The position numbers and the translations under genes are program-made. Under the pieces are notes generated by a model that worked only from the letters and a program-made list of their open reading frames with translations, was not told the origin of the DNA and searched no databases. From Flavobacterium glycines (GTDB lineage: Bacteria; Bacteroidota; Bacteroidia; Flavobacteriales; Flavobacteriaceae), in NCBI RefSeq assembly GCF_900100165.1, contig NZ_FNEO01000001.1, positions 620,001-684,000 of the forward strand: DNA of 64,000 nt, given 5' to 3'. Of the stretch, positions 1-64,000 are shown one piece after another. The number at the start of each line of letters is the position of its first letter. Positions within the stretch are counted from its first letter, which is position 1.

Positions 1-2890
1 AGGATCCATTTGAATTTAGAGTTAATTTTCCATTGATTGGATTGGTTACAACAATGGCTGTAAGAACATCATTATCTAAATCTTTATCATTATAAAGCAA
101 ACTTGTTCCTCCGTCAGATAATGTTGTTGCAGTTCCTCCTTGCGACACATTTATTTGATCCATAACTGCAACTGGAGGATTTAATCCAAAATAATTAGTT
201 ATGTAAAGTTCATTTCCACTCACTTTATTTCGAGCTCTGAAATACAATTTATTTTTAGTCGCCCCTAATTCTTCAATTGTAATATTATCATCAATATTTT
301 TAGAATTGACAACATTTATATTTAAGGATTTTGCTTCTTTTGAAGCATCATTTACAAGCCATATTTTATTAGGATTAGATTCGGCCAAGTATAATAAATT
401 ATTTTTATAACATGTTAGATTTCGTATATATAAAAAATCTTCTGTGTCTGAACCAGCTACTTTCTCAGTTGTAACTCCATTAGTTCTCCATAATTCTTTA
501 TCAACTTTGGAATAATTTGACACTAAAAAATAAACATAATTCCCACATGTCAAAATTGTATTTATATCAAGGTCGGGCATTGTTGGATGCGTTGCACCAT
601 CAAATAATAAAACAGTCCCTTCTAGAGTACCATTTGTTTTATAAACAGCTTTTCTTGAACTATCCGGATTTTTAGCTACAAAGTACAATTCATTATTCAA
701 TATAGTTGTAAATTGAATTTCACTATCAATATTATCCCCAAAAGATTTTATATGGTTTGTTCCTTCTACTGTTCCGTTTGAAACCCATAAATCATGAGGT
801 CCATAAGTAGTACCGGATGAATTAGCAAATAGAATTAGTTTATTATTAACAGCATTTAACACCCTTAAATCTGGCAATTTCATAATTTCAGTTGTTCCTA
901 ATTCAGTTCCATCAGTTTTCCACAAAGACATTCCACTAACTGGATTAATCGCTGAAAAATAGATAGTGTTATTTAATACAACAAAATTACTAGGATAACT
1001 GCTTCCTGAACCTAAAGTTAAATCTTTTACCATGAAGGTACCAGATTCTGTACCATTACTTTTCCATAATTCAAAACCATGTACACCATCATTAGCATAA
1101 AAATAAAGCTCATTTTTTATAACTGAAAAAGGCTGTTTATCATTATAATTTCGCATACTGCTTTTATTACCAACATTTATATCCTTTACCATTACAGTTC
1201 CACTTTCAGTCCCATCACTTTTCCACAACTCATAGCCATGAGTACTATCAATTGCACTAAAAAAAAGTGTTCCATTTATAACCTTCAAATCTGAAAGATC
1301 ATCTATACAACTATAACCAGGATTTATATCTTTAACTGATTTGGTGCCACTTATCGTCCCATCACTCTTATATAATTGATTTCCATATTCTGTACCTCCA
1401 GCTCTAAAAAACAAACTCCCATTTACATCAGTAAACCTAGAAGCATTGCTACTATTTAAATGGTTTAAATCAGCAAAAAGTGATGTCCCAAAGGATGTTC
1501 CATCTGTAATCCATAATTCGTTCCCATACTTCTCATTAAGCCCTGTAAATATCACACTATTACTAACATTTACATAAAAGACAGAATTCAAGGTCTCAAT
1601 CTCATTAGACAATTCAAGCGTCCCTAAAGTCGTTCCGTCACTAACCCATAACGTCCTTTTAGTGGAATTTGTACTATCACTATAAAAAAACAGTTTGTCA
1701 TTGTTCACAAAAACTTTAGATATCTGTGCAGATGCATTTCCAGTGTTTGGCCAATATCCTGGATTTTCATTTATATCCTTCAATAGTACTGTACCATCAC
1801 TAGTCCCATTTGTTTTCCAAAGTTCATTACCATGAACTCCATCATCTGCTACAAAGTAAATTTCGTTTTTGAATTTTACGTATGAAGTATTAGACACACT
1901 TTTACCTGTAGAATTTATATCTTTTAGTATTCTTGTTCCTAATTCGGTTCCATCCGTAATCCACAATTCAGTTCCGTGAGTACCATCATCAAATTGAAAA
2001 ACTATTTGGTTATTAATAACATTTCCTTTTAAAGTAGTTTCAGAATTTGAAAAGTACCCTCCCGTTCTTATATTCTTAACCATTATCGTTCCTGATTCGG
2101 TTCCATTACTTTTCCATAACTCAAATCCATTTATACCATCATTCGCAAAAAAATAAAAATTATCGTTCAGTATCAAAAATTGATTTCCATAACTCAAATC
2201 TGAACTATTTGGATTAATATCTTTCACTAAGTTTGTACCTCCATCAGTTCCATCACTTTTCCATAATTGTGTTTGATTATTTCCATTATTAGCAACAAAA
2301 TATAAGTTATTTTTAAACACAAACAAATCACTAGGAGAACTCCCTGAAGCACCAACATTTATATCTTTTACCATATATGTTCCTGCTTCAGTTCCATCTG
2401 TTGTCCATAACTCAAATCCATCTATATTATTAGTAGCCGTAAAAAACAATTTCCCATTAAAGTTTATCAAATTTAAAGGACCATTATAATCATTTTGATC
2501 ATTCTGTTTAATATCCTTTACCAGTTGAGTTCCGTTCTCCGTTCCATCACTTTTCCATAATTCTGAGCCATGAAAACCATCATTTGCTATGAAGTATAAT
2601 ATATCATTTATTACTACCAGAGAACTAGGATTTGAAGAACCTTGTCCTAGTTTTATATCTTTGACCATAAAAGTTCCTTCTTTTGTACCATTAGAAAGCC
2701 ATAACTCCCTACCAAAATTCTTAAAATCTCCATCAGTAGCACTGAAAAAAAATCCAGTTTTAAATGGGGTTAAATTTTGAGGATCGCTATTCGAGTGGAA
2801 GTTCAGTTCAACTAAAGTAGCATCTAATGTCTGAGCAAAAGTTATTTGGGAAATTAAAAGTAAAAACAAAAAAGTAAAGTTAGATTTCAT
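1..2890 (-). CDS. ELWxxDGT-repeat secreted protein, C-terminus outside the window
   Basis: The frame is open from the ATG at 2890 to the left edge (963 full codons), so the stop lies outside. The start encodes MKSNFTFLFLLLISQITFAQ, a typical signal peptide with an A-Q cleavage site. About 16 copies follow of a 48-53 residue unit built on ELWxxDGTxxGTxMVKDI, as in ELWKSDGTENGT and ELWTTDGTEAGT; this matches the ELWxxDGT repeat family, predicted to form beta-propeller-like blades. Near the edge the sequence changes to a VCBS/cadherin-like beta domain (PPVAVMDQINVSQGG, then LLYNDKDLDND and TNPINGKLTLNSNGS). Such proteins in this phylum are usually exported, often by T9SS, but any sorting domain would be outside the window. 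The substrate or adhesion role is unknown. It is separated from recA by a terminator. Confidence 0.85.
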   Translation of the reverse strand, partial: MKSNFTFLFLLLISQITFAQTLDATLVELNFHSNSDPQNLTPFKTGFFFSATDGDFKNFGRELWLSNGTKEGTFMVKDIKLGQGSSNPSSLVVINDILYFIANDGFHGSELWKSDGTENGTQLVKDIKQNDQNDYNGPLNLINFNGKLFFTATNNIDGFELWTTDGTEAGTYMVKDINVGASGSSPSDLFVFKNNLYFVANNGNNQTQLWKSDGTDGGTNLVKDINPNSSDLSYGNQFLILNDNFYFFANDGINGFELWKSNGTESGTIMVKNIRTGGYFSNSETTLKGNVINNQIVFQFDDGTHGTELWITDGTELGTRILKDINSTGKSVSNTSYVKFKNEIYFVADDGVHGNELWKTNGTSDGTVLLKDINENPGYWPNTGNASAQISKVFVNNDKLFFYSDSTNSTKRTLWVSDGTTLGTLELSNEIETLNSVFYVNVSNSVIFTGLNEKYGNELWITDGTSFGTSLFADLNHLNSSNASRFTDVNGSLFFRAGGTEYGNQLYKSDGTISGTKSVKDINPGYSCIDDLSDLKVINGTLFFSAIDSTHGYELWKSDGTESGTVMVKDINVGNKSSMRNYNDKQPFSVIKNELYFYANDGVHGFELWKSNGTESGTFMVKDLTLGSGSSYPSNFVVLNNTIYFSAINPVSGMSLWKTDGTELGTTEIMKLPDLRVLNAVNNKLILFANSSGTTYGPHDLWVSNGTVEGTNHIKSFGDNIDSEIQFTTILNNELYFVAKNPDSSRKAVYKTNGTLEGTVLLFDGATHPTMPDLDINTILTCGNYVYFLVSNYSKVDKELWRTNGVTTEKVAGSDTEDFLYIRNLTCYKNNLLYLAESNPNKIWLVNDASKEAKSLNINVVNSKNIDDNITIEELGATKNKLYFRARNKVSGNELYITNYFGLNPPVAVMDQINVSQGGTATTLSDGGTSLLYNDKDLDNDVLTAIVVTNPINGKLTLNSNGS
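470..2710 (-). repeat. ELWxxDGT coding repeats, about 16 units of 145-160 bp
   Basis: On the minus strand a Trp-x-x-(Asp/Asn)-Gly-Thr core recurs roughly every 150 bp between about 470 and 2710. The units are diverged at DNA level, so they are protein repeats rather than recent duplications. Confidence 0.7.
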
Positions 2891-2969
2891 CTGATTTTCA
2901 TTTTATTCATTAAAAACATTTTGTAAGTTAATTTTTGATTAAAATCACTAAAAAAGCTTTCATTAAACT

Positions 2970-2977
2970 CAAAAATA
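2970..2977 (-). promoter_or_regulatory. Candidate -7 box for the ELWxxDGT gene
   Basis: The minus strand reads TATTTTTG, a match to the Bacteroidota -7 consensus TAnnTTTG, about 80 nt before the ATG at 2890. No well-spaced -33 TTG was found, so this is a weak call. Confidence 0.3.
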
Positions 2978-3023
2978 AGGAAAATTTATTACAAATAAAC
3001 CTATTGCTTTTCCGAACTAACAA

Positions 3024-3051
3024 AAAAAGCTCGGAAAAAACCGAGCTTTTT
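3024..3051 (-). terminator. Rho-independent terminator after recA
   Basis: A perfect 11-bp inverted repeat (AAAAAGCTCGG / CCGAGCTTTTT) with a 6-nt A loop lies 24 nt beyond the recA stop. On the minus strand the stem is followed by a T run, as expected for an intrinsic terminator. The flanking A and T runs could let it work in both directions. Confidence 0.85.
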
Positions 3052-3074
3052 GGAAATCTTAAAAAGATAAATAT

Positions 3075-4082
3075 TTAATTATCAGCTAATTCTTTAATTC
3101 TGGATTTGATTTTTTCTTCCAGTTCATCAGCTAATTCAGGGTTGTCTTTAATTAATGTTTTAACAGCATCACGACCTTGTCCTAATTTAGTTTCACCATA
3201 ACTAAACCATGAACCTGATTTTTTCACGATTTCAAATTCTACTGCTAAATCCAGAATTTCCCCTGTTTTAGAAACTCCTTCACCATACATGATATCAAAT
3301 TCGGCTACTTTAAACGGCGGCGCTACTTTGTTTTTAACAATCTTAACTTTAGTTCTGTTTCCAATAACATTCTCCCCATCCTTAATTTGAGAAGAACGAC
3401 GAATATCTAAACGTACCGAAGCATAAAACTTCAAAGCATTACCTCCTGTAGTCGTTTCAGGATTTCCAAACATTACTCCGATTTTCTCTCTCAACTGGTT
3501 GATGAAGAAAACGGTACAATTGGTTTTACTAATAGTTGCTGTTAATTTTCTCAAAGCCTGAGACATCAAACGGGCATGAAGTCCCATTTTAGAATCTCCC
3601 ATTTCACCTTCAATCTCACTTTTTGGAGTTAAAGCGGCTACCGAGTCAATTACCACAATATCAATTGCTCCTGAACGAATCAAGTTTTCAGCAATTTCTA
3701 AAGCCTGCTCACCATTATCCGGTTGCGAAATAATTAAGTTTTCGATATCTACATTTAATTTCTCAGCGTAATTTCTGTCGAATGCGTGTTCCGCATCAAT
3801 AAAAGCTGCAATTCCGCCTGCTTTTTGCGCTTCGGCAATAGCATGAAGGGTTAAAGTGGTTTTACCTGAAGATTCCGGCCCATAAATTTCGATAATTCTT
3901 CCTTTTGGATATCCACCTACTCCAAGTGCTAAATCCACACCTAAAGATCCCGAAGAAATTACCTCAACTTCTTCAATCGCCTTATCCCCCATTTTCATAA
4001 CGGTCCCTTTTCCGTAGGTTTTATCAAGTTTATCAAGGGTAAGCTGTAACGCTTTTAATTTGGCTTCTTTCTCTGTACTCAT
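3075..4082 (-). CDS. recA: RecA recombinase
   Basis: This 335-residue protein is the RecA recombinase, which forms ATP-dependent filaments on single-stranded DNA, drives strand exchange and activates the SOS co-protease function. Visible hallmarks are the Walker A motif GPESSGKT (residues 68-75), the [10 protein letters not shown] segment, the Walker B strand [12 protein letters not shown] and the [22 protein letters not shown] loop-2 region. The length is normal for the family (about 330-350), and the C-terminal tail is charged as usual. It is alone in its transcription unit: 179 nt separate it from the upstream thioesterase and a strong terminator follows. I see no obvious LexA-type operator upstream. 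Confidence 0.98.
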
Positions 4083-4135
4083 CTTCTATTTCGCTTTTCT
4101 ATCGTTAAATTATTTATATTATTTACCACTAATCA

Positions 4136-4170
4136 GAAATTCAAAAAGTTCATTAACTACTTTGAATTTC
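4136..4170. other. Imperfect hairpin between the thioesterase gene and recA
   Basis: GAAATTCAAA (4136-4145) pairs with TTTGAATTTC (4161-4170), and an inner AGTT/AACT pair closes a 4-nt loop. There is no T run, so it is a poor terminator. It sits 54 nt upstream of the recA start and could be part of the recA leader or an operator-like palindrome. Confidence 0.35.
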
Positions 4171-4261
4171 TATTAAATTTCATTTTTTGTGCTCGTAAAA
4201 ATACTTCTTTTTTTAATGCAAATTTTTCGTTTAAAAAGATTTTATAATCAAAAAACAAAGT

Positions 4262-4771
4262 TTACACAAACAAGGCTTTCAGCTCCGTAGCCTCTTCGGG
4301 TTTCATTTTTCCTGCCAACACCAAACTCAACTGTTTGCGTCTTAAAGCGGCATCATAACGTTGTTTTTCCAATTCCGTTTCAGGAATGATTTGGGCGACT
4401 TCTACCGGCGTTCCTTTTTCGTCAACTGCAACAAAAGTATAAATGGCCTCATTGGCCTTAGTTTTAATTCCGGAATTTCTGTCTTCGACCCAAACATCAA
4501 TATAGACTTCCATCGAACTCTTAAACGCCCGGGAAACCTTAGCTTCAATAGTTACCACACTTCCCAGTAAAATAGCTTTTGTAAAAGCCACATGATTCAC
4601 CGAAGCCGTAACCGAAATATTTCTCGAATGACGCTGCGCTGCAATGCTGGCCGCACGATCCATTCGGGCTAATAATTCACCCCCAAAAAGATTATTGATA
4701 TGATTGGTCTCACTTGGCAAAACCAAATCAGTCAAAACAGTTAAAGATTCTGATGGAAATTTAGGAGTCAT
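4262..4771 (-). CDS. Acyl-CoA thioesterase, single hotdog domain
   Basis: This 169-residue protein has the 4HBT hotdog fold of the YciA/BFIT acyl-CoA hydrolase group. The helix segment NHINNLFGGELLARMDRAASIAAQRHS carries the Asn-x-x-Phe-Gly-Gly and Asp residues typical of these enzymes; a conserved VNHVAFTKAILLGSVVTIEAKV strand region and TKANEAIYTFVAVDEKG follow. The expected reaction is hydrolysis of acyl-CoA to free acid and CoA in the cytoplasm; chain-length preference cannot be read from sequence. It lies 60 nt after a DoxX-like gene on the same strand and may be co-transcribed with holB. Confidence 0.85.
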   Translation of the reverse strand: MTPKFPSESLTVLTDLVLPSETNHINNLFGGELLARMDRAASIAAQRHSRNISVTASVNHVAFTKAILLGSVVTIEAKVSRAFKSSMEVYIDVWVEDRNSGIKTKANEAIYTFVAVDEKGTPVEVAQIIPETELEKQRYDAALRRKQLSLVLAGKMKPEEATELKALFV

Positions 4772-4831
4772 CTGATTCTAGATTTTGTTATTGATATTGC
4801 AATTGTCATTGATTTTTATCATTGACATTAC

Positions 4832-5215
4832 CTAACTCAACCAATACACCGCCATCACTGCCGGAATAAAATAAATAACGATGGTTCTGGCACCGTCATA
4901 ATCCTTGGCTAATCGTTGACCAAAAAGCATCATCAACAAAGTAATCGCCGAAAATAACGCCCCGTAATAACCAAAAAGCCTTCCCTTATTTACTAATAAT
5001 TCGATACAACCGACAAAACACAAAATAGTCGAAATCAATTCCATTACAACCAAATTGATTAAGGCTAATTTCACGTGATTTTTCAATTTGGTTTTAGCAA
5101 AATGCTCTTTTAACCAATTGACATTATCTTCCCAATAAAACAGTTTTTCATAACTGGATTGCAAAAAAGTAATTCCGAAAAATACCAGAAGTAAAAGCGA
5201 AGCCGGATTATTCAT
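4832..5215 (-). CDS. Small DoxX-like integral membrane protein
   Basis: A 127-residue hydrophobic protein with about four predicted membrane segments (about residues 3-20, 47-70, 80-98 and 108-126). The layout, including the short amphipathic WLKEHFAKTKLKN stretch between helices 1 and 2, resembles DoxX-family membrane proteins common in Flavobacteriia. No catalytic motif is visible and the biological role is unknown. It begins 5 nt after the holB stop, so it is almost certainly co-transcribed with holB. Confidence 0.6.
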   Translation of the reverse strand: MNNPASLLLLVFFGITFLQSSYEKLFYWEDNVNWLKEHFAKTKLKNHVKLALINLVVMELISTILCFVGCIELLVNKGRLFGYYGALFSAITLLMMLFGQRLAKDYDGARTIVIYFIPAVMAVYWLS

Positions 5216-5220
5216 AATCG

Positions 5221-6369
5221 TTATTTTTTGTGAATTAAACGTGTGAGTTTGATTGATAAATCGGTTAAAATGATTTTTGCATTTCCGTTACGCTCAATAT
5301 GATACATAGCATCCGAAAGCTCTTTAAAAATATCCTGAATATTGTTTCCGTTTACAAAAGGCGCAAAATTTTCCAACTTGAATTTATCGACTTTTGGTTC
5401 GAAATAAACTAAACTGGGTGTTTCGTAATTAATCAACAATGCCTGACGGAACATTTCCATACAAAACTGCAAAAACTTCTTTTGGGCTTCTCTTCCCAAA
5501 GCCGCAATTTTTTCACTCCAAAGAATCAAATCCTGAATGGCTGCCGCATCTTTTTTAGCCTTGAAAGCCGCGCGAACCCAGGTTACAAACCATTGTTCAA
5601 ACGGATGTTCCTCGTCATTATCATGCAATAAATGCAAAGCCGCATTAAAATTCCCCTGTGCCTGATGCGCTAATTTTGTTGCTAATTTTAAATCAATTTG
5701 CTCACGGGTAACCAAAGCTTCGGCAATAACCGCTTCGCTCAGTCCGTTAAAATGTAATATTTGACAACGCGAACGAATGGTTTGGATAATGTCTTCTTCA
5801 TTTTCAGAAATCAGAATAAATATGGTTTTTTCAGGTGGTTCTTCCAGTAATTTCAACAATTTATTGGAAGCAGCGATATTCAATTTATCGGCCATCCAGA
5901 CAATCATGATTTTATAACCGCCTTCATACGCTTTTAAAGAAAGTGATTTCAGGATTTCCTGAGCATCATCAACACGAATTTCTCCCTGTTTGTTTTGAAC
6001 TCCTAAAACGGCATACCAATCAAACAAACCACCATAAGGATTTTGAAGAACAAACTCTCTCCAATCGGCAATAAAATCAATACTCTTAGGGTTTTTCTTT
6101 ACCTCATCGGTGGTAACGGTAGGATAAGCAAAATGCAAATCGGGATGGGACAGTTTTTGGAATTTTATGTTACAGGCGTGATTTTCGCCATCATTTTCTC
6201 CGTTTTGGTTGCCACACAAAATATATTGTGCATAAGCAATTGCCATAGCCAGAGTCCCACTACCTTCGGGACCTACAAACAATTGTGCGTGCGGAATTCG
6301 TCCCAAATCAGCACTTCTGCTAAGATGGTTTTTAATGTGTTCCTGCCCTAAAATTTCTGAAAACTGCAT
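5221..6369 (-). CDS. holB: DNA polymerase III subunit delta'
   Basis: A 382-residue AAA+ clamp-loader protein. The N-terminus (QFSEILGQEHIKNHL, HAQLFVGPEGSGTLAMA) matches the delta'/gamma fold. The P-loop (GPEGSGTL) lacks the Lys needed for nucleotide binding, which is normal for delta'. Further signs are LLKLLEEPPEKTIFILISE and the IRSRCQ motif (SRC), which supplies the arginine finger within the clamp-loader ring. Its role is to help load the beta sliding clamp on primed DNA. It heads the group holB-DoxX-thioesterase. The start is supported by the conserved N-terminal motif beginning six residues in. Confidence 0.93.
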   Translation of the reverse strand: MQFSEILGQEHIKNHLSRSADLGRIPHAQLFVGPEGSGTLAMAIAYAQYILCGNQNGENDGENHACNIKFQKLSHPDLHFAYPTVTTDEVKKNPKSIDFIADWREFVLQNPYGGLFDWYAVLGVQNKQGEIRVDDAQEILKSLSLKAYEGGYKIMIVWMADKLNIAASNKLLKLLEEPPEKTIFILISENEEDIIQTIRSRCQILHFNGLSEAVIAEALVTREQIDLKLATKLAHQAQGNFNAALHLLHDNDEEHPFEQWFVTWVRAAFKAKKDAAAIQDLILWSEKIAALGREAQKKFLQFCMEMFRQALLINYETPSLVYFEPKVDKFKLENFAPFVNGNNIQDIFKELSDAMYHIERNGNAKIILTDLSIKLTRLIHKK

Positions 6370-6397
6370 AAGGCAAAGATAGCAGAAAATGGATAAG

Positions 6398-6464
6398 TCT
6401 AAAATTTTAGATTACAAAGTTTCTCTGCCTATACAGCTTGATTTAGAGCTTCAAAAAAATCAAG
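6398..6464. other. Palindrome plus hairpin between holB and the glycosidase operon
   Basis: TCTAAAATTTTAGA (6398-6411) is a perfect 14-bp palindrome 29 nt upstream of holB. CTTGATTT (6437-6444) pairs with AAATCAAG (6457-6464), giving an 8-bp stem 16 nt after the mutarotase stop. The hairpin may end the glycosidase operon, although no T run follows on the minus strand; the palindrome may be a regulatory site for holB. Confidence 0.3.
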
Positions 6465-6479
6465 TCGAACAGATTCAAT

Positions 6480-6824
6480 TTAAGGCAATTTATAAATCTG
6501 TTCCATCGGCAGCCATTTTTCGCCATCCTTAGCTCCCGGAGGTGCCTGCTGAAATTGCCACATTAATTTCTCCCATTCCTGCACTTTTGGATTGGCAGTA
6601 TCCATCATTTGTTTGCGTTCCGGACTGAAAGTTTCATCCACTTCCATAATCATAAACAGGCGATTTGCCAATATGTAAATTTCCAAATCAATAATTCCGG
6701 AATCCTTGATACTTTTCGTGATTTCCGGCCAGGCGTTTTCTTTAGCATGATAACGCTTGTACTCCTGAATTAATTCCGGTTTATCAATTAAATCACAGGC
6801 GTAACATAGTTTTCTTGTAACCAT
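6480..6824 (-). CDS. L-rhamnose mutarotase family protein, probably acting on L-fucose
   Basis: This 114-residue cytoplasmic protein belongs to the RhaM/DUF718 ferredoxin-like mutarotase family. Visible features are RYHAKENAWPEITKSIKDSGI, the IYILANRLFMIMEVDE strand pair and the C-terminal PMEQIYKL tail. Members interconvert alpha and beta anomers of 6-deoxy sugars. It is the last gene of an operon holding three alpha-L-fucosidases, so free L-fucose is the likelier substrate here; that is inference from context, as the family is named for rhamnose. No signal peptide is present, so it should act on sugar after import. Confidence 0.8.
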   Translation of the reverse strand: MVTRKLCYACDLIDKPELIQEYKRYHAKENAWPEITKSIKDSGIIDLEIYILANRLFMIMEVDETFSPERKQMMDTANPKVQEWEKLMWQFQQAPPGAKDGEKWLPMEQIYKLP

Positions 6825-6871
6825 ATAGAGCTTTTAATAAATTAGTAAAAACTATTTCTTTCGAAAATTCA

Positions 6872-9457
6872 CTATTCCAGAATAGAACCTAAAACTTCTA
6901 ATTCTGATAATTTAGCAGATTCCCCTTCGGGGATGTTAGTAAATGTTACCCTGATAAAACGTCCTGAAACAGATTGTGATAATTTTTCTATTCTAACTTT
7001 ACTCGCAGAAGATGTGTTTGACAAATCAACAATTGTTGTCCATTGATTATCCGTATTTAATGTCTCAATTTTATAACCCAACTTAGTTTCTTTCGGGAAG
7101 GTCAATTTTATTTGTTCCATTTTCACATTTCGTTCTAAATCTACCTGCCACCAGTTACCGGATTTATTATCTGCCGCCTGCCAAAAAGTATCCGGATTTC
7201 CGTCTCCAACCAATCCGGAAGAATGTTCAACCATTTCATTACTTGCTCTTGTTGGATTGTTCAACCCAAAACTACTAATGCTGTTTTTTGAATCATTTGC
7301 AGTAAATGGAACATAAGGTCTGCTTATCACTACCGGAGATTTTCCCTCTGTAAATTGCGGTAAGCCTTTAGTAATAATTTTTACAACCGCATCCTTTAAT
7401 CCCTGAGAAGTTGCTCTAATTACCGTCTCTCCACCAAAATAAGAACGAAATTCGGCAGCGGCTAATCCGTCTATAATTTCTATATCTGATTTAGGATTAA
7501 AAGTAATCGTTCTTCCTGTTGGGAATTCTCCCGGGCCGGATTCGATACTCAATTTTACCTCTGGTGAATTACTTAATCCAACACCTGCACCATCTACTAT
7601 ACTTACTAACAAATGAGCATCATCTGTTCCATCATTCACAATTACAGACTTATCTGTGGTCAATTGTATGGCTGCTGCTGTGCCTTGAACTCTCTCTGGA
7701 GGTGCCGCTACACCGGTATATTCATTACGATACCAATAATAGGATCTTTTAGGTATTCGTGCATAATCAACAATTCCCATGGAGCCAAATCGCTTTCCAG
7801 CTACACTGCCATGATCAAAACCGCACCATATAGCCTCTCCGCTTCTCCAGTCATAATGCCATGGGTATTTTTTACTTTTATCTTGATTTTGCCCCAAAGG
7901 CAAATCACCCCAGCCAGGTATATATTTTCCCGGACGAAAAGTTTCTGTTGAACCGTACTCACTCACTACACTGGCCACACCCGGATTTATAAAAAGTCTG
8001 GCTCCATCACCATTATACCCTGCTATATCTCCGATTTTATCCATGTCTCCGCGTTGACATCCGCCAATAGCTACCGGACGGGTGGGATCCAACTGATGCC
8101 CCAAATCAACCTCTTTTTTTAACAACTTTCGGGTTGGTTCTAAGGTTTCTTTAGTTGTAAAAAAAGGTTCATTACTGGTACTCCAAACAATAACTGACGG
8201 ATGATTACGATGAATTCGTATCATATCAGTCATTTGTTCCAAAACACTTTTATCGAAAGCTTCCCAATCTTCAGGATTTGTTGGATAAGCATTACTTCCT
8301 TCATAATCTCCTTCTTCACGAGTTCCTCCCGAACCCCAAAAAGGCACTTCGGACCAAAATAACATTCCTTCTTTATCACAGGCTTCAACAAAAGCGGGAT
8401 CATGAGGATAATGCGATCCACGGATAAAATCAAAACCTGCTTCTTTCATCATTTTAATATCTCTCAAAAAAGCATTATTTGTAACGGCATCACCCCAACC
8501 GGCACGATCCTGATGTACATTAGCACCTTTAAAATAATAACGCTCTCCGTTAAGAAAAAAACCTTTATCGGCAGTGAATTTAATACTCCGGAATCCTAAT
8601 GGCGAAATAAAATCATCAACCTCCTTACCATTAGTTTTGATGATTGTCTTTACGCTATACAGGTTTGGCGTTTTGGGACTCCACAATTTTGGGTTCTTAA
8701 TAACAGCACTTGTTTGATCAAAGAACACTGTTTTGCCCGCAGCAATAGTTTTAGCAGATGAAAACTTTGCAACCACAGCACCTTTACTATCAATAATTAA
8801 AGTAATTACAGTTGCAGCAACCGTAACTTTTCTTTCATTTATTACTTCTGTCTTTACATTTACTGTAGCTTCTTTGGCAGAAACATTAGGTGTAGTTACA
8901 AAAGTACCGTACCATGCCACATGCAAAGGATCAGTAACTACTAATTTCACATCCCTATAAATCCCTCCGCTAAAAACATGCTCACCTGCTCTGGGCGCTA
9001 CACGGGAATCCCACAAATTATTTAAACGCACCGCTACAACATTGCGACCCGTCTTAATCGCTTTCGTTATATCAATTTCAAAACCTGTATAACCAGAATT
9101 GTGCTTTCCAACTAATTCTCCATTTACAAAAATTTCTGCTGTACGATAAGCTCCTTCAAAATCCAAACTGATTCTTTTACCAATCCACTCAGCCGGTATA
9201 TCAATGTACTTACGATACCAACCGTAACCTTTATAAAATTGAGCCGATTGATAATAAGGCATACTAAATGAATGCGGAATTCCGATATTTTCCCAATTTG
9301 AATCGTCAAAACCAGCAACTTCCGCACTGGAATAATCTCCTAATTTGAATTTCCACTCTCTATTGATGTTAATATTTTTTCTGACTGTCTGTGCTTCCAG
9401 ATTGATTTGAAAACTGATTAAAAGAGTAAAAAAAAAGATTATCTGAATTAATTTCAT
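6872..9457 (-). CDS. GH2 beta-galactosidase-like enzyme with C-terminal F5/8 C-type domain
   Basis: An 861-residue exported glycosidase with a signal peptide ending near LEAQ (residue 23). Domain order: sugar-binding jelly roll (about 30-180), Ig-like sandwich (about 180-290), GH2 TIM barrel (about 295-590), a GH2 C-terminal beta domain (about 620-720) and a discoidin-type carbohydrate-binding domain (about 735-861, SGNWWQVDLERNVKMEQIKL). The likely acid/base is Glu430 in STSNEP and the nucleophile Glu500 in VVSEYGS, the usual GH2 spacing. Beta-galactosidase is the most probable activity, but GH2 also includes glucuronidases and mannosidases. It lies between the GH95 gene (24 nt) and the mutarotase gene (47 nt), and would act on galactose exposed after defucosylation. 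Confidence 0.85.
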   Translation of the reverse strand: MKLIQIIFFFTLLISFQINLEAQTVRKNININREWKFKLGDYSSAEVAGFDDSNWENIGIPHSFSMPYYQSAQFYKGYGWYRKYIDIPAEWIGKRISLDFEGAYRTAEIFVNGELVGKHNSGYTGFEIDITKAIKTGRNVVAVRLNNLWDSRVAPRAGEHVFSGGIYRDVKLVVTDPLHVAWYGTFVTTPNVSAKEATVNVKTEVINERKVTVAATVITLIIDSKGAVVAKFSSAKTIAAGKTVFFDQTSAVIKNPKLWSPKTPNLYSVKTIIKTNGKEVDDFISPLGFRSIKFTADKGFFLNGERYYFKGANVHQDRAGWGDAVTNNAFLRDIKMMKEAGFDFIRGSHYPHDPAFVEACDKEGMLFWSEVPFWGSGGTREEGDYEGSNAYPTNPEDWEAFDKSVLEQMTDMIRIHRNHPSVIVWSTSNEPFFTTKETLEPTRKLLKKEVDLGHQLDPTRPVAIGGCQRGDMDKIGDIAGYNGDGARLFINPGVASVVSEYGSTETFRPGKYIPGWGDLPLGQNQDKSKKYPWHYDWRSGEAIWCGFDHGSVAGKRFGSMGIVDYARIPKRSYYWYRNEYTGVAAPPERVQGTAAAIQLTTDKSVIVNDGTDDAHLLVSIVDGAGVGLSNSPEVKLSIESGPGEFPTGRTITFNPKSDIEIIDGLAAAEFRSYFGGETVIRATSQGLKDAVVKIITKGLPQFTEGKSPVVISRPYVPFTANDSKNSISSFGLNNPTRASNEMVEHSSGLVGDGNPDTFWQAADNKSGNWWQVDLERNVKMEQIKLTFPKETKLGYKIETLNTDNQWTTIVDLSNTSSASKVRIEKLSQSVSGRFIRVTFTNIPEGESAKLSELEVLGSILE

Positions 9458-9481
9458 AAATGATGTAGTATATAAGGTTTC

Positions 9482-11941
9482 TTATCGAAAATCAGTCGAT
9501 GTAAAAGTTTGGGTTTGATTATTTGACATCTTTAAATCCAATACTTTTCCATTATAGCGAATTTTAGCGGCTGTTCCTCCAACACTTTTTATAGCAATCT
9601 GCTCTATTTTCTTGTGAGCCCAAACCATGCTTACCTCAAATCCTCCACGAGCTCTCAATCCTTTTACGGAACCATTAACCCAGGTATCCGGCAAAGCCGG
9701 CAATATATCAATCACATAAAAATCTTTGTAAGGTTGTTCGTCATCTGAATACAATTCCTGACTTTGTAATACCATTTCTGTCATACCAGATGTAGCACCA
9801 AAATTACCATCAATTTGAAATGGCGGATGCGCATCAAATAAATTAGCATAAACTCCTCCTACACTTCCTCCTCCTGTTTTTTCGGTATAATTTAAAATAT
9901 CCCGTATCATTTTATAGGCATGATTTCCGTCACGTAATCTCGCCCAAAAATTAATTTTCCAAGCTTTACTCCAACCCGTACCTTCGTCTCCTCTGAGCTC
10001 TAATGATTTTTTACATGCTGCTGCAAAATCAGGTGTATTTATAGCAGATATTTGATTTCCCGGATGCAAACCAAACATATGGGAAGCATGTCTTTGATGT
10101 GGGGTTGATTCTTCATATTCTTTAGACCATTCTAACAATTGCCCCTTACTGCCTATCCTTAACGGAAATAACTTAGCGCGCTTGTCAATGAGTTCTTTGC
10201 GAAACTGATCATCTATATTAAGAACCTTAGTAGCTTCGATTAAATTTGTAAATAAATCCCAACAGATTGACATATCCATAGTAGCGGCTGTTGTAACGGC
10301 ATAATTTTTTCCATTAATTTTAAACTCATTTTCAGGAGATGTTGATGGGGCAGTTACCAAATAGCCCTCTTTTTCAATCAACCAGTCAAAACAAAACAAA
10401 GCCGCTTCTTTCATAACGGGATAAGCCTTAGTCCTTAAATACTCTTTATCCCCGGTAAAACTATAATGCTCCCACAGGTGTTGACAAAGCCAGGTTCCTC
10501 CCATATACCAATTGGCCCAGGTAGGTTCCCCATCTCCCACATCACCTACTGCATTACTCAATCCCCAAATATCCGAATTATGATGTGCTACCCAGCCTTT
10601 GGCTTTGTAATATTCATTTGCAGTAACACTTCCTGTTTTAGACAAGTCCTTTATCCAATCCAATAATGGCCTATGCATTTCGGACAGGTTTGTTTGTTCA
10701 GCCAACCAATAATTCATTTGTGTATTAATATTAATTGTGAAATTAGAACTCCAAGGCGGACGCATTTCTTTATTCCAAATACCCTGTAAATTTGCCGGAC
10801 GTCCTCCTTCACGAGAAGAAGCAATTAATAAATAACGGCCATATTGATAAAATAAACCTTCTAATTGCGGGTCTATAGCTCCTTTAGAATACGATTTTAT
10901 ACGCTCATCCGTAGGCATCATCAGTTGATTTTTATCCGTCAAATTATTTGACAAATCATAACTTACTCTGTTAAAGTAATTTTGATAATCGACAATATGT
11001 TTCTCTTTTAACTTAGCATACGGAAGTTTTTCAGCTTTGAGTAATAAATTTGACGCAATGGCTTTTTCATCTTTCCCTTGAGAATCCGGACATTTATCAA
11101 AACCATTAAAACTGGTAGCAGCAGTCAGATAAATAACAACCTCTGTAGCTTTAAAAACGTGAAGCCCATTTTTATCTGCTTTTACAACACCGTCTTTCAA
11201 TACTGTTTTTACATTTGACTGAAAACGCATTCCGTTACATCCACTTGTATCCGCCCATAAAATAGGTTCACGATCTTTAGGATTATAATAACTTGGATCA
11301 ACACGACTTGGCGCTTTTCCACTCATAACCAATTGATTATTCCCTTTAGGAAGTACTGTTTTGGCTAGAGCACTACTTAAATCAATATCTAATGTAAGCG
11401 CTTTAGGTTTTGAGGCTGTAAATCTTACAACCATCACATTATTAGGAGCAGAAATAAACATTTCCCTAACATATTCAATACCATTTACCTTGAAACGTGT
11501 AGTTGTAGTAGCATTATTTAAATTTAAATCCCTGTAATATTCTGTGGGTTTAACACCATTAAAATTTTGATTAATTTTCAAATCGCCAAGTGGCAGAAAA
11601 CTTTCGCTGTAATAGCCCTGCATTTTTTTGCATAAATCTGTTGCAAGCTGATAATCCTCTTTTTGTAATGCTTCTCTAATTGGCTGCAAATTTTTATATG
11701 CATCAGGATTTACATTTTTCTTCTGCGGACCACCTGACCACAATGATCCTTCATTCAACTGAATTAATTCATTTTCCACTCCGCCAAAAACCATTGCCCC
11801 AATTTGCCCATTTCCTATTGGTAAAGCCTCTACCCACTTTGTTGCAGGTTTATCATACCAAAGTTTAAGATTTTGCTGGGCGACGCTCATTGTCGAAACA
11901 GTTAACAACAACAATACATTAAGTCCTATTCTCATTTGCAA
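9482..11941 (-). CDS. GH95 alpha-L-fucosidase (AfcA-like)
   Basis: An 819-residue exported enzyme with signal peptide MQMRIGLNVLLLLTVSTMSVAQ. The start of the mature protein (LKLWYDKPATKWVEALPIGNGQIGAMVFGG) is the GH95 N-terminal signature. The (alpha/alpha)6 barrel carries equivalents of the characterised inverting catalytic set: Asn410 in QMNYW, Glu537 in TSPENEF and Asp711 in FQIDGNFG. GH95 enzymes typically release alpha-1,2-linked L-fucose from galactose; some members are alpha-galactosidases, but the fucosidase context fits. It lies 24-32 nt from its operon neighbours. Export suggests periplasmic or surface action. Confidence 0.92.
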   Translation of the reverse strand: MQMRIGLNVLLLLTVSTMSVAQQNLKLWYDKPATKWVEALPIGNGQIGAMVFGGVENELIQLNEGSLWSGGPQKKNVNPDAYKNLQPIREALQKEDYQLATDLCKKMQGYYSESFLPLGDLKINQNFNGVKPTEYYRDLNLNNATTTTRFKVNGIEYVREMFISAPNNVMVVRFTASKPKALTLDIDLSSALAKTVLPKGNNQLVMSGKAPSRVDPSYYNPKDREPILWADTSGCNGMRFQSNVKTVLKDGVVKADKNGLHVFKATEVVIYLTAATSFNGFDKCPDSQGKDEKAIASNLLLKAEKLPYAKLKEKHIVDYQNYFNRVSYDLSNNLTDKNQLMMPTDERIKSYSKGAIDPQLEGLFYQYGRYLLIASSREGGRPANLQGIWNKEMRPPWSSNFTININTQMNYWLAEQTNLSEMHRPLLDWIKDLSKTGSVTANEYYKAKGWVAHHNSDIWGLSNAVGDVGDGEPTWANWYMGGTWLCQHLWEHYSFTGDKEYLRTKAYPVMKEAALFCFDWLIEKEGYLVTAPSTSPENEFKINGKNYAVTTAATMDMSICWDLFTNLIEATKVLNIDDQFRKELIDKRAKLFPLRIGSKGQLLEWSKEYEESTPHQRHASHMFGLHPGNQISAINTPDFAAACKKSLELRGDEGTGWSKAWKINFWARLRDGNHAYKMIRDILNYTEKTGGGSVGGVYANLFDAHPPFQIDGNFGATSGMTEMVLQSQELYSDDEQPYKDFYVIDILPALPDTWVNGSVKGLRARGGFEVSMVWAHKKIEQIAIKSVGGTAAKIRYNGKVLDLKMSNNQTQTFTSTDFR

Positions 11942-11973
11942 TACTTATTAAATTTAACCCCTTTAGATTTTTT

Positions 11974-13899
11974 CTAATTCTTCTCCTTTTGTTTTTCTAA
12001 AACAGCTACAAATCCACCTCTTGGAAGACATTCAACATTTAAAACAGCTCCTTTTTTTACATTGATAATTTCCACATCAAAAGATTTGTCGTTTACCCCA
12101 TCCTTAATGAGCTTTAATTTATAATTAGCCTTATCTAAAAAACCAAAATCAATTTTTAATGTTTGCTTTTCATCTTTACCATTAAGTCCCCCTAAATACC
12201 ATTGATTTCCTTTTTTTCGAGCCATAATAACTTTTTCTCCGGGATAACCATCAACAAGTTTGGTCTCATCCCAAGTTACTGGAACTTTTTTGAGAAATTC
12301 TTTAGGCTCTACAGGCAAACTATTATAAGCTTCCGGCCTATCGGCAAAATGCTGTAAAGCTGATTCAAAAACAACTGACAATGCCAGTTCATGCCCATAA
12401 GAAGTAATATGAGGATGCTGCGAATTTGAAAAAGTTACCGGAGTATAATCCATAGAACCAATTACATTTCGAGTAAAAGGCAGCGTAGCATTATGTTCCG
12501 CAGCCTTATTGGTAAGTGTTGGTTTATTGTTATACCATTCGGCACCGTAAACTGCTTCAGTTGTCATTAAGTTCGGATAGGTTCTAGCCCACCCTCTTGG
12601 AACTGTAGCTCCATGAAAATTCACCATTATTTGGTATTTTGCAGCATCTTTCAAAATATCAAGATAAAGCTTCATCATATCCTGTTGGTCTCCGGCAAAA
12701 AAATCAACTTTAATACCATATATTCCAATTTCTTTAAGCCAGGCCAATTCTTTAGCTCTTTTTTCAGCTGTTAACATACGGTCATTTGGAGTTGGTTCAA
12801 GCCAGGATGTACCTGAATTATACCATATCAAAGGTTTAATTCCTTTGCTTTTGGCATAATTTACAGCAGCTATTATATCTCCACCGTTAGTCATAACATC
12901 CCACTCCCAGTCAATAAGCACATAAGGCCATTTCATTGCTACAGCCAAGTCAGTGTATTCAACCACTTTTTGATAATCCTTAGAACCTCTATTATACGCC
13001 CAATAAATCCAGGAAACTGGCCCTGGTTTTATCCAATCCGTTTCTTTTAATTGATTTGGTTCACTAACATCCATAATTAAAGTCGATTCAACCACATCAG
13101 ACAATTGACCAATTATCAAAGTATGCCATTGTGAATTCCATGGCAACATTGTTTTAACTCCTGTTTGTTTGAAATTATCTCTGGGGGAAGCATAACTTAC
13201 TTTGTATTCATTCGGATTTTTCAAATTACTCAATCTTGCAGCGCAATTATTTTCTGTACTATTTGCTTCCGAAATCAATACCCAAACAGGATTATTATTT
13301 ACTTTGAATAAAGCCGGAAATCCCCATTCCTGCTTATTGTTATTTGCTTTTCCGCTGTCTGAAAAAGGGAAAAAATCTTCATACGATTCTGTATAGGACT
13401 GCAACCAACGATTAGTAGTCGATGGAAAAACATAAGTTGTCATCTCGTCTATGACATTTACTAATGCATCTATTTTATCGGTGAATTCATAACGAAATGC
13501 TACACCATCATTATAAACCCTAAAAACAATATTCAGAGGTTTGTTATTTGAATTTACATATTTAAAAACTTTCTCAACACCCTGATTAGCGCAAAGTTTT
13601 CGCTTACCAGCAATCATTTCATATTTTTGGTTCACCTCTTTAACTTTAGATGCATCTACCAGTTTCAGGTTATCCGTAAACTGCTGATCATCTCTGACAA
13701 TACCCATAGGTGAATTGGGCAGTACTTCAATATATTCTAATTTGTTTTTATACAAAATCTTAAAAGATACTTGTCCAAAAGAGTTATTATCCGCAGTAAC
13801 AATCACCTTAATCTTTTTATTTGGCGACAAAATTTCCTGAGCATTTATTGAAAATATGCTTGAAATAAATAGACATACAATTAAACCAATGTATTTCAT
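11974..13899 (-). CDS. GH97 glycosidase of the retaining type, probable alpha-galactosidase
   Basis: A 641-residue exported enzyme (signal peptide to about residue 20, SINAQ). It shows the GH97 plan: N-terminal beta-sandwich (SPNKKIKVIVTADN, GIVRDDQQF), a barrel with SWIYWAYNRGSKDYQ and YVLIDWEWD, and a C-terminal beta domain. GH97 contains inverting alpha-glucosidases (SusB) with a Glu base and retaining alpha-galactosidases with an Asp nucleophile. Here IKVDFFAGD places Asp399 at the nucleophile position and Glu448 (TTEAVYGAEW) as probable acid/base, favouring the retaining alpha-galactosidase subgroup. In this operon it would remove alpha-galactose from fucosylated chains. Subgroup assignment is by motif only. 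Confidence 0.87.
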   Translation of the reverse strand: MKYIGLIVCLFISSIFSINAQEILSPNKKIKVIVTADNNSFGQVSFKILYKNKLEYIEVLPNSPMGIVRDDQQFTDNLKLVDASKVKEVNQKYEMIAGKRKLCANQGVEKVFKYVNSNNKPLNIVFRVYNDGVAFRYEFTDKIDALVNVIDEMTTYVFPSTTNRWLQSYTESYEDFFPFSDSGKANNNKQEWGFPALFKVNNNPVWVLISEANSTENNCAARLSNLKNPNEYKVSYASPRDNFKQTGVKTMLPWNSQWHTLIIGQLSDVVESTLIMDVSEPNQLKETDWIKPGPVSWIYWAYNRGSKDYQKVVEYTDLAVAMKWPYVLIDWEWDVMTNGGDIIAAVNYAKSKGIKPLIWYNSGTSWLEPTPNDRMLTAEKRAKELAWLKEIGIYGIKVDFFAGDQQDMMKLYLDILKDAAKYQIMVNFHGATVPRGWARTYPNLMTTEAVYGAEWYNNKPTLTNKAAEHNATLPFTRNVIGSMDYTPVTFSNSQHPHITSYGHELALSVVFESALQHFADRPEAYNSLPVEPKEFLKKVPVTWDETKLVDGYPGEKVIMARKKGNQWYLGGLNGKDEKQTLKIDFGFLDKANYKLKLIKDGVNDKSFDVEIINVKKGAVLNVECLPRGGFVAVLEKQKEKN

Positions 13900-13934
13900 T
13901 GTTTCTTATTCGGTTTTGTGATTAAAAAATATTT

Positions 13935-15446
13935 TCAGAGGTTAATTCCTTCTATTTTTAAAGTAAAGGGATTTTCAGTAATTTTTTCTTTTGGCAAAAT
14001 AATTTTAAGTCCCTGTTCATTCTGTTCAAATTCTAATTCATTTGGGAAACCTAACAAAGAAATTTTCCGAACTTTACCTTCAATAATTGGCAAAGACGCA
14101 ATAAAAATCGGTTCAGATGACCATTTAAGACAAATAGCATATAAATTTTTATTTTTGGATGTAAATCGTATTACTCCTTCACCATATTTTTTCCAGGCTC
14201 TTGTTCCATAAATTCCATCACCATTTATTTTAAGCCAGGAACCTACTCCTAAAAGAATTTCTTTTTGTTCTTGTGGAATAGTACCATCACTTTTTGGAGA
14301 AATATTCAACATGAGATTACCATTACGGCTCACATTCTCGATCAATCTTCTGATTATTATTGCTGAATTGCTTAGTTTCATTCCCTCTACATAACCAAAC
14401 TTATCGCCAATAGGGTCATCTACTTGCCATACGTAATCCGTAAGCTCTTTTGGTGCTCTTCCTTGACGTTCAAAATCACGAATACTGCCTGAAAGATAAG
14501 CATCACTTTTTGTACTTATAGACACGGGCTTCTTCCATTGTGCCGCCCTGTTGTAATAATAGGCAGCAAAACGTAATTTTACAGCATCTAAACTTCTGCT
14601 GTTTACACCATTGTCAAACCAAAACATATCGGGCTTGTATTTATCGACTAATTCCTGACAACGAGCCAACCATTCTTCCAAAAAAGCCTGACTTTGGGGT
14701 GCATAAATCTGATCTTCTATCACTTCTTCTCCACCTACTGCTGGTTTACGCACAGGCTCCGGCTGAGGAGGTCCATAAAAATCAGCATAAGCAGGATCAA
14801 ATAAATCTGTTTTCGTACCGAGTTTTGGATACATAAAATCCCAATGCTCCATTCTGTGGTTTGATACTCCAAATTTTAAACCCTTTTTACGAACAGCTTT
14901 ACTTAATTCGCCTATAAAATCAATTTTAGGTCCCATATCTTTTGAGTCCCATTTAGTAAGTTTACTGTCGTACATTGCAAATCCATCATGGTGCTCAGCT
15001 GTTGGTACCACATATTTAGCTCCGGATGCTTCAAATAAATCGGCCCACTCCTGAGCATTGAATTGCTCCATTTTAAACAATGGAATTAAATCTTTGTAGC
15101 CTATTTTATCTACAGTTCCTCCAAAATGTTCTGTATGCCAACGCTGAACTTCCGGATTGCTATACATATGACGCGGATACCATTCACTTGCATGTGCAGC
15201 AACAGTATATACTCCATAATGAATAAAAATTCCAAATTTTCCATCTAAAAACCATTCCGGAGTACTATAATTTTCTTTTATAGATTCCCATGTTGGCTTA
15301 TAGGGCCCTTTCGGGATAGCCGCAGCCTTTCCGCCTGGGAGCTCAATTGTAACTCTTGGAGGCGAAGGTTGATTTTGTGCATGTAGACTCTCAACTGTCT
15401 GACTTAATATTGTTACAATCATTAACACTTTGAAAAATCTTCTCAT
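13935..15446 (-). CDS. GH29 alpha-L-fucosidase
   Basis: A 503-residue exported retaining fucosidase with signal peptide ending near LHAQ (residue 24). GH29 motifs present: WFLDGKFGIFIHYGVYTV, SEWYPRHMY, YVVPTAEHHDGFAMYDSKLTKW, and the nucleophile strand DMFWFDNG with Asp278. The C-terminal part has the small beta domain after MLNISPKSDGTIP. GH29 enzymes remove alpha-1,2/3/4/6-fucose; the linkage cannot be read here. It is 46 nt downstream of a second, clearly different GH29 gene and 35 nt upstream of GH97, inside one operon. Confidence 0.93.
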   Translation of the reverse strand: MRRFFKVLMIVTILSQTVESLHAQNQPSPPRVTIELPGGKAAAIPKGPYKPTWESIKENYSTPEWFLDGKFGIFIHYGVYTVAAHASEWYPRHMYSNPEVQRWHTEHFGGTVDKIGYKDLIPLFKMEQFNAQEWADLFEASGAKYVVPTAEHHDGFAMYDSKLTKWDSKDMGPKIDFIGELSKAVRKKGLKFGVSNHRMEHWDFMYPKLGTKTDLFDPAYADFYGPPQPEPVRKPAVGGEEVIEDQIYAPQSQAFLEEWLARCQELVDKYKPDMFWFDNGVNSRSLDAVKLRFAAYYYNRAAQWKKPVSISTKSDAYLSGSIRDFERQGRAPKELTDYVWQVDDPIGDKFGYVEGMKLSNSAIIIRRLIENVSRNGNLMLNISPKSDGTIPQEQKEILLGVGSWLKINGDGIYGTRAWKKYGEGVIRFTSKNKNLYAICLKWSSEPIFIASLPIIEGKVRKISLLGFPNELEFEQNEQGLKIILPKEKITENPFTLKIEGINL

Positions 15447-15492
15447 TTGGCTAAATTTATTATTAATTCGTTTTAACGAGACTATTCAAATT

Positions 15493-17136
15493 TTAAACAA
15501 TTTCCAAAGCATTAGCATACGAAGCTTCCGGTTTTTGACTTGGGAAATACACTTCAAGAGCCTGTTCAGTTTGTTTAAACTTCAATTTTTCTCCTGTACT
15601 TACTAATTTTATTTGTCTTATTTTCTCAGTATGATTTGGATTTGATTTCCCTAAACTTTTTATAGCAGCCACGCCATTCTCCGGCCAGGCCATTACCGTA
15701 GCATACAGTTTGTTATCTTTTTGAGCAAAACGAATATCTTCGGCTGTATAAGGTTTCCCTTTCCCTTCGTTGAATCCCTGAGCAGTCAAAGCTCCGGCAC
15801 TTGCTTGTTGTGGGCCTTCGCCAAATACTTTCCAGGGACGCGTACCATAAATACTTTTACTGTTCAACTTCATCCAAACACCGATTTCTTTTACGATTTC
15901 TCGTTCTAACTCATCGATACTTCCATCGCCACGCACCGGAATATTCAACATCAAATTTCCGTTTTTACTCACCACATCTACCAGCGTATGAATAACTGTT
16001 TTAGCCGATTTGTATCGTTTGTTATTGTAAACACCACGATCATAATGCCAGTTTCCAATGCAGGTATCGGTTTGCCAGGGCAAAGGCTCGATATTGTTAC
16101 TTTGCCCTTTTTCGATATCCCAAACCATCGTTTTACGTTGTTGTTCGGTTAGAATTTTACCCGTAATAACTGTCTGAACCGTTTTATTTTTTTGCAAACT
16201 TTTATTATACATATGCGCTGCAATACGTAAACCTGCATCACTCACAGGCCACAATGGTAATGCTGTATCGTCAAAATAAATCATATCCGGATTGTATTTC
16301 TCAATCAGATCAATTGTTCTGTCGTGGAATTTTTCACAATAAGCTGATGATGGTACTGAAGCTCCGTCTGCCCAATCCCACTGACTATGCACCGATGCTC
16401 TATCTGAAGTTTTTACACTTAAGGGGTGATTTTGTGCATACAAATCCTGAGGATCCAAACCTTCCCACCAGGTTCCTTTTCCATCCGCTTTAGTTAGTTT
16501 TCCATCATAAGGCACTCCTGCTAAAGGTCCATTTTTATCAGCACCCTGAGCAGTATCAAACCAATTCCAGGCATGGGCAGCGTGAACACTCACGGCAAAA
16601 GGTAATCCTGCTTTACGGGCGGCTTTTTCCCATCCGGCAATGATATCTTTTTTAGGACCAACTTTAGTCGAATTCCATTGTGGTTGGTATTTGCTGTCAT
16701 ACAAATCTAAATTATCATGATGATTGGCCATTGCCATAAAATATTTGGCTCCGGAATCTTTATACAAATTCACCAATTCTTCCGGATTCCATTTATCGGC
16801 TTTCCAAACATTGATTACATCTTTGAATCCAAATTTTGACGGATGTCCATACTTTTCCAAATGGTATTTATACTGCCTTGAACCTTCTTCATACATCCCT
16901 CTTCCGTACCAGTCTCCTGCTTCAGGTTCACACTGAGGTCCCCAATGTGCCCACATTCCAAATTTAGCATCACGAAACCAATCCGGAACCTGATATTTCT
17001 CTAACGAATCCCATGTTGGTTCAAATGGTCCTTTGAAAGCTGGGGTATTTAAAATTTTCGAATAACCTAACATTGGCGACAAATAGAGTCCAGCTAATGC
17101 TGATATCCCTAATTTCAAAGCGTTTCTTCTTTCCAT
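15493..17136 (-). CDS. GH29 alpha-L-fucosidase with twin-arginine-like leader, first gene of the operon
   Basis: A 547-residue GH29 protein. The leader begins MERRNALKLGISALAGLYLSP, with a double Arg followed by a moderately hydrophobic stretch, resembling a Tat signal rather than the Sec leader of the neighbouring GH29. Catalytic-domain motifs are WFRDAKFGMWAHWGPQCEPEAGDWYGRGMY, YFMAMANHHDNLDLYDSKYQPW-like sequence, and DMIYFDDTALPLW with Asp289 as nucleophile candidate. It ends with the usual C-terminal beta domain after MLNIPVRGDGSID. The two GH29 proteins differ through most of their length, so they likely serve different linkages. It is divergent from the AraC-type gene, with the operon promoter expected in 17137-17250. 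Confidence 0.9.
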   Translation of the reverse strand: MERRNALKLGISALAGLYLSPMLGYSKILNTPAFKGPFEPTWDSLEKYQVPDWFRDAKFGMWAHWGPQCEPEAGDWYGRGMYEEGSRQYKYHLEKYGHPSKFGFKDVINVWKADKWNPEELVNLYKDSGAKYFMAMANHHDNLDLYDSKYQPQWNSTKVGPKKDIIAGWEKAARKAGLPFAVSVHAAHAWNWFDTAQGADKNGPLAGVPYDGKLTKADGKGTWWEGLDPQDLYAQNHPLSVKTSDRASVHSQWDWADGASVPSSAYCEKFHDRTIDLIEKYNPDMIYFDDTALPLWPVSDAGLRIAAHMYNKSLQKNKTVQTVITGKILTEQQRKTMVWDIEKGQSNNIEPLPWQTDTCIGNWHYDRGVYNNKRYKSAKTVIHTLVDVVSKNGNLMLNIPVRGDGSIDELEREIVKEIGVWMKLNSKSIYGTRPWKVFGEGPQQASAGALTAQGFNEGKGKPYTAEDIRFAQKDNKLYATVMAWPENGVAAIKSLGKSNPNHTEKIRQIKLVSTGEKLKFKQTEQALEVYFPSQKPEASYANALEIV

Positions 17137-17249
17137 TTTTTACAATTTAGATAGTGTTTTATATATTTCCGATTTCTTATATTTTTTTAAAACTAAAATC
17201 AAACAATAAAATAACCGCTCAAGCATTTTTAAACTAGATATTTTAGTTA

Positions 17250-17257
17250 TAATTTTG
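17250..17257 (+). promoter_or_regulatory. Candidate -7 box for the AraC-type regulator gene
   Basis: TAATTTTG matches the TAnnTTTG consensus, but no -33 TTG is correctly spaced. If used, transcription would start near 17264, leaving a leader of about 115 nt that includes the direct repeats. Confidence 0.3.
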
Positions 17258-17319
17258 ATTATTAGTTTTTTTTACGCTTTATTTTTAAACAAATGTAAAC
17301 TGACAACATCATATATATT

Positions 17320-17360
17320 TTATTCAAAAACGATTTTTTATTATTCAAAAACGATTTTTT
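17320..17360 (+). repeat. Exact 20-bp direct repeat with 21-bp period before the AraC-type gene
   Basis: The 20-mer TTATTCAAAAACGATTTTTT occurs at 17320-17339 and again at 17341-17360, ending 17 nt before the ATG at 17378. A 21-bp period puts both copies on the same DNA face. AraC-type regulators characteristically bind direct repeats with about two-turn spacing, so this may be an autoregulatory operator. It could also be a simple slippage duplication. Confidence 0.6.
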
Positions 17361-17377
17361 CATCTTTTCTTATCATT

Positions 17378-18262
17378 ATGTCCAAAAATGTTTTCAAACA
17401 TTCCTTTTCCTTACTACACATTGATTATGTGAAACTTAACCACAAATGGAATTTCAACAATGTAATTAGCCCCTACTACCGATTATATTATATTGATGAA
17501 GGAATGGGTTCTATTTCGAACGGTTCGGAAAAAATCATTTTGGAACCCGGCTACTTATATCTTATTCCGAGTTTTACAATTTGTAATTTGAATTGTGAAG
17601 AATATCTAAGCCAATATTTCATCCAGTTTTTCGAAGAATCTCCCGATGGAATTTCATTATTTAGTCAAAATAGAAATGTAATGAAATTAGCTGCGACTGA
17701 AACCGACATTATCCTAATCAAAAAAATGCTCCAGGGCAATCCCGGAAGAGGAATTAACCGATCAAACAATCCGAAAGAATATGAAAAAGAAGCTTTTTAT
17801 AAAGAATACCGTTCTCTTAACAACACTATGAAAACGCATCTGAAATTTGAAAATCAAGGAATTCTGCTTTTATTAATTTCCAGATTTTTAAACGATACAA
17901 ATTTCAAACAAAATGCTCCACAAAGCACACCCTCAAAAATTCTGGACAGCATGAGCTACATTCAGCTTCATTTAGACAAAAACCTGACGGTTGCCGAATT
18001 AGCCCAAAGAGTGAATCAAAATCAGGATTATTTTTCGAAACAATTTCAACTCCATACCGGACAACGTCCTTTAAACTACATTCACGAAAAAAAAATAGAA
18101 CGGGCGCAATACCTTATTGCCACAACCACTAAAAGTCTTTTAGAAATTGCGCTGGATACCGGTTTTTCTAATTTGCCGCACTTTTCAAAAATATTCAAAC
18201 AAATAGTAAGCCTTACTCCGGGAGAATACCGTAATCAAAATGATTTTTACTTAAAAAATTAG
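17378..18262 (+). CDS. AraC-family transcriptional regulator of the fucosidase operon
   Basis: A 294-residue cytoplasmic regulator: a cupin-like N-terminal sensing domain (about 1-180; YRLYYIDEGMGSISNGSEKIILEPGYLYLIPSF is the cupin stretch) and a C-terminal double helix-turn-helix (about 195-290; LTVAELAQRVNQNQDYFSKQFQLHTG, then LLEIALDTGFSNLPHFSKIFKQ and LTPGEYR). I chose the ATG at 17378. An in-frame TTG at 17255 would add 41 poorly structured residues and translate the direct repeat. It is divergent from the six-gene glycosidase operon, so it most likely senses fucose or an oligosaccharide and controls that operon. The ligand is inference. Confidence 0.88.
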   Translation: MSKNVFKHSFSLLHIDYVKLNHKWNFNNVISPYYRLYYIDEGMGSISNGSEKIILEPGYLYLIPSFTICNLNCEEYLSQYFIQFFEESPDGISLFSQNRNVMKLAATETDIILIKKMLQGNPGRGINRSNNPKEYEKEAFYKEYRSLNNTMKTHLKFENQGILLLLISRFLNDTNFKQNAPQSTPSKILDSMSYIQLHLDKNLTVAELAQRVNQNQDYFSKQFQLHTGQRPLNYIHEKKIERAQYLIATTTKSLLEIALDTGFSNLPHFSKIFKQIVSLTPGEYRNQNDFYLKN

Positions 18263-18620
18263 ATTGTTCCGAACAAAAAAGAAAAACTAATTATTACACA
18301 CCTAAAAACTACCTGAAAAAGCCGCCAAACGATTATTTTTTCACAAGGCAACACAGTCTTTTACAACAAAATAAGATAATTAGTAATAAATTAAAATCCA
18401 TTACTTAAAAAGTAATTCATTATCAAAAAATTACTAACAAACACCATTTTAAAGGACTTCTCAAGGCATATTAGAACTCAAAAATATCGTTTAAAATACA
18501 AATTTATCCGACAAAATACATTTTTTTTCAAGTTTTGTAATCTTTTTATAACTAAAAATAAGGTTTTAAAGTAGTAATTGTATATTTTTGTTTATGCATT
18601 ATTAATTTTAATCCTATTTT
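18263..18620. other. 358-bp gene-free region before the sprB operon
   Basis: No convincing reading frame or RNA gene is seen. It is very AT-rich and contains a small perfect inverted repeat (ATTACTT/AAGTAAT, 18402-18418) and a good -7 promoter box at 18583. It separates the AraC-type gene from the gliding operon and probably holds that operon's promoter and leader. Confidence 0.6.
18583..18590 (+). promoter_or_regulatory. Candidate -7 box of the sprB operon promoter
   Basis: TATTTTTG matches TAnnTTTG and lies 30 nt before the ATG at 18621, a normal leader length. A correctly spaced -33 TTG was not found. It is the best promoter candidate upstream of the first gene of the co-directional run to sprF. 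Confidence 0.45.
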
Positions 18621-19064
18621 ATGAAAAGTAAAGCCTTTTTTTTCTGCCTATTTTTTTTCGTAGCTATGAATATTGTCTCAGCTCAAGACAAAAAAACGAA
18701 CCAAAGTATCATTAGTACTACGGCAACAATAAGAAAGTATTATGATTTAAAAGAACTACAAAACTTAAAAAAAGGAGAATTATTAGAATTATACATTGAA
18801 CGTATAAACGTTCTTGTAAAAACATTGCCTTATATCGCTTTGGCAACAAAACCAGGAGTAACATTGACCGATTTAGGAATCCCTAATGACAATGAGAACA
18901 AAAAAGTATTAGCTGAACAGGAAGAAATCACCAATGATTTTCTAAGTACTACGGTTGCTTTTCAAAGAAAAATGACCCCTTACTCAGATACAAAAAACCT
19001 AATAGCGGCTATTTTATTCTACGAAAACACCTTAAAATCATTACATGAATTCAATGAAATGTAA
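18621..19064 (+). CDS. Small secreted protein of unknown function, first gene of the sprB operon
   Basis: A 147-residue protein with a clear signal peptide (hydrophobic MKSKAFFFCLFFFVAMNIVSAQ) and a mature part of about 125 residues that looks largely alpha-helical, including LKELQNLKKGELLELYIERINVLVK. I recognise no domain. It is not a lipoprotein, since there is no lipobox Cys. It is followed after 108 nt by a beta-helix protein and then by the sprC/D/B/F-like genes. Rhodes and colleagues described sprB of F. johnsoniae as part of a longer operon with extra genes; this could be one of the uncharacterised upstream members. Periplasmic location is inferred. Confidence 0.7.
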   Translation: MKSKAFFFCLFFFVAMNIVSAQDKKTNQSIISTTATIRKYYDLKELQNLKKGELLELYIERINVLVKTLPYIALATKPGVTLTDLGIPNDNENKKVLAEQEEITNDFLSTTVAFQRKMTPYSDTKNLIAAILFYENTLKSLHEFNEM

Positions 19065-19172
19065 TTAAAAACAATATAAGCAAAGAATTACAAAATCACG
19101 AAAAGCCTCACAATAAAACTACAAGCCTCAATTTTACAACAATTTAATTTAATCATTTAAACTTTAAATCCC

Positions 19173-20462
19173 ATGAAAAGTGTAACCCAAATTTTAAGCA
19201 TATTCCTTTTGGTAGTTTTAGGGGCAAACGCACAACAGGAAAAAGGAATAACTGGTTCAAATAATTGGCTAAATAACTGGACAGAATTCAGACCAAATAA
19301 AGTAGATTATGGCGAAGCTAATCAGATTTTAACAGGTACTATTTCTGTAAATACCAAGCTGATTAAAAAGAACAAATACATCCTCCAGGGAAATGTCTAT
19401 GTTACTAATAATGCAACATTAACAATAGAACCCGGGACAACTATTATTGGCGACTCTCAATCAAATGCCGCTTTGATTATCACAAAAGGAGCCACAATAA
19501 TTGCCGATGGACTTGAGACAGATCCAATTGTTTTTACTTCTAATAAAAGCATTAAAAAAGCCGGAGACTGGGGAGGATTAATAATTCTGGGTGATGCCCC
19601 TATCAATAAGTTTGGAAACTCTTCATCAGTAAATTTAGGACTGGACACTTCGTTAACCAATTATGGTGGCAACAACGCAGAGAGTAATTCCGGAGTTTTA
19701 AAATTTGTCAGAATTGAATTTGCAGGAAAAAAAGTAAGCGGAGAGGAAAATTTTAATGGCTTATTATTAGCAGGCGTGGGCAACAAGACCATTCTTGAAA
19801 ACATCATGGTAAGTTATGCTGCCGGAGATTCTTTTGAAATATTTGGAGGCGATCTAAAATTAAAAAAAATGGTGTCTTTCAAATGCAACAGGGATGATTA
19901 TAAATTCAACTACGGTACACAATGTAAAATCAGCAATTCATTAGCCATCCGTTCTTCGTATTTAACCAGTAGTTTAGGTGCCAGATGTATTAATGTTGCT
20001 TCTTATGACAAAAAAGAAGAAGTAGATTTTTCTAAAAATCAAACCCTGGTTACTGCTTCTAATTTAACCCTAATAAACAACAGCAACAATATAGAAACCG
20101 ACATACAGTCCGGCTTAATTAAAGAAGCTGTTTACATAGGCGAAAATGCCGCAATTAATTTCGAAAAAACAGTAATATCCGGCTTTAATCCGGCTGTGAT
20201 ACTGAGCGATAAAATTGCTGTTAACCAGGAAAATTTACAAAAAATACGTTTTGAAGCAATGTATTTTAATTCATGTAAAGGAAATATTTTCACAGAATTC
20301 AATGAAAACAATGAAGATTTAGAAAACTGGTATGGAAACAGCATTTTTTTCAATGTTTATTCCAAAGGTAACAACGCAGATACATTCATCGATTTTGCTA
20401 ACGAAAAAATCCCAGACTATAGATTGCGTATTGGAAATATTACCGCCTCTAATGATGATTAA
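19173..20462 (+). CDS. Secreted right-handed beta-helix-like protein in the sprB operon
   Basis: A 429-residue exported protein (signal peptide to about residue 20, LGANAQ). The core repeats short strands typical of parallel beta-helices: GNVYVTNNATLTIEPGTTIIG, ALIITKGATIIADGLETDPIVFTSN, GDWGGLIILGDAPINKFG and LKFVRIEFAG. This resembles Bacteroidota surface proteins with the TLTIEPGT motif. No T9SS sorting domain is visible at the C-terminus, which ends YRLRIGNITASNDD. No lyase catalytic motif is apparent, so the fold is the safe statement and the function is unknown. It starts 108 nt after the previous gene and 73 nt before the SprC-like gene. Confidence 0.72.
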   Translation: MKSVTQILSIFLLVVLGANAQQEKGITGSNNWLNNWTEFRPNKVDYGEANQILTGTISVNTKLIKKNKYILQGNVYVTNNATLTIEPGTTIIGDSQSNAALIITKGATIIADGLETDPIVFTSNKSIKKAGDWGGLIILGDAPINKFGNSSSVNLGLDTSLTNYGGNNAESNSGVLKFVRIEFAGKKVSGEENFNGLLLAGVGNKTILENIMVSYAAGDSFEIFGGDLKLKKMVSFKCNRDDYKFNYGTQCKISNSLAIRSSYLTSSLGARCINVASYDKKEEVDFSKNQTLVTASNLTLINNSNNIETDIQSGLIKEAVYIGENAAINFEKTVISGFNPAVILSDKIAVNQENLQKIRFEAMYFNSCKGNIFTEFNENNEDLENWYGNSIFFNVYSKGNNADTFIDFANEKIPDYRLRIGNITASNDD

Positions 20463-20535
20463 TATTTTTAAGACACAAACCCGTTACTATAACTCTTAAT
20501 GTAGTTGAGTAGTATAACTAAAAACTGCTAAGAAT

Positions 20536-21981
20536 ATGAACAAAATTACCCCAATCTTTTTTTTCTGTTTCATATTATTTCTTTTACCGTCGAGAAGCAG
20601 TGTTTACGCACAATTCTCTATTGGTAATCCTTCTTTGCAATTTAGTCAAATTTGTGCCAATTCATCTTTCAACACCTTTAGTGTAAGTTTTACCTTTTCA
20701 CCGTCTGCATCATTAAGCCCTACAAATCAATTCATTGTAGAACTTTCTGATGCAACTGGCTTTTTTAGCAACCCAACAATACTGGCCACCACTAATCCCG
20801 GAGCTGTTACCACTTCTCCTGCAACAATATCTTTTTCGGTTCCAACAAATACAGCCGGAGAACAATATAAAATACGCATAAAAAGTACTGGCCCGGTAGC
20901 CAGTAGTTCTAATTCATTGGCTTTTTCTGCCTATTACAAAATTCAGGATTCACAATTCACCATAAATAATTTTAAATCAACAGCTACTTATTGTGCCGGC
21001 GGAAGTTATCTGCTAACTATTGACAATCCTGGTACAGGAACCAATGATTCCCCTTTAAAATATCCGTCTTTAACATACAATTGGTACAAAGAACCGAGTT
21101 TGACTCCCATTGCAACAGGACAAACTCTCACTGTAAGTCAGCCCGGAACCTACTATGTAAAAACCAATTATGGCTCCTGTACGTCTGATTCTTATTCGAA
21201 TAAAGTAACCGTTAACGAAGCAACCAGCGCAACCAGCACCACAATTACATCCAGTTTAGGAAATCCATTTTGTTCTAATCAAGGCAGTACAACTCTAACC
21301 ACAGTTAGCGGAAACAGTTATCAATGGTACAAAGACAACAAAATCATATCCGGAGCAACCAATCAAAGTTACATTACGAATCAGTCCGGACTCTACAGTG
21401 TAACCGTTAATTATGGCGGTTGTGTTGCCAATGCTTCTATAGATTTAAAAACCTATTCTTTTAGCAGCAGCATTAATATTCCTGCTACAAACTATATTGA
21501 TACGGAATCAGCAGAAACTTTATCAGTATCTGTAACATCATCTGCTTCTAATCCTGAATACAAATGGTATTTAAATAACAACATTATACCTAATGCAAAC
21601 GGAAGCAACTATGATGTAAATACAACCGGAAATTATAAAGTAGTTGTTTCACAAACATCGGGCTGTGTTTCCTCTGAAGAACTAACTTTTACAGTTCAAG
21701 CTTTAATGAATTCTAATGCTACCGAAATTCCCAATTTAATTAGCCCTAATAATGACGGAGTGAATGACACCTGGATTATACCTCAGGAATATACCAGTGG
21801 AACCGAAACAGAAGTTTTAATAATTAGCGCTATTGGAGAAATCGTACTCAGAACAAATAATTATCAAAATAATTGGCCGGAAAATGCAACTAACTTCAAA
21901 AATGTAAATCCGGTATATTATTATATAATTACCACAAAAGATGGCCAAACAAGAAAAGGATCTGTAACGATTATTAAATAA
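20536..21981 (+). CDS. sprC: SprC-like secreted protein with Ig-like repeats and T9SS type B sorting domain
   Basis: A 481-residue protein with signal peptide ending VYAQ (residue 26). It has three or four Ig/PKD-like modules (for example SYQWYKDNKIISGATNQSYITNQSGLYSVTV and YKWYLNNNIIPNANGSNYDV). The C-terminal 85-90 residues begin IPNLISPNNDGVNDTW and match the gliding-motility-associated type B domain (TIGR04131/CHU_C) that directs export through T9SS to the cell surface. In F. johnsoniae sprC and sprD precede sprB in the same operon; the symbol rests on that order and on the sorting domain, not on alignment. It ends 3 nt before the SprD-like start, so the two are translationally close. Confidence 0.75.
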   Translation: MNKITPIFFFCFILFLLPSRSSVYAQFSIGNPSLQFSQICANSSFNTFSVSFTFSPSASLSPTNQFIVELSDATGFFSNPTILATTNPGAVTTSPATISFSVPTNTAGEQYKIRIKSTGPVASSSNSLAFSAYYKIQDSQFTINNFKSTATYCAGGSYLLTIDNPGTGTNDSPLKYPSLTYNWYKEPSLTPIATGQTLTVSQPGTYYVKTNYGSCTSDSYSNKVTVNEATSATSTTITSSLGNPFCSNQGSTTLTTVSGNSYQWYKDNKIISGATNQSYITNQSGLYSVTVNYGGCVANASIDLKTYSFSSSINIPATNYIDTESAETLSVSVTSSASNPEYKWYLNNNIIPNANGSNYDVNTTGNYKVVVSQTSGCVSSEELTFTVQALMNSNATEIPNLISPNNDGVNDTWIIPQEYTSGTETEVLIISAIGEIVLRTNNYQNNWPENATNFKNVNPVYYYIITTKDGQTRKGSVTIIK

Positions 21982-21984
21982 TAT

Positions 21985-24936
21985 ATGAGAAATATTCTTT
22001 TAATAATCGGTATAATCCTTTGTTCATTTCAACAAGTTTCCTGTCAGGAAGACGGTGTAGTATCTTTTAGACTCCCAATTCGAAATTCTTTAAAATTTAA
22101 CCGATACCTAATCAACCCAGCATTCAGCTTTGTTCGGGAACAAAGTTCATATATCAGTTTTTATACAAAAAGACAATGGGCGCAATTTGACAATGCCCCA
22201 CAAACTTACTTATTTGGATATTCCGGCAGAATTACCGAAAATCAAGGCGTTGCTTTAGGTTTATTTCAGCAAAACTATGGTGTGCTCACCACTTTTGGAG
22301 GTGTTGCCAATTTTGCCCAAAACATTATGCTTGAAGAAGACAGCAATTTGACATTTGGATTAAATGTTGGCTTTTACAAAAGCGGAATCAACAAAGGAAA
22401 GATAATTACTAATTATCCTGATCCGTCCTTAGACAACATTCCTTCTAATGCGTTACTTACCGTAAATCCCGGAATCAATTACGGAACCGCATTCCTTGAT
22501 TTTGGGGTTTCAATCAACAATCTCATTTTATACAATCTTAAGACTTCCAAAACTATAGCAGACGATCCCGAAAAAAGCATCGAGGCGCATATCATGCACA
22601 CAGGCTATCTGGACACCTATGGTTTTTTTGACAAAAGTAAATTTTCGGCCTTAGTTAAATCCGAATTCAAAAAAGACAAAACGGTTATTTCGGGTTTGGT
22701 ACAATTTAATATTCCTAATGGGGTTTGGGCTCAGGCCGGCTATAACTCTGTTTACGGAATGTCTGCGGGCGTTGGATTGAATATTTCAAATAAGATTTCA
22801 ATTGAATACAATTTTGAAAAAGGAACAGGCAATCTGTCCAATTTCGGACCTTCACATGAAATCGTTTTTGCCTATAAATTCAAAAACAAAACATTTGACT
22901 ACGGCGATGATGATGACGACGAAGGAGCCATTATTCCATCAGCAAACAACAGAAAATACGTTCCTGTAAAATCAAAACAGTCCAAAGTTACTCCTGCTAA
23001 AAACGATCAAAAATTAAAAGCCGAACAGGAAGCGAAAAGACAGGAAAAATTAAAACAAATGGCTGCTGCAAAAGCTAAAGCTGATTCTTTAGCGAAAATC
23101 AAACAACTTGCTGAAACTAAAACAAAAACCGAAACAATAGTTCAGGCAAAACAGGCTGCTAACGCCAAATTAAGAGAAAACGCTAATGCTAAAGCCGATT
23201 CAATATTAAAAGCAAGACAAAAAGCCTATGCAGAAATTAAAGCCAAAGCCAAGGCTAAAAATGATTCATTAATACAAGCCCGACAAAACGCTTTAACAGC
23301 AGCTAAAACCAATACGAAGTCAGCAGTTACATCAGTACCAACTCAAACAAAAATTGTTACCGATAATAAAACAAAAGCAGATGCATTGGCAAAAGCAAAA
23401 CTAGCCGCTGATGAAAAAGCGAAGGCTGATGCATTGGCGAAAGCAAAACTAGCAGCCGAAGAAAAAGCGAAAGCAGATGCATTGGCGAAAGCAAAACTAG
23501 CCGCTGATGAGAAAGCGAAATTAGCCGCTGATGAAAAAGCAAAAGCCGACACATTAACGAAAGCAAAACTCGATGCCAAAGAAAAGGCTAAAGCTGACGC
23601 ATTAGCGAAAGCAAAACTAGCTGCCGAAGAAAAAGCAAAAGCAGATGCATTGGCCAAAGCGAAATTAGCCACTGATGAAAAAGCGAAGGCTGACGCATTA
23701 GCGAAAGCAAAACTCGATGCCGAAGAAAAAGCGAAGGCTGACGCATTAGCGAAAGCGAAACTCGATGCCGAAGAAAAAGCAAAAGCCGATGCATTAGCGA
23801 AAGCAAAACTAGCTGCTGATGAAAAAGCGAAGGCAGATGCATTGGCCAAAGCAAAACTAGCTGCTGATGAAAAAGCGAAGGCCGACGCATTGGCCAAAGC
23901 AAAACTAGCTGCTGATGAAAAAGCGAAGGCCGACGCATTGGCGAAAGCAAAACTCGATGCCGAAGAAAAAGCGAAAGCAGATGCATTAGCGAAAGCGAAA
24001 CTCGATGCCGAAGAAAAAGCGAAGGCCGACGCATTGGCGAAAGGAAAACCTATAACTCCTCAAAACGACGAAAACGCTAAATCGATGGATAATTTAGCAG
24101 GAATGATTAAAGAAATAAAGAATAACCAACAGGATTTATTAAAAAGATTTAACGAAACTGTTGCTATAAAAGATAAAGACCTTAAAGATTTAAAAGAAGA
24201 AAATGACTTAAGCGAGAAAGGTATTTTTAAAGCTCCAAAACCATTTAAAAGTGTTTCGGCCGAAAACAAAGCTTTGGAATCATTAAAAACCGAACTAGAG
24301 CAAGTTAGCAACAGCCAAAAAGAAAAAATCAACGAATTAGAACGCATATACCTTTTAAGGCTTAAAAAAGTATCTGATAAAAACGATGAGTACAATCAAT
24401 TCTATCGTGAAACTCTGGACAGATTAAAAAGAGAGCAATTGGAAGTTGGACAATCCATTCAAAATCTAAATGCTTCTTTGGAAAAAATAAACTCGGAAAC
24501 CGAAATAGAGAAGAAAAGAAGAATCAAACGTGCATCATTTGAAAACGATCAGGAAAGATATGCAAAAGACAGAACAACATTAAACCAAATTAAGGAGAAA
24601 ACTCCTTTTAGTGCAGCTCCGTTAAAAGCGGAAGATTTTGATTATGGTGAAGAACAATCTTCAATGCAAATTGTCAAGAATGTCAAACACACAGAAAACG
24701 GTTATTATTTAATTCTTGCTGTGCATAATGATGTGACTAAAAGAGACCAGTTTTTAACAAAAACAGTTGCTTCAGGACAATCTAACGTTGATTTCTTTTA
24801 TGATGTAAATACGAGTAAATATTTCATTTATTATCAAAAATTTGACACTATAGATGAAGCCAAAAATGCCTTAAAAAATAAAGACAACAAATTATATAAT
24901 GCTAAATTATCAATAGTTAAAATAGAAAATAATTGA
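21985..24936 (+). CDS. sprD: SprD-like protein: PorP/SprF barrel fused to a TolA-like helix and a SPOR-like domain
   Basis: A 983-residue protein with a leader ending near VSCQ. Residues about 22-310 resemble PorP/SprF outer membrane barrels (NPAFSFVREQSSYISFYTKRQWAQFDNAPQT, GYNSVYGMSAGVGLNISNKISIEYNFE). An acidic patch (YGDDDDDEGA) leads to a long Ala/Lys/Glu helix: irregular at about 340-464, then 13 near-identical 16-residue units (465-680, ADALAKAKLAAEEKAK), then a coiled coil (about 690-880). The last 90 residues (NGYYLILAVHNDV, KYFIYYQKFDTIDEAKNAL) look like a SPOR-type peptidoglycan-binding domain. It lies between the type B cargo gene and sprB, the place of sprD in F. johnsoniae. A periplasm-spanning tether between outer membrane and wall is inferred. 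Confidence 0.78.
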   Translation: MRNILLIIGIILCSFQQVSCQEDGVVSFRLPIRNSLKFNRYLINPAFSFVREQSSYISFYTKRQWAQFDNAPQTYLFGYSGRITENQGVALGLFQQNYGVLTTFGGVANFAQNIMLEEDSNLTFGLNVGFYKSGINKGKIITNYPDPSLDNIPSNALLTVNPGINYGTAFLDFGVSINNLILYNLKTSKTIADDPEKSIEAHIMHTGYLDTYGFFDKSKFSALVKSEFKKDKTVISGLVQFNIPNGVWAQAGYNSVYGMSAGVGLNISNKISIEYNFEKGTGNLSNFGPSHEIVFAYKFKNKTFDYGDDDDDEGAIIPSANNRKYVPVKSKQSKVTPAKNDQKLKAEQEAKRQEKLKQMAAAKAKADSLAKIKQLAETKTKTETIVQAKQAANAKLRENANAKADSILKARQKAYAEIKAKAKAKNDSLIQARQNALTAAKTNTKSAVTSVPTQTKIVTDNKTKADALAKAKLAADEKAKADALAKAKLAAEEKAKADALAKAKLAADEKAKLAADEKAKADTLTKAKLDAKEKAKADALAKAKLAAEEKAKADALAKAKLATDEKAKADALAKAKLDAEEKAKADALAKAKLDAEEKAKADALAKAKLAADEKAKADALAKAKLAADEKAKADALAKAKLAADEKAKADALAKAKLDAEEKAKADALAKAKLDAEEKAKADALAKGKPITPQNDENAKSMDNLAGMIKEIKNNQQDLLKRFNETVAIKDKDLKDLKEENDLSEKGIFKAPKPFKSVSAENKALESLKTELEQVSNSQKEKINELERIYLLRLKKVSDKNDEYNQFYRETLDRLKREQLEVGQSIQNLNASLEKINSETEIEKKRRIKRASFENDQERYAKDRTTLNQIKEKTPFSAAPLKAEDFDYGEEQSSMQIVKNVKHTENGYYLILAVHNDVTKRDQFLTKTVASGQSNVDFFYDVNTSKYFIYYQKFDTIDEAKNALKNKDNKLYNAKLSIVKIENN
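23377..24048 (+). repeat. 48-bp tandem coding repeats, 13 full units plus a partial one
   Basis: From 23377 the 16-residue unit ADALAKAK(L)(A/D)A(E/D)EKAK repeats 13 times to 24024, then starts a 14th copy that breaks off near 24048. A half unit (LAADEKAK) is inserted after unit 3. Units 9-11 are almost identical at DNA level and units 7-8 and 12-13 form matched pairs, suggesting recent slippage or unequal exchange. There are no spacers, so it is not CRISPR. Confidence 0.95.
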
Positions 24937-24976
24937 TTTAAAAAAGACGGTACTATTTAAAAATAAATAAACACAG

Positions 24977-25028
24977 TTTTGTACTGATATTGGTTTTCAT
25001 GCCCCTGAAAACCAATATTAGTACAAAA
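24977..25028 (+). other. Strong intergenic hairpin (23-bp stem, 6-nt loop) upstream of sprB
   Basis: The arm at 24977-24999 pairs along its full 23 nt with 25006-25028, with one G-U wobble (G24986 with T25019) and loop TGCCCC. The next bases are ATTTCG, with no T run, so it is not a standard intrinsic terminator. It sits 40 nt after the sprD-like stop and 38 nt before the sprB ATG. It could set the ratio of sprB to upstream mRNA by attenuation, act as an RNA processing or stability element, or be a remnant of a small mobile element. Confidence 0.8.
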
Positions 25029-25066
25029 TTTCGATATGACTATTATGGAATATTAATTCCCTTAAC

Positions 25067-28000
25067 ATGAAAAAAAACTACCTACTAATAGCAATACTAA
25101 ATACTATTAATAAACCTTTCTTTTTTTTACATAAGATAAAAAAAACTGGTTTTTTAAATATCCTATTCTTTTTAGGATTGTTTCTGAATACAAACTCCAA
25201 CGCTCAGACTTTTAACACTTTTGACATTAGATATGCTACCGAATTAAAAGGTGACATGCTTGTAATTGGGAATAATCTTCTTGGAAAAGACAACAACCCT
25301 TTAAATGACAACAGCACTAATGAAAGCGTATCAATGCAGTATATTGATATTGACAGTGATGCCTCTACTTTTAATTCCAGCAGTGCCGATTTAGCTGTAC
25401 CAAATACTGTTGATTGTTTTAAAATTGCTTATGCCGGATTGTATTGGGGTGCTTTAATTAAAACTGGTGACAGCAGAACGGACATCAATAAAGTTAAATT
25501 TAAAACGCCCGGAAGTTCAACTTATACAGATGTAACTGGTGAACTTATCTATGATGCCAATGTAGCCCCAATCGTTCCTGATGCAAACAAGCCGTATGCC
25601 TGCTATGCAGATGTGACCTCTATAATTTCCGGTTTAACAAGTCCTCAGGGAACTTATACAGTAGCTAATGTAAAATCAAGTACTGGACTTAATGGTTCTA
25701 CAGGTTTAGCTGCGGGATGGACATTGTATGTGATTTATGAAAACCCGAAAACAACCACTAAATACATGGTTTCTTATGATGGTTTTAGTGCTCTTTATGA
25801 TGGTAGAACTCTTGACATTCCTATTTCCGGATTTAGAACACCACCTTCAGGATCAATCAATATAAAATTTGGTTTTGCAACATTAAATGGGGACAAATCT
25901 TCAAATAACAGTAATAAAACTAAAGTTGAAATTAACAATGGTACTGCAAACGGTACATCTTTAACCACGACTCTAAGACCATCAAATTATTTTTTTAACA
26001 GTTCTATCACTAATTTAGATAGTTATTTTACTTCAAGAAACCCTAATGGCACTAACAGTTTAGGATATGACACCGGTATTGAACAACTTTTGAATGTTAA
26101 TCAATCTACAATTGGAAATAATGCGACAAATGCCCAAATCACTCTACAAGTTGCAAGGGGTCAGGCTAATCCAATATTTAGTTTTTTCAATGCCTTTCAG
26201 GTTAATGTTATTGCTCCGGATATCTCCCTTACTAAACTAGTAAAAGACATCTCAGGTAATGATATCGGAAATACTGATGTTGCTCTTGGAACCAATTTAT
26301 ATTATGAAATTGGTTTTCAAAGCACCGGTAATGACAATGTGACAAATTTCACCTTAAAAGATGTTCTTCCTAAAAATGTAATATTTAACTATCCTTCGGA
26401 TATTATATCATTACCTACAGGTGTAACACATAGCTATAATGCTACAACAAGAGAATTACTTTTTAATATACCAAACAGCTTAGTTGAAGTTGGTGATGTT
26501 AGCCAAACCATCCGCTTACATGTTCAGGTTGTTTCCAGTTATAAAGACTTATTGGATGCCTGCTCAAATGAAATCAAAAATCAGGCTTTTGCCAGTTATC
26601 GAGGTACTATCAACACAACACCAAGAGTTGATGAAGGTAGTTTTGCTTCAACAGTTTGTAATTTTGGCACACCATCATCTACTAATTTTTTAGTAAATAT
26701 TAATGGGCAAACCTTTAGTAGTAATGAAGTACTATGCGGGGCCAGTGTACAATTATCAGGACCTAGTGGCTATAGTTCATACTCTTGGTCTACAAGTCCT
26801 ACAGGAACTCCGGTTATAGGCACTAATCAAAATTATAACGCTACGGCTACCGGAACCTATTATATTACCTCCACATCTCCCTGTGCTACGGTAACTGAAG
26901 CTATAACAGTTAATCCTTTTGGCAATACAGTTACCAATCCTGTTATACCATTTGCAGATGAGGTAGCTGTTTGCCCTAATAATGGAAAGGATCTTCCAAA
27001 TATTTTTCTTTGTGGTGCCAATGCAACCCGATATATTCAAACTAATATATCAGATGCTTCAACTATTGTTTGGGAAAAATTAAATGAAAACAGTTGTACC
27101 GCTGTTACAGTACCTAATTGTGCCAATGAAAGCACATCATGTCAATGGAATAGCGTTGGAACAGGGCAAAACTATACTGCAAATACATCAGGTCAATTTA
27201 GAGTTACCATAAATTATCCGGGGGGTTGTTACAGTATTTTCTATTTCAATGTATATCAAAATGTATTAAATCCAACTGCTACCACCAGAGATATTATTTG
27301 TAGTAAAAATGGAGAAATAACGATTGGCGGAGTTCCTTCAGGATATGAATATAGTCTGAATGGTTCTACTTATCAATCGTCTAATGTTTTTTCTATCCCT
27401 ACGGCAGGTGCTTATACAGTTTATATCAGACAGGTGGGTGTTACGACTAATCCTTGTATTTTTTCTGTAACTAATATACTTATCAGACAAAGAAATTTTA
27501 CAACTTCTACAATTGTTACTCAGCCAATATGTTATGGAGATAAAGGTGCTATCAAAATAGGTGCTCAGGATGCCTATCCCCAATATTACTACAGGATCCA
27601 TCAAGGCGCAACTTTAGTAAACAGTGTAGGCCCAATATTAGCTAGTGATTATGAGTTTGCCGGTTTAAATCCGGGAACCTATACTGTACGCGTATGGACA
27701 GATGATGGTTGTGATTATTCCACTACTATCGATATAATTCAACCTCCACTATTGTCAGCAACTTCAGCATTGACAAAACCACTTACCTGTACTGATGGAG
27801 AAATAACTATTTATCCTAGTGGCGGAACGCCTCCTTATGCTTATTATGTAAATGGCTCGACTTCTTCGCAATCAACTCCACAAATTACAGTTAGCAGTGC
27901 AGGTACATATTCAATTCAAATAGTAGATAGCCAAAATTGCAGCACTACAACTTCTATAACGGTTGCTGCTATAGCACCTCCGGTATTCACCATTAGTAAA

Positions 28001-31000
28001 ACGGATATAAAATGCTATAACGATACTACCGGAGTTATTAATTTTAATGTTACAAATGCTAATGGATATACCTTAGCTTACAGCATTAATAATGGAACAA
28101 CTTATTCAGCAAATCCAACATTCTCCAACCTAAGCGCAGGGACTTATAATGCCATTGTAAAATATTCTTTGGCAGGAACTGACTGTTTTACTACAGCCCA
28201 AACGATTACCATTACACAGCCAGCCGCAGCATTAACAGCTACTGCAAGCATAACAGAACTGGCAGGTTGCGGACCTGCAGGAGAAGGAAAAATAAGCATT
28301 ACTAATCCGCAGGGAGGCACAGCACCTTATGAATATAGTTTTGACAATCAAGTTACATGGACAACTGTAAATGAAGCCTACAAAGCTCCTGGAACTTATA
28401 CAGTATATGTAAGAGATGCCAATGGATGTATCTATTCAATGTCTAATATAATTATAGCTCCACCACCGGTTACACCAACAATTACAATTGCAAATCCAAC
28501 TTATAATTGCGATGGAACTGCTAATAGCAATGTAACTGTAACAACCATTCCCAATGCAAATTATACTTATCAATATCTGTTGGATGGGGTTGCAAACACA
28601 AATATCCCTGCTACTATTTTTACCAATTTAACAACAGGGAATCATACTATTTCCGTTAGATACAGTTCAACCAGCAGTGCTTTATCTTGTATCCCACAAA
28701 CTGACTTTTTAGTTGTAGTTCCTTCTGGTAATGCTTTTACAGCAACTGTTTCAGGCGTTCAAAACCTGAGTTGCTCAGGGGCAAACGATGGTAAAATCAC
28801 AATTACAGCTGACAATTTTAATACTGCTAATGGATTTCAATATTCCATTGACAATGGGATTAGTTGGAACACCCAAATGACTTCTCCTTATACAATTACG
28901 GGATTAGCTGCAGGAACCTATAACATTAAAATTCGTTATGGCGCAACTTCCGGAAACACTTGTGAGCAATCGTTTACTCCAGTAATTACTGCGCCATCTC
29001 CATTAGTCACTACTGCCAACATAAATAGCCCAGCCAGTTGTTCAGTTGGAGCTACGATTTCAACTGCTTCAACAGGAGGAACAGCTGCTTACAGATATGA
29101 ATTATGGAATGCTACAGCAACCACTAACATCATACCTTCACAAAGTTCAGCGATCTTTAATAATGTTGCACCCGGAACTTATATTGTTCGCAGTTATGAT
29201 GCTAATAACTGTACGGATGACAGCAATGTAATTACCGTAGTCGCTCCTCCGGGATTATCAGCGACTCTAGATCCTAGTTCGGATATTTGTTTTGACAGTC
29301 TGAATCAGGCAACATTAATCGTTACTGCTTCTGGAGGAACTGCTCCTTATGTCTACAGTCTGGACGGTGCTCCGGCTCAAAGCAGTAACACTTTCAACAA
29401 TGTAGGTATTGGCACTCATACAATTGTTGTTACCGATAGCTATGCCTGTACCTCAACTATAAGTAATATCAGCATTACTCCGCAATTAACAGCAACAATC
29501 TCAAATATCAAAGAATTAGATTGCAGCAGCACCCCAAATGCAGTTATCACAGTTGCAATAACCGGAGGAAACAGCCCTTTTACTTATAAAGTCAAACAAG
29601 GATCTAGCAGTTATGGTTCCAATAATACTGTAACAGGAACATCATTTACTTATGCTACTGCAACAGCAGACGTCTATACTTTTGAAATTACAGATGCGAA
29701 GGGCTGTGTTGCTACAACCACTGCAACCATAAATCCATTAACACCAATTACAGCTACATTAAATGCCGTAAATCCTTCTTGTAATGGAGCTTCAGATGGC
29801 TCAGTACAAATCATTCCATCAGGCGGAATAAGTCCATACACCTACAGTAGTGATGGAACAAATTACGTTTCAACTTCCTTATTTTCGGGATTAGCAGCGG
29901 GCAATTATACCTTCTACATTAAAGACACCAAAGAATGTATCATCACAAAAACACTAACCTTAACCGAACCTACAACTTTAACCACAACAGCAACAGTAGT
30001 TCCGTTTAGTTGTAGCCCTTCTAATACCAAACAATCCGCAACAATTACAATTGTAGTTCCTACAACCGGAACCGCACCTTACACCTACAGTTTCAATGGC
30101 AGTAGCTATAGCGCCATCAACACTCTGACTCTAAATGATAATGGTAGCAATCAAAATGTTAGCTATTCGGTAAAGGATGCTAAAGGCTGTACATTTAGCA
30201 ATAGTGTTAGCTTATCGAAACTAAACCCTCCTATGCCAGGTACAATTGGAACCAGCCCGATTAGTTGTTTAGTAACCACTAGTACGGTAACCGTTACTCC
30301 TGCTCCGGGAACAGGTGTTGGCACATTGAATTATGAGATTATTTCTCCAATTTCAGCAGTAACATCCAATTCTGCCGGAGTGTTTAATGGGTTAGCACCA
30401 GATACCTATATTTTCAAAATAACCGATGCTAATGGCTGTTATTATACACAATCACATAATGTATTACCTGTTATACCAATTACCATTTCAGGCAATGTAA
30501 CAAGTGATGTACTTTGTAAGGGAGGAAATTCAGGAAGCGCTATATTCACCGTTTCCGGATTTTCAGGAACCTACAGTTATAGCATTAATGGGGCTACAGC
30601 CATTACAGGACAAACAGCTGCAACAATTAATTTATCCAATAGATCAGCAGGCACTTACACTATTTCAATTACTGACGAAGCTACAGCGTGTACAGCAAAT
30701 ACTTCTGTAACTATAACAGAACCTGCAATTGCCTTATCATTGACTGCTTTGGCTTCAAATATTAATTGTAATAATGATAATTCTCAAATCACCATAACCG
30801 CTTCAGGAGGAACAACCAATTACACCTATGCGGCTGTCATTTCTGGCGGTACCGCTCCTACGACGTATAGTAATAGCAAAATAGTGACTGTTGACACAAA
30901 TTCAGGAAACAACTTATCATGGGATGTCTATGTAAAAGATGCCAATGGTTGTATCGAATTCACAACGGTAACTATTAGTACCGATCCGCTGCCAACCGTA

Positions 31001-34000
31001 AATACACCTGCATTAGCTTCCAACCAATGCACTGCTTCAACAGCTTTTACATTTACAGCCACCGGAACCGGAATCGCTCCATTAAATTACAGTATCAATG
31101 GAGGTCTTACTTACCAAAGCAGCCCTACATTTACAGTCAACACAGCCGGAAGTTATACCGTTACAATTAAAGATGCCAATGGTTGTACCGCTACAAGCAA
31201 TAATCCGACCATAGTTTACCCAAAACTAACATTAAGCGCAGTCCTAAACAAAGACATCACTTGTAGCCCTACCACTGACGCTCAAATTACCTTGACCGCT
31301 ACCAATGGAAACAGTGCTGGCTATACCTATGCATATTCTAATAATAACGGGACCTCTTTTATAACGATGGCTTCCACTATTTTTAACACTAATACGCCAG
31401 GCAGCTATACTTTTAAGGTAACCGATGCCAATGGTTGTACTGCCGAAACTTCAACAGCTATTGTATTAACCGCTCCGGTCACTCCGGAAATCATTGACCA
31501 CACTCCTATTCAAGAAATTTATTGCAACGGCGAAGCAACCGCAGCAATTAAGATAAACATTGATAGCAGTAAAGGAATAGCACCATTTAGCTATAGTATC
31601 GATGGAACCAATTTTCAATCTTCAAACGTTTTTTCAAGTTTAGCTGCCGGAAACTATACCGTAACATTAAAAGACAGTAAAGGTTGTACAGATAGTTATC
31701 CTATTACTATTAACCAGCCTGATGCTTTAGATTATATCCTCAAAGCAACTCCAATTACATGTCCTGTTAATACTCCAGGTTCTATTACAATTAAAAGAGG
31801 AGCAGCAGGATTAGGAGGCACAGCACCTTATACATATACACTAACTAATAATGCTGGTTACCCAACACAAATAGTAACCAACGACCCTGGAACTTCTGAT
31901 TATACTTTTGGGGGATTAAATTTTGCTACATATTATATTACTGTGACAGATGCTAATGGATGTTCCTTAAAAAAATCCGAAAAAGTAGCTTCACCTCCTG
32001 ATAATCTTGACATTGAGATAGAGCCAACAGCTGATTGTATCTCAGGAGGAACCGTCAAAGTAACTGTTGGAGGAGCTGTATTAGGAACAGGTCCTTTTTA
32101 CTTTGCTATTTACCAACAGCCGTACCCGACAACTCCCACTTTTGATGGAGTTGGGATTGTTGAATCTCCTTTTCAAGCAGCAGATGCTTCAGATCCAAAA
32201 TCAACTACTTTTACAGGATTACTCCAAGGAGTATACTATTCGTTTATGGTTTATGATGCATCTACCGGATGCTCTTATATCAGACAAGCCGAAACTCCTA
32301 CGATTAAAGCAACCAGTCTGGCTACTTTAAGAGTTGTAACCGATGTGACCTGTAAAGGAGCCAATGATGGAACAGTTTCGATTACTTTGGATAAAGATCC
32401 ATCTGCTGCTCCCGGATACAACCCTCCTACCTCAGTTGATTATGCCGTTTATGATTCAAAAACCAATATGCCTTTGTCTCCAGTCCCTAATGAAGACTTT
32501 GGAATTGCTGTTGGTTCTTATCCATTTGTGATGCCACTAATTGGAGGTCTTGCACCTGGTTCATACTATGTAGTAATCACCGAGCACGGAGGAACAAATG
32601 ATGGTTGTAGTAGTGCAACACTTCCTTTTGACATCTACGAATCGGCTACTGAATTGGAAGTTACAGCTACGATTACTAAAAAAGACAACTGTAATCTTAA
32701 TGCAGGTCAGATTGTAGCAATTGCCAAAGGAGGAACTACAATGTCCAGAGAAGATGCATTAGCCGTTCCGCCTCAGGTAGCTACCGCAATTCCATACCAA
32801 TATCAGATTTTAACTGATACAGACACTCCTCCTCTATCTAATAATTCAAATTGGGGAACAACAAACACCTTCTACAAAGAAGCAGGCAACTATATTGTTT
32901 ATGCGATGGATGCCAATAAATGTATTAAACCATTCCCTATCACATTAGATTCTGATGCTGCTCCTACTATAGCTACTCCAGCTACAATCTGTTATGATGG
33001 CAATCCATTTACAATAACCATTACCGGAACTGTTGACCCGGCAATTGTTGGCAGCAAAACCTACAGCATCAATGGCAGCAGTTTTCAAAGCAGTCCTAAT
33101 TTCACCTTTAATGCAGCAGGCACTTATAATTTAGTCATTAAAGATGGTAATAATTGTACTGCCAATGTTGATTACATAGTTTATCCGCAATTACAACTTG
33201 ATGCAGCCTTAACTAAGGAATTAGATTGTACTACATCTCCAAATGCAGCAATTACATTAACCGCTACAGGTGGAAACACTTCTCCTTCGGCTAGTTATAA
33301 TTATGAATCTTCTCCTGATGGTACAAGTTGGTCTACAATGGCGACTAATGTATTTACTGCAACAACAGCCGGAATCTATTACTTTAGAGTTACAGATAAC
33401 AACAATCCAACGAGTTGTCAGGCTACTACGAGTTTAACTGTAGATCCTAAAACACCAACCGTTTTCACTACTGCTGAAACCAATGTTAATTGTAATGGCA
33501 GCAATGAAGGAACAATTACCGTAAATGTAAGTTCCGGTGTAGGTCCATATCAATATAAATTAGACGGTTCTGTTTCTTATGGTTACCAGACTTCTAATCA
33601 ATTTAATTCATTAACAGCTGGAACAAACTATGTTGTAACGGTAAGAGACAGTAAAATGTGTGAATACTCAAGCACTCCAATTACAATTACCCAGCCAACT
33701 CCTTTAAGCGCAACTTCGGCATTAACCACACCTTTAAGCTGTGGTACAGGGAATGCAACACAAGCAGCAACAGTAACAATAACAGCTATTAACGGAACAG
33801 CGCCATATACCTACAGCTATAATGGAGGAGTAAGTTATACTTCATCAAACACCTATCAGTCATTTACAGGTACCACTTTTAATGTTTGGATAAAAGATGC
33901 TAATGGCTGTACTTTTGAGCTGATAAATGGTGTTACTATTCCACCTTTAAATCCGCCAACAAATATAGACTTTAGCGGAACACCTATTTATTGCGCACCG

Positions 34001-37000
34001 GTCGCTAATCAAACCAGTACCGTGACTTTAACAACAACAAACGGTGTATTGCCTTTAAGTTATAAAATCGTATTTCCTGTAAGCGCAACATCAAATGTTT
34101 CTGGTGCTTCAAATGGAATTTTCACAGGATTATTACCTGACACATATCTCTTCCAAGTCACCGATGCTAATGGCTGTAGCTATCAAGAATCTTACACCGT
34201 TAATCCGGTAACTAACATTAATGTTTCAGGACAATTAATTAGTAATGTGACTTGTAATGGCGGAACTAACGGAACAGTTCAATTTACCGTAACTAATTTT
34301 ACAGGAACTTATAGTTATTCCATCAATGGAACGCCAACAGCTACAGGACAATCAAATGCTACAATTACACTCCCGGGATTAGCAATTGGAACCTATACTA
34401 TAGTTGTAACAGACGAAACAACAGGCTGCGAAGCAACAACTTCGGTTACCGTTTCAGAACCTGCCCCTTTAACATTAACACCAGCATCCAACATCAATGC
34501 AAATTGTAATTTTGGTGCTCAGGTATCGGTAACCACTTCCGGAGGAATTGCACCTTATAGCTATTCATTTGTACCAAGTGGAAGCGGTGCCGGAACTTAC
34601 ACCAACTCCCCTTCTGCCGTTTTAGACCCTGCGGTATCAACAACTTGGGATGTATGGGTAAAAGATGCCAATGGTTGCATTATTTCAAGTCCGCTTGCCA
34701 TTACAATTACTACTGATCCTATGCCATCAGTAGCAGTTAATCCATACAGTCAATGTCCATCGGCAACAGGAGAATATACTTTTACACTTTCAGCAACGGG
34801 AATCGCTCCTTTTGAATACAACATTGGTTCAGGATTCCAAAGTAATCCAACATTTACGGTAAATACTCCGGGAACTTATAATGTAACCGTTAAAGACAAA
34901 AATGGATGTACTACTACAGCAAATGCTTTAATAAACATCTTAGCTGCCTTGCAACTGGAGGCGGATATTACTGCGTTGCCAAGTTGCTCCAATGGTGATG
35001 GAACATTAACACTTACAGCCACAGGAGGATCAGGCAACTATGAATACAGGATAGATTCTGGTGCTTATCAGGCATCTGCAAACTTTACTAATCTATTTGC
35101 TGGTTCTCATACAGCTACTGTCAGAGATATTACCACAAGCTGTACTTTTTCTATTCCGGTAAGATTAGAAGCAGCAACTCCTGTAACTGGTTTTGCTCTT
35201 TCAAAAACCGATGTAAGCTGCAATGGAGGCAGCGATGGTGTAATTACTGCTACAATGGCTACTCCTGCTCCAGGCATAAATGACAATCCAGTGTATATGT
35301 ACAGTCTTTCCGGTAGCGCAGTAAGACCAGCACAATCCTCCAATATCTTTAGCGGATTGATAACGGGGAATTATACTGTTACGGTAACCTCAGCCAGAGG
35401 TTGTACAGCAACTGAAAATATTAGTATAGCACAACCTGCTATTATTACAGTTCCTGCTCCGGTGGTGTCTCAATTTGGATGTACCAGCGGTTCGAATACT
35501 ACTAATTTTGCAACAATCACTGTTAACGGAGTAACGGGCGGTTCAGGAATTTATAACTATGAATTTATCAAAGGCGGAACAAGGGTTCAGTTTGGAACTA
35601 ACAATGTATATACCGAAACCAATTTATTAGGTGGAAATTATACAATAAATGTTTATGATAACAAAGGCTGTACAGCTAGTGTTCCGGGAAGTATAAATAT
35701 TAATCCATTCATTGGTTTAGATAAAATTACTGTTAATGTAAACAATGCTATCACTTGTACTAATTTAGAAGACATTACTGTATTGGTAAGTACTACAGGA
35801 GGAACTCCAACCAACTTACAATACACCCTGGTTGACTATAATGCTACTACAGGAGTTTCAGGTGCTAAATATCCATCACAATCTAATACAACAGGGGTTT
35901 TCACCGGTTTAGTAGTTGGAAATTATTTAATAACCGTACTCAATCCAGACACAGGCTGTAGCATAACATCAGTACATTATGTAAATGAACCGAATACTTT
36001 CGATTTAAATATTAATACTACTGTTGATGTTAGCTGTTATGGAGGAAATAATGGCAGTGTCAATGTTACTTTGATAGACAGAGTAATTAGTGCCGGCAAT
36101 CCGGATCAGTCCGGCCCATTTAACTATACCATTGTTGATGTACTCAATAATCCTGTTAGCTCTGGAACAAGTGCCACAGCAGGACCTGTAACCATCAATA
36201 ATTTGCAGGCAGGCAGCTATACTATAAGCGCTATCTTAACGAATAGTCCATATTGTTCGGCTACTAAAAACTTTACAATTGCCCAACCTTCAGCTGCTTT
36301 AACAATCGCCGAAACGCATACCGAAATCACCTGTATTTCCGGAAATAATGACGGAAGTATCACAGCAACAGCTACTGGTGGTTGGTCAGGAGGTTATCAG
36401 TTTGAATTGGTTGGTCCGGTAAATGTGGCTTATTCAGCTCAAAGCAATTTTACAAATCTGACAGCCGGAAATTACACTGTTAACGTAAGAGATAGTAAAG
36501 GTTGTATCGCTTCCGCAAATGTGACTTTAGTAATTCCAACACCAATCAGCATAACAGCAAGTTCCAATGCAGCAATGGTGAGTTGTTTTGGTGACAAAAA
36601 TGCAACTATCACAGTTACTACCTCTACCGGCGGACAAGGTTCTAATTACATGTATACCCTAAACACAACTTCGTTGACTCCTGCTACTTCAAGTGGTCCG
36701 CAGGCATCTCAGGTATTCTCAGGTTTAGGAGCAGGAACTTATACCGTTACAGTTACTGATGGCTACAACTGTTCGGCAACTTCGGCTCCAATTGTTATTA
36801 GCGAACCCACAAAAGTAAATGCAAGTTTAACAGTTGCCAGCACCCAAAGCTGTTTGAATCAAACCACGCTTACCTTAAGCGCAACAGGAGGAACCGGAAC
36901 TTATACTTACAGTGCTGATGCTGCCTTTACAACTGTTTTAGGTTCATTCGTTTCATCGGTTAATTTCCAGATTCCACCCGGAACCTATACGTATTATGTC

Positions 37001-38539
37001 AAAGATGCTAATGGATGTATTTCCAATGTTTCTAACCAAATAAAAATAGATCCGTTGCCTGCATTAAAAATAAATGTTGACATCAGAAATGCAGTAATAA
37101 ATTGCGCCGGAGATAATACCGGAGTAATCGCTGCAACTGCCGAAGGAGGATTAGGAAATTACAGCTATAGTTTGCTGGATGGTTCGGGAGCAACTATTCA
37201 GGGACCAACTGCTTCGGGTAATTTTACCGGACTATTTGCAGGAAATTATCAAATTAAAGTTGACAGTGGTGATTGTACGACTACCTCATCAACAATAACT
37301 ATTACACAACCTTTGGCACCGTTAACAGCTACTTATGTGATTACTCCGGTTAGTTGTAATGGAGCCAATAATGGCGTATTTACAGTTAATGCTTCGGGAG
37401 GAACGGGCATCATCAAATATGCGATTTCGCCTAATTTGAATCAGTTTTTCGATTCTAATATTTTCGATAATCTCGCTCCGGGAAATTATAATGTAATTGT
37501 TCAGGATGTACTGGGATGCTACGTGAAAATCAATTTTGATATGACCGAACCAACCCCAATCCGTGCAACAACTATTGCAAGTTCTGTAATTCCTGAAGTT
37601 TGTTATGGGGATAAAGATGGGGCATTTAGTATCAATATCACCGGAGGAGTTCTACCTTACAGTGTTAACTTAGACAATCCAACAGGAACCTATACTACGG
37701 GTACGGCGACTCAAACGCAGTTTGATTTTACCGGATTGACCGGAGGTAAACATACCGTGTATATTTTAGATGCAAATGGCTGTTCTTTCGAATGGGATGT
37801 TATCATGGATGAATCGGTTAAAATAAACCCGGTTGCAATTGTTGATTATGGATGTGTGAATAATTCTGCCAGTAATTCGGTTACAGTTACAGTTGATGCC
37901 AGCATAACAAACCCATCTGATTTGGATTATTCTTTAGACGGAGGCGCTTATCAGGTAAGTAATGTATTTACAAATGTAGCTGCCGGAACGGACCATTATA
38001 TTGATGTAAGACATACCAATGGATGTATCAAACGAACTGCTGATTTCAATATTCTACAAATTGATCCGTTGACTCTAACGTTAACTGATGGCGGTCTAAA
38101 CGAAATTATTGCAACAGCAGCCGGTGGTGGCGGTGGCTACCAATACACTTTTAACGGAGAAGAGAACGGCACTAAGAACAGCTATATCATTTACAAATCG
38201 GGAGATTATACCGTGCAGGTAACTGACGCTAATGGCTGTGTGGCCAGCGCTACCCGCTATTTTGAATACATCGATGTGTGTATTCCAAATTACTTTACCC
38301 CTAACGGAGATGGTGTAAATGACGGATGGGCTCCGGGATGTACCGAAAACTATAAGGATTTAACATTCGATATTTTTGACCGATACGGACGAAAAATTGC
38401 CACTTATCGTACAGGCCAAAAATGGGATGGAAAATATAATGGTAACGAACTGCCTTCGGGAGATTATTGGTATGTTTTAAAACTCAATAACAAAAAAGAT
38501 AATCGGGAATTTGTGGGTCATTTTACACTTTACAGATAA
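25067..38539 (+). CDS. sprB: SprB-like giant gliding-motility adhesin
   Basis: A 4490-residue cell-surface adhesin. The leader is long (about 46 residues): a first hydrophobic and basic stretch, then KKTGFLNILFFLGLFLN and cleavage near NSNAQ. Residues about 50-385 form a conserved N-terminal region (ELKGDMLVIGNNLLG, YAGLYWGALI), followed by a DUF11-like module (about 385-520). The bulk (about 730-4390) is a long series of SprB repeats with the pattern C-x-G-x-x-x-G, GG(T/I)APY-Y, L-AG-Y-(V/I)-V-D-GC. The last 85 residues (CIPNYFTPNGDGVNDGW to FTLYR) are a T9SS type B sorting domain. SprB is carried along the cell by the gliding motor and adheres to substrate. SprF follows directly. The F. johnsoniae protein is about 6500 residues, so this one is shorter. 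Confidence 0.92.
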   Translation: MKKNYLLIAILNTINKPFFFLHKIKKTGFLNILFFLGLFLNTNSNAQTFNTFDIRYATELKGDMLVIGNNLLGKDNNPLNDNSTNESVSMQYIDIDSDASTFNSSSADLAVPNTVDCFKIAYAGLYWGALIKTGDSRTDINKVKFKTPGSSTYTDVTGELIYDANVAPIVPDANKPYACYADVTSIISGLTSPQGTYTVANVKSSTGLNGSTGLAAGWTLYVIYENPKTTTKYMVSYDGFSALYDGRTLDIPISGFRTPPSGSINIKFGFATLNGDKSSNNSNKTKVEINNGTANGTSLTTTLRPSNYFFNSSITNLDSYFTSRNPNGTNSLGYDTGIEQLLNVNQSTIGNNATNAQITLQVARGQANPIFSFFNAFQVNVIAPDISLTKLVKDISGNDIGNTDVALGTNLYYEIGFQSTGNDNVTNFTLKDVLPKNVIFNYPSDIISLPTGVTHSYNATTRELLFNIPNSLVEVGDVSQTIRLHVQVVSSYKDLLDACSNEIKNQAFASYRGTINTTPRVDEGSFASTVCNFGTPSSTNFLVNINGQTFSSNEVLCGASVQLSGPSGYSSYSWSTSPTGTPVIGTNQNYNATATGTYYITSTSPCATVTEAITVNPFGNTVTNPVIPFADEVAVCPNNGKDLPNIFLCGANATRYIQTNISDASTIVWEKLNENSCTAVTVPNCANESTSCQWNSVGTGQNYTANTSGQFRVTINYPGGCYSIFYFNVYQNVLNPTATTRDIICSKNGEITIGGVPSGYEYSLNGSTYQSSNVFSIPTAGAYTVYIRQVGVTTNPCIFSVTNILIRQRNFTTSTIVTQPICYGDKGAIKIGAQDAYPQYYYRIHQGATLVNSVGPILASDYEFAGLNPGTYTVRVWTDDGCDYSTTIDIIQPPLLSATSALTKPLTCTDGEITIYPSGGTPPYAYYVNGSTSSQSTPQITVSSAGTYSIQIVDSQNCSTTTSITVAAIAPPVFTISKTDIKCYNDTTGVINFNVTNANGYTLAYSINNGTTYSANPTFSNLSAGTYNAIVKYSLAGTDCFTTAQTITITQPAAALTATASITELAGCGPAGEGKISITNPQGGTAPYEYSFDNQVTWTTVNEAYKAPGTYTVYVRDANGCIYSMSNIIIAPPPVTPTITIANPTYNCDGTANSNVTVTTIPNANYTYQYLLDGVANTNIPATIFTNLTTGNHTISVRYSSTSSALSCIPQTDFLVVVPSGNAFTATVSGVQNLSCSGANDGKITITADNFNTANGFQYSIDNGISWNTQMTSPYTITGLAAGTYNIKIRYGATSGNTCEQSFTPVITAPSPLVTTANINSPASCSVGATISTASTGGTAAYRYELWNATATTNIIPSQSSAIFNNVAPGTYIVRSYDANNCTDDSNVITVVAPPGLSATLDPSSDICFDSLNQATLIVTASGGTAPYVYSLDGAPAQSSNTFNNVGIGTHTIVVTDSYACTSTISNISITPQLTATISNIKELDCSSTPNAVITVAITGGNSPFTYKVKQGSSSYGSNNTVTGTSFTYATATADVYTFEITDAKGCVATTTATINPLTPITATLNAVNPSCNGASDGSVQIIPSGGISPYTYSSDGTNYVSTSLFSGLAAGNYTFYIKDTKECIITKTLTLTEPTTLTTTATVVPFSCSPSNTKQSATITIVVPTTGTAPYTYSFNGSSYSAINTLTLNDNGSNQNVSYSVKDAKGCTFSNSVSLSKLNPPMPGTIGTSPISCLVTTSTVTVTPAPGTGVGTLNYEIISPISAVTSNSAGVFNGLAPDTYIFKITDANGCYYTQSHNVLPVIPITISGNVTSDVLCKGGNSGSAIFTVSGFSGTYSYSINGATAITGQTAATINLSNRSAGTYTISITDEATACTANTSVTITEPAIALSLTALASNINCNNDNSQITITASGGTTNYTYAAVISGGTAPTTYSNSKIVTVDTNSGNNLSWDVYVKDANGCIEFTTVTISTDPLPTVNTPALASNQCTASTAFTFTATGTGIAPLNYSINGGLTYQSSPTFTVNTAGSYTVTIKDANGCTATSNNPTIVYPKLTLSAVLNKDITCSPTTDAQITLTATNGNSAGYTYAYSNNNGTSFITMASTIFNTNTPGSYTFKVTDANGCTAETSTAIVLTAPVTPEIIDHTPIQEIYCNGEATAAIKINIDSSKGIAPFSYSIDGTNFQSSNVFSSLAAGNYTVTLKDSKGCTDSYPITINQPDALDYILKATPITCPVNTPGSITIKRGAAGLGGTAPYTYTLTNNAGYPTQIVTNDPGTSDYTFGGLNFATYYITVTDANGCSLKKSEKVASPPDNLDIEIEPTADCISGGTVKVTVGGAVLGTGPFYFAIYQQPYPTTPTFDGVGIVESPFQAADASDPKSTTFTGLLQGVYYSFMVYDASTGCSYIRQAETPTIKATSLATLRVVTDVTCKGANDGTVSITLDKDPSAAPGYNPPTSVDYAVYDSKTNMPLSPVPNEDFGIAVGSYPFVMPLIGGLAPGSYYVVITEHGGTNDGCSSATLPFDIYESATELEVTATITKKDNCNLNAGQIVAIAKGGTTMSREDALAVPPQVATAIPYQYQILTDTDTPPLSNNSNWGTTNTFYKEAGNYIVYAMDANKCIKPFPITLDSDAAPTIATPATICYDGNPFTITITGTVDPAIVGSKTYSINGSSFQSSPNFTFNAAGTYNLVIKDGNNCTANVDYIVYPQLQLDAALTKELDCTTSPNAAITLTATGGNTSPSASYNYESSPDGTSWSTMATNVFTATTAGIYYFRVTDNNNPTSCQATTSLTVDPKTPTVFTTAETNVNCNGSNEGTITVNVSSGVGPYQYKLDGSVSYGYQTSNQFNSLTAGTNYVVTVRDSKMCEYSSTPITITQPTPLSATSALTTPLSCGTGNATQAATVTITAINGTAPYTYSYNGGVSYTSSNTYQSFTGTTFNVWIKDANGCTFELINGVTIPPLNPPTNIDFSGTPIYCAPVANQTSTVTLTTTNGVLPLSYKIVFPVSATSNVSGASNGIFTGLLPDTYLFQVTDANGCSYQESYTVNPVTNINVSGQLISNVTCNGGTNGTVQFTVTNFTGTYSYSINGTPTATGQSNATITLPGLAIGTYTIVVTDETTGCEATTSVTVSEPAPLTLTPASNINANCNFGAQVSVTTSGGIAPYSYSFVPSGSGAGTYTNSPSAVLDPAVSTTWDVWVKDANGCIISSPLAITITTDPMPSVAVNPYSQCPSATGEYTFTLSATGIAPFEYNIGSGFQSNPTFTVNTPGTYNVTVKDKNGCTTTANALINILAALQLEADITALPSCSNGDGTLTLTATGGSGNYEYRIDSGAYQASANFTNLFAGSHTATVRDITTSCTFSIPVRLEAATPVTGFALSKTDVSCNGGSDGVITATMATPAPGINDNPVYMYSLSGSAVRPAQSSNIFSGLITGNYTVTVTSARGCTATENISIAQPAIITVPAPVVSQFGCTSGSNTTNFATITVNGVTGGSGIYNYEFIKGGTRVQFGTNNVYTETNLLGGNYTINVYDNKGCTASVPGSININPFIGLDKITVNVNNAITCTNLEDITVLVSTTGGTPTNLQYTLVDYNATTGVSGAKYPSQSNTTGVFTGLVVGNYLITVLNPDTGCSITSVHYVNEPNTFDLNINTTVDVSCYGGNNGSVNVTLIDRVISAGNPDQSGPFNYTIVDVLNNPVSSGTSATAGPVTINNLQAGSYTISAILTNSPYCSATKNFTIAQPSAALTIAETHTEITCISGNNDGSITATATGGWSGGYQFELVGPVNVAYSAQSNFTNLTAGNYTVNVRDSKGCIASANVTLVIPTPISITASSNAAMVSCFGDKNATITVTTSTGGQGSNYMYTLNTTSLTPATSSGPQASQVFSGLGAGTYTVTVTDGYNCSATSAPIVISEPTKVNASLTVASTQSCLNQTTLTLSATGGTGTYTYSADAAFTTVLGSFVSSVNFQIPPGTYTYYVKDANGCISNVSNQIKIDPLPALKINVDIRNAVINCAGDNTGVIAATAEGGLGNYSYSLLDGSGATIQGPTASGNFTGLFAGNYQIKVDSGDCTTTSSTITITQPLAPLTATYVITPVSCNGANNGVFTVNASGGTGIIKYAISPNLNQFFDSNIFDNLAPGNYNVIVQDVLGCYVKINFDMTEPTPIRATTIASSVIPEVCYGDKDGAFSINITGGVLPYSVNLDNPTGTYTTGTATQTQFDFTGLTGGKHTVYILDANGCSFEWDVIMDESVKINPVAIVDYGCVNNSASNSVTVTVDASITNPSDLDYSLDGGAYQVSNVFTNVAAGTDHYIDVRHTNGCIKRTADFNILQIDPLTLTLTDGGLNEIIATAAGGGGGYQYTFNGEENGTKNSYIIYKSGDYTVQVTDANGCVASATRYFEYIDVCIPNYFTPNGDGVNDGWAPGCTENYKDLTFDIFDRYGRKIATYRTGQKWDGKYNGNELPSGDYWYVLKLNNKKDNREFVGHFTLYR
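27269..38260 (+). repeat. SprB-type protein repeat array
   Basis: Within the adhesin, modules of about 70-90 residues recur, each with a Cys near its start, a GG(T/I)APY segment, an (L/N)-AG-Y-V strand and a closing D-(A/S)-x-GC. Copies are clearly diverged at DNA level. Short near-identical patches (for example KDANGC and TDANGC codings) could still confuse short-read assembly. Confidence 0.75.
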
Positions 38540-38581
38540 CAAAAAACCAAAGCCATGTGGACCCAAATTAAAAATAGTACG

Positions 38582-39556
38582 ATGAAAAAAACAGCATTAT
38601 TAATTTTTCTCCTGATGATAACTTTTGGTTATTGTCAGGAGATGAATATACCTGTTCACACCCAATATTTAGCCGATAATCATTTTGTGATTTCACCAAC
38701 CTTTGCCGGAATTGGAGATAATCTCAAAATTAGAGCCAATGGATTAGCTCAATGGGTTGGCATTAAAGACGCCCCAAGAAATCAATCGATTTATGCCGAT
38801 TTTAGAATTGCGGATCGTTCCGGAATTGGAGTTTCTTTTTACAATGATAAAAATGGAAACACCCGACAAACGGGAGCTAAATTCTCATTTGCCCAACATC
38901 TTATTTTAGATTATTATACCAAACAATATTTGTCATTGGGAATTTCGTACAATATCAATAATTTTAAAATTGACATCGAAAATTTTAATACCACTTATGA
39001 AATTCCGATTTTAGACCCAAGCGTAACCGACAATCGTTTTAATTCAAACAACAACTTTGATATTGGCGCTTTGTACCGATATGATAATTTTTATTTCAGT
39101 TTCAATGCCAGTAACATCCTGGCAAAAAATATTGATAAGTATTTTGGTGCCGAACCTAATTTACTTTTGAATTATCAAATCTATTCCGGTTATGTAATAA
39201 AAGGTCCTGTTAACAGCAGAGAAGAATACGAACCTTCGGTATATTACCAATTATTTGCCAGCGATAAACGTTCCAGTACAGACATCAATATTAAATACCG
39301 AAAATTCAATAAGTATGAAGATTACTATTGGGCCGGAATATCCTATCGTTTCCTTAATGACCAGGTTTTCAAGCCTCTTAATTTAGGTCCTATGTTAGGT
39401 TTTAAAAAGTCCAATTTCTACTTTGGATATTCTTATCAGGTTACACTAAACCCGTTAATGACTTTCAATTCAGGAACCCATATGGTTACTATAGGAATGG
39501 ATTTCTTTGCCGGAATTAGCAATTGTCCTTGTACACAAAGTCCTGTTCATGATTGA
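38582..39556 (+). CDS. sprF: SprF, PorP/SprF-family outer membrane protein
   Basis: A 324-residue PorP/SprF-family protein predicted to form an outer membrane beta-barrel. Family hallmarks are IPVHTQYLADNHFVISPTFAGIGDNLKIRANGLAQWVG near the start and a closing GTHMVTIGMDFF strand. I chose the ATG at 38582 because it gives a clean signal peptide (MKKTALLIFLLMITFGYCQ); an ATG at 38555 would add nine residues. In F. johnsoniae SprF is needed for SprB to reach the surface, and PorP-like partners of type B cargo proteins are typically encoded next to them. It follows sprB by 15-42 nt, so co-expression is very likely. Confidence 0.92.
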   Translation: MKKTALLIFLLMITFGYCQEMNIPVHTQYLADNHFVISPTFAGIGDNLKIRANGLAQWVGIKDAPRNQSIYADFRIADRSGIGVSFYNDKNGNTRQTGAKFSFAQHLILDYYTKQYLSLGISYNINNFKIDIENFNTTYEIPILDPSVTDNRFNSNNNFDIGALYRYDNFYFSFNASNILAKNIDKYFGAEPNLLLNYQIYSGYVIKGPVNSREEYEPSVYYQLFASDKRSSTDINIKYRKFNKYEDYYWAGISYRFLNDQVFKPLNLGPMLGFKKSNFYFGYSYQVTLNPLMTFNSGTHMVTIGMDFFAGISNCPCTQSPVHD

Positions 39557-39571
39557 TATTTGACCCATAAA

Positions 39572-39622
39572 ATTGAGGTTCTAAAAAAAAGTAATCGCAG
39601 GAATTCTGTTTTTTACCTCAAT
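39572..39622 (+). terminator. Possible terminator-like hairpin after sprF
   Basis: ATTGAGGT (39572-39579) pairs with ACCTCAAT (39615-39622). An A run and a T run inside the loop can extend the stem with mismatches. The loop is long and no T run follows the outer stem, so termination would be partial; read-through into the kinase gene is possible. Confidence 0.3.
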
Positions 39623-39674
39623 AATTAGAAAGCTAAAAATAAGAAGCTTAAATTTGAGGAGTAAACTTGTTTTC

Positions 39675-40736
39675 ATGAAAAAAAACATTACTTCTTATCT
39701 ATTAATTTTTTTCGTGTGCATAGCATTCCTGCTATTGCCTTATATGTTTACATCTAACGGAGGCGTTTTAAAACTGCCTAATTTAGTAAACAATCCTCAT
39801 GATCGAATTTACTTTTTCATCTATTCGATGTTGCTGATTTTCTTTCTGTTTAATTATTATTATCTTATTCCTAAAATTTATTTTTCAAAAAAACAGCTGT
39901 TATATTTCGGGATAATAAGTTTGTTTTTACTCTTTTTCCTTTGGATTTCAACTCATTTGGACCATCCCGATCGCAATTTTTTGGATTTTAATAAATATCC
40001 TAAATTTCATTTAAAAAGACTTCCCCCTCCACCCAACATGAAAAAACATTTTGACGGAGGACCACCTACTCAATACAGTCACACCATTTTAGTTTATCTA
40101 ATTGGGGTGGTTTCCAGTTTATTATTTGCCATCAATAATCGATTGAGAAATGTCGAAAAAGAAAAAATGCAATCGGAATTGTCTTTCCTAAAAGCGCAAA
40201 TCAATCCGCATTTCCTGTTTAACACCCTGAATAGCATTTACGCTTTAGCCATTAAAAAAGATGATAAAACGGCCGATGCCGTGGTTCAATTATCAGAATT
40301 AATGCGATACATCATTACCAATGCTAATGACGATGTTATAGCTTTAGACAAAGAACTAAACTATATTGACAATTTTATCCAACTGCAAAAAACAAGATTA
40401 GGAAATACCGTTGAGATAAAATACGAGCTCGATGGTAATGTATATGGCAAATGCATCACACCACTCATTTTAATTTCGTTTATTGAAAACGCCTTCAAAC
40501 ATGGAGTAAACCCCAATCAGGATTCAGAGATTAATATAAAAATCAACATTGAGGACGAATTTTTAACTTTATTTGTATCTAACAACAAAGTAGATTCTGT
40601 TCAGTCTCAAAGTGGTATTGGATTGCAAAACACCATTGAAAGATTAAGTCATTTGTATCCAAAAAAACATGAATTATCAATTGATGATTCTCAAAATAAA
40701 TATACGGTTACTTTAAAAATTAATGTAGGATGTTAA
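39675..40736 (+). CDS. LytS/YehU-type sensor histidine kinase
   Basis: A 353-residue membrane kinase with four predicted membrane helices (about residues 7-25, 40-60, 70-90 and 135-155), then a His_kinase (PF06580) domain starting LSFLKAQINPHFLFNTLNSIYAL, where the His of NPHFLFN is the phosphoacceptor, and an HATPase region (LISFIENAFKHGVN, SGIGLQNTIERL). The loop before the last helix is rich in Pro and His (RLPPPPNMKKHF, PPTQYSH) and should face the periplasm. I chose the ATG at 39675; a TTG at 39654 would add seven residues. The stop overlaps the start of the response regulator. Its position after sprF is suggestive, but no link to gliding is shown. Confidence 0.88.
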   Translation: MKKNITSYLLIFFVCIAFLLLPYMFTSNGGVLKLPNLVNNPHDRIYFFIYSMLLIFFLFNYYYLIPKIYFSKKQLLYFGIISLFLLFFLWISTHLDHPDRNFLDFNKYPKFHLKRLPPPPNMKKHFDGGPPTQYSHTILVYLIGVVSSLLFAINNRLRNVEKEKMQSELSFLKAQINPHFLFNTLNSIYALAIKKDDKTADAVVQLSELMRYIITNANDDVIALDKELNYIDNFIQLQKTRLGNTVEIKYELDGNVYGKCITPLILISFIENAFKHGVNPNQDSEINIKINIEDEFLTLFVSNNKVDSVQSQSGIGLQNTIERLSHLYPKKHELSIDDSQNKYTVTLKINVGC

Positions 40737-41419
40737 AAGCAATTGCTCTTGATGATGAACCTCTGGCACTGGAAGTGTTACAAAGTTTTTGCAATCAAAC
40801 GGAAGGCATTACTTTAGAAAAAACCTTTACCAAATCAGAGGATGCTTTTAAACATTTGAAAAAATACCCTGTAGATTTATTGTTTTTAGACATCAATATG
40901 CCGTCAATTTCAGGTATTGATTTTTACAAAAAACTGCCACACAAAACAATGGTCATTTTCACTACTGCCTACTCAGAATATGCCGTTGAAGGTTTTACAC
41001 TCAGTGCAACCGATTATATCTTGAAACCGTTTTCTTTTGCACGTTTTAAACAAGCAGTTGAAAAAGCGGTTTACCAATACAAATTACAAAACCAAAACCC
41101 GGAGCAACTCTATCTTTTTATTCGTGCCGACTATAGTTTGATTAAAATCCTATTTTCAGATATTTTATTCATTGAAGGATTAGACGATTATCTTAAAATT
41201 CATATTCAAAATCAAAAAACAGTAGTAGCCCGAATGACTTTGAAAGCCATTTTAGAAAAACTACCTTCTCCGGAATTTGTTCGTGTACACCGATCCTTTA
41301 TTATACCTATTTCCAAAATTGACAAAGTGCGTAATAAAATCATCTATATCAACGATGAAGAAATTCCGGTAAGCGCCAGTTACGAAGCAGCATTTTTTGC
41401 CCTACTCAATAAAGAGTAA
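40730..41419 (+). CDS. LytTR-family response regulator
   Basis: A 229-residue regulator with an N-terminal receiver domain (acidic pair in ALDDEP, phosphoacceptor Asp54 in LFLDINMPSISG, Lys in YILKPFSF) and a C-terminal LytTR DNA-binding domain (about 130-229; DYLKIHIQNQKTVVARMTLKAILEKL and FVRVHRSFIIPISKI). Its ATG overlaps the last codons of the kinase gene by 7 nt, so the two form one translationally coupled pair. LytTR regulators bind direct repeats upstream of their targets; none can be assigned here. Confidence 0.93.
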   Translation: MLKAIALDDEPLALEVLQSFCNQTEGITLEKTFTKSEDAFKHLKKYPVDLLFLDINMPSISGIDFYKKLPHKTMVIFTTAYSEYAVEGFTLSATDYILKPFSFARFKQAVEKAVYQYKLQNQNPEQLYLFIRADYSLIKILFSDILFIEGLDDYLKIHIQNQKTVVARMTLKAILEKLPSPEFVRVHRSFIIPISKIDKVRNKIIYINDEEIPVSASYEAAFFALLNKE

Positions 41420-41564
41420 AACTGCTTTTTCTATTCCGGAAATATATATTTTTTACTGACTATCATCCTTTTACCTCAGGTTTCTCTCCAAACACCTCAA
41501 TCTTTTTTTCAAACTTTAGAATTAAAATACTTTTATATCCATAAACCTATAAATTGTATTTAGC

Positions 41565-42326
41565 ATGGAAAGAAAAGATTTTTTAAAAGGATTAGGATTA
41601 GTAGGATTAGGATCTTTAGCTATTCCGATAATAAGTTCTTGCGGTAGTGACGAAGATTCTTCTTCTACTGATTCGAGCGCAACCGACAATACTGAAGCCA
41701 CCGATACAGGAAGCTCTTCGGGTTCATCAGGATGCAGCGTTACAGCAACTGAAACAGCAGGTCCGTTTCCTACTAAAACGCCTTCATCATTAGTGAAATC
41801 AGATATTACCAGTGACCGAACAGGAGTTCCGTTAACAATAAACATCACCATCAAAAATAAAAATGCAAGTTGTGTGGCTCTTGAAGGAGCCTTAGTAGAT
41901 ATTTGGCATTGTGATAAGGATGGTTATTACTCTGAATACGGAGGAACCGGCATGCAATCAGCTGATTTTACTTCGGTACATTTTTTAAGAGGAAGACAAA
42001 CTACTAACGCCAATGGACTGGTAAGTTTTACATCAGTTTTCCCGGGTTGGTACAGCGGGAGAGCAACACATATTCATGTTCATATTTACAATTCTTCAGG
42101 AACTTCTTTATTAGTTACTCAAATAGCTTTTCCTGAAGGTTCTGGCAGTGCTGTTGTTTTAGTAAATGCATCAACCGCTAACGGATATACAAAAGGCATG
42201 AGCGGTTATACTTATAATGCCAATGATAATGTGTTTTCAGATGGTGTAAGTACAGAAATGTCAACAGTAACAGGAAGTGTTGCTACGGGTTTTGTATTAA
42301 CACATACCATAAACGTAGCCGCTTAA
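41565..42326 (+). CDS. Intradiol ring-cleavage dioxygenase-like lipoprotein
   Basis: A 253-residue protein. The leader (ERKDFLKGLGLVGLGSLAI) ends in the lipobox ISSC (Cys26), and the next residues GSDED resemble the surface-export signal reported for Flavobacterium lipoproteins. After a Ser/Thr/Asp-rich linker (28-56) comes an intradiol dioxygenase domain: TETAGPFPT, VDIWHCDKDGYYSEY, FTSVFPGWYSGRATHIHVHI. The non-haem Fe(III) ligands expected in this family, two Tyr (one of Tyr121/122, and Tyr163) and two His (His169, His171), are all present, so it is probably catalytic. Cytoplasmic homologues open catechol or protocatechuate rings; for these exported forms the substrate is not established. 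It heads a three-gene unit. Confidence 0.83.
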   Translation: MERKDFLKGLGLVGLGSLAIPIISSCGSDEDSSSTDSSATDNTEATDTGSSSGSSGCSVTATETAGPFPTKTPSSLVKSDITSDRTGVPLTINITIKNKNASCVALEGALVDIWHCDKDGYYSEYGGTGMQSADFTSVHFLRGRQTTNANGLVSFTSVFPGWYSGRATHIHVHIYNSSGTSLLVTQIAFPEGSGSAVVLVNASTANGYTKGMSGYTYNANDNVFSDGVSTEMSTVTGSVATGFVLTHTINVAA

Positions 42327-42342
42327 TTTAAAACATCAAAGC

Positions 42343-43026
42343 ATGATTAATCAAAGTCAAGCTCAAATTTATCTTGCAAATGCAAGAAGACAAAGGCAAA
42401 CAAAGGGTTACCATTGTTGGTCTGTGTTTAATGCTGAAAATTATCAAGAAAAAACAAGTACAATTTTGGGGACTTTATTTCTTTTTAATTATCAGATACT
42501 GGCGCCAAATCACAGCACAACAATGGTAACTCATGCCGATTGTATTTACTATATTTTACCACTTTATGGAGGAATTCATCTTGAAGACGAACATTATAAC
42601 GAAAAACTCATTTTAAGTCAAAAGATTGAACAGATTGTTCCCGAGAATCCAGCTAAATTTGAAATTTCAAATCCATTCGAAGAAAACATAAGCTTCCTAA
42701 CCATAGCATTCAAACAGCAAACAAACAAACTTAAAAACCAATTACTTTCTTTTAATTTTAAAGAAAATAATAAATTAATTCCAATTTTCGAAAACAAAAT
42801 TGCCTGTACTTATATTGGGAATTTTGATGGTCGAAAAGAAGCAGCATATCCGTTAAAAAACAAACAAAACAGCATTTTTGTATACATCATTCAAGGCGCA
42901 TTCGAATTTGAAAACAGACTACTTGAAGCTGGCGACGCCTTAAGCTTAAAAGAAATCGAAGCTGTAGAATGGGAAGCACTTTCTGAAAATGCTCTCTTGT
43001 TACTAATCGAAATACAATTAGCATGA
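42343..43026 (+). CDS. Pirin/cupin-like protein
   Basis: A 227-residue cytoplasmic protein with two cupin-like halves. The start (QSQAQIYLANARRQRQTKGYHCWSVFN) and the segment TTMVTHADCIYYILPLYGGIHLED resemble the pirin or quercetin-2,3-dioxygenase-like group found in Flavobacteriia. The second half (FVYIIQGAFEFENRLLEAGDALSLKEIEAVEWEAL) is a cupin-like barrel. The metal-binding His cluster of classical pirins is not clearly conserved, so enzymatic activity is uncertain. It begins 16 nt after the dioxygenase-like gene and overlaps the next gene by 4 nt, which points to a shared process. Confidence 0.5.
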   Translation: MINQSQAQIYLANARRQRQTKGYHCWSVFNAENYQEKTSTILGTLFLFNYQILAPNHSTTMVTHADCIYYILPLYGGIHLEDEHYNEKLILSQKIEQIVPENPAKFEISNPFEENISFLTIAFKQQTNKLKNQLLSFNFKENNKLIPIFENKIACTYIGNFDGRKEAAYPLKNKQNSIFVYIIQGAFEFENRLLEAGDALSLKEIEAVEWEALSENALLLLIEIQLA

Positions 43027-43526
43027 ATTATAAATCCAAAATACAATTGGCCTACCGCTTAGTAATTGACAAAGATTCCGCTTTTGTTTGGGACAAATAT
43101 GTTTTTGAAGACAGCTATCAGGAATATCTACTACAACACCAGCAATTCAATTCCAAAGAAAATCCCTTAAAAACATTCAGAGAATTACTCGCTGAGAACG
43201 AAAAAGCAACACAATTGCATTATCTGACGGGTATTGCTGCGGCAAATTATGTGCAGCAACTCAAAGGGAATTTTTATCGCGTGACCGATGCACTTGGCAA
43301 TAATTACTTTCCATTTATAAATTACCGCTTAGACATCATCAATACCGATATCGCGGATATAAACAAACACAAAATAGGCATTACTTTCTATTCCCCCCTG
43401 CTCACCTATTTAGGAATGGTCGACAATCATTTTTTACTTTCCAAAAACACTGACGACAGTAATCAATTTGAAACTTTTATGATTCCTGCTCAGGCTAATC
43501 TTTCCGTCTGTTATCTGAAAGAATAA
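43023..43526 (+). CDS. Protein of unknown function coupled to the pirin-like gene
   Basis: A 167-residue protein without signal peptide or membrane segment. I recognise no family. It is moderately charged and aromatic-rich (for example FVWDKYVFEDSYQEYLLQHQQF and GNNYFPFINYRLDI). The ATG overlaps the stop of the pirin-like gene (ATGA), indicating translational coupling in the dioxygenase-pirin unit. No terminator is evident after it; pgk follows after 208 nt with its own candidate promoter. Confidence 0.65.
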   Translation: MNYKSKIQLAYRLVIDKDSAFVWDKYVFEDSYQEYLLQHQQFNSKENPLKTFRELLAENEKATQLHYLTGIAAANYVQQLKGNFYRVTDALGNNYFPFINYRLDIINTDIADINKHKIGITFYSPLLTYLGMVDNHFLLSKNTDDSNQFETFMIPAQANLSVCYLKE

Positions 43527-43691
43527 AAACTGGTGTTGAAGCATATTTATAGAACAGACAAAATTTAACTTTTTACATACATTTTTTTAAAATAAGAAAT
43601 ATTACATCAAATTTTTGACCTTTTACATCGTTTTCGTTGCAAAAAATTGATTTTTTTGAAAATTTGAAATTTAATACTACTAGAAAATTTC

Positions 43692-43699
43692 TATATTTG
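43692..43699 (+). promoter_or_regulatory. Candidate -7 box of the pgk promoter
   Basis: TATATTTG is an excellent TAnnTTTG match 35 nt before the pgk ATG. A TTTG at 43663-43666 could act as -33, though the 25-nt spacing is slightly long. Confidence 0.55.
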
Positions 43700-43734
43700 T
43701 TTCACTTTCAAAAAAACAATCTAAAATTAAACTA

Positions 43735-44922
43735 ATGAAGACTTTAAACGATTTTGATTTTAAAAATAAAAAAGCAATTATCCGCGTTGATTTTAACGTG
43801 CCTTTAGACGAAAATTTCAATGTAACTGACGTTACTCGTATCGAGGCTGCAAAACCTACTATTTCTAAAATCCTTGCTGACGGTGGAAGTGTAATTTTAA
43901 TGTCACACTTAGGACGTCCAAAAGGAGCTGAAGATAAATATTCATTAAAACACATTTTAAAAACAGCCAGCGAAATTCTTGGTGTACCTGTAAAATTTGC
44001 TGCAAACTGTGTAGGTGAAGTAGCAAAACAAGCTGCAACAGAATTAAAAGCCGGTGAAGTTTTATTACTAGAAAATTTACGTTTCCACGCTGAAGAAGAA
44101 GCCGGAGATGTTGCTTTTGCAAAAGAATTGGCTTCATTAGGGGATATTTATGTAAACGATGCTTTTGGAACTGCTCACAGAGCGCATGCTTCAACTACTA
44201 TCATTGCTCAATTTTTCCCAACAGCTAAATGTTTCGGTTCTTTATTAGCTAAAGAAATTGAAAGCATTGATAAAGTATTAAAAAACAGTGAAAGACCTGT
44301 AATTGCTATTCTTGGAGGATCTAAAGTATCTTCAAAAATTACAGTTATCGAAAATATCCTTGACAAAGTAGATCACATGATTCTTGGTGGCGGAATGACT
44401 TTTACTTTCATTAAAGCACAAGGAGGAAAAATTGGAAATTCTATTTGTGAAGATGACAAACAGGAATTAGCTCTTGAAATTTTAAGAAAAGCAAAAGAAA
44501 AAGGAGTACAAATTCATATTCCTGTTGATGTTGTTGCGGGAGATGATTTCTCTAATAATGCAAACACTCAGGTTGTTGATGTAACTAATATTCCTGATGG
44601 TTGGGAGGGTATGGATGCTGGTCCTAAATCATTAGAAAACTTCAAAAAAGTAATTTTAGAATGTAAAACTATTCTTTGGAACGGACCGTTAGGAGTTTTT
44701 GAAATGGATACATTTTCAAAAGGAACTATCGCTCTTGGTGATTATATCGCTGAAGCAACTGCAAACGGAGCTTTCTCACTTGTAGGTGGTGGAGATTCAG
44801 TTGCAGCAGTAAAACAATTTGGTTTTGAAGACAAAGTAAGTTACGTTTCTACAGGTGGAGGAGCTATGCTGGAGATGCTTGAAGGCAAAACTTTACCTGG
44901 TATTGCAGCTATTTTAGAGTAA
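43735..44922 (+). CDS. pgk: Phosphoglycerate kinase
   Basis: A 395-residue glycolytic enzyme converting 1,3-bisphosphoglycerate and ADP to 3-phosphoglycerate and ATP. Signature elements: [21 protein letters not shown] near the N-terminus, [60 protein letters not shown] and the C-terminal [13 protein letters not shown] / [19 protein letters not shown]. The length is standard. It appears monocistronic with its own promoter; the next gene starts 107 nt downstream behind a second promoter candidate. Confidence 0.98.
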
Positions 44923-44947
44923 AATATAACAATTTTAACACTTTTTA

Positions 44948-44979
44948 TTGATTTTTTTAGTTTTAACCTCTTAAGTTTG
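44948..44979 (+). promoter_or_regulatory. Candidate promoter of the lytic transglycosylase gene
   Basis: TTG (44948-44950), a 21-nt spacer and TAAGTTTG (44972-44979) match the Bacteroidota -33/-7 arrangement. The predicted start site is about 45 nt before the ATG at 45030. Confidence 0.6.
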
Positions 44980-45029
44980 CAAAAACGAATTTGTAACCGT
45001 TTAAAATTAAGGACGTTGACAATAAAAAT

Positions 45030-47036
45030 ATGAGTATAAAAAAAATCACTATATCATTTTTTCTACTACTAACAGTTCCCCTGTTTTCGCAAGAAATCGC
45101 CGAAAGCAAGGGAATTGCTGTTTTAGAAACCAAGCTTTCTTATCTCGATTCCATAAAACGCAGCTTTGTTAATGATGACATAGCCAGTTGTGTAGACAGT
45201 TTGTGGACAAAAGAACTCACTGACTTAAACATCTACAATGATCTTACTAAAGATATTGAAAGCATAAACACCGATGAGAAAGTTGATTATGAATTGCCTA
45301 CTGAATTGTTAAAATCCAGGCTCGAAGCCATGAATGCTAAATCTCCGTTTAACATTCAGTACAATCAGGGATTAGAAAACATCATCAAATCGTTCTTAAA
45401 AAACAGAAAAAAATCGTTTGAACGTCTGATGTCTATTTCAGACTATTACTTCCCAATGTTTGAAGAAGTATTTTCCAAACAAAATATCCCTTTAGAAATC
45501 AAATATTTAGCCATTGTAGAATCGGCATTAAACCCAAAAGCAGTTTCCAGAGTGGGTGCCACAGGACTTTGGCAGTTTATGTATCAAACCGGAAAACAAT
45601 ACAATCTAAAAATTGACTCTTACATTGACGAACGCAGCGATCCGTTGAAAGCAACAAATGCTGCCGCTCAATACATGGCAAATATGTTTGCTATTTTTGG
45701 AGATTGGGAATTGGTTTTAGCGTCTTACAATTCAGGACCAGGAAATGTTTCAAAAGCGATCAGACGTTCCGGTGGTCAACAAAACTTCTGGAGCATTAAA
45801 CAAAATTTACCTAAAGAAACTCAAGGCTATGTTCCCGCTTTCTTAGCTACCATGTATTTGTACGAATACCATAAAGAACACGGAATCAAGCCTAACAAAG
45901 CTATTGTACAACACTTCGCTACCGATACGGTAATGATAAAAAAACAAATGTCTTTCAAACAAATTTCTGATTTATTAGACGTTCCTGTCTCGCAACTACA
46001 ATTGCTAAATCCGTCCTACAAACTCAACGTAATTCCTCAATATCAGGATCAGAGTCATTATTTGCGTTTGCCTAAAGAAAAAATTGGAGTATTTGTTTCC
46101 AATGAAGACAAAATCTACGCTTACATTCAACATGAAGCTGATTTAAAAAACAACAATCCTTTTTTCAAGAACGTGACTGCAACAGCTATTGCTGCCACAA
46201 TCGAAAAACCGTCTTACCCTGCGGGAAGTTCAACCCAATATTACAAAGTAAAACAAGGGGACAACTTAAGTTCTATTGCCAACAAATACAATGTTGACAT
46301 CAACGACTTAAAAAAATGGAATAAATTAAATGGTAATTCGGTTTCATACGGAAAAATACTTACCATAGTAACTTCTGAAAAAGAAAACAATACTGCTGTT
46401 GTTTCTGCAGATACTAAAATAAACAAGACTGAAAAGATAAAAAAAGAAGTCAAAGCCGATACGCTGATTGCTAATAATAAAACAACAAATTACATTGTTC
46501 AAAAGGGTGACAATCTAAATCGTATTGCTGAAGAAAACAAAGTAACTGTTGCTCAAATTAAAGAGTGGAACAAACTTTCAGGAAACACAATCCAAGCTGG
46601 AATGAACTTACAGCTTTCCGATAAAGAAACCGAAGCTAACGAAGTAGCTGTTACTAATCCTGCTGTTGAATTAAAAAACATTGAATACACTGTTCAAAAA
46701 GGAGACAATTTGGGAAATATTTCTAAAAAATTCGGAACCGCTATTGCTGATTTAAAAGAATGGAATCATTTAACAGACAACAATATTGCTCTGGGAAAAA
46801 CATTAATTGTTGCTAAAGACGAAATTGCCATTAACACCTCTAAAGCTACCGCTGCTTCATTTAAGAAAAACAAACTTGAAAGCGCTGCTTTACAAAGAGA
46901 CTATTTGGTTAAAAAAGGAGATTCATTGTTTAGTATTGCAAAAAAATCCGGTGTTACTGTTTCAGATATTAAAAAATGGAATGGTATTAACAACGAAGAT
47001 ATCAAACCCGGAATGAAATTAAAAATAGGAGGTTAA
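45030..47036 (+). CDS. MltD-like membrane-bound lytic transglycosylase with four LysM domains
   Basis: A 668-residue exported peptidoglycan enzyme. The signal peptide ends near LFSQ (residue 21). The SLT domain (about 140-300) has the catalytic Glu164 in AIVESALNPKAVS and the GATGLWQFMYQTGKQY and LASYNSGPGNV motifs. Four LysM modules follow at about 404-447, 487-530, 551-594 and 624-667, each starting with Y-V-KGD(N/S)L. The enzyme cleaves the MurNAc-GlcNAc bond with 1,6-anhydro product formation. Four LysM copies is more than the two usual in E. coli MltD. A strong terminator follows. Confidence 0.93.
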   Translation: MSIKKITISFFLLLTVPLFSQEIAESKGIAVLETKLSYLDSIKRSFVNDDIASCVDSLWTKELTDLNIYNDLTKDIESINTDEKVDYELPTELLKSRLEAMNAKSPFNIQYNQGLENIIKSFLKNRKKSFERLMSISDYYFPMFEEVFSKQNIPLEIKYLAIVESALNPKAVSRVGATGLWQFMYQTGKQYNLKIDSYIDERSDPLKATNAAAQYMANMFAIFGDWELVLASYNSGPGNVSKAIRRSGGQQNFWSIKQNLPKETQGYVPAFLATMYLYEYHKEHGIKPNKAIVQHFATDTVMIKKQMSFKQISDLLDVPVSQLQLLNPSYKLNVIPQYQDQSHYLRLPKEKIGVFVSNEDKIYAYIQHEADLKNNNPFFKNVTATAIAATIEKPSYPAGSSTQYYKVKQGDNLSSIANKYNVDINDLKKWNKLNGNSVSYGKILTIVTSEKENNTAVVSADTKINKTEKIKKEVKADTLIANNKTTNYIVQKGDNLNRIAEENKVTVAQIKEWNKLSGNTIQAGMNLQLSDKETEANEVAVTNPAVELKNIEYTVQKGDNLGNISKKFGTAIADLKEWNHLTDNNIALGKTLIVAKDEIAINTSKATAASFKKNKLESAALQRDYLVKKGDSLFSIAKKSGVTVSDIKKWNGINNEDIKPGMKLKIGG

Positions 47037-47053
47037 TCCAAGAACAAATACAC

Positions 47054-47093
47054 AAAAAGGGCTTTATTTAACAACAGAATAAAGCCCTTTTTT
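47054..47093 (+). terminator. Rho-independent terminator after the lytic transglycosylase gene
   Basis: A perfect 15-bp inverted repeat (47054-47068 with 47078-47092) with a 9-nt loop ends in a run of T. It lies 18 nt after the stop codon. Confidence 0.92.
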
Positions 47094-47240
47094 ATTTCTA
47101 AAACTCATTTAGATCAAATTTTATTACTCATTTAAAAAAAATGGAACGATATTAGCGGTATTAATTCGTAAGAAACCAGAATCAATTATTAAACAACAAT
47201 TCATACTTACAAACTGAATTACCGTTTCAACCAATGCAAA

Positions 47241-48266
47241 ATGAATAAAATCCATTTTATATTGCTTTTCCTTTCCATTTTTTTTATTTCCTGTAAACAG
47301 GAAGACACTACCCCTAAAAAAACCAATGGAAAAATCAATAACATCTCAGTGATTATAGATGATTTATTGTGGAATGGTGAAATTGGCGACAGCATCCGAA
47401 ATAAATTTGCCTCTCCTGTTATTGGATTACCTCAGGAGGAACCACTTTTTACCATCAATCAGTTTCCTGTAAAATTGATGGAAGGTTTTTTGACCGACAG
47501 TCGCAATATCATAGTCATCAAAAAGGATACTAAAGAAGATTTTAAAATTCTAAAAAACAAATACGCTTCTCCCCAAAACATCTTTCAAATTTCGGGTAAA
47601 ACAGCCGATGATATCCTGTGCTTAATTCAACAAAATGCACCTGAAATAATCAAAATAATTCATCAAACAGAAATTGAAGAATGCCAACGCATTAATCGAA
47701 AATCGCTTTTGGCTCCAAAATATTTTAAAGACAAATTCAACATCAAACTTGAGATGCCTTCGAGCTATCAATTAATGCTGCAAAAAGATCATTTTGCATG
47801 GTTTAAAAAAGAAATCATCAGCGGAAATACGAGTATCTTAATCTATGAAATTCCGTTAAGCAGCATTGAAAACAAAGCAAACAAGATTGCCCGCATTACC
47901 AAAATGAGAGATTCCATTGGAAAACTATTCATCCATGGAAAAGAAGACAATACGGACATGATTACCGAAGAAGCCTACGCTCCTTATTTTTCAAATATTG
48001 TGCTCAACCACAAAAGAGCTTATGAGACTAAGGGTACATGGGTATTAAAAAACGACTTCATGTCAGGGCCATTCATCAATTATGCAATTGTAGACAAAGA
48101 CAACGATCGTATATTGGTTTTAGAAGGATTCTGCTATGCTCCTTCAAAAGAAAAAAGAGATTTGATGCTTGAAACCGAAGCCATCATAAAATCGCTTGAA
48201 ATCAACAAAAAATCACTTCAGAAAGAAAAACCAAATATTATGGCGCTACTTGAAGATCAAAATTAA
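47241..48266 (+). CDS. DUF4837 family lipoprotein
   Basis: A 341-residue predicted lipoprotein (lipobox FISC, Cys18, followed by KQED). The mature sequence with ISVIIDDLLWNGEIGDSIRNKF, LPQEEPLFTINQFP and the C-terminal RILVLEGFCYAPSKEKRDLMLE matches DUF4837, a Bacteroidota family of unknown function often found near cell-envelope genes. Its stop region overlaps by 4 nt the stop of the convergent OmpA-domain gene, leaving no room for a terminator between them. Confidence 0.8.
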   Translation: MNKIHFILLFLSIFFISCKQEDTTPKKTNGKINNISVIIDDLLWNGEIGDSIRNKFASPVIGLPQEEPLFTINQFPVKLMEGFLTDSRNIIVIKKDTKEDFKILKNKYASPQNIFQISGKTADDILCLIQQNAPEIIKIIHQTEIEECQRINRKSLLAPKYFKDKFNIKLEMPSSYQLMLQKDHFAWFKKEIISGNTSILIYEIPLSSIENKANKIARITKMRDSIGKLFIHGKEDNTDMITEEAYAPYFSNIVLNHKRAYETKGTWVLKNDFMSGPFINYAIVDKDNDRILVLEGFCYAPSKEKRDLMLETEAIIKSLEINKKSLQKEKPNIMALLEDQN

Positions 48267-49069
48267 TTCTTAGTAATTAAAAACTCTACTCTTCTGTCGT
48301 AATCATCTCCTTTTCCTAAAGGAAATTGATTTCCCAAACCTCTATAATTCATTCTCAAACTATTTATATTTCTTGAAATCAGGTATCTGAAAACGTTTTT
48401 AGCCCGATTCAAAGAAAGTTTTCTTTCTTTAGTCGCTCTGTCTATAGCATCTTTATAAAAATTAGGTGTACAACACACATGACCCCGAATCTCGAACTCA
48501 ATGCCCTTATTTTTTTGAAGAATTTCGGCAATCCTGTCCAATTCCTTTTTAGAAGCCTCAGTAAGATTACTGCTTCCTAGCTCGAAAAAAATATTTTCAA
48601 GAAAAATTCTGTCCCCCACCTCATGATGATCCTGAAAAGAATTATACAAGCCTTTTCCGAAACTATTTCGCTTCACCACTAACAAATCCACACGTCTGTT
48701 TTTTGAACGAATATCAGCCAGACTTTCTCCGGAAAAATTATCAATAAGCACACGCCCTTTTCCTTCTACTATAACAATTTTACTTTTGTTAAATCCATTA
48801 GCAATCAAAATTTTCCGAACCGCATTGACCCGATTTTGCGATAATGTCAAATTATAATCGTTATTGCCTCTATCATCACAATAACCATAAACCTGAATGG
48901 ATTCTAAATTGGTCGTATCTATTTCCCGAACAAAATCTACAACAGCCTGTTCTTGATTTTTATCTATACTATACTGGTCAAACTTAAAATAAACCGTTCC
49001 AATTTTTTTCTCCTGGGCATAGAGAGTCCCAAAAATAAAAAAGGAGAGGAATACAAGCGATTTTGACAT
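48263..49069 (-). CDS. Protein with two tandem OmpA-like peptidoglycan-binding domains
   Basis: A 268-residue exported protein (signal peptide to about residue 19, LYAQ). The first OmpA-like domain (about 25-130) has YFKFDQYSIDKNQEQ and GYCDDRGNNDYNLTLSQNRVNAVR, keeping the Asp and Arg that contact diaminopimelate. The second (about 150-268) has NIFFELGSSNLTEAS, but the equivalent motif reads RGHVCCTPNF, where Cys replaces the usual Asp, with an insertion before LSLNRAKNVFRYL. It may bind wall peptides differently or bind another ligand. Its ATG overlaps the stop of the S41 protease gene, so the two are coupled. Confidence 0.85.
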   Translation of the reverse strand: MSKSLVFLSFFIFGTLYAQEKKIGTVYFKFDQYSIDKNQEQAVVDFVREIDTTNLESIQVYGYCDDRGNNDYNLTLSQNRVNAVRKILIANGFNKSKIVIVEGKGRVLIDNFSGESLADIRSKNRRVDLLVVKRNSFGKGLYNSFQDHHEVGDRIFLENIFFELGSSNLTEASKKELDRIAEILQKNKGIEFEIRGHVCCTPNFYKDAIDRATKERKLSLNRAKNVFRYLISRNINSLRMNYRGLGNQFPLGKGDDYDRRVEFLITKN

Positions 49070-50706
49070 TAGATTTTCAAGATACTCTTATAATTAGCCG
49101 AATCATTTAAAATTTTAACTGCTTTTTTAATTTCAGAATTGGTTTTCATATAATATTCATAAAAACCTTCCTGATATTGATAACGCTTAATAATCTCTTC
49201 CAAAATCAAATTTCTGATCTCCTCCTGATTATTATCCAATTGTGCTTCTTCACTTTTTTGTACTACGGCAAGCAATTGATTGTATTCATTAATAATAGCA
49301 CCATCAATTGCTTCCTTTTTAGCTGTCGCTAAAGTATTTTTCAAAGACTCTTCGGTTTCTGTATCAAAAGAGATTTTCTGACTTTTCAAAAACTGTTTGA
49401 AATCCTGAAAATCGGCATTAGTAAAATCAGGAATCTGATTTCCAAGATTCGGATGCTTATAGTAATATGCAGTTGCATAATTAAAGATTCCGTCATTTTT
49501 AATTAGTGCATTAGCAATGGTGCTGGTTTTAGATTCAGGCATTTGCACATCAGGCAAAATTCCTCCACCATCATATACCGTTCTGCCTTTTCTTGTTTTA
49601 AAAGAATTGTAATTGGTTTCTTTTGTGCGGATAGCCAATCCATCTTTGTCTTTGTGTGCATAATCCAAAGCCTGAATACATCTTCCTGAAGGTGTAAAAT
49701 ACCTTGAAATCGTAACTTTTAACTGGGTATTATAAGTCAAATCAATTGGTTTTTGAACTAAACCTTTCCCAAAACTTCTACTACCCACAATCACCGCACG
49801 ATCTAAATCCTGTAAGGCTCCCGAAACAATTTCGGATGCCGAAGCACTTTTGTCATTTACAATAATTACCAGTGGAATATCTAAATCTACCGGATCAAAA
49901 GAAGTCTTATAAGTATTATTGTGTTTTTCGTTGATGGATTTAGTGGTTACAATCACCTCATTCTTTGGCACAAATAAATTACAAATATTGATGGCCTCGT
50001 TTAAAAGTCCGCCGGGATTGTTTCTCAAATCCAAAACAATTTGTTGAGCACCTTGTTTTTTAAGTGCTAACAAAGCTTCTTTAGTTTCATTGGATGCTTT
50101 TTTATTAAAACGACTTAAAACGATATAACCTGTTTTGTCATCCATTTTAGCATAAAAAGGAACCGATTTGATTTCGACTTCGTCCAATGAAATTTGAGTC
50201 GTATTCATTTTACCCTGACGAAGGTATTTGATGTCAATTTTAGTGTTTTTGGCTCCTTTCAAAAGCTGAGAGGCATCTTCTTTAAAATCACTTAAAACCA
50301 CATCTCCTATTTGAATAATTTCGTCTCCCGGTTTAAAACCGGCTTTATCGGCAGGAAAATTTTTGTAAACTTCACGCAAAATAAGTTTCCCTGACTTTTG
50401 CGTAATCAACGCACCAATTCCGGTATATTCACCCGTATTATTAATTTTAAACTTCAATACATCCTGTTCATTAAAATAAACCGTGTAAGGATCTAAACTG
50501 GCCAGCATACCTTTGATGGCAGCATCCATTAATTCCCCAGGATTAGTTTGGTCAACGTAATTGGTGTTCAGTTCTTTAAAAAGCGTGGTGAAAATTTCCA
50601 GTTGTTTAGCAATTTCAAAAAAATCGTCTTTAAAACTAACTCCAACATATAAAAATGCAGAAGCAACTACAGGAATCAGGTATCTTTTTTGTAAAAGGCG
50701 AATCAT
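49069..50706 (-). CDS. S41-family C-terminal processing peptidase (Ctp-like) with PDZ domain
   Basis: A 545-residue exported or membrane-anchored Ser/Lys protease. An N-terminal hydrophobic segment (about 9-25) is followed by a helical region, a PDZ domain (about 90-165; GIGALITQKSGKLILREVYKNFPADKAGFKPGDEIIQIG) and the S41 domain with the catalytic pair Ser289 (DKSASASEIVSGAL) and Lys314 (SRSFGKGLVQ). A C-terminal helical extension (about 400-545) is typical of the Bacteroidota forms. Members trim C-termini of envelope proteins. It lies 2 nt after the DUF4349 lipoprotein gene and overlaps the OmpA-domain gene. Confidence 0.93.
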   Translation of the reverse strand: MIRLLQKRYLIPVVASAFLYVGVSFKDDFFEIAKQLEIFTTLFKELNTNYVDQTNPGELMDAAIKGMLASLDPYTVYFNEQDVLKFKINNTGEYTGIGALITQKSGKLILREVYKNFPADKAGFKPGDEIIQIGDVVLSDFKEDASQLLKGAKNTKIDIKYLRQGKMNTTQISLDEVEIKSVPFYAKMDDKTGYIVLSRFNKKASNETKEALLALKKQGAQQIVLDLRNNPGGLLNEAINICNLFVPKNEVIVTTKSINEKHNNTYKTSFDPVDLDIPLVIIVNDKSASASEIVSGALQDLDRAVIVGSRSFGKGLVQKPIDLTYNTQLKVTISRYFTPSGRCIQALDYAHKDKDGLAIRTKETNYNSFKTRKGRTVYDGGGILPDVQMPESKTSTIANALIKNDGIFNYATAYYYKHPNLGNQIPDFTNADFQDFKQFLKSQKISFDTETEESLKNTLATAKKEAIDGAIINEYNQLLAVVQKSEEAQLDNNQEEIRNLILEEIIKRYQYQEGFYEYYMKTNSEIKKAVKILNDSANYKSILKI

Positions 50707-50708
50707 TT

Positions 50709-51551
50709 TTATTGAATTTTTTTCTTAAAACGTTTTCTAATAAAATGTAGAATTACCGCTAAAATAATCAAGAAAGGCCAGATACTTAATAATACTATGA
50801 AGAAATTTGAAATCTCATTGAATCCCGATTTTATGGCATTCCAAATTTTTGAAACATAAGAAATTGTTGCACCTCCTTCATTAGCTACAGTTTTATAAAA
50901 TTCAATAGTAATAGTACTCATTGAAACCTGACTTTGCATGTAGCGCAGTTGCCCTTCTTTAGCCTCGATTTCCTCACGAATAGTAGAAAGTTGCGCTTCG
51001 ATTTCCAACATTTCGGAAACCTTATTTGCTTTCTTTAAAAGTTCCAGATAACGAGCTTCAAGTACTTTTTTAGCTTTTAATCGGGCATCTACATCTATGT
51101 ATTCTTCTGTTACATCTTGAGAAGAGATTTCTTTATTGTCAAAATAAGTTACTCCTTTTGAAATATCGTCTAAAAATAAATCGAAATTTTTGCTTGGAAC
51201 TCGAACTGCTAATCTTCTAAAAACAGAATTATTATCTTTTCCTTCGGTATCATTTTGAATAACGGCATGATGTTTTTTTACCGCTGCTATTATTTGACTG
51301 TAAGTTTCTTCTAAATCATTACTTTCAAACCTAATATCTCCAGTCTTAATAATTTTTTGTTCAATATTTTCTTCAGATTTTGCAATTACTGGCTTAACAA
51401 ATTTTACCTCATCAACTTTTGGAGGTGGTGGTGGAAGTAGGACTGTCCCTACTTCATTCACACTCATCATTTTATCTTTGCCAAAATCATCCGATTTTTT
51501 ACAACTAGAAGAAAATACGAGAATTATCAAAAACAAGAATAGATTTTTCAT
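50709..51551 (-). CDS. DUF4349 family lipoprotein
   Basis: A 280-residue protein with lipobox SSSC (Cys17), followed by KKSDDF, close to the F. johnsoniae lipoprotein surface-export motif. A proline run (LLPPPPPKVDEV) leads into the DUF4349 domain (about 65-245): KIIKTGDIRFESNDLEETY, a coiled coil of about 60 residues (KAKKVLEARYLELLKKANKV) and QVSMSTITIEFYK. A C-terminal membrane helix (about 248-270, FFIVLLSIWPFLIILAVIL) and basic tail follow. A lipid-anchored N-terminus plus a transmembrane C-terminus is the normal layout of this family; function is unknown. Confidence 0.85.
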   Translation of the reverse strand: MKNLFLFLIILVFSSSCKKSDDFGKDKMMSVNEVGTVLLPPPPPKVDEVKFVKPVIAKSEENIEQKIIKTGDIRFESNDLEETYSQIIAAVKKHHAVIQNDTEGKDNNSVFRRLAVRVPSKNFDLFLDDISKGVTYFDNKEISSQDVTEEYIDVDARLKAKKVLEARYLELLKKANKVSEMLEIEAQLSTIREEIEAKEGQLRYMQSQVSMSTITIEFYKTVANEGGATISYVSKIWNAIKSGFNEISNFFIVLLSIWPFLIILAVILHFIRKRFKKKIQ

Positions 51552-51605
51552 AATAAATCAATTTAGAAAAACTAATTTAATGAATATTCGTATAAAAATA
51601 TAATT

Positions 51606-51986
51606 CTATTCTTTTTTTAAACTTTGAGCTACAAATTTCTCAAACAACTGGATGGTTTTAGTATTGATTTCTTCGTAAGACAAACGCTCTTTGGTTTGAT
51701 AAAAAAACATAAAAGCATAAGGTTTGTCTAGGTTATCCAGAAGAATATGCTTGTTAAGTCGGTAGGTTTCTCTGAGAATTCTTTTAAAACGATTTCTGTC
51801 AACAGCTTTCTTGAAGTATTTTTTTGAAACTGAAACACCCATTTTAATTTTTTCATTTTCATTCAAAGAACCGGAATGATACACCAAACGCAAAGGATAT
51901 TTCGAAACTGATTTCCCTTCGGAGAACAACAATCCAATAGTAATTTTACTTTTTAGTTTTTCGTTTTTTGGATAGTTAAAGGTCAT
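51606..51986 (-). CDS. rnpA: Ribonuclease P protein component
   Basis: A 126-residue basic protein that binds the RNase P RNA and assists 5' maturation of tRNAs. Hallmarks are NEKLKSKITIGLLFSEGKSV near the N-terminus, KMGVSVSKKYFKKAVDRNRFKRILRETYRL (with the RNR motif) and the C-terminal helix. It is not next to rpmH or dnaA, the common arrangement in other phyla. Here it heads a minus-strand group with DUF4349, S41 protease and OmpA-domain genes, 54 nt upstream of the first of these. Confidence 0.95.
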   Translation of the reverse strand: MTFNYPKNEKLKSKITIGLLFSEGKSVSKYPLRLVYHSGSLNENEKIKMGVSVSKKYFKKAVDRNRFKRILRETYRLNKHILLDNLDKPYAFMFFYQTKERLSYEEINTKTIQLFEKFVAQSLKKE

Positions 51987-52018
51987 TTTTAAGGATAAAA
52001 GTCATTTTTTCAGAAACA

Positions 52019-52026
52019 CAAAGGTA
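52019..52026 (-). promoter_or_regulatory. Candidate -7 box of the rnpA promoter
   Basis: The minus strand reads TACCTTTG, a TAnnTTTG match, 32 nt before the rnpA ATG. It is back-to-back with the plsC promoter box in the 124-bp divergent region. Confidence 0.5.
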
Positions 52027-52085
52027 CAATTTAAGGCTAAACCTATTATTATTTAGGAATTAAATAGTGCTAAAAAATTATTTAC

Positions 52086-52093
52086 TACTTTTG
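52086..52093 (+). promoter_or_regulatory. Candidate -7 box of the plsC promoter
   Basis: TACTTTTG, followed by CAGC, is a strong Bacteroidota -7 match 17 nt before the ATG at 52111. The -33 side has no clear TTG. The leader would be very short (about 10-13 nt). Confidence 0.5.
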
Positions 52094-52110
52094 CAGCTAA
52101 TTTTTTTGAA

Positions 52111-52845
52111 ATGCAAAAACTTATTTCCTATCCCATATCGGTAATTTATTATTTGTGTTTTGGACTTACGTTAGTTATTTTCCACCCAATTCAGTGGATT
52201 TGTCTGAATGTTTTTGGTTATCACGCACACAAAAAAAGTGTCGATTACCTGAACTTTTTTTTGCTAAAATGTACTAACTTAGTAGGAACAACCTATACAT
52301 TTGAAAACAGAGAATGTATTCCGGAAGGAGTCCCTTTGGTATTTGTAGCCAATCATCAAAGTATGTACGATATCGTAGCGATGATTTGGTATTTGCGTAA
52401 ATTTCATTGTAAATTTGTAAGTAAGAAAGAGTTAGGTAAAGGAATCCCGAGTGTATCCTATAATTTAAGACACGGAGGAGCTGCCTTAATTGACAGAAAA
52501 GACCCTAAACAGGCCATTCCCGAAATAAAAAAATTAGCCGAATATATTGAAACCAATAAGCGTTCGGCAGTAATTTTTCCTGAAGGAACCCGAAGCAAAA
52601 CCGGCAAACCGAAAGAATTTGCCCATACTGGTGTAAAAATATTGTGTAAAAACGCACCTTCGGCCTATATAGTTCCTGTAAGTATTAATAATTCGTGGAA
52701 AATGGTAAAATTTGGGTTTTTCCCTGTAGGTTTAGGAAATCATCTTACCTTTGTAATTCATAAACCTTTAAAAGTGAGTGAATTTAGCTTCCCTGAATTA
52801 ATGCAAATCACGGAAAGTGAGATAGTAAAAGGAATACAATTTTAA
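52111..52845 (+). CDS. plsC: 1-acyl-sn-glycerol-3-phosphate acyltransferase
   Basis: A 244-residue membrane-associated acyltransferase making phosphatidic acid from lysophosphatidic acid. It has an N-terminal hydrophobic segment (about 8-32), the HX4D motif NHQSMYD (His82, Asp87), the KKELGKGIPSV block, and FPEGTRS (156-162) for glycerol phosphate binding. The next gene, an acyl-ACP desaturase, starts 14 nt later, so a phospholipid synthesis/desaturation pair is likely. Confidence 0.93.
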   Translation: MQKLISYPISVIYYLCFGLTLVIFHPIQWICLNVFGYHAHKKSVDYLNFFLLKCTNLVGTTYTFENRECIPEGVPLVFVANHQSMYDIVAMIWYLRKFHCKFVSKKELGKGIPSVSYNLRHGGAALIDRKDPKQAIPEIKKLAEYIETNKRSAVIFPEGTRSKTGKPKEFAHTGVKILCKNAPSAYIVPVSINNSWKMVKFGFFPVGLGNHLTFVIHKPLKVSEFSFPELMQITESEIVKGIQF

Positions 52846-52859
52846 TATATATAAATAAA

Positions 52860-53846
52860 ATGTCTATAAAAAACATTCGATTAGAAGTTATGCAGTTTTT
52901 GGAAAAAAACGTGACTGGCTATATGGATCAGTATTTGATTCCTGTGGAACAAATATGGCAGCCAACTGATTTTTTACCAAATTCTGAAGGAGATAATTTC
53001 TTAGAAGAAGTAAAAGAGCTACGCGAAATCTCAAAAGATTTACCTTATGATTTTTGGGTAGCCATGGTGGGAGACATGATTACGGAAGAAGCACTTCCTA
53101 CTTATGAAAACTGGTTAATGGAAGTTGAAGGTGTAGATAATGAAGGAAGAAATGGCTGGTCGGCTTGGGTACGTCAATGGACTGGTGAAGAAAACCGTCA
53201 CGGTGATTTACTAAACAAATACTTGTATTTATCAGGTCGTGTGAACATGCGTGAAATTGAGATGACCACACAACACCTTATCAATGACGGATTCGACATT
53301 GGCACAGGAAGAGATCCTTACAAAAACTTTGTTTACACAAGTTTTCAGGAATTAGCAACCTATGTTTCTCACAACAGAGTTTCGCAATTAGCCAAAAAAT
53401 ACGGCGATAAGAAATTATCCAAAATGTGTAAGATGATTGCCGGAGACGAAATGCGTCACCACCATGCTTACAGTCATTTTGTTAGCGAAATTTTCAAAGT
53501 AGACCCAAGCGAAATGATGCTGGCTTTCCAATACATGATGAAAGCAAAAATCGTAATGCCTGCGCATTTCCTGAGAGAATCAGGGCAAAAAATCAGCTCG
53601 GCATTTGAATTGTTTTCGGATTCAGCACAACGTATTGGTGTTTACACTGCCAATGATTATGTGGAAATCATGCAAAAACTGATTGAAAAATGGGAAATTG
53701 AAAAAATTTCCGGCCTTACAGACGAAGCCGAAAAAGCCCGTGATTATCTGATGAAATTACCTGCCAGAATGGCTAAAATTTCAGAAAGATTGGTCATCCC
53801 AAAAGAATCTCATATCTTTAAATGGGTTGAACCGGCTAGATTGTAG
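52860..53846 (+). CDS. Acyl-ACP desaturase (stearoyl-ACP desaturase family)
   Basis: A 328-residue soluble di-iron protein of the FA_desaturase_2 family. The ligand motifs are visible: an early Glu (about residue 76, MITEEALPTY), EENRHG (110-115), an isolated Glu in FQELATY (164) and DEMRHHHAY (196-204). The EENRH/DEMRH pair is the classical di-iron signature. The enzyme inserts a double bond into saturated acyl chains carried by ACP. It is likely co-transcribed with plsC and ends before a good terminator. Confidence 0.92.
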   Translation: MSIKNIRLEVMQFLEKNVTGYMDQYLIPVEQIWQPTDFLPNSEGDNFLEEVKELREISKDLPYDFWVAMVGDMITEEALPTYENWLMEVEGVDNEGRNGWSAWVRQWTGEENRHGDLLNKYLYLSGRVNMREIEMTTQHLINDGFDIGTGRDPYKNFVYTSFQELATYVSHNRVSQLAKKYGDKKLSKMCKMIAGDEMRHHHAYSHFVSEIFKVDPSEMMLAFQYMMKAKIVMPAHFLRESGQKISSAFELFSDSAQRIGVYTANDYVEIMQKLIEKWEIEKISGLTDEAEKARDYLMKLPARMAKISERLVIPKESHIFKWVEPARL

Positions 53847-53886
53847 ATTTCAAATTTTAGAATTCAGATTTCAGATTTTTGAAATC
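53846..53886 (+). repeat. Heptamer-containing inverted repeat directly after the desaturase gene
   Basis: GATTTCAAA (53846-53854, starting at the last base of the stop codon) pairs with TTTGAAATC (53878-53886). The loop contains two tandem copies of TTCAGAT (53863-53876). It resembles the TCAG-type heptamer repeats at 62044 and 62520. Confidence 0.5.
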
Positions 53887-53905
53887 ATCAATTATAAATA
53901 TTAAT

Positions 53906-53949
53906 AAGCTGATTTTTGAAGTTAGACCTTTAAAAATCAGCTTTTTTTA
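53906..53949 (+). terminator. Rho-independent terminator between the desaturase and HD genes
   Basis: AAGCTGATTTTT (53906-53917) pairs with AAAAATCAGCTT (53932-53943) across a 14-nt loop, followed by TTTTTAT. It ends 12 nt before the HD gene ATG. Confidence 0.85.
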
Positions 53950-53961
53950 TCCTTTTTCACT

Positions 53962-54615
53962 ATGAATCAAAACGAATTAATAAGCAACACTATTCTTTTT
54001 GTAAGACAGCAATTAGAAAATGCCGAAGGCGGGCACGACTGGTTTCACATTGAAAGAGTATATAAAAACGCCTTATTGATTGCTAAAGAAGAAACCTGCA
54101 ACTTACAAATAGTACAACTCAGCGCTTTACTTCACGATATTGCCGACAGTAAATTCCACAATGGTGATGAGACTTTGGGACCAAAAATAGCCCGAAAATT
54201 TCTGGAATCCCAAAATGTTTCGGAACAAGATATAAATCATGTCATCAATATCATCGAAAACATCTCTTTCAAAGGAGGTAATTTCGAAAAAAACTTCAAT
54301 TCTATAGAATTAGACATTGTTCAGGACGCCGACCGTTTAGACGCCATTGGAGCCATTGGAATTGCCCGTACATTCAATTATGGCGGTTTTAAAAACAGAG
54401 CGCTCTACGACCCTAAAATCGCTCCAAAATTAGACATGAGTGCCGAGGAATACAAAAACAGTCAGGCACCAACCATCAATCATTTTTATGAAAAGTTATT
54501 ATTACTTAAGGATAAAATGAATACTACCACAGCAAAAAAAATTGCAAGTCAAAGACATCATTTTATGGAAAACTTCCTGGCACAATTTTACGCTGAGTGG
54601 GAAGGAGAAAAATAA
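53962..54615 (+). CDS. HD-domain phosphohydrolase (YedJ-like)
   Basis: A 217-residue cytoplasmic metal-dependent hydrolase. HD signature: GGHDWFHIERVYKNA (His25 and His29 region), ALLHDIADSKF (His58, Asp59) and the distal QDADRLDAIGAIGIART. This matches the YedJ-like group of HD proteins, which hydrolyse phosphomonoesters or nucleotides; the substrate is not known. It stands alone between a terminator and the promoter of the efflux region, although the terminator ends so close to its ATG that its own promoter may lie within the preceding repeat. Confidence 0.88.
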   Translation: MNQNELISNTILFVRQQLENAEGGHDWFHIERVYKNALLIAKEETCNLQIVQLSALLHDIADSKFHNGDETLGPKIARKFLESQNVSEQDINHVINIIENISFKGGNFEKNFNSIELDIVQDADRLDAIGAIGIARTFNYGGFKNRALYDPKIAPKLDMSAEEYKNSQAPTINHFYEKLLLLKDKMNTTTAKKIASQRHHFMENFLAQFYAEWEGEK

Positions 54616-54734
54616 TTCAAGCGTTTTTTTATTGTAGTTTTAACAAAAACACTGATTTTATCACAACACAAACTGCTTTTTAACAGATTTTTTAATGGTT
54701 TTATCATAATTAACAAATATTTATTAACTAATGC

Positions 54735-54765
54735 TTGCCAGAATGCTTTAGTAGACATAGATTTG
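54735..54765 (+). promoter_or_regulatory. Candidate promoter with almost no leader before the gene at 54775
   Basis: TTG (54735-54737), a 20-nt spacer and TAGATTTG (54758-54765) match the Bacteroidota consensus well. The expected start site is about 54769-54772, only a few bases before the ATG at 54775, so the transcript would be nearly leaderless. Confidence 0.65.
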
Positions 54766-54774
54766 CAACACTAA

Positions 54775-55206
54775 ATGAAGAAGGCAATACAACACATTAT
54801 CCCTTTATGTATGCTGCTGTTATTCAGCAACGGTTCTTTGTTTGCCCATACACTAACAAAAAAAACACTGTTAGCCGGTTCATTAAAAACAATCTCAAAA
54901 GAAATCGCTAATCAAACAACTGATTTAGAAAATCTTTTTAACAATCAAACTGCTTTATCTGACGCAGTTTTTGAAACTTACCATAAAAAAGAAATCCTTA
55001 ATTCTGACAACGAAGAAGAAGATTCAGAAACTATGACTTCAAAAAAGTCTATAGAAAAACAATCTTACCAACTTTCTTTTTTAAATCAACAAACGGTATC
55101 CGTTTTTATATCTTACATCAAGAAAACTCAAGCTTTCTGCAAAGAGCTTTCCTACCTACCCTCTTGTAATTCACTTTACATTATATTCGAGGTTTTCCGA
55201 ATTTGA
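54775..55206 (+). CDS. Small secreted protein of unknown function upstream of RND efflux genes
   Basis: A 143-residue protein with a signal peptide (IIPLCMLLLFSNGSLFAH, cleavage near residue 25). The mature part has a Glu/Asp-rich stretch (NSDNEEEDSE) and Ser/Lys-rich regions; three Cys lie in the whole protein, two near the C-terminus. No family recognised. It is 158 nt upstream of the RND adaptor gene on the same strand and has the only good promoter in this interval, so it may be the first gene of the efflux transcript. No TetR-type repressor, often present at this position in related loci, is seen. Confidence 0.6.
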   Translation: MKKAIQHIIPLCMLLLFSNGSLFAHTLTKKTLLAGSLKTISKEIANQTTDLENLFNNQTALSDAVFETYHKKEILNSDNEEEDSETMTSKKSIEKQSYQLSFLNQQTVSVFISYIKKTQAFCKELSYLPSCNSLYIIFEVFRI

Positions 55207-55364
55207 TTTCAACTTTTTAAACAAACACATCAGCATTTTACTTGCTTATACCCTATTGCCTGCTCTGTTTTAATTGAGACAAGCCAAATAAGGTACTTAG
55301 GTCGTTGTTTTTATTGCTCCGACTTAAAAAATCATCCCATTGTTTTAAAAAGTTAAAGAATATC

Positions 55365-56447
55365 ATGAAAAAAAATGCAATTTTCATAGGTCTTATGGCC
55401 GCATTATGCACTATTGGCTGCAACTCACATAAAGAAGAAAAGAAAGAAGAAGCGACTTTCAATGTTACGAATCCTGTAGCAATGGATACTTCAATTGTTA
55501 AAGAATATGTGTGTCAGATTCACTCGATTCAACATATTGAAGTAAGAGCACTGGAAAAAGGATACCTTCAGAAAATCTACGTAGATGAAGGACAAAAAGT
55601 TAAAAAAGGACAAGCCTTGTTCGGAATTATGCCAAATGTTTATCAGGCCGAATTGCAAAAAGCAAAAGCAGAAGGAAATGCGGCTTCGATAGAATACAAA
55701 AACACCAAACTTCTTGCCGATAACAAAGTAGTTTCCCAAAACGAACTGGCTCTTTCAAAAGCCAAATTAGACAAAGCCAATGCTGAAATCAATCTAGCGG
55801 CAACTCATCTTGGATTCACCAATATCAAAGCCTCATTTGACGGTATTGTAGACCATTTACTTGCAAGAGAAGGTAGTATGCTGGAAGAAGGTGAATTATT
55901 AACTTCACTTTCTAACAACAGCAAAATGTGGGTCTATTTCAATGTTCCTGAAGCGGAATATTTAAATTACATCATGAGTGCCAATAAAGACAAAAAGCAA
56001 AAAGTAAATTTGCGAATGGCTAATGACATGGTATTCAATCAATCAGGTATTGTAGAAACTATCGAAGGAGAATTCAACAACGAAACAGGAAATATCGCTT
56101 TTAGAGCTACTTTCCCTAACCCGCAAGGTATTTTAAGACATGGAGAAACAGGTACTATCCTGATGACAATACCGTTGAAAAACGTACTTATTATTCCACA
56201 AAAAACAACTTTTGAAGTCTTAGACAAACGCTATGTTTTTGTAATCGATAAAAATGGTTACGTAAGACAAAGAGAAATTACAATTGGAGCCACTTTGGAA
56301 AATCTTTTTGTTGTGAAAAAAGGATTAGAAGCAAACGACCATATTTTATTAGATGGATTACGATTGGTTAAAAACAATGAGAAAGTGAAATTTAATGTTC
56401 AAAACCCTAAAAAAGTATTGACTACTCTTGATGTTTACGCCGAGTAA
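55365..56447 (+). CDS. RND efflux periplasmic adaptor lipoprotein (AcrA/MexA type)
   Basis: A 360-residue membrane fusion protein. I chose the ATG at 55365 because it gives a lipoprotein leader ending TIGC (Cys19); an upstream TTG at 55305 would add 20 residues and spoil it. The order is lipoyl half (VEVRALEKGYLQKIYVDEGQKVKKGQALF), helical hairpin (KAKAEGNAASIEYKNTKLLADNKVVSQNELALSKAKLDK), second lipoyl half (FTNIKASFDGIVDHLLAREGSML) and beta-barrel. It links the inner-membrane pump to the outer membrane channel and lies 23 nt before the pump gene. Confidence 0.93.
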   Translation: MKKNAIFIGLMAALCTIGCNSHKEEKKEEATFNVTNPVAMDTSIVKEYVCQIHSIQHIEVRALEKGYLQKIYVDEGQKVKKGQALFGIMPNVYQAELQKAKAEGNAASIEYKNTKLLADNKVVSQNELALSKAKLDKANAEINLAATHLGFTNIKASFDGIVDHLLAREGSMLEEGELLTSLSNNSKMWVYFNVPEAEYLNYIMSANKDKKQKVNLRMANDMVFNQSGIVETIEGEFNNETGNIAFRATFPNPQGILRHGETGTILMTIPLKNVLIIPQKTTFEVLDKRYVFVIDKNGYVRQREITIGATLENLFVVKKGLEANDHILLDGLRLVKNNEKVKFNVQNPKKVLTTLDVYAE

Positions 56448-56470
56448 AAAACCCCTTAAATAACAACAAA

Positions 56471-59400
56471 ATGTTTAAAAAGTTTATTCAGAGACCGGTC
56501 TTAGCGATTGTTATTTCGGTCATTATAGTCTTTATGGGGTTACTTGCCATCAAACAATTACCCATTTCGCAATTTCCTGAAATTGCGCCAACTACCGTAA
56601 ACATCTTTATCGCCTATCCGGGTTCGAGTTCAGATGTATTGGTAAAATCAACTTTAATTCCCCTGGAAACCGCTATTAACGGGGTACCGGGAATGCGCTA
56701 CATTGCCTCAGATGCTACCAGTGCGGGTGAAGGAACCATTCGTGTCATTTTTGAACCCGGAACCGACCCCAACGTCGCCGTAATCCGGGTAAAGACCAGG
56801 GTCGACCAGGTAATGCCCTTATTACCTGACTTAGTACAACGCGAAGGGGTTATCATTACACCTGTTCAGCCAAGTATGTTGATGTATGTGGATTTGTATA
56901 GCAAAAAAGGGCATGAAATGGACGAAAAATTCCTTTACAACTATGCTTATACCAACATGCTTCGCGAAATACAACGTATTAACGGAATTGCAAGTGCACA
57001 AATCCTTGGAAGCCGTAAATATGCTATGCGTATTTGGTTAAAACCGGATCGTATGCGTGCTTACAATATTTCGGCAGAAGAAGTAATGGAAGCTATGCAG
57101 GAACAAAGTATTTTGGCACGTCCCGGGCGTCTGGGACAAAGTTCTGGTATAAAATCTCAGGCACTTGAATATGTATTAACCTATAAAGACCGTTACTCTA
57201 CTCCTGAGGAATACAAAGATGTAATCATTAGAGCCAATGCTAATGGTGAGGAAATTAAATTAGGTGACGTAGCAAATGTAGAATTAGGAAGTGAATTTTA
57301 TGATATCTATGACAACTTAGATGGTAAACCATCTGCTTCTATCGTTTTAAAACAAACTCTTGGAACCAATGGTAGTGATGTAATTAAGGCTGTAAAAAAC
57401 AAATTAAAAGAACTTGAAAAAGATCTTCCTCCGGGGGTAGGTTACAAAATCAGTTATGACGTATCCAGTTTCTTAGATGCTTCTATCGAACAAGTAATAG
57501 ACACACTTAGAGACGCCTTCGTTTTAGTATCAATTGTAGTATTCCTGTTTTTAGGAGACTGGCGTTCCACATTAATTCCGGTTATTGCTGTACCGGTATC
57601 GTTAATTGGAGCCTTCTTTGTAATGCAAATGTTCGGCTTATCTATTAACCTGATTACGCTATTTGCTCTGGTATTAGCCATTGGTATTGTGGTCGATGAC
57701 GCCATCGTCGTCGTCGAGGCCGTTCACGTAAAAATGGAAGAAGAACATCTCACTCCATTTAAGGCTTCCAAAGCGGTATTAGGTGAAATTGGAGGAGCTA
57801 TTATTGCTATTACCTTAGTAATGGTTTCGGTATTTATTCCTATTTCCTTCATGACAGGACCTGTGGGTGTATTCTATCGTCAATTCTCAATTACAATGGC
57901 GGGATCTATTATCATCTCGGCAGTTGTAGCCTTGACCCTTACACCTGTACTTTGTGCAATGTTATTAAAACACAACCATGGTCATGCTAAGAAAAAATCA
58001 CCGATTGATCGTTTTATCGATTGGTTTAACAGAGGATTCGAAAAACTAACTGGTCACTATGTGGGTATTTTAAAACACATTGTAAACCGAAGAGTAATCA
58101 CTTTCGGAATTTTGATTGGATTCTGTTTTGCAACCTATTTTACTAACCAAGCGCTTCCGGCAGGATTTATACCAAGTGAGGATCAAGGAATGATTTATGC
58201 AATTATTCAAACACCTCCGGGAACTACATTAGAACGTACTAATGATGTTGCAAAAAAATTACAAAAAATCTGTGAGGAAATTGATGGTGTATCTTCTGTA
58301 TCATCCTTAGCGGGTTATGAAATCATGACTGAAGGACGTGGTTCTAATGCGGGTACTTGTTTAATTAACCTAAAACCTTGGGAGGAAAGAAACCATTCAG
58401 TTCATGAAATCATGGAAGAATTGGAAAACAAATCCAAAAATCTTGGGGCAGTTATCGAATATTTTGAACCACCTGCAGTACCTGGATTTGGTTCATCAGG
58501 AGGTTTCTCTTTGCGTTTATTAGATAAAACAAACGGAACAGATTATCAGGAATTCCAAAGAGTAAACAACGACTTTCTTGCTGAATTAGAAAAACGTAAA
58601 GAACTAACTGGAATCTTTACTTTCTATTCTGCTAATTATCCACAGTTAAAGTTAGACATTGATAATAAAGCAGCCATGCAAAAAGGAGTAACTATCAAAA
58701 AAGCGATGGACAATTTGAACATCCTTATTGGTAGTACTTATGAACAGGGATTCATCAAATTCGGTCAGTTCTTTAAAGTATATACACAGGCAGCTCCTGA
58801 ATACAGAAAAATTCCTTCCGATTTAGAGAAGTTATTCGTCAAAAATGAAGCTGGTGAAATGGTTCCATATTCTTCTTTCATGAAAGTAACAAAACAACTG
58901 GGACCTAATGAGATAACGCGATACAATTTGTACAATTCGGCTGCTATCCGTGGATTACCGGCTAAAGGTTACACCAGTGCCGATGCTATTAATGCCATTA
59001 AAGAAGTTGCCAAAGTAAAATTACCAAGAGGATATGATATTGCCTGGGAAGGATTATCGTATGACGAGGCTAACAGAGGAAACGATGCGCTGTATGTATT
59101 TGGTATTGTATTGATATTCGTTTATCTGGTGTTAGCGGCACAATATGAAAGTTTCTTATTGCCATTGGCGGTATTACTATCCTTACCTGTCGGATTCTTT
59201 GGTTCATTCGCATTATTACAATTAATGGGATTATCAAATGACGTGTATGCACAAATTGGGGTTATCATGCTTATTGGATTACTCGGTAAAAATGCCGTAC
59301 TGATTGTAGAGGTCGCCGTCCAGAAGCGTTCGCAGGGAATGAGTATTGTAGATGCGGCTATGGAAGGAGCTAAATTGCGTTTCCGACCTATTTTGATGAC

Positions 59401-59719
59401 ATCATTTGCCTTTATTGCAGGATTAATTCCGTTAGTTATTGCAACGGGAGCAGGTGCTATCGGTAACAGAACTATTGGAGGTTCTGCCATGGGAGGAATG
59501 GTTATCGGAACCTTGTTTGGAGTTTTCGTTATTCCGGGATTATACTACACCTTTGCCAAAATGAGCGATGGAAAAACTATGATTCAGGACGAACATAACG
59601 AACCGGCTTCTGAAGAGTTCATGAGAGCTAGTGAGGGCGAAAGCAAACTCAAATTAAAACTGAAAGAAATGAACAAAAAACTGAAAGAATTAATGAAAAG
59701 AGAAGAAGAAAATGAATAA
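56471..59719 (+). CDS. RND multidrug efflux pump, HAE1 family (AcrB/MexB type)
   Basis: A 1082-residue inner-membrane proton-driven exporter. The start (FKKFIQRPVLAIVISVIIVFMGLLAIKQLPISQFPEIAPP-like) is characteristic. Proton-relay residues are present: Asp409 and Asp410 in GIVVDDAIVVVEAV and Lys940 in LIGLLGKNAVLIVE, matching AcrB D407/D408/K940. Two large periplasmic porter regions and the FIPSEDQGMIYAIIQTPPGTTLERT segment fit HAE1. A charged C-terminal tail (about 1040-1082, Lys/Glu-rich) extends beyond the last membrane helix. It overlaps the outer-membrane factor gene by 8 nt. Drug substrates cannot be predicted. Confidence 0.96.
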   Translation: MFKKFIQRPVLAIVISVIIVFMGLLAIKQLPISQFPEIAPTTVNIFIAYPGSSSDVLVKSTLIPLETAINGVPGMRYIASDATSAGEGTIRVIFEPGTDPNVAVIRVKTRVDQVMPLLPDLVQREGVIITPVQPSMLMYVDLYSKKGHEMDEKFLYNYAYTNMLREIQRINGIASAQILGSRKYAMRIWLKPDRMRAYNISAEEVMEAMQEQSILARPGRLGQSSGIKSQALEYVLTYKDRYSTPEEYKDVIIRANANGEEIKLGDVANVELGSEFYDIYDNLDGKPSASIVLKQTLGTNGSDVIKAVKNKLKELEKDLPPGVGYKISYDVSSFLDASIEQVIDTLRDAFVLVSIVVFLFLGDWRSTLIPVIAVPVSLIGAFFVMQMFGLSINLITLFALVLAIGIVVDDAIVVVEAVHVKMEEEHLTPFKASKAVLGEIGGAIIAITLVMVSVFIPISFMTGPVGVFYRQFSITMAGSIIISAVVALTLTPVLCAMLLKHNHGHAKKKSPIDRFIDWFNRGFEKLTGHYVGILKHIVNRRVITFGILIGFCFATYFTNQALPAGFIPSEDQGMIYAIIQTPPGTTLERTNDVAKKLQKICEEIDGVSSVSSLAGYEIMTEGRGSNAGTCLINLKPWEERNHSVHEIMEELENKSKNLGAVIEYFEPPAVPGFGSSGGFSLRLLDKTNGTDYQEFQRVNNDFLAELEKRKELTGIFTFYSANYPQLKLDIDNKAAMQKGVTIKKAMDNLNILIGSTYEQGFIKFGQFFKVYTQAAPEYRKIPSDLEKLFVKNEAGEMVPYSSFMKVTKQLGPNEITRYNLYNSAAIRGLPAKGYTSADAINAIKEVAKVKLPRGYDIAWEGLSYDEANRGNDALYVFGIVLIFVYLVLAAQYESFLLPLAVLLSLPVGFFGSFALLQLMGLSNDVYAQIGVIMLIGLLGKNAVLIVEVAVQKRSQGMSIVDAAMEGAKLRFRPILMTSFAFIAGLIPLVIATGAGAIGNRTIGGSAMGGMVIGTLFGVFVIPGLYYTFAKMSDGKTMIQDEHNEPASEEFMRASEGESKLKLKLKEMNKKLKELMKREEENE

Positions 59720-61163
59720 TCCAATTTTCAAATTTATAAACATAAGGTCAGTTGTAACACTGACCTTATCCTCCCTGTTTTTTCAAAGCTGTATCCCAAC
59801 AAAAACCGTACGCGATGAAAAAAAGGATTTGCCGGAACAATTTCAAAATGTAGCTTCAAAAGACACTACTAATTCGGCTCAAATCAAATGGAAAACCTTT
59901 TTTAATGATGCTAATTTAGCTGCACTTATAGACACTGCTTTAGTTAACAATCAGGAGCTGAACATCATGTTGCAAAAGGTAGATATGGCTAAGAATGAAA
60001 TTCAGGCCAGAAAAGGAGAATACCTTCCGTTTGTGGGTATTCAGGCAGCTGCGGAAGTAGAAAAAGTAGGTCGTTACACCAGCCAGGGAGCAAACGACGC
60101 CAACACTGAAATTAAACCGGGCAAAGAATTCCCTGAGCCGTTACAAAATTACAAAGTAGGTGCTTTTGCCAGCTGGGAACTGGACGTTTGGAAAAAATTA
60201 CGCAACGCTAAAAAAGCAGCCGTAATGGAATACCTTTCTACTGTTGAAGGTAAAAACTTTATGGTTACGAGCTTAATTGCTGAAATTGCCGATTCTTACT
60301 ATGAATTACAGGCTTTAGACAACAAACTGGCCATTCTTACTAAAAACTTAGAATTGCAAAACAATGGACTAACAATTATCCGTTTGCAAATGCAAGCCGC
60401 TAAAGCAACTGCTCTGGGTGTACAAAGACTCGAAGCAGAGGTATATAAAAACACCGGCGAACTGTATAATGTAAAACAGGATATTGTTGAAACTGAAAAC
60501 AGACTGAATTTCCTAATCGGTCGTACTCCTCAGCACATCAATCGTGATTCTGACCATTTTATAGAACAAAACATAGACCCAATTTATGCCGGTATTCCTT
60601 CTCAGCTGTTAACTAACCGTCCGGATATCAGACAGGCTGAATACGAATTACAGGCCGCTAAATTGGATACAAAAGTTGCCAGAGCTAATTTTTATCCGTC
60701 GTTTACGTTAAAAGCAGGTGTAGGTTTAGAATCTTTCAAAACCCAATACCTTACTACCATGCCTGAATCATTGATTTATGGTTTAGCAGGCGATATGGTA
60801 GCTCCTTTAATCAACAGAAATGCGATTAAAGCGGCTTATTACAATGCGAATGACAAACAGTTACAAGCTGTTTTTGATTATGAAAAAACCATTTTAAATG
60901 CCCATATCGAAGTATTGAACGGTTTATCAAAAATTGAAAACCTGAAGAAAAGCTATGAGCAAAAAGAACATCAGGTGGCTGCTTTGACTAATTCTATCGA
61001 AATCACTAATAAACTTTTCAGCGCGGCCAGAGCCGATTATATGGAAGTTTTATTAACGCAACGTGATGCTTTGGAATCCAAATTACAATTGGTTGAAACC
61101 AAGAAAGAACAACTAACTACCAAAGTTAACATGTACAAATCATTAGGTGGTGGATGGAACTAA
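59712..61163 (+). CDS. RND efflux outer membrane factor (NodT/OprM-type lipoprotein)
   Basis: A 483-residue TolC-superfamily lipoprotein with lipobox FQSC (Cys27). Two repeats of the outer membrane efflux domain are seen: LAALIDTALVNNQELNIMLQKVDMAKNEI in the first and IPSQLLTNRPDIRQAEYELQAAKLDTKVARANFYPSFTL in the second, the latter being the family signature LL-RPDI-AE--L-AA-A--G-A-A--P. It completes the tripartite pump with the two preceding genes, and its ATG lies inside the end of the pump gene. A terminator follows 48 nt downstream. Confidence 0.95.
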   Translation: MNNPIFKFINIRSVVTLTLSSLFFQSCIPTKTVRDEKKDLPEQFQNVASKDTTNSAQIKWKTFFNDANLAALIDTALVNNQELNIMLQKVDMAKNEIQARKGEYLPFVGIQAAAEVEKVGRYTSQGANDANTEIKPGKEFPEPLQNYKVGAFASWELDVWKKLRNAKKAAVMEYLSTVEGKNFMVTSLIAEIADSYYELQALDNKLAILTKNLELQNNGLTIIRLQMQAAKATALGVQRLEAEVYKNTGELYNVKQDIVETENRLNFLIGRTPQHINRDSDHFIEQNIDPIYAGIPSQLLTNRPDIRQAEYELQAAKLDTKVARANFYPSFTLKAGVGLESFKTQYLTTMPESLIYGLAGDMVAPLINRNAIKAAYYNANDKQLQAVFDYEKTILNAHIEVLNGLSKIENLKKSYEQKEHQVAALTNSIEITNKLFSAARADYMEVLLTQRDALESKLQLVETKKEQLTTKVNMYKSLGGGWN

Positions 61164-61211
61164 TGTACCATTTTAAAGTTTGATAGTCTTTAAAAACACC
61201 CCTAATGAAAG

Positions 61212-61245
61212 ACAAAGCCACTCTACTTCGGAGTGGCTTTGTTGT
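61212..61245 (+). terminator. Terminator after the RND operon, probably bidirectional
   Basis: ACAAAGCCACTC (61212-61223) and GAGTGGCTTTGT (61231-61242) form a perfect 12-bp stem with a 7-nt loop, followed by a T-rich run. It also lies 8 nt beyond the stop of the convergent gene at 61253, so it may serve both. Confidence 0.85.
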
Positions 61246-61252
61246 TTATATA

Positions 61253-61993
61253 TTATTTTACTAAAATGTATTTTTTCTGTTTTTCATCAAATCTTAAAAT
61301 ACTTTGTTTGGAACTTTGTTTTTTGATGATTTCTTTATCGCAATCAGCATCATAAAAATAATCTTTGAACTTCGTTTTGACAACAATGTCATTAAACTTA
61401 TCTGTTAACTTATCATTGATAACAAAAACACTTTTTGAGGTTTCAAATGAAGCGTTTTCACAACCACCTCCATTATCACCATTTGATTTTTCAAGTTCAA
61501 AATCGTGTAGCACTTCCACTATTTGGTTGTTTTTAAAATAATAGAGATTAATCGAATTTGAACTAAATGGATTTACACTAGAACTTCCGTTATAACTATA
61601 TCTTATTCCAAAAGCTCTGGTATTTTTGTTCAAATAATAAAGTCCGGTATCAATCTTTAATTCATCAAATCTCAAAGCATCAGAAGTCCATTCCGCTTTT
61701 TTAATGTATTTCGATTCAATTGATTTAGTGTTTTTATTCCACACCAATAGGTTATTGTCAATATCAAAAAATTCCTCACATTCAGGATCACGATTACTAA
61801 TAACCGGCAAAACAATAATTACTTTATCATTTTGATTAGGAATCACTTTTAAGCATATTTTATCAGCTAAAAGATTTTTTTCATTGACTTTTAATGCTGT
61901 AACTACTTTGTTAATGATTTCTTTCTCTGAAAATTCCTGTCCAAAAAAGGGATTTGAAACAAAAAACAAAACCGCAAAAAATAATTTTTCCAT
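61253..61993 (-). CDS. Secreted protein of unknown function
   Basis: A 246-residue exported protein with signal peptide ending FFGQ (residue 19). The mature part looks beta-rich (KICLKVIPNQNDKVIIVLPVIS, IDTGLYYLNKNTRAFGIRYSYNG), contains a Gly/Asn patch (KSNGDNGGGCENASF) and four Cys that could form disulphides. No domain recognised. It is convergent with the efflux operon and lies 78 nt from the next minus-strand gene. Confidence 0.65.
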   Translation of the reverse strand: MEKLFFAVLFFVSNPFFGQEFSEKEIINKVVTALKVNEKNLLADKICLKVIPNQNDKVIIVLPVISNRDPECEEFFDIDNNLLVWNKNTKSIESKYIKKAEWTSDALRFDELKIDTGLYYLNKNTRAFGIRYSYNGSSSVNPFSSNSINLYYFKNNQIVEVLHDFELEKSNGDNGGGCENASFETSKSVFVINDKLTDKFNDIVVKTKFKDYFYDADCDKEIIKKQSSKQSILRFDEKQKKYILVK

Positions 61994-62043
61994 ATAGTAA
62001 CCTAAATTACAATCGAATAACTAAAATTTTATCTCTTCCACCA

Positions 62044-62067
62044 ACTGAAAACTGAACACTGACCACT
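62044..62067. repeat. Tandem heptamer repeat 4 nt after a stop codon, copy 1
   Basis: Plus strand: ACTGAAA, ACTGAAC, ACTGACC, then ACT. On the minus strand this lies 4 nt after the TAG of the gene at 62072-62470. The 17-mer ACTGAACACTGACCACT recurs exactly at 62520. Confidence 0.8.
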
Positions 62068-62071
62068 TTTT

Positions 62072-62470
62072 CTAAATCCCCTTTGCTTTCATTTCCAGAA
62101 TCACATCCGAAGGATTCAGAAAAGTAGGTGCTTGTTCCGTGATGCTTCCGGCACGTTTTTTATTGAGTTTAAAAACTACGTCCTGTTCACTGGTGAATAA
62201 CAAGGCGCTTAAAAAAGGCTTATTTATTAACGAAAACAAAATAGGATAGGTTTCCTCAAGAGAATAAAAACTTTCAGTCTCTTCGGTTTTAAAACGGCTT
62301 ATAACCGACATTTTCATCACATCATTCTGTAGCAAAACCGGACGAACATAAACATTCTTGATTTCGGTATCACCAATAGTCTTTGCCAGCGTTAATTTGG
62401 CAAAAGTTTTATCTTCTATACTTTGTTTTACTCTTTCCCAAAAAAGCGCAAAAATAGGCTCGTATGACAT
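62072..62470 (-). CDS. Protein of unknown function
   Basis: A 132-residue cytoplasmic protein without membrane segment. Sequence such as FALFWERVKQSIEDKTFAKLTLAKTIG and PFLSALLFTSEQDVVFKLNKKRAGSITEQAP gives no family I recognise. It lies 71 nt downstream of the crotonase gene on the same strand and may share its transcript. The two genes have near-identical short repeats right after their stop codons. Confidence 0.6.
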   Translation of the reverse strand: MSYEPIFALFWERVKQSIEDKTFAKLTLAKTIGDTEIKNVYVRPVLLQNDVMKMSVISRFKTEETESFYSLEETYPILFSLINKPFLSALLFTSEQDVVFKLNKKRAGSITEQAPTFLNPSDVILEMKAKGI

Positions 62471-62519
62471 TTATTTTTTTGATTATTAATTTCTGAAAAA
62501 CTGTTCCCGTCACTACAGG

Positions 62520-62536
62520 ACTGAACACTGACCACT
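62520..62536. repeat. Tandem heptamer repeat 5 nt after a stop codon, copy 2
   Basis: ACTGAAC, ACTGACC, ACT on the plus strand, identical over 17 nt to copy 1. It lies 5 nt beyond the TAG of the crotonase gene (62542), in the same relative orientation as copy 1. Confidence 0.8.
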
Positions 62537-62541
62537 AAAAA

Positions 62542-63324
62542 CTATTCTCCTGTAAAAACGGCTTTTCTTTTTTCCAAAAAAGCTTTGGTTCCTTCTTTGA
62601 AATCTTCGGTACCAAAACATTTTCCAAAGGATTTTATTTCGGTTTCAAAACCATTCTCCCCTTCTTTGTAATTGGCATTAACTGCATGAATCGCCATACT
62701 AATAGCTGCCGGAGAATTTTTAATGATTTTTTGAGCTATTTCATTACAAAAAGAAACGAGTTCCTCTTGTTTTACCACGTGATTCACTAAGCCCATTCTA
62801 TAGGCTTCTTCTGCCGAAATCATTCCTGCAGTAAGAATCATTTCCAGAGCACGTCCTTTACCTATCAATTGTGGTAAACGTTGTGTTCCTCCATAACCGG
62901 GAATTACACCTAAGGACACTTCCGGCAATCCCATTTTTGCATTGTCTGAAACCACACGAATATGACAGGCCATAGCCAATTCTAATCCGCCTCCAAGAGC
63001 AAATCCATTGATAGCCGCGATAACAGGCACTTTTAAATTTTCAACAAAATTGAACAGGGTTTCCTGTCCCTGAGCCGATAATTGAATTCCTTCTTCTACT
63101 GAAAATTCGGCAAATTCAGCAATATCAGCACCTGCCACAAAAGCTTTCTCTCCACTACCCTTTAAAATAATGGCACGTATATCCTGATGTGTCTCTAATG
63201 TGGAAAAAGCATGATGCAATTCTTCGATGGTTACTTTATTTAAAGCATTTAATTTTTCAGGACGATTAATGGTGATGGTTGCAATATTATGCTCTTTTGC
63301 AATCAAAATGTTTTGGTAGCTCAT
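62542..63324 (-). CDS. Enoyl-CoA hydratase/isomerase (crotonase)
   Basis: A 260-residue crotonase-fold enzyme. The oxyanion-hole segments KAFVAGADIAEF and NGFALGGGLELA and the signature GLPEVSLGVIPGYGGTQRLPQLIGKGRA are present. Both catalytic glutamates of true hydratases are there (Glu115 in GLELA and Glu135 in LPEVS), so hydration of trans-2-enoyl-CoA to 3-hydroxyacyl-CoA is likely. The substrate could be straight-chain fatty acyl-CoA or an amino-acid derivative. It starts 9 nt after the stop of the sensor kinase gene, an odd but tight pairing. Confidence 0.93.
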   Translation of the reverse strand: MSYQNILIAKEHNIATITINRPEKLNALNKVTIEELHHAFSTLETHQDIRAIILKGSGEKAFVAGADIAEFAEFSVEEGIQLSAQGQETLFNFVENLKVPVIAAINGFALGGGLELAMACHIRVVSDNAKMGLPEVSLGVIPGYGGTQRLPQLIGKGRALEMILTAGMISAEEAYRMGLVNHVVKQEELVSFCNEIAQKIIKNSPAAISMAIHAVNANYKEGENGFETEIKSFGKCFGTEDFKEGTKAFLEKRKAVFTGE

Positions 63325-63333
63325 TGTGTTGAT

Positions 63334-64000
63334 TTAAGAGTTAATAATGGGTAGCGAAACTGTAAAACGCGTTCCTTTGCCGTAAGTTGTTTCAAAGTTA
63401 ATACTGCCTTTATAGTTTTCGATAATGTTTTTTATAATCCCTAATCCTAATCCCATTCCACTGCTTTTAGTGGTAAACTTAGGCTCGAATATTCGATTGA
63501 TATCTTCTGCTCTTATTCCAATTCCGTTATCTTCAACAACAATTAACACATTATCATCCTCTTTTCTTACCGAAACAGCCACCCTCTTCTCCTCTTGTTG
63601 TTCAGGAATAGACTGAATTGCATTTTTTACTAAGTTAGTAATAATTCGGATTAATTGGGTACGATCGATCTTGGAAATTATCTCAGCTGCCTCACTTTCA
63701 AAAACAATCTGATTTTCATTAAAAATATCCAAAGCCAATTCGACAACCTCAACCACATTGAGGGTTTCATTTTGCTGTGCCGGCATCGAAGCAAAATTCG
63801 AAAATGCCGAAGCTACTGAATTCATCGTATCAATTTGCTGAATCAGCGTTTCGGAGTAATCCCTCATTTTTTGAACAATGTTAGGGTCTTCCGGATTAAA
63901 TCGACGTTGAAAACTCTGCACTGTCAATCGCATAGGCGTTAGCGGATTTTTAATCTCGTGTGCCACCTGTTTAGCCATTTCACGCCAGGCTTCTTCCCTT
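63334..64000 (-). CDS. NtrY-like sensor histidine kinase, N-terminus outside the window
   Basis: The reading frame continues to the right edge with no start required inside (an in-frame Met at 63978 is internal: REEAWREMAKQVAHE). The visible C-terminal part holds the phosphoacceptor H-box AKQVAHEIKNPLTPMRL, an N-box LVKNAIQSIPE, and the ATP-lid DNGIGI and SGMGLGLGIIKNI motifs. The AWREMAKQVAHEIKNPLTPM block is typical of NtrY-type nitrogen-sensing or envelope-sensing kinases, but the sensor domains are not visible, so its signal is unknown. Confidence 0.92.
   Translation of the reverse strand, partial: REEAWREMAKQVAHEIKNPLTPMRLTVQSFQRRFNPEDPNIVQKMRDYSETLIQQIDTMNSVASAFSNFASMPAQQNETLNVVEVVELALDIFNENQIVFESEAAEIISKIDRTQLIRIITNLVKNAIQSIPEQQEEKRVAVSVRKEDDNVLIVVEDNGIGIRAEDINRIFEPKFTTKSSGMGLGLGIIKNIIENYKGSINFETTYGKGTRFTVSLPIINS

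Follow-up and report, generated by a model that had tools for sequence, protein, structure and literature searches.

Type-B carriers of the SprF/PorP kind belong to one barrel family (PF11751/TIGR03519), and their genes adjoin that of the type-B cargo. Where carrier-cargo pairs have been published, the gene for the carrier is commonly found immediately downstream of that for its type-B cargo (PMC12618676). The Cys-Pro-Cys tail of Flavobacterium johnsoniae SprF binds GldK by a disulfide (PMC12635249). In Porphyromonas gingivalis the carrier barrel PorP is linked to a second chain, PorE, with an OmpA-type wall domain (PMC9143113), and it has been proposed that the type-B proteins that stay static are the ones with carriers that pair with wall-binding PorE (PMC9143113, PMC12618676). 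According to PMC6895207, SPOR domains recognise strands of peptidoglycan. The sprD gene is listed among the genes required for gliding in F. johnsoniae (PMC11885536). The literature searched contained no paper naming a SPOR domain in SprD and, in its accessible parts, no account of how SprD serves gliding; SprC and SprD have 0 occurrences each in the accessible texts of PMC12618676 and PMC9143113.

The sprC-sprD-sprB-sprF locus

The window analyzed here is a stretch of 64,000 nucleotides from Flavobacterium glycines; all features given below lie on its + strand. A single frame of 983 residues with an ATG start (21985..24936) joins a barrel, a helical part and a C-terminal domain, as a first-pass annotation of this DNA had stated. 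It is no unknown fusion: on sequence comparison the gene is almost certainly the orthologue of sprD, a known gliding gene. The reference was a 1588-aa ORF in an F. johnsoniae genome (G195, 6.10 Mb) with the architecture and operon of the window gene. We assign the name sprD because two published F. johnsoniae sprD primers (PMC9870892) match exactly the first 57 and the last 33 bp of this like-built gene, one ending at bp 57 and the other beginning 33 bp before the ORF end. In the comparison with F. johnsoniae SprD, suggested in the first-pass annotation, the two proteins share their place in the operon and all four parts, namely barrel, spacer, stalk and SPOR domain (the last 61% identical); the F. 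johnsoniae protein is longer (1912 aa in strain CI04) and has a longer spacer.

Upstream of sprD lies the sprC orthologue (20536..21981, 481 aa), identified by gene order and by a T9SS type-B (CHU_C) sorting domain that scored above the cut-off for PF13585 (6e-14) and slightly under it for TIGR04131 (34.5 bits, cut-off 35). It occupies the same place as the gene preceding sprD in F. johnsoniae (locus L060) and ends 3 bp upstream of sprD. It is preceded by a conserved gene of 429 aa (19173..20462) that has no Pfam or NCBIfam match; homologues 52-64% identical precede sprC in each of the 14 loci compared (L039-L052). Downstream of sprD, the sprB orthologue (25067..38539) encodes an adhesin of 4490 aa, recognised from its ORF, its translation and the like-placed genes of L039-L052, to which its N-terminal part is 38-56% identical (14 loci) and its C-terminal part 54-65% identical (the 11 loci with a complete gene). 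It is followed by the sprF orthologue (38555..39556, 333 aa, PF11751 1e-66), whose tail NCPCTQSPVHD is the same in F. johnsoniae (locus L061); the Cys-Pro-Cys codons (frame residues 324-326) are at 39524..39532. The order upstream gene-sprC-sprD-sprB was found in all 14 loci, with sprF next in 11 of the 11 that reach that far. The annotation had deduced a gliding role from the place before sprB, and its place in the sprB operon supports this.

A larger sample consisted of further named loci, the best 80 of 356 relatives. Barrel and SPOR domain were found in one frame in 69 of these 80. Eight loci truncated by the start of the contig (L068, L069, L070, L088, L091, L100, L105, L140) were left out, as were three with a SPOR frame without barrel, possibly broken in the repeat (L065, L120, L141). 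The sprC gene was unseen in L098, L124 and L129, where the stretches begin 43-505 bases before sprD; in the 66 named loci with both genes, the distance from the end of sprC to the start of sprD is -11 to +5 bp. At the threshold used, a sprB start was undetected in 10 of the 69 loci. Co-occurrence with GldJ was dropped as a gliding marker, as GldJ exceeds its cut-off in 59 of the 60 family genomes, which leaves the test powerless.

Barrel, spacer and stalk of SprD

In order, SprD consists of a barrel of the PorP/SprF type, a helical spacer built of repeats, a conserved stalk with three predicted helices and a C-terminal domain with a predicted SPOR fold. The N-terminus is hydrophobic and was read by eye as a signal peptide (residues 1-20, 21985..22044). 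The barrel (residues 21-300, 22045..22884) belongs to an SprD-type barrel group and exceeds the curated cut-offs of both PF11751 (residues 34-297, E 9.3e-51, 173.4 bits against 22.3) and TIGR03519 (residues 1-299, E 2.5e-52, 178.1 bits against 90.55); such a profile search had been named beforehand as the test of the barrel assignment. No PorE-type beta-propeller or OmpA C-terminus was matched in the window protein in the Pfam search. The statement that PorP-family proteins are normally about 300 residues long agrees with the window genome, where eight PF11751 places were found, seven of them above cut-off; of these seven, SprD alone is long (a frame of 984 against 306-346). PF11751 is present in 60 of 60 family genomes, with frames of 293-376 aa among the matches listed, which are the strongest alone, so that the share of long members is not derivable from them. 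Searching 60 genomes with the SprD barrel gave 67 matches: 51 reach E <= 1e-18 and lie in frames of 402-991 aa, and the other 16, in frames of 301-340 aa, are weaker. Pairing of barrel with SPOR matches (same contig and strand, agreeing place and frame length) put a SPOR match in the same frame for 48 of the 51 strong matches; in the remaining three genomes it is on another contig. The SprD barrels appear to form a subfamily of their own.

The cysteines of window SprD are confined to the signal peptide. Beyond it, cysteines are absent from 19 of 19 SprD proteins (L053 being a C-terminal part only) and from 64 of the 69 further ones. The other five have cysteines beyond residue 28: at 41-44 in L079, L093 and L136, at 272 in L076 and at 813 in L111. 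Those at 41-44 are probably signal-peptide residues, the frame beginning about 31 residues early. Whereas SprF ends after the barrel with the GldK-binding Cys-x-Cys tail, which was present in 13 of 13 SprF proteins read, the neighbouring SprF among them, window SprD has no such tail and continues for about 680 residues. Since most SprD proteins have no cysteines past the signal peptide, SprD is without the SprF-type disulfide route.

The part between barrel and C-terminal domain had been described as a 540-residue, TolA-like helix that could span the periplasm. It is helical but consists of two parts and is not a straight rod. The variable Ala/Lys-rich spacer (residues 311-699, 22915..24081) was delimited by composition (83% A/K/D/E/L/R/Q, 2 Gly and 6 Pro in residues 311-700) and is composed largely of 48-bp (16-aa) tandem repeats, located at 23374..24049 with Tandem Repeats Finder. 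The stalk (residues 700-875, 24082..24609) has invariant columns in an alignment of 34 sequences (A4), and AlphaFold2 predicted helices at 2-45, 59-96 and 103-173 of a 284-residue piece (mean pLDDT 85.7, pTM 0.53). Among the 69 orthologues the spacing between barrel and SPOR domain is 336-1517 residues, a 4.5-fold range. An alpha helix rises 0.15 nm per residue, and the spacing would correspond to about 50 to 228 nm if wholly helical. It is therefore not matched to the width of the periplasm, and a fitted, straight trans-periplasmic rod was rejected on account of this variation and the turns predicted in the stalk. The likeness to TolA is one of composition only: no TolA family of Pfam or NCBIfam matched the window protein at E <= 0.1, and a PDB sequence search returned one TolA fusion (E 0.2) covering the repeat only. 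A Pfam Fibrinogen_BP match above cut-off (residues 462-778) was taken as a repeat artefact, and two antisense ORFs (23343-23897 and 23588-24034) were set aside as by-products of the repeat.

The C-terminal domain and its predicted SPOR fold

The C-terminal domain (residues 890-983, 24652..24933) very probably has a SPOR fold, as the first-pass annotation had suspected; this conclusion is drawn from the predicted fold, structure alignments and profile comparison. Pfam and NCBIfam gave no SPOR match at E <= 0.1 for the window protein and none for the domain alone. AlphaFold2 returned a confident model (mean pLDDT 84.9) with strands and two helices. Solved SPOR domains aligned with it: RlpA (6i05, Z 6.3, 3.5 A, 73 aligned; 6i09, Z 6.1, 3.6 A, 74 aligned), DamX (2lfv, Z 6.2, 2.8 A, 76 aligned), DedD (6ztg, Z 6.1, 3.2 A, 76 aligned) and CwlC (1x60, Z 4.9, 3.1 A, 73 aligned). 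They score above the unrelated rows beneath (next row Z 3.7), a Z below 8 on its own being one that may reflect merely a common arrangement; the top row, 6ozd (Z 7.9), has a title without SPOR. The best two Foldseek hits were SPOR domains (E 0.079 and 0.18), with no row below 0.001. Comparison with hhalign of alignment A1 with seven SPOR sequences gave 95.3% (E 2.1e-8), and the closer set A3 gave 77.2% (E 2e-5). PF05036 matched 4 of the 19 members of A1 (best 1.1e-4); other families likewise reach 0.002-0.003. Running the SPOR profile against PDB sequences was discarded, as this gave seven ribosomal bS6 proteins (best E 0.012), one chitin-binding protein and no SPOR domain. The predicted fold of the last 80 residues of SprD is common to the SPOR domains of RlpA, DamX, DedD and CwlC; in SprD, however, it is attached to an outer-membrane barrel and not to a division protein or enzyme, and the bare-glycan contact residues are replaced.

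The predicted SPOR fold favors wall anchoring, the main rival reading of the arm of SprD, in which the idea of the first-pass annotation is transferred to SprC. Here SprD would be a single-chain counterpart of PorP-PorE, with the SPOR domain gripping peptidoglycan and either fixing the barrel and its cargo or steadying the track. We regard this as possible, though rather unlikely. PorP-PorE-PG1035 is a precedent (PMC9143113), and on paper PorP-PorE resembles SprD as a carrier barrel linked to a periplasmic wall-type domain; it consists of two chains with an OmpA-type domain, whereas SprD is one chain with a predicted SPOR fold. A further point in favor is L221, from another family of the same class, in which the gene directly downstream of one for a T9SS-sorted protein encodes a PorP barrel ending in a SPOR domain that PF05036 matches clearly (above cut-off).

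The contact residues argue against wall anchoring. In RlpA, bare glycan is contacted by Q270, F274, R309 and R311 (PMC6895207). By alignment, the SprD equivalents are Ile910, His914, Phe947 and Tyr949, a mapping that runs via CwlC and Bacteroidota SPOR domains rather than RlpA itself and leaves R302 unmapped. The strand-3 residues are those that we take, from the usual SPOR pattern, to correspond to R309 and R311. Loss of the glutamine is not enough alone to exclude glycan binding, because the HU-CCDC81 SPOR domain of the window's own genome lacks it too. SPOR domains in two to three tandem copies also fit glycan avidity, which counts against coupling to the track. Peptidoglycan binding by the predicted SPOR domain of SprD is unproven.

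Septal localisation is known for SPOR domains in other bacteria (PMC6895207), and SprD could be placed at division sites, or aid assembly of the operon products, and bear no gliding load. An SprD-type SPOR copy in a protein resembling HU-CCDC81 SPOR proteins (L054, its HU part judged from likeness to L169:35-970) fits such a role. We consider it very improbable, given the constant place of sprD in the sprC-sprD-sprB operon and its listing as required for gliding (PMC11885536).

SprC as probable cargo and a proposed periplasmic contact of SprD

Gene order and the published carrier rules suggest that SprD is probably the dedicated carrier of SprC. The first-pass annotation had the protein anchor SprB export; SprB was rejected as cargo, as SprF with its Cys-Pro-Cys tail follows sprB and published carriers commonly lie directly downstream of their cargo. 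The SprD barrel would pick up SprC at the translocon and retain it in the outer membrane. From there the chain would run, presumably on the periplasmic side, through the length-variable spacer and the stalk to the SPOR-fold domain, the long spacer acting as a slack leash and not a rod. The SPOR tip would make a non-covalent, releasable periplasmic contact, the likeliest target being the gliding track or its partners, and might stand in for the SprF-GldK disulfide.

Movement of SprC on the gliding track is described in PMC12635249 (one passage and a figure legend, which cite an Oxford D.Phil. thesis). A fixed wall tether would stop this movement if SprD is the carrier of SprC, so the described movement argues against a fixed anchor; nor would a fixed bridge need the observed range of spacings. 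With the RlpA-site residues replaced as well, the fixed wall tether of the annotation is not supported, and its mechanical link to the inner-membrane motor found no support in this analysis. The SPOR fold, the movement of SprC and the slack leash could also be reconciled if SprD travelled with the track while its tip repeatedly gripped and freed glycan as a guide, spacer or brake, which we think improbable. We put a releasable contact with the gliding machinery, as opposed to fixed anchoring in the wall, at about even odds, and for carrier and releasable contact taken together the case likewise stands near the midpoint. More speculatively, and in our view rather improbably, SprD might found a group of type-B carriers with SPOR tails, where a fold for wall binding has become a releasable coupling to the gliding machinery as it moves; there would then be a second, non-covalent attachment of carrier to track in addition to the SprF/PorG disulfide, and a SPOR domain that does not serve septal glycan. 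With SprD recognised as a carrier barrel whose periplasmic arm is covalently attached, its role in gliding becomes a testable question: either a single chain anchors to the wall a surface protein that is nonetheless reported to move, or the track can be ridden in a second, disulfide-free way.

The SprD-type SPOR domain is also found fused to LysM, and to OmpA in a PorE-like protein. Such partners look like wall-related company; they favor wall anchoring and count against coupling to the track. The LysM-stalk-SPOR protein of Flavobacterium (e.g. L218:6340-8253) shares the SPOR type of SprD and, less certainly, a related stalk, but has LysM repeats in place of the barrel, and its gene adjoins guaA; it was not found in the genome of the window at E <= 0.001. 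Among eight longer relatives, L174 and L178 pass the Pfam SPOR cut-off, L168, L171, L179 and L183 are below it, and L176 and L186 have no match. One common domain ties SprD to PorE-like proteins, a LysM protein and an SprB-N-domain protein.

Identity and parts of SprD

The frame at 21985-24936 (+) of the window, open over 983 residues, is sprD, reportedly described as a gliding gene by Rhodes et al. in 2011. It starts 3 bp after the end of sprC; where both genes are visible among the best 80 of 356 relatives (66 named loci), the gap measures -11 to +5 bp. For F. johnsoniae, an excerpt of PMC9870892 states that the sprD primers lie in the first 57 and last 33 bp of the gene. One primer was absent from the first genome contig set searched; when 299 genomes from the window's genus were searched, it matched exactly in a single one, which is 6.10 Mb in size and which we infer from the primers and this size to be F. 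johnsoniae. Both primers are present there at exactly the published places of a single 1588-residue frame, which consists of barrel, spacer, stalk and SPOR domain. An sprC-like frame comes before it and an sprB-like one after it; farther on, an SprF has the C-terminus NCPCTQSPVHD. The comparison with F. johnsoniae SprD proposed in the first-pass annotation thus revealed the same parts and flanking genes. In strain CI04 of this species SprD has 1912 residues (L129).

The PorP/SprF barrel claimed earlier for the N-terminal part was recovered with PF11751 (PorP_SprF, residues 34-297, E 9.3e-51) and TIGR03519 (residues 1-299, E 2.5e-52), both above their curated cut-offs. It is followed by a spacer (residues 311-700) in which A, K, D, E, L, R and Q make up 83% of the composition and which is mostly built from a 16-residue (48 bp) tandem repeat at 23374-24049. 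The subsequent stalk (residues 700-875) is conserved; an alignment of stalk and last domain from 34 sequences contains invariant columns in both. AlphaFold2 predicts three helices with turns between them for the stalk (mean pLDDT 85.7, pTM 0.53).

The last domain of SprD

Four lines of evidence besides the window protein's own Pfam scan, which gave no match to PF05036 (SPOR), point to a SPOR domain at the C-terminus. Residues 882-983 fold alone in a prediction made with 40 sequences, each at least 61% identical to the window's (mean pLDDT 84.9, pTM 0.77). The SPOR-like C-terminus suggested earlier held up when this model was compared with solved structures: the SPOR domains of RlpA, DamX, DedD and CwlC were aligned over 73-76 residues at VIA-align Z 4.9-6.3, with the next row at 3.7 and the top row an exported Burkholderia protein (6ozd, Z 7.9), where values below 8 are inconclusive if taken alone. 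Both best Foldseek matches were SPOR domains as well, albeit weak (E 0.079 and 0.18). When eight longer relatives were scanned, the Pfam cut-off of 21 bits was passed by an SprD orthologue (L178, 43.2 bits) and a paralogue (L174, 25.5 bits); four of the eight matched below it and two did not match. Comparison of a profile of 19 last domains with seven SPOR sequences, one of them partly reconstructed, yielded 95.3% probability (E 2.1e-8); with the 40 closer last domains the values were 77.2% and 2e-5. Searches with the last domain also reach SPOR proteins of the HU-CCDC81 kind, one of which (L054, so called by its likeness to L169:35-970, which Pfam names) carries an extra domain copy 33% identical to the window's. 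This second, SprD-like SPOR (L054:13640-14980) ends in LSLVKVEN, as if copied from sprD. Counting against SPOR, a sequence profile search of solved structures with the last domain matched bS6 and no SPOR.

Distribution of SPOR-tailed barrels and of the SPOR type

Among the best 80 of 356 relatives, from Flavobacterium, Gelidibacter, Winogradskyella, Confluentibacter, Mangrovimonas, Psychroserpens, Algibacter and other genera, an intact frame with both barrel and SPOR is present in 69 named loci; eight loci are cut by contig ends and three have no barrel in the SPOR frame, and these 11 were left out. These 69 orthologues are 730-1912 residues long, with 336-1517 residues (median 674) between barrel and SPOR. 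At a helix rise of 0.15 nm per residue this stretch would be roughly 50-228 nm long and exceed the width of the periplasm, which is a few tens of nm. An F/L-D/N-x-G-acidic/Gln motif precedes the SPOR domain in all 69, and Y-G with three acidic residues follows the barrel in 36 of them; in the window the corresponding motifs, which resemble each other, are FDYGEEQ directly before SPOR (residues 885-891, 24637-24657) and FDYGDDDDDE directly after the barrel (residues 304-313, 22894-22923).

The survey for C-terminal extensions called for in the first-pass annotation showed that barrels with a SPOR tail form a subfamily. With the SprD barrel as query, 67 matches were obtained in 60 family genomes: 51 reach E <= 1e-18 and lie in frames of 402-991 residues, and the other 16, which are weaker, lie in frames of 301-340 residues. 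Compared by contig, strand, place and frame length, 48 of the 51 strong matches share their frame with a SPOR match; for the remaining three the SPOR match is on another contig of the same genome. The last domain was detected in 27 of the 60 genomes by sequence search and in 38 by profile search; over the phylum, its profile matched in 17 of 198 genomes, 15 of these in the window's family. Two or three tandem SPOR domains are found in the sprB-operon copies L055, L056, L177-L179 and L181-L185 (beside L185, sprC alone was seen), and neither sprC nor sprB lies within the fetched stretch of copies L171-L175 and L186. In L184, a separate 167-residue protein with one SPOR-type domain (3997-4500) is encoded between sprD and sprB. 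Outside the window's family, in another family of the class, L221 encodes a PorP barrel protein of 450 residues whose SPOR tail scores above the Pfam cut-off (9421-10773). The gene immediately upstream of it specifies a T9SS-sorted protein of 1721 residues (10780-15945) that scores 52.2 bits with the type-B model (cut-off 35) and also passes the type-A model (32.3 vs 23).

SprD-type SPOR domains also occur in other proteins. One to three copies are located at or near the N-terminus of PorE-like proteins: L176:3591-6170, with beta-propeller and OmpA matched in Pfam, and, judged by eye, L057:5745-8357, L058:5794-8328, L180:1737-5120 (three copies) and L187:2791-5349. Proteins of about 500 residues carry a C-terminal SPOR-type domain behind an SprB-N-terminal-like domain (L168:2066-3628, L169:2175-3647, L170:2089-3654). 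Another protein combines LysM repeats, a stalk resembling that of SprD and an SprD-type SPOR (L206, L207, L211, L218:6340-8253, L222:6836-8740); its gene adjoins guaA in Flavobacterium genomes including an F. johnsoniae-like one. The SprD stalk profile matches the F. johnsoniae copy at E 1.2e-7 (27.9 bits; best of 1000 shuffles 8.8 bits), a likeness with high coiled-coil bias, and one of four LysM proteins (L219) scores under the best shuffle at full length. In the window's genome, a profile search with the 19 last domains (E <= 0.001) found, apart from SprD, no PorE-like, SprB-N-like or LysM SPOR protein.

Possible contact of SprD with the gliding machinery

A description of the SPOR tail was not found in the literature searched, whose coverage was thin for subscription journals and theses; sprD seems to be a known gliding gene with an architecture so far undescribed, and this architecture poses a sharp question on what its tail contacts. 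That PorE-like, SprB-N-like and LysM proteins share its SPOR type can be read as a sign of wall affinity or of a common coupling module, and the sharing is not decisive. In SprD, Ile910, His914, Phe947 and Tyr949 map via CwlC and Bacteroidota SPORs to Q270, F274, R309 and R311 of RlpA, where Phe947 and Tyr949 are presumably the R309/R311 positions, a placement that also leans on the general SPOR pattern. These RlpA residues contact bare glycan according to an excerpt of PMC6895207. Two proteins of the window's genome with SPOR matches below cut-off, one resembling an amidase by eye and the other small, keep the glutamine; the HU-CCDC81-like SPOR there has Val at this position, so the loss in SprD is suggestive, not decisive.

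According to excerpts of PMC12618676 and PMC9143113, a type-B protein depends on a PorP/SprF-like carrier specific to it, which is commonly encoded directly downstream; these papers mention neither SprC nor SprD, and it is thus from gene order that SprD would be the carrier of SprC. SprC of the window has a CHU_C domain above the Pfam cut-off and narrowly misses the NCBIfam type-B cut-off. SprB has SprF, whose C-terminus in the window is a Cys-Pro-Cys tail; in F. johnsoniae this tail forms a disulfide bond to the track protein GldK (PMC12635249, in excerpt). SprD lacks CxC: none of 19 sequences has a cysteine after the signal peptide, nor do 64 of 69 further ones (among the best 80 of 356 relatives), so use of SprF's disulfide is not expected.

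According to a proposal in the excerpts of PMC9143113 and PMC12618676, the carriers of static type-B proteins are paired with wall-binding PorE and those of mobile ones are not, and a passing remark in PMC12635249, citing a D.Phil. thesis, has SprC moving on the gliding track. If SprD carries SprC, it should therefore not be nailed to the wall; a fixed wall anchor, compatible with wall affinity of the shared SPOR type, appears rather unlikely. A moving carrier that grips the wall would accommodate both the SPOR fold and SprC mobility and seems quite improbable. Mobility, the PorE proposal and the changed residues lead us to favour, with roughly even confidence, a releasable, non-covalent contact that SprD would make with the gliding machinery.

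Upstream of sprC, a 429-residue gene without family match (19173-20462) is placed likewise in all 14 loci L039-L052.
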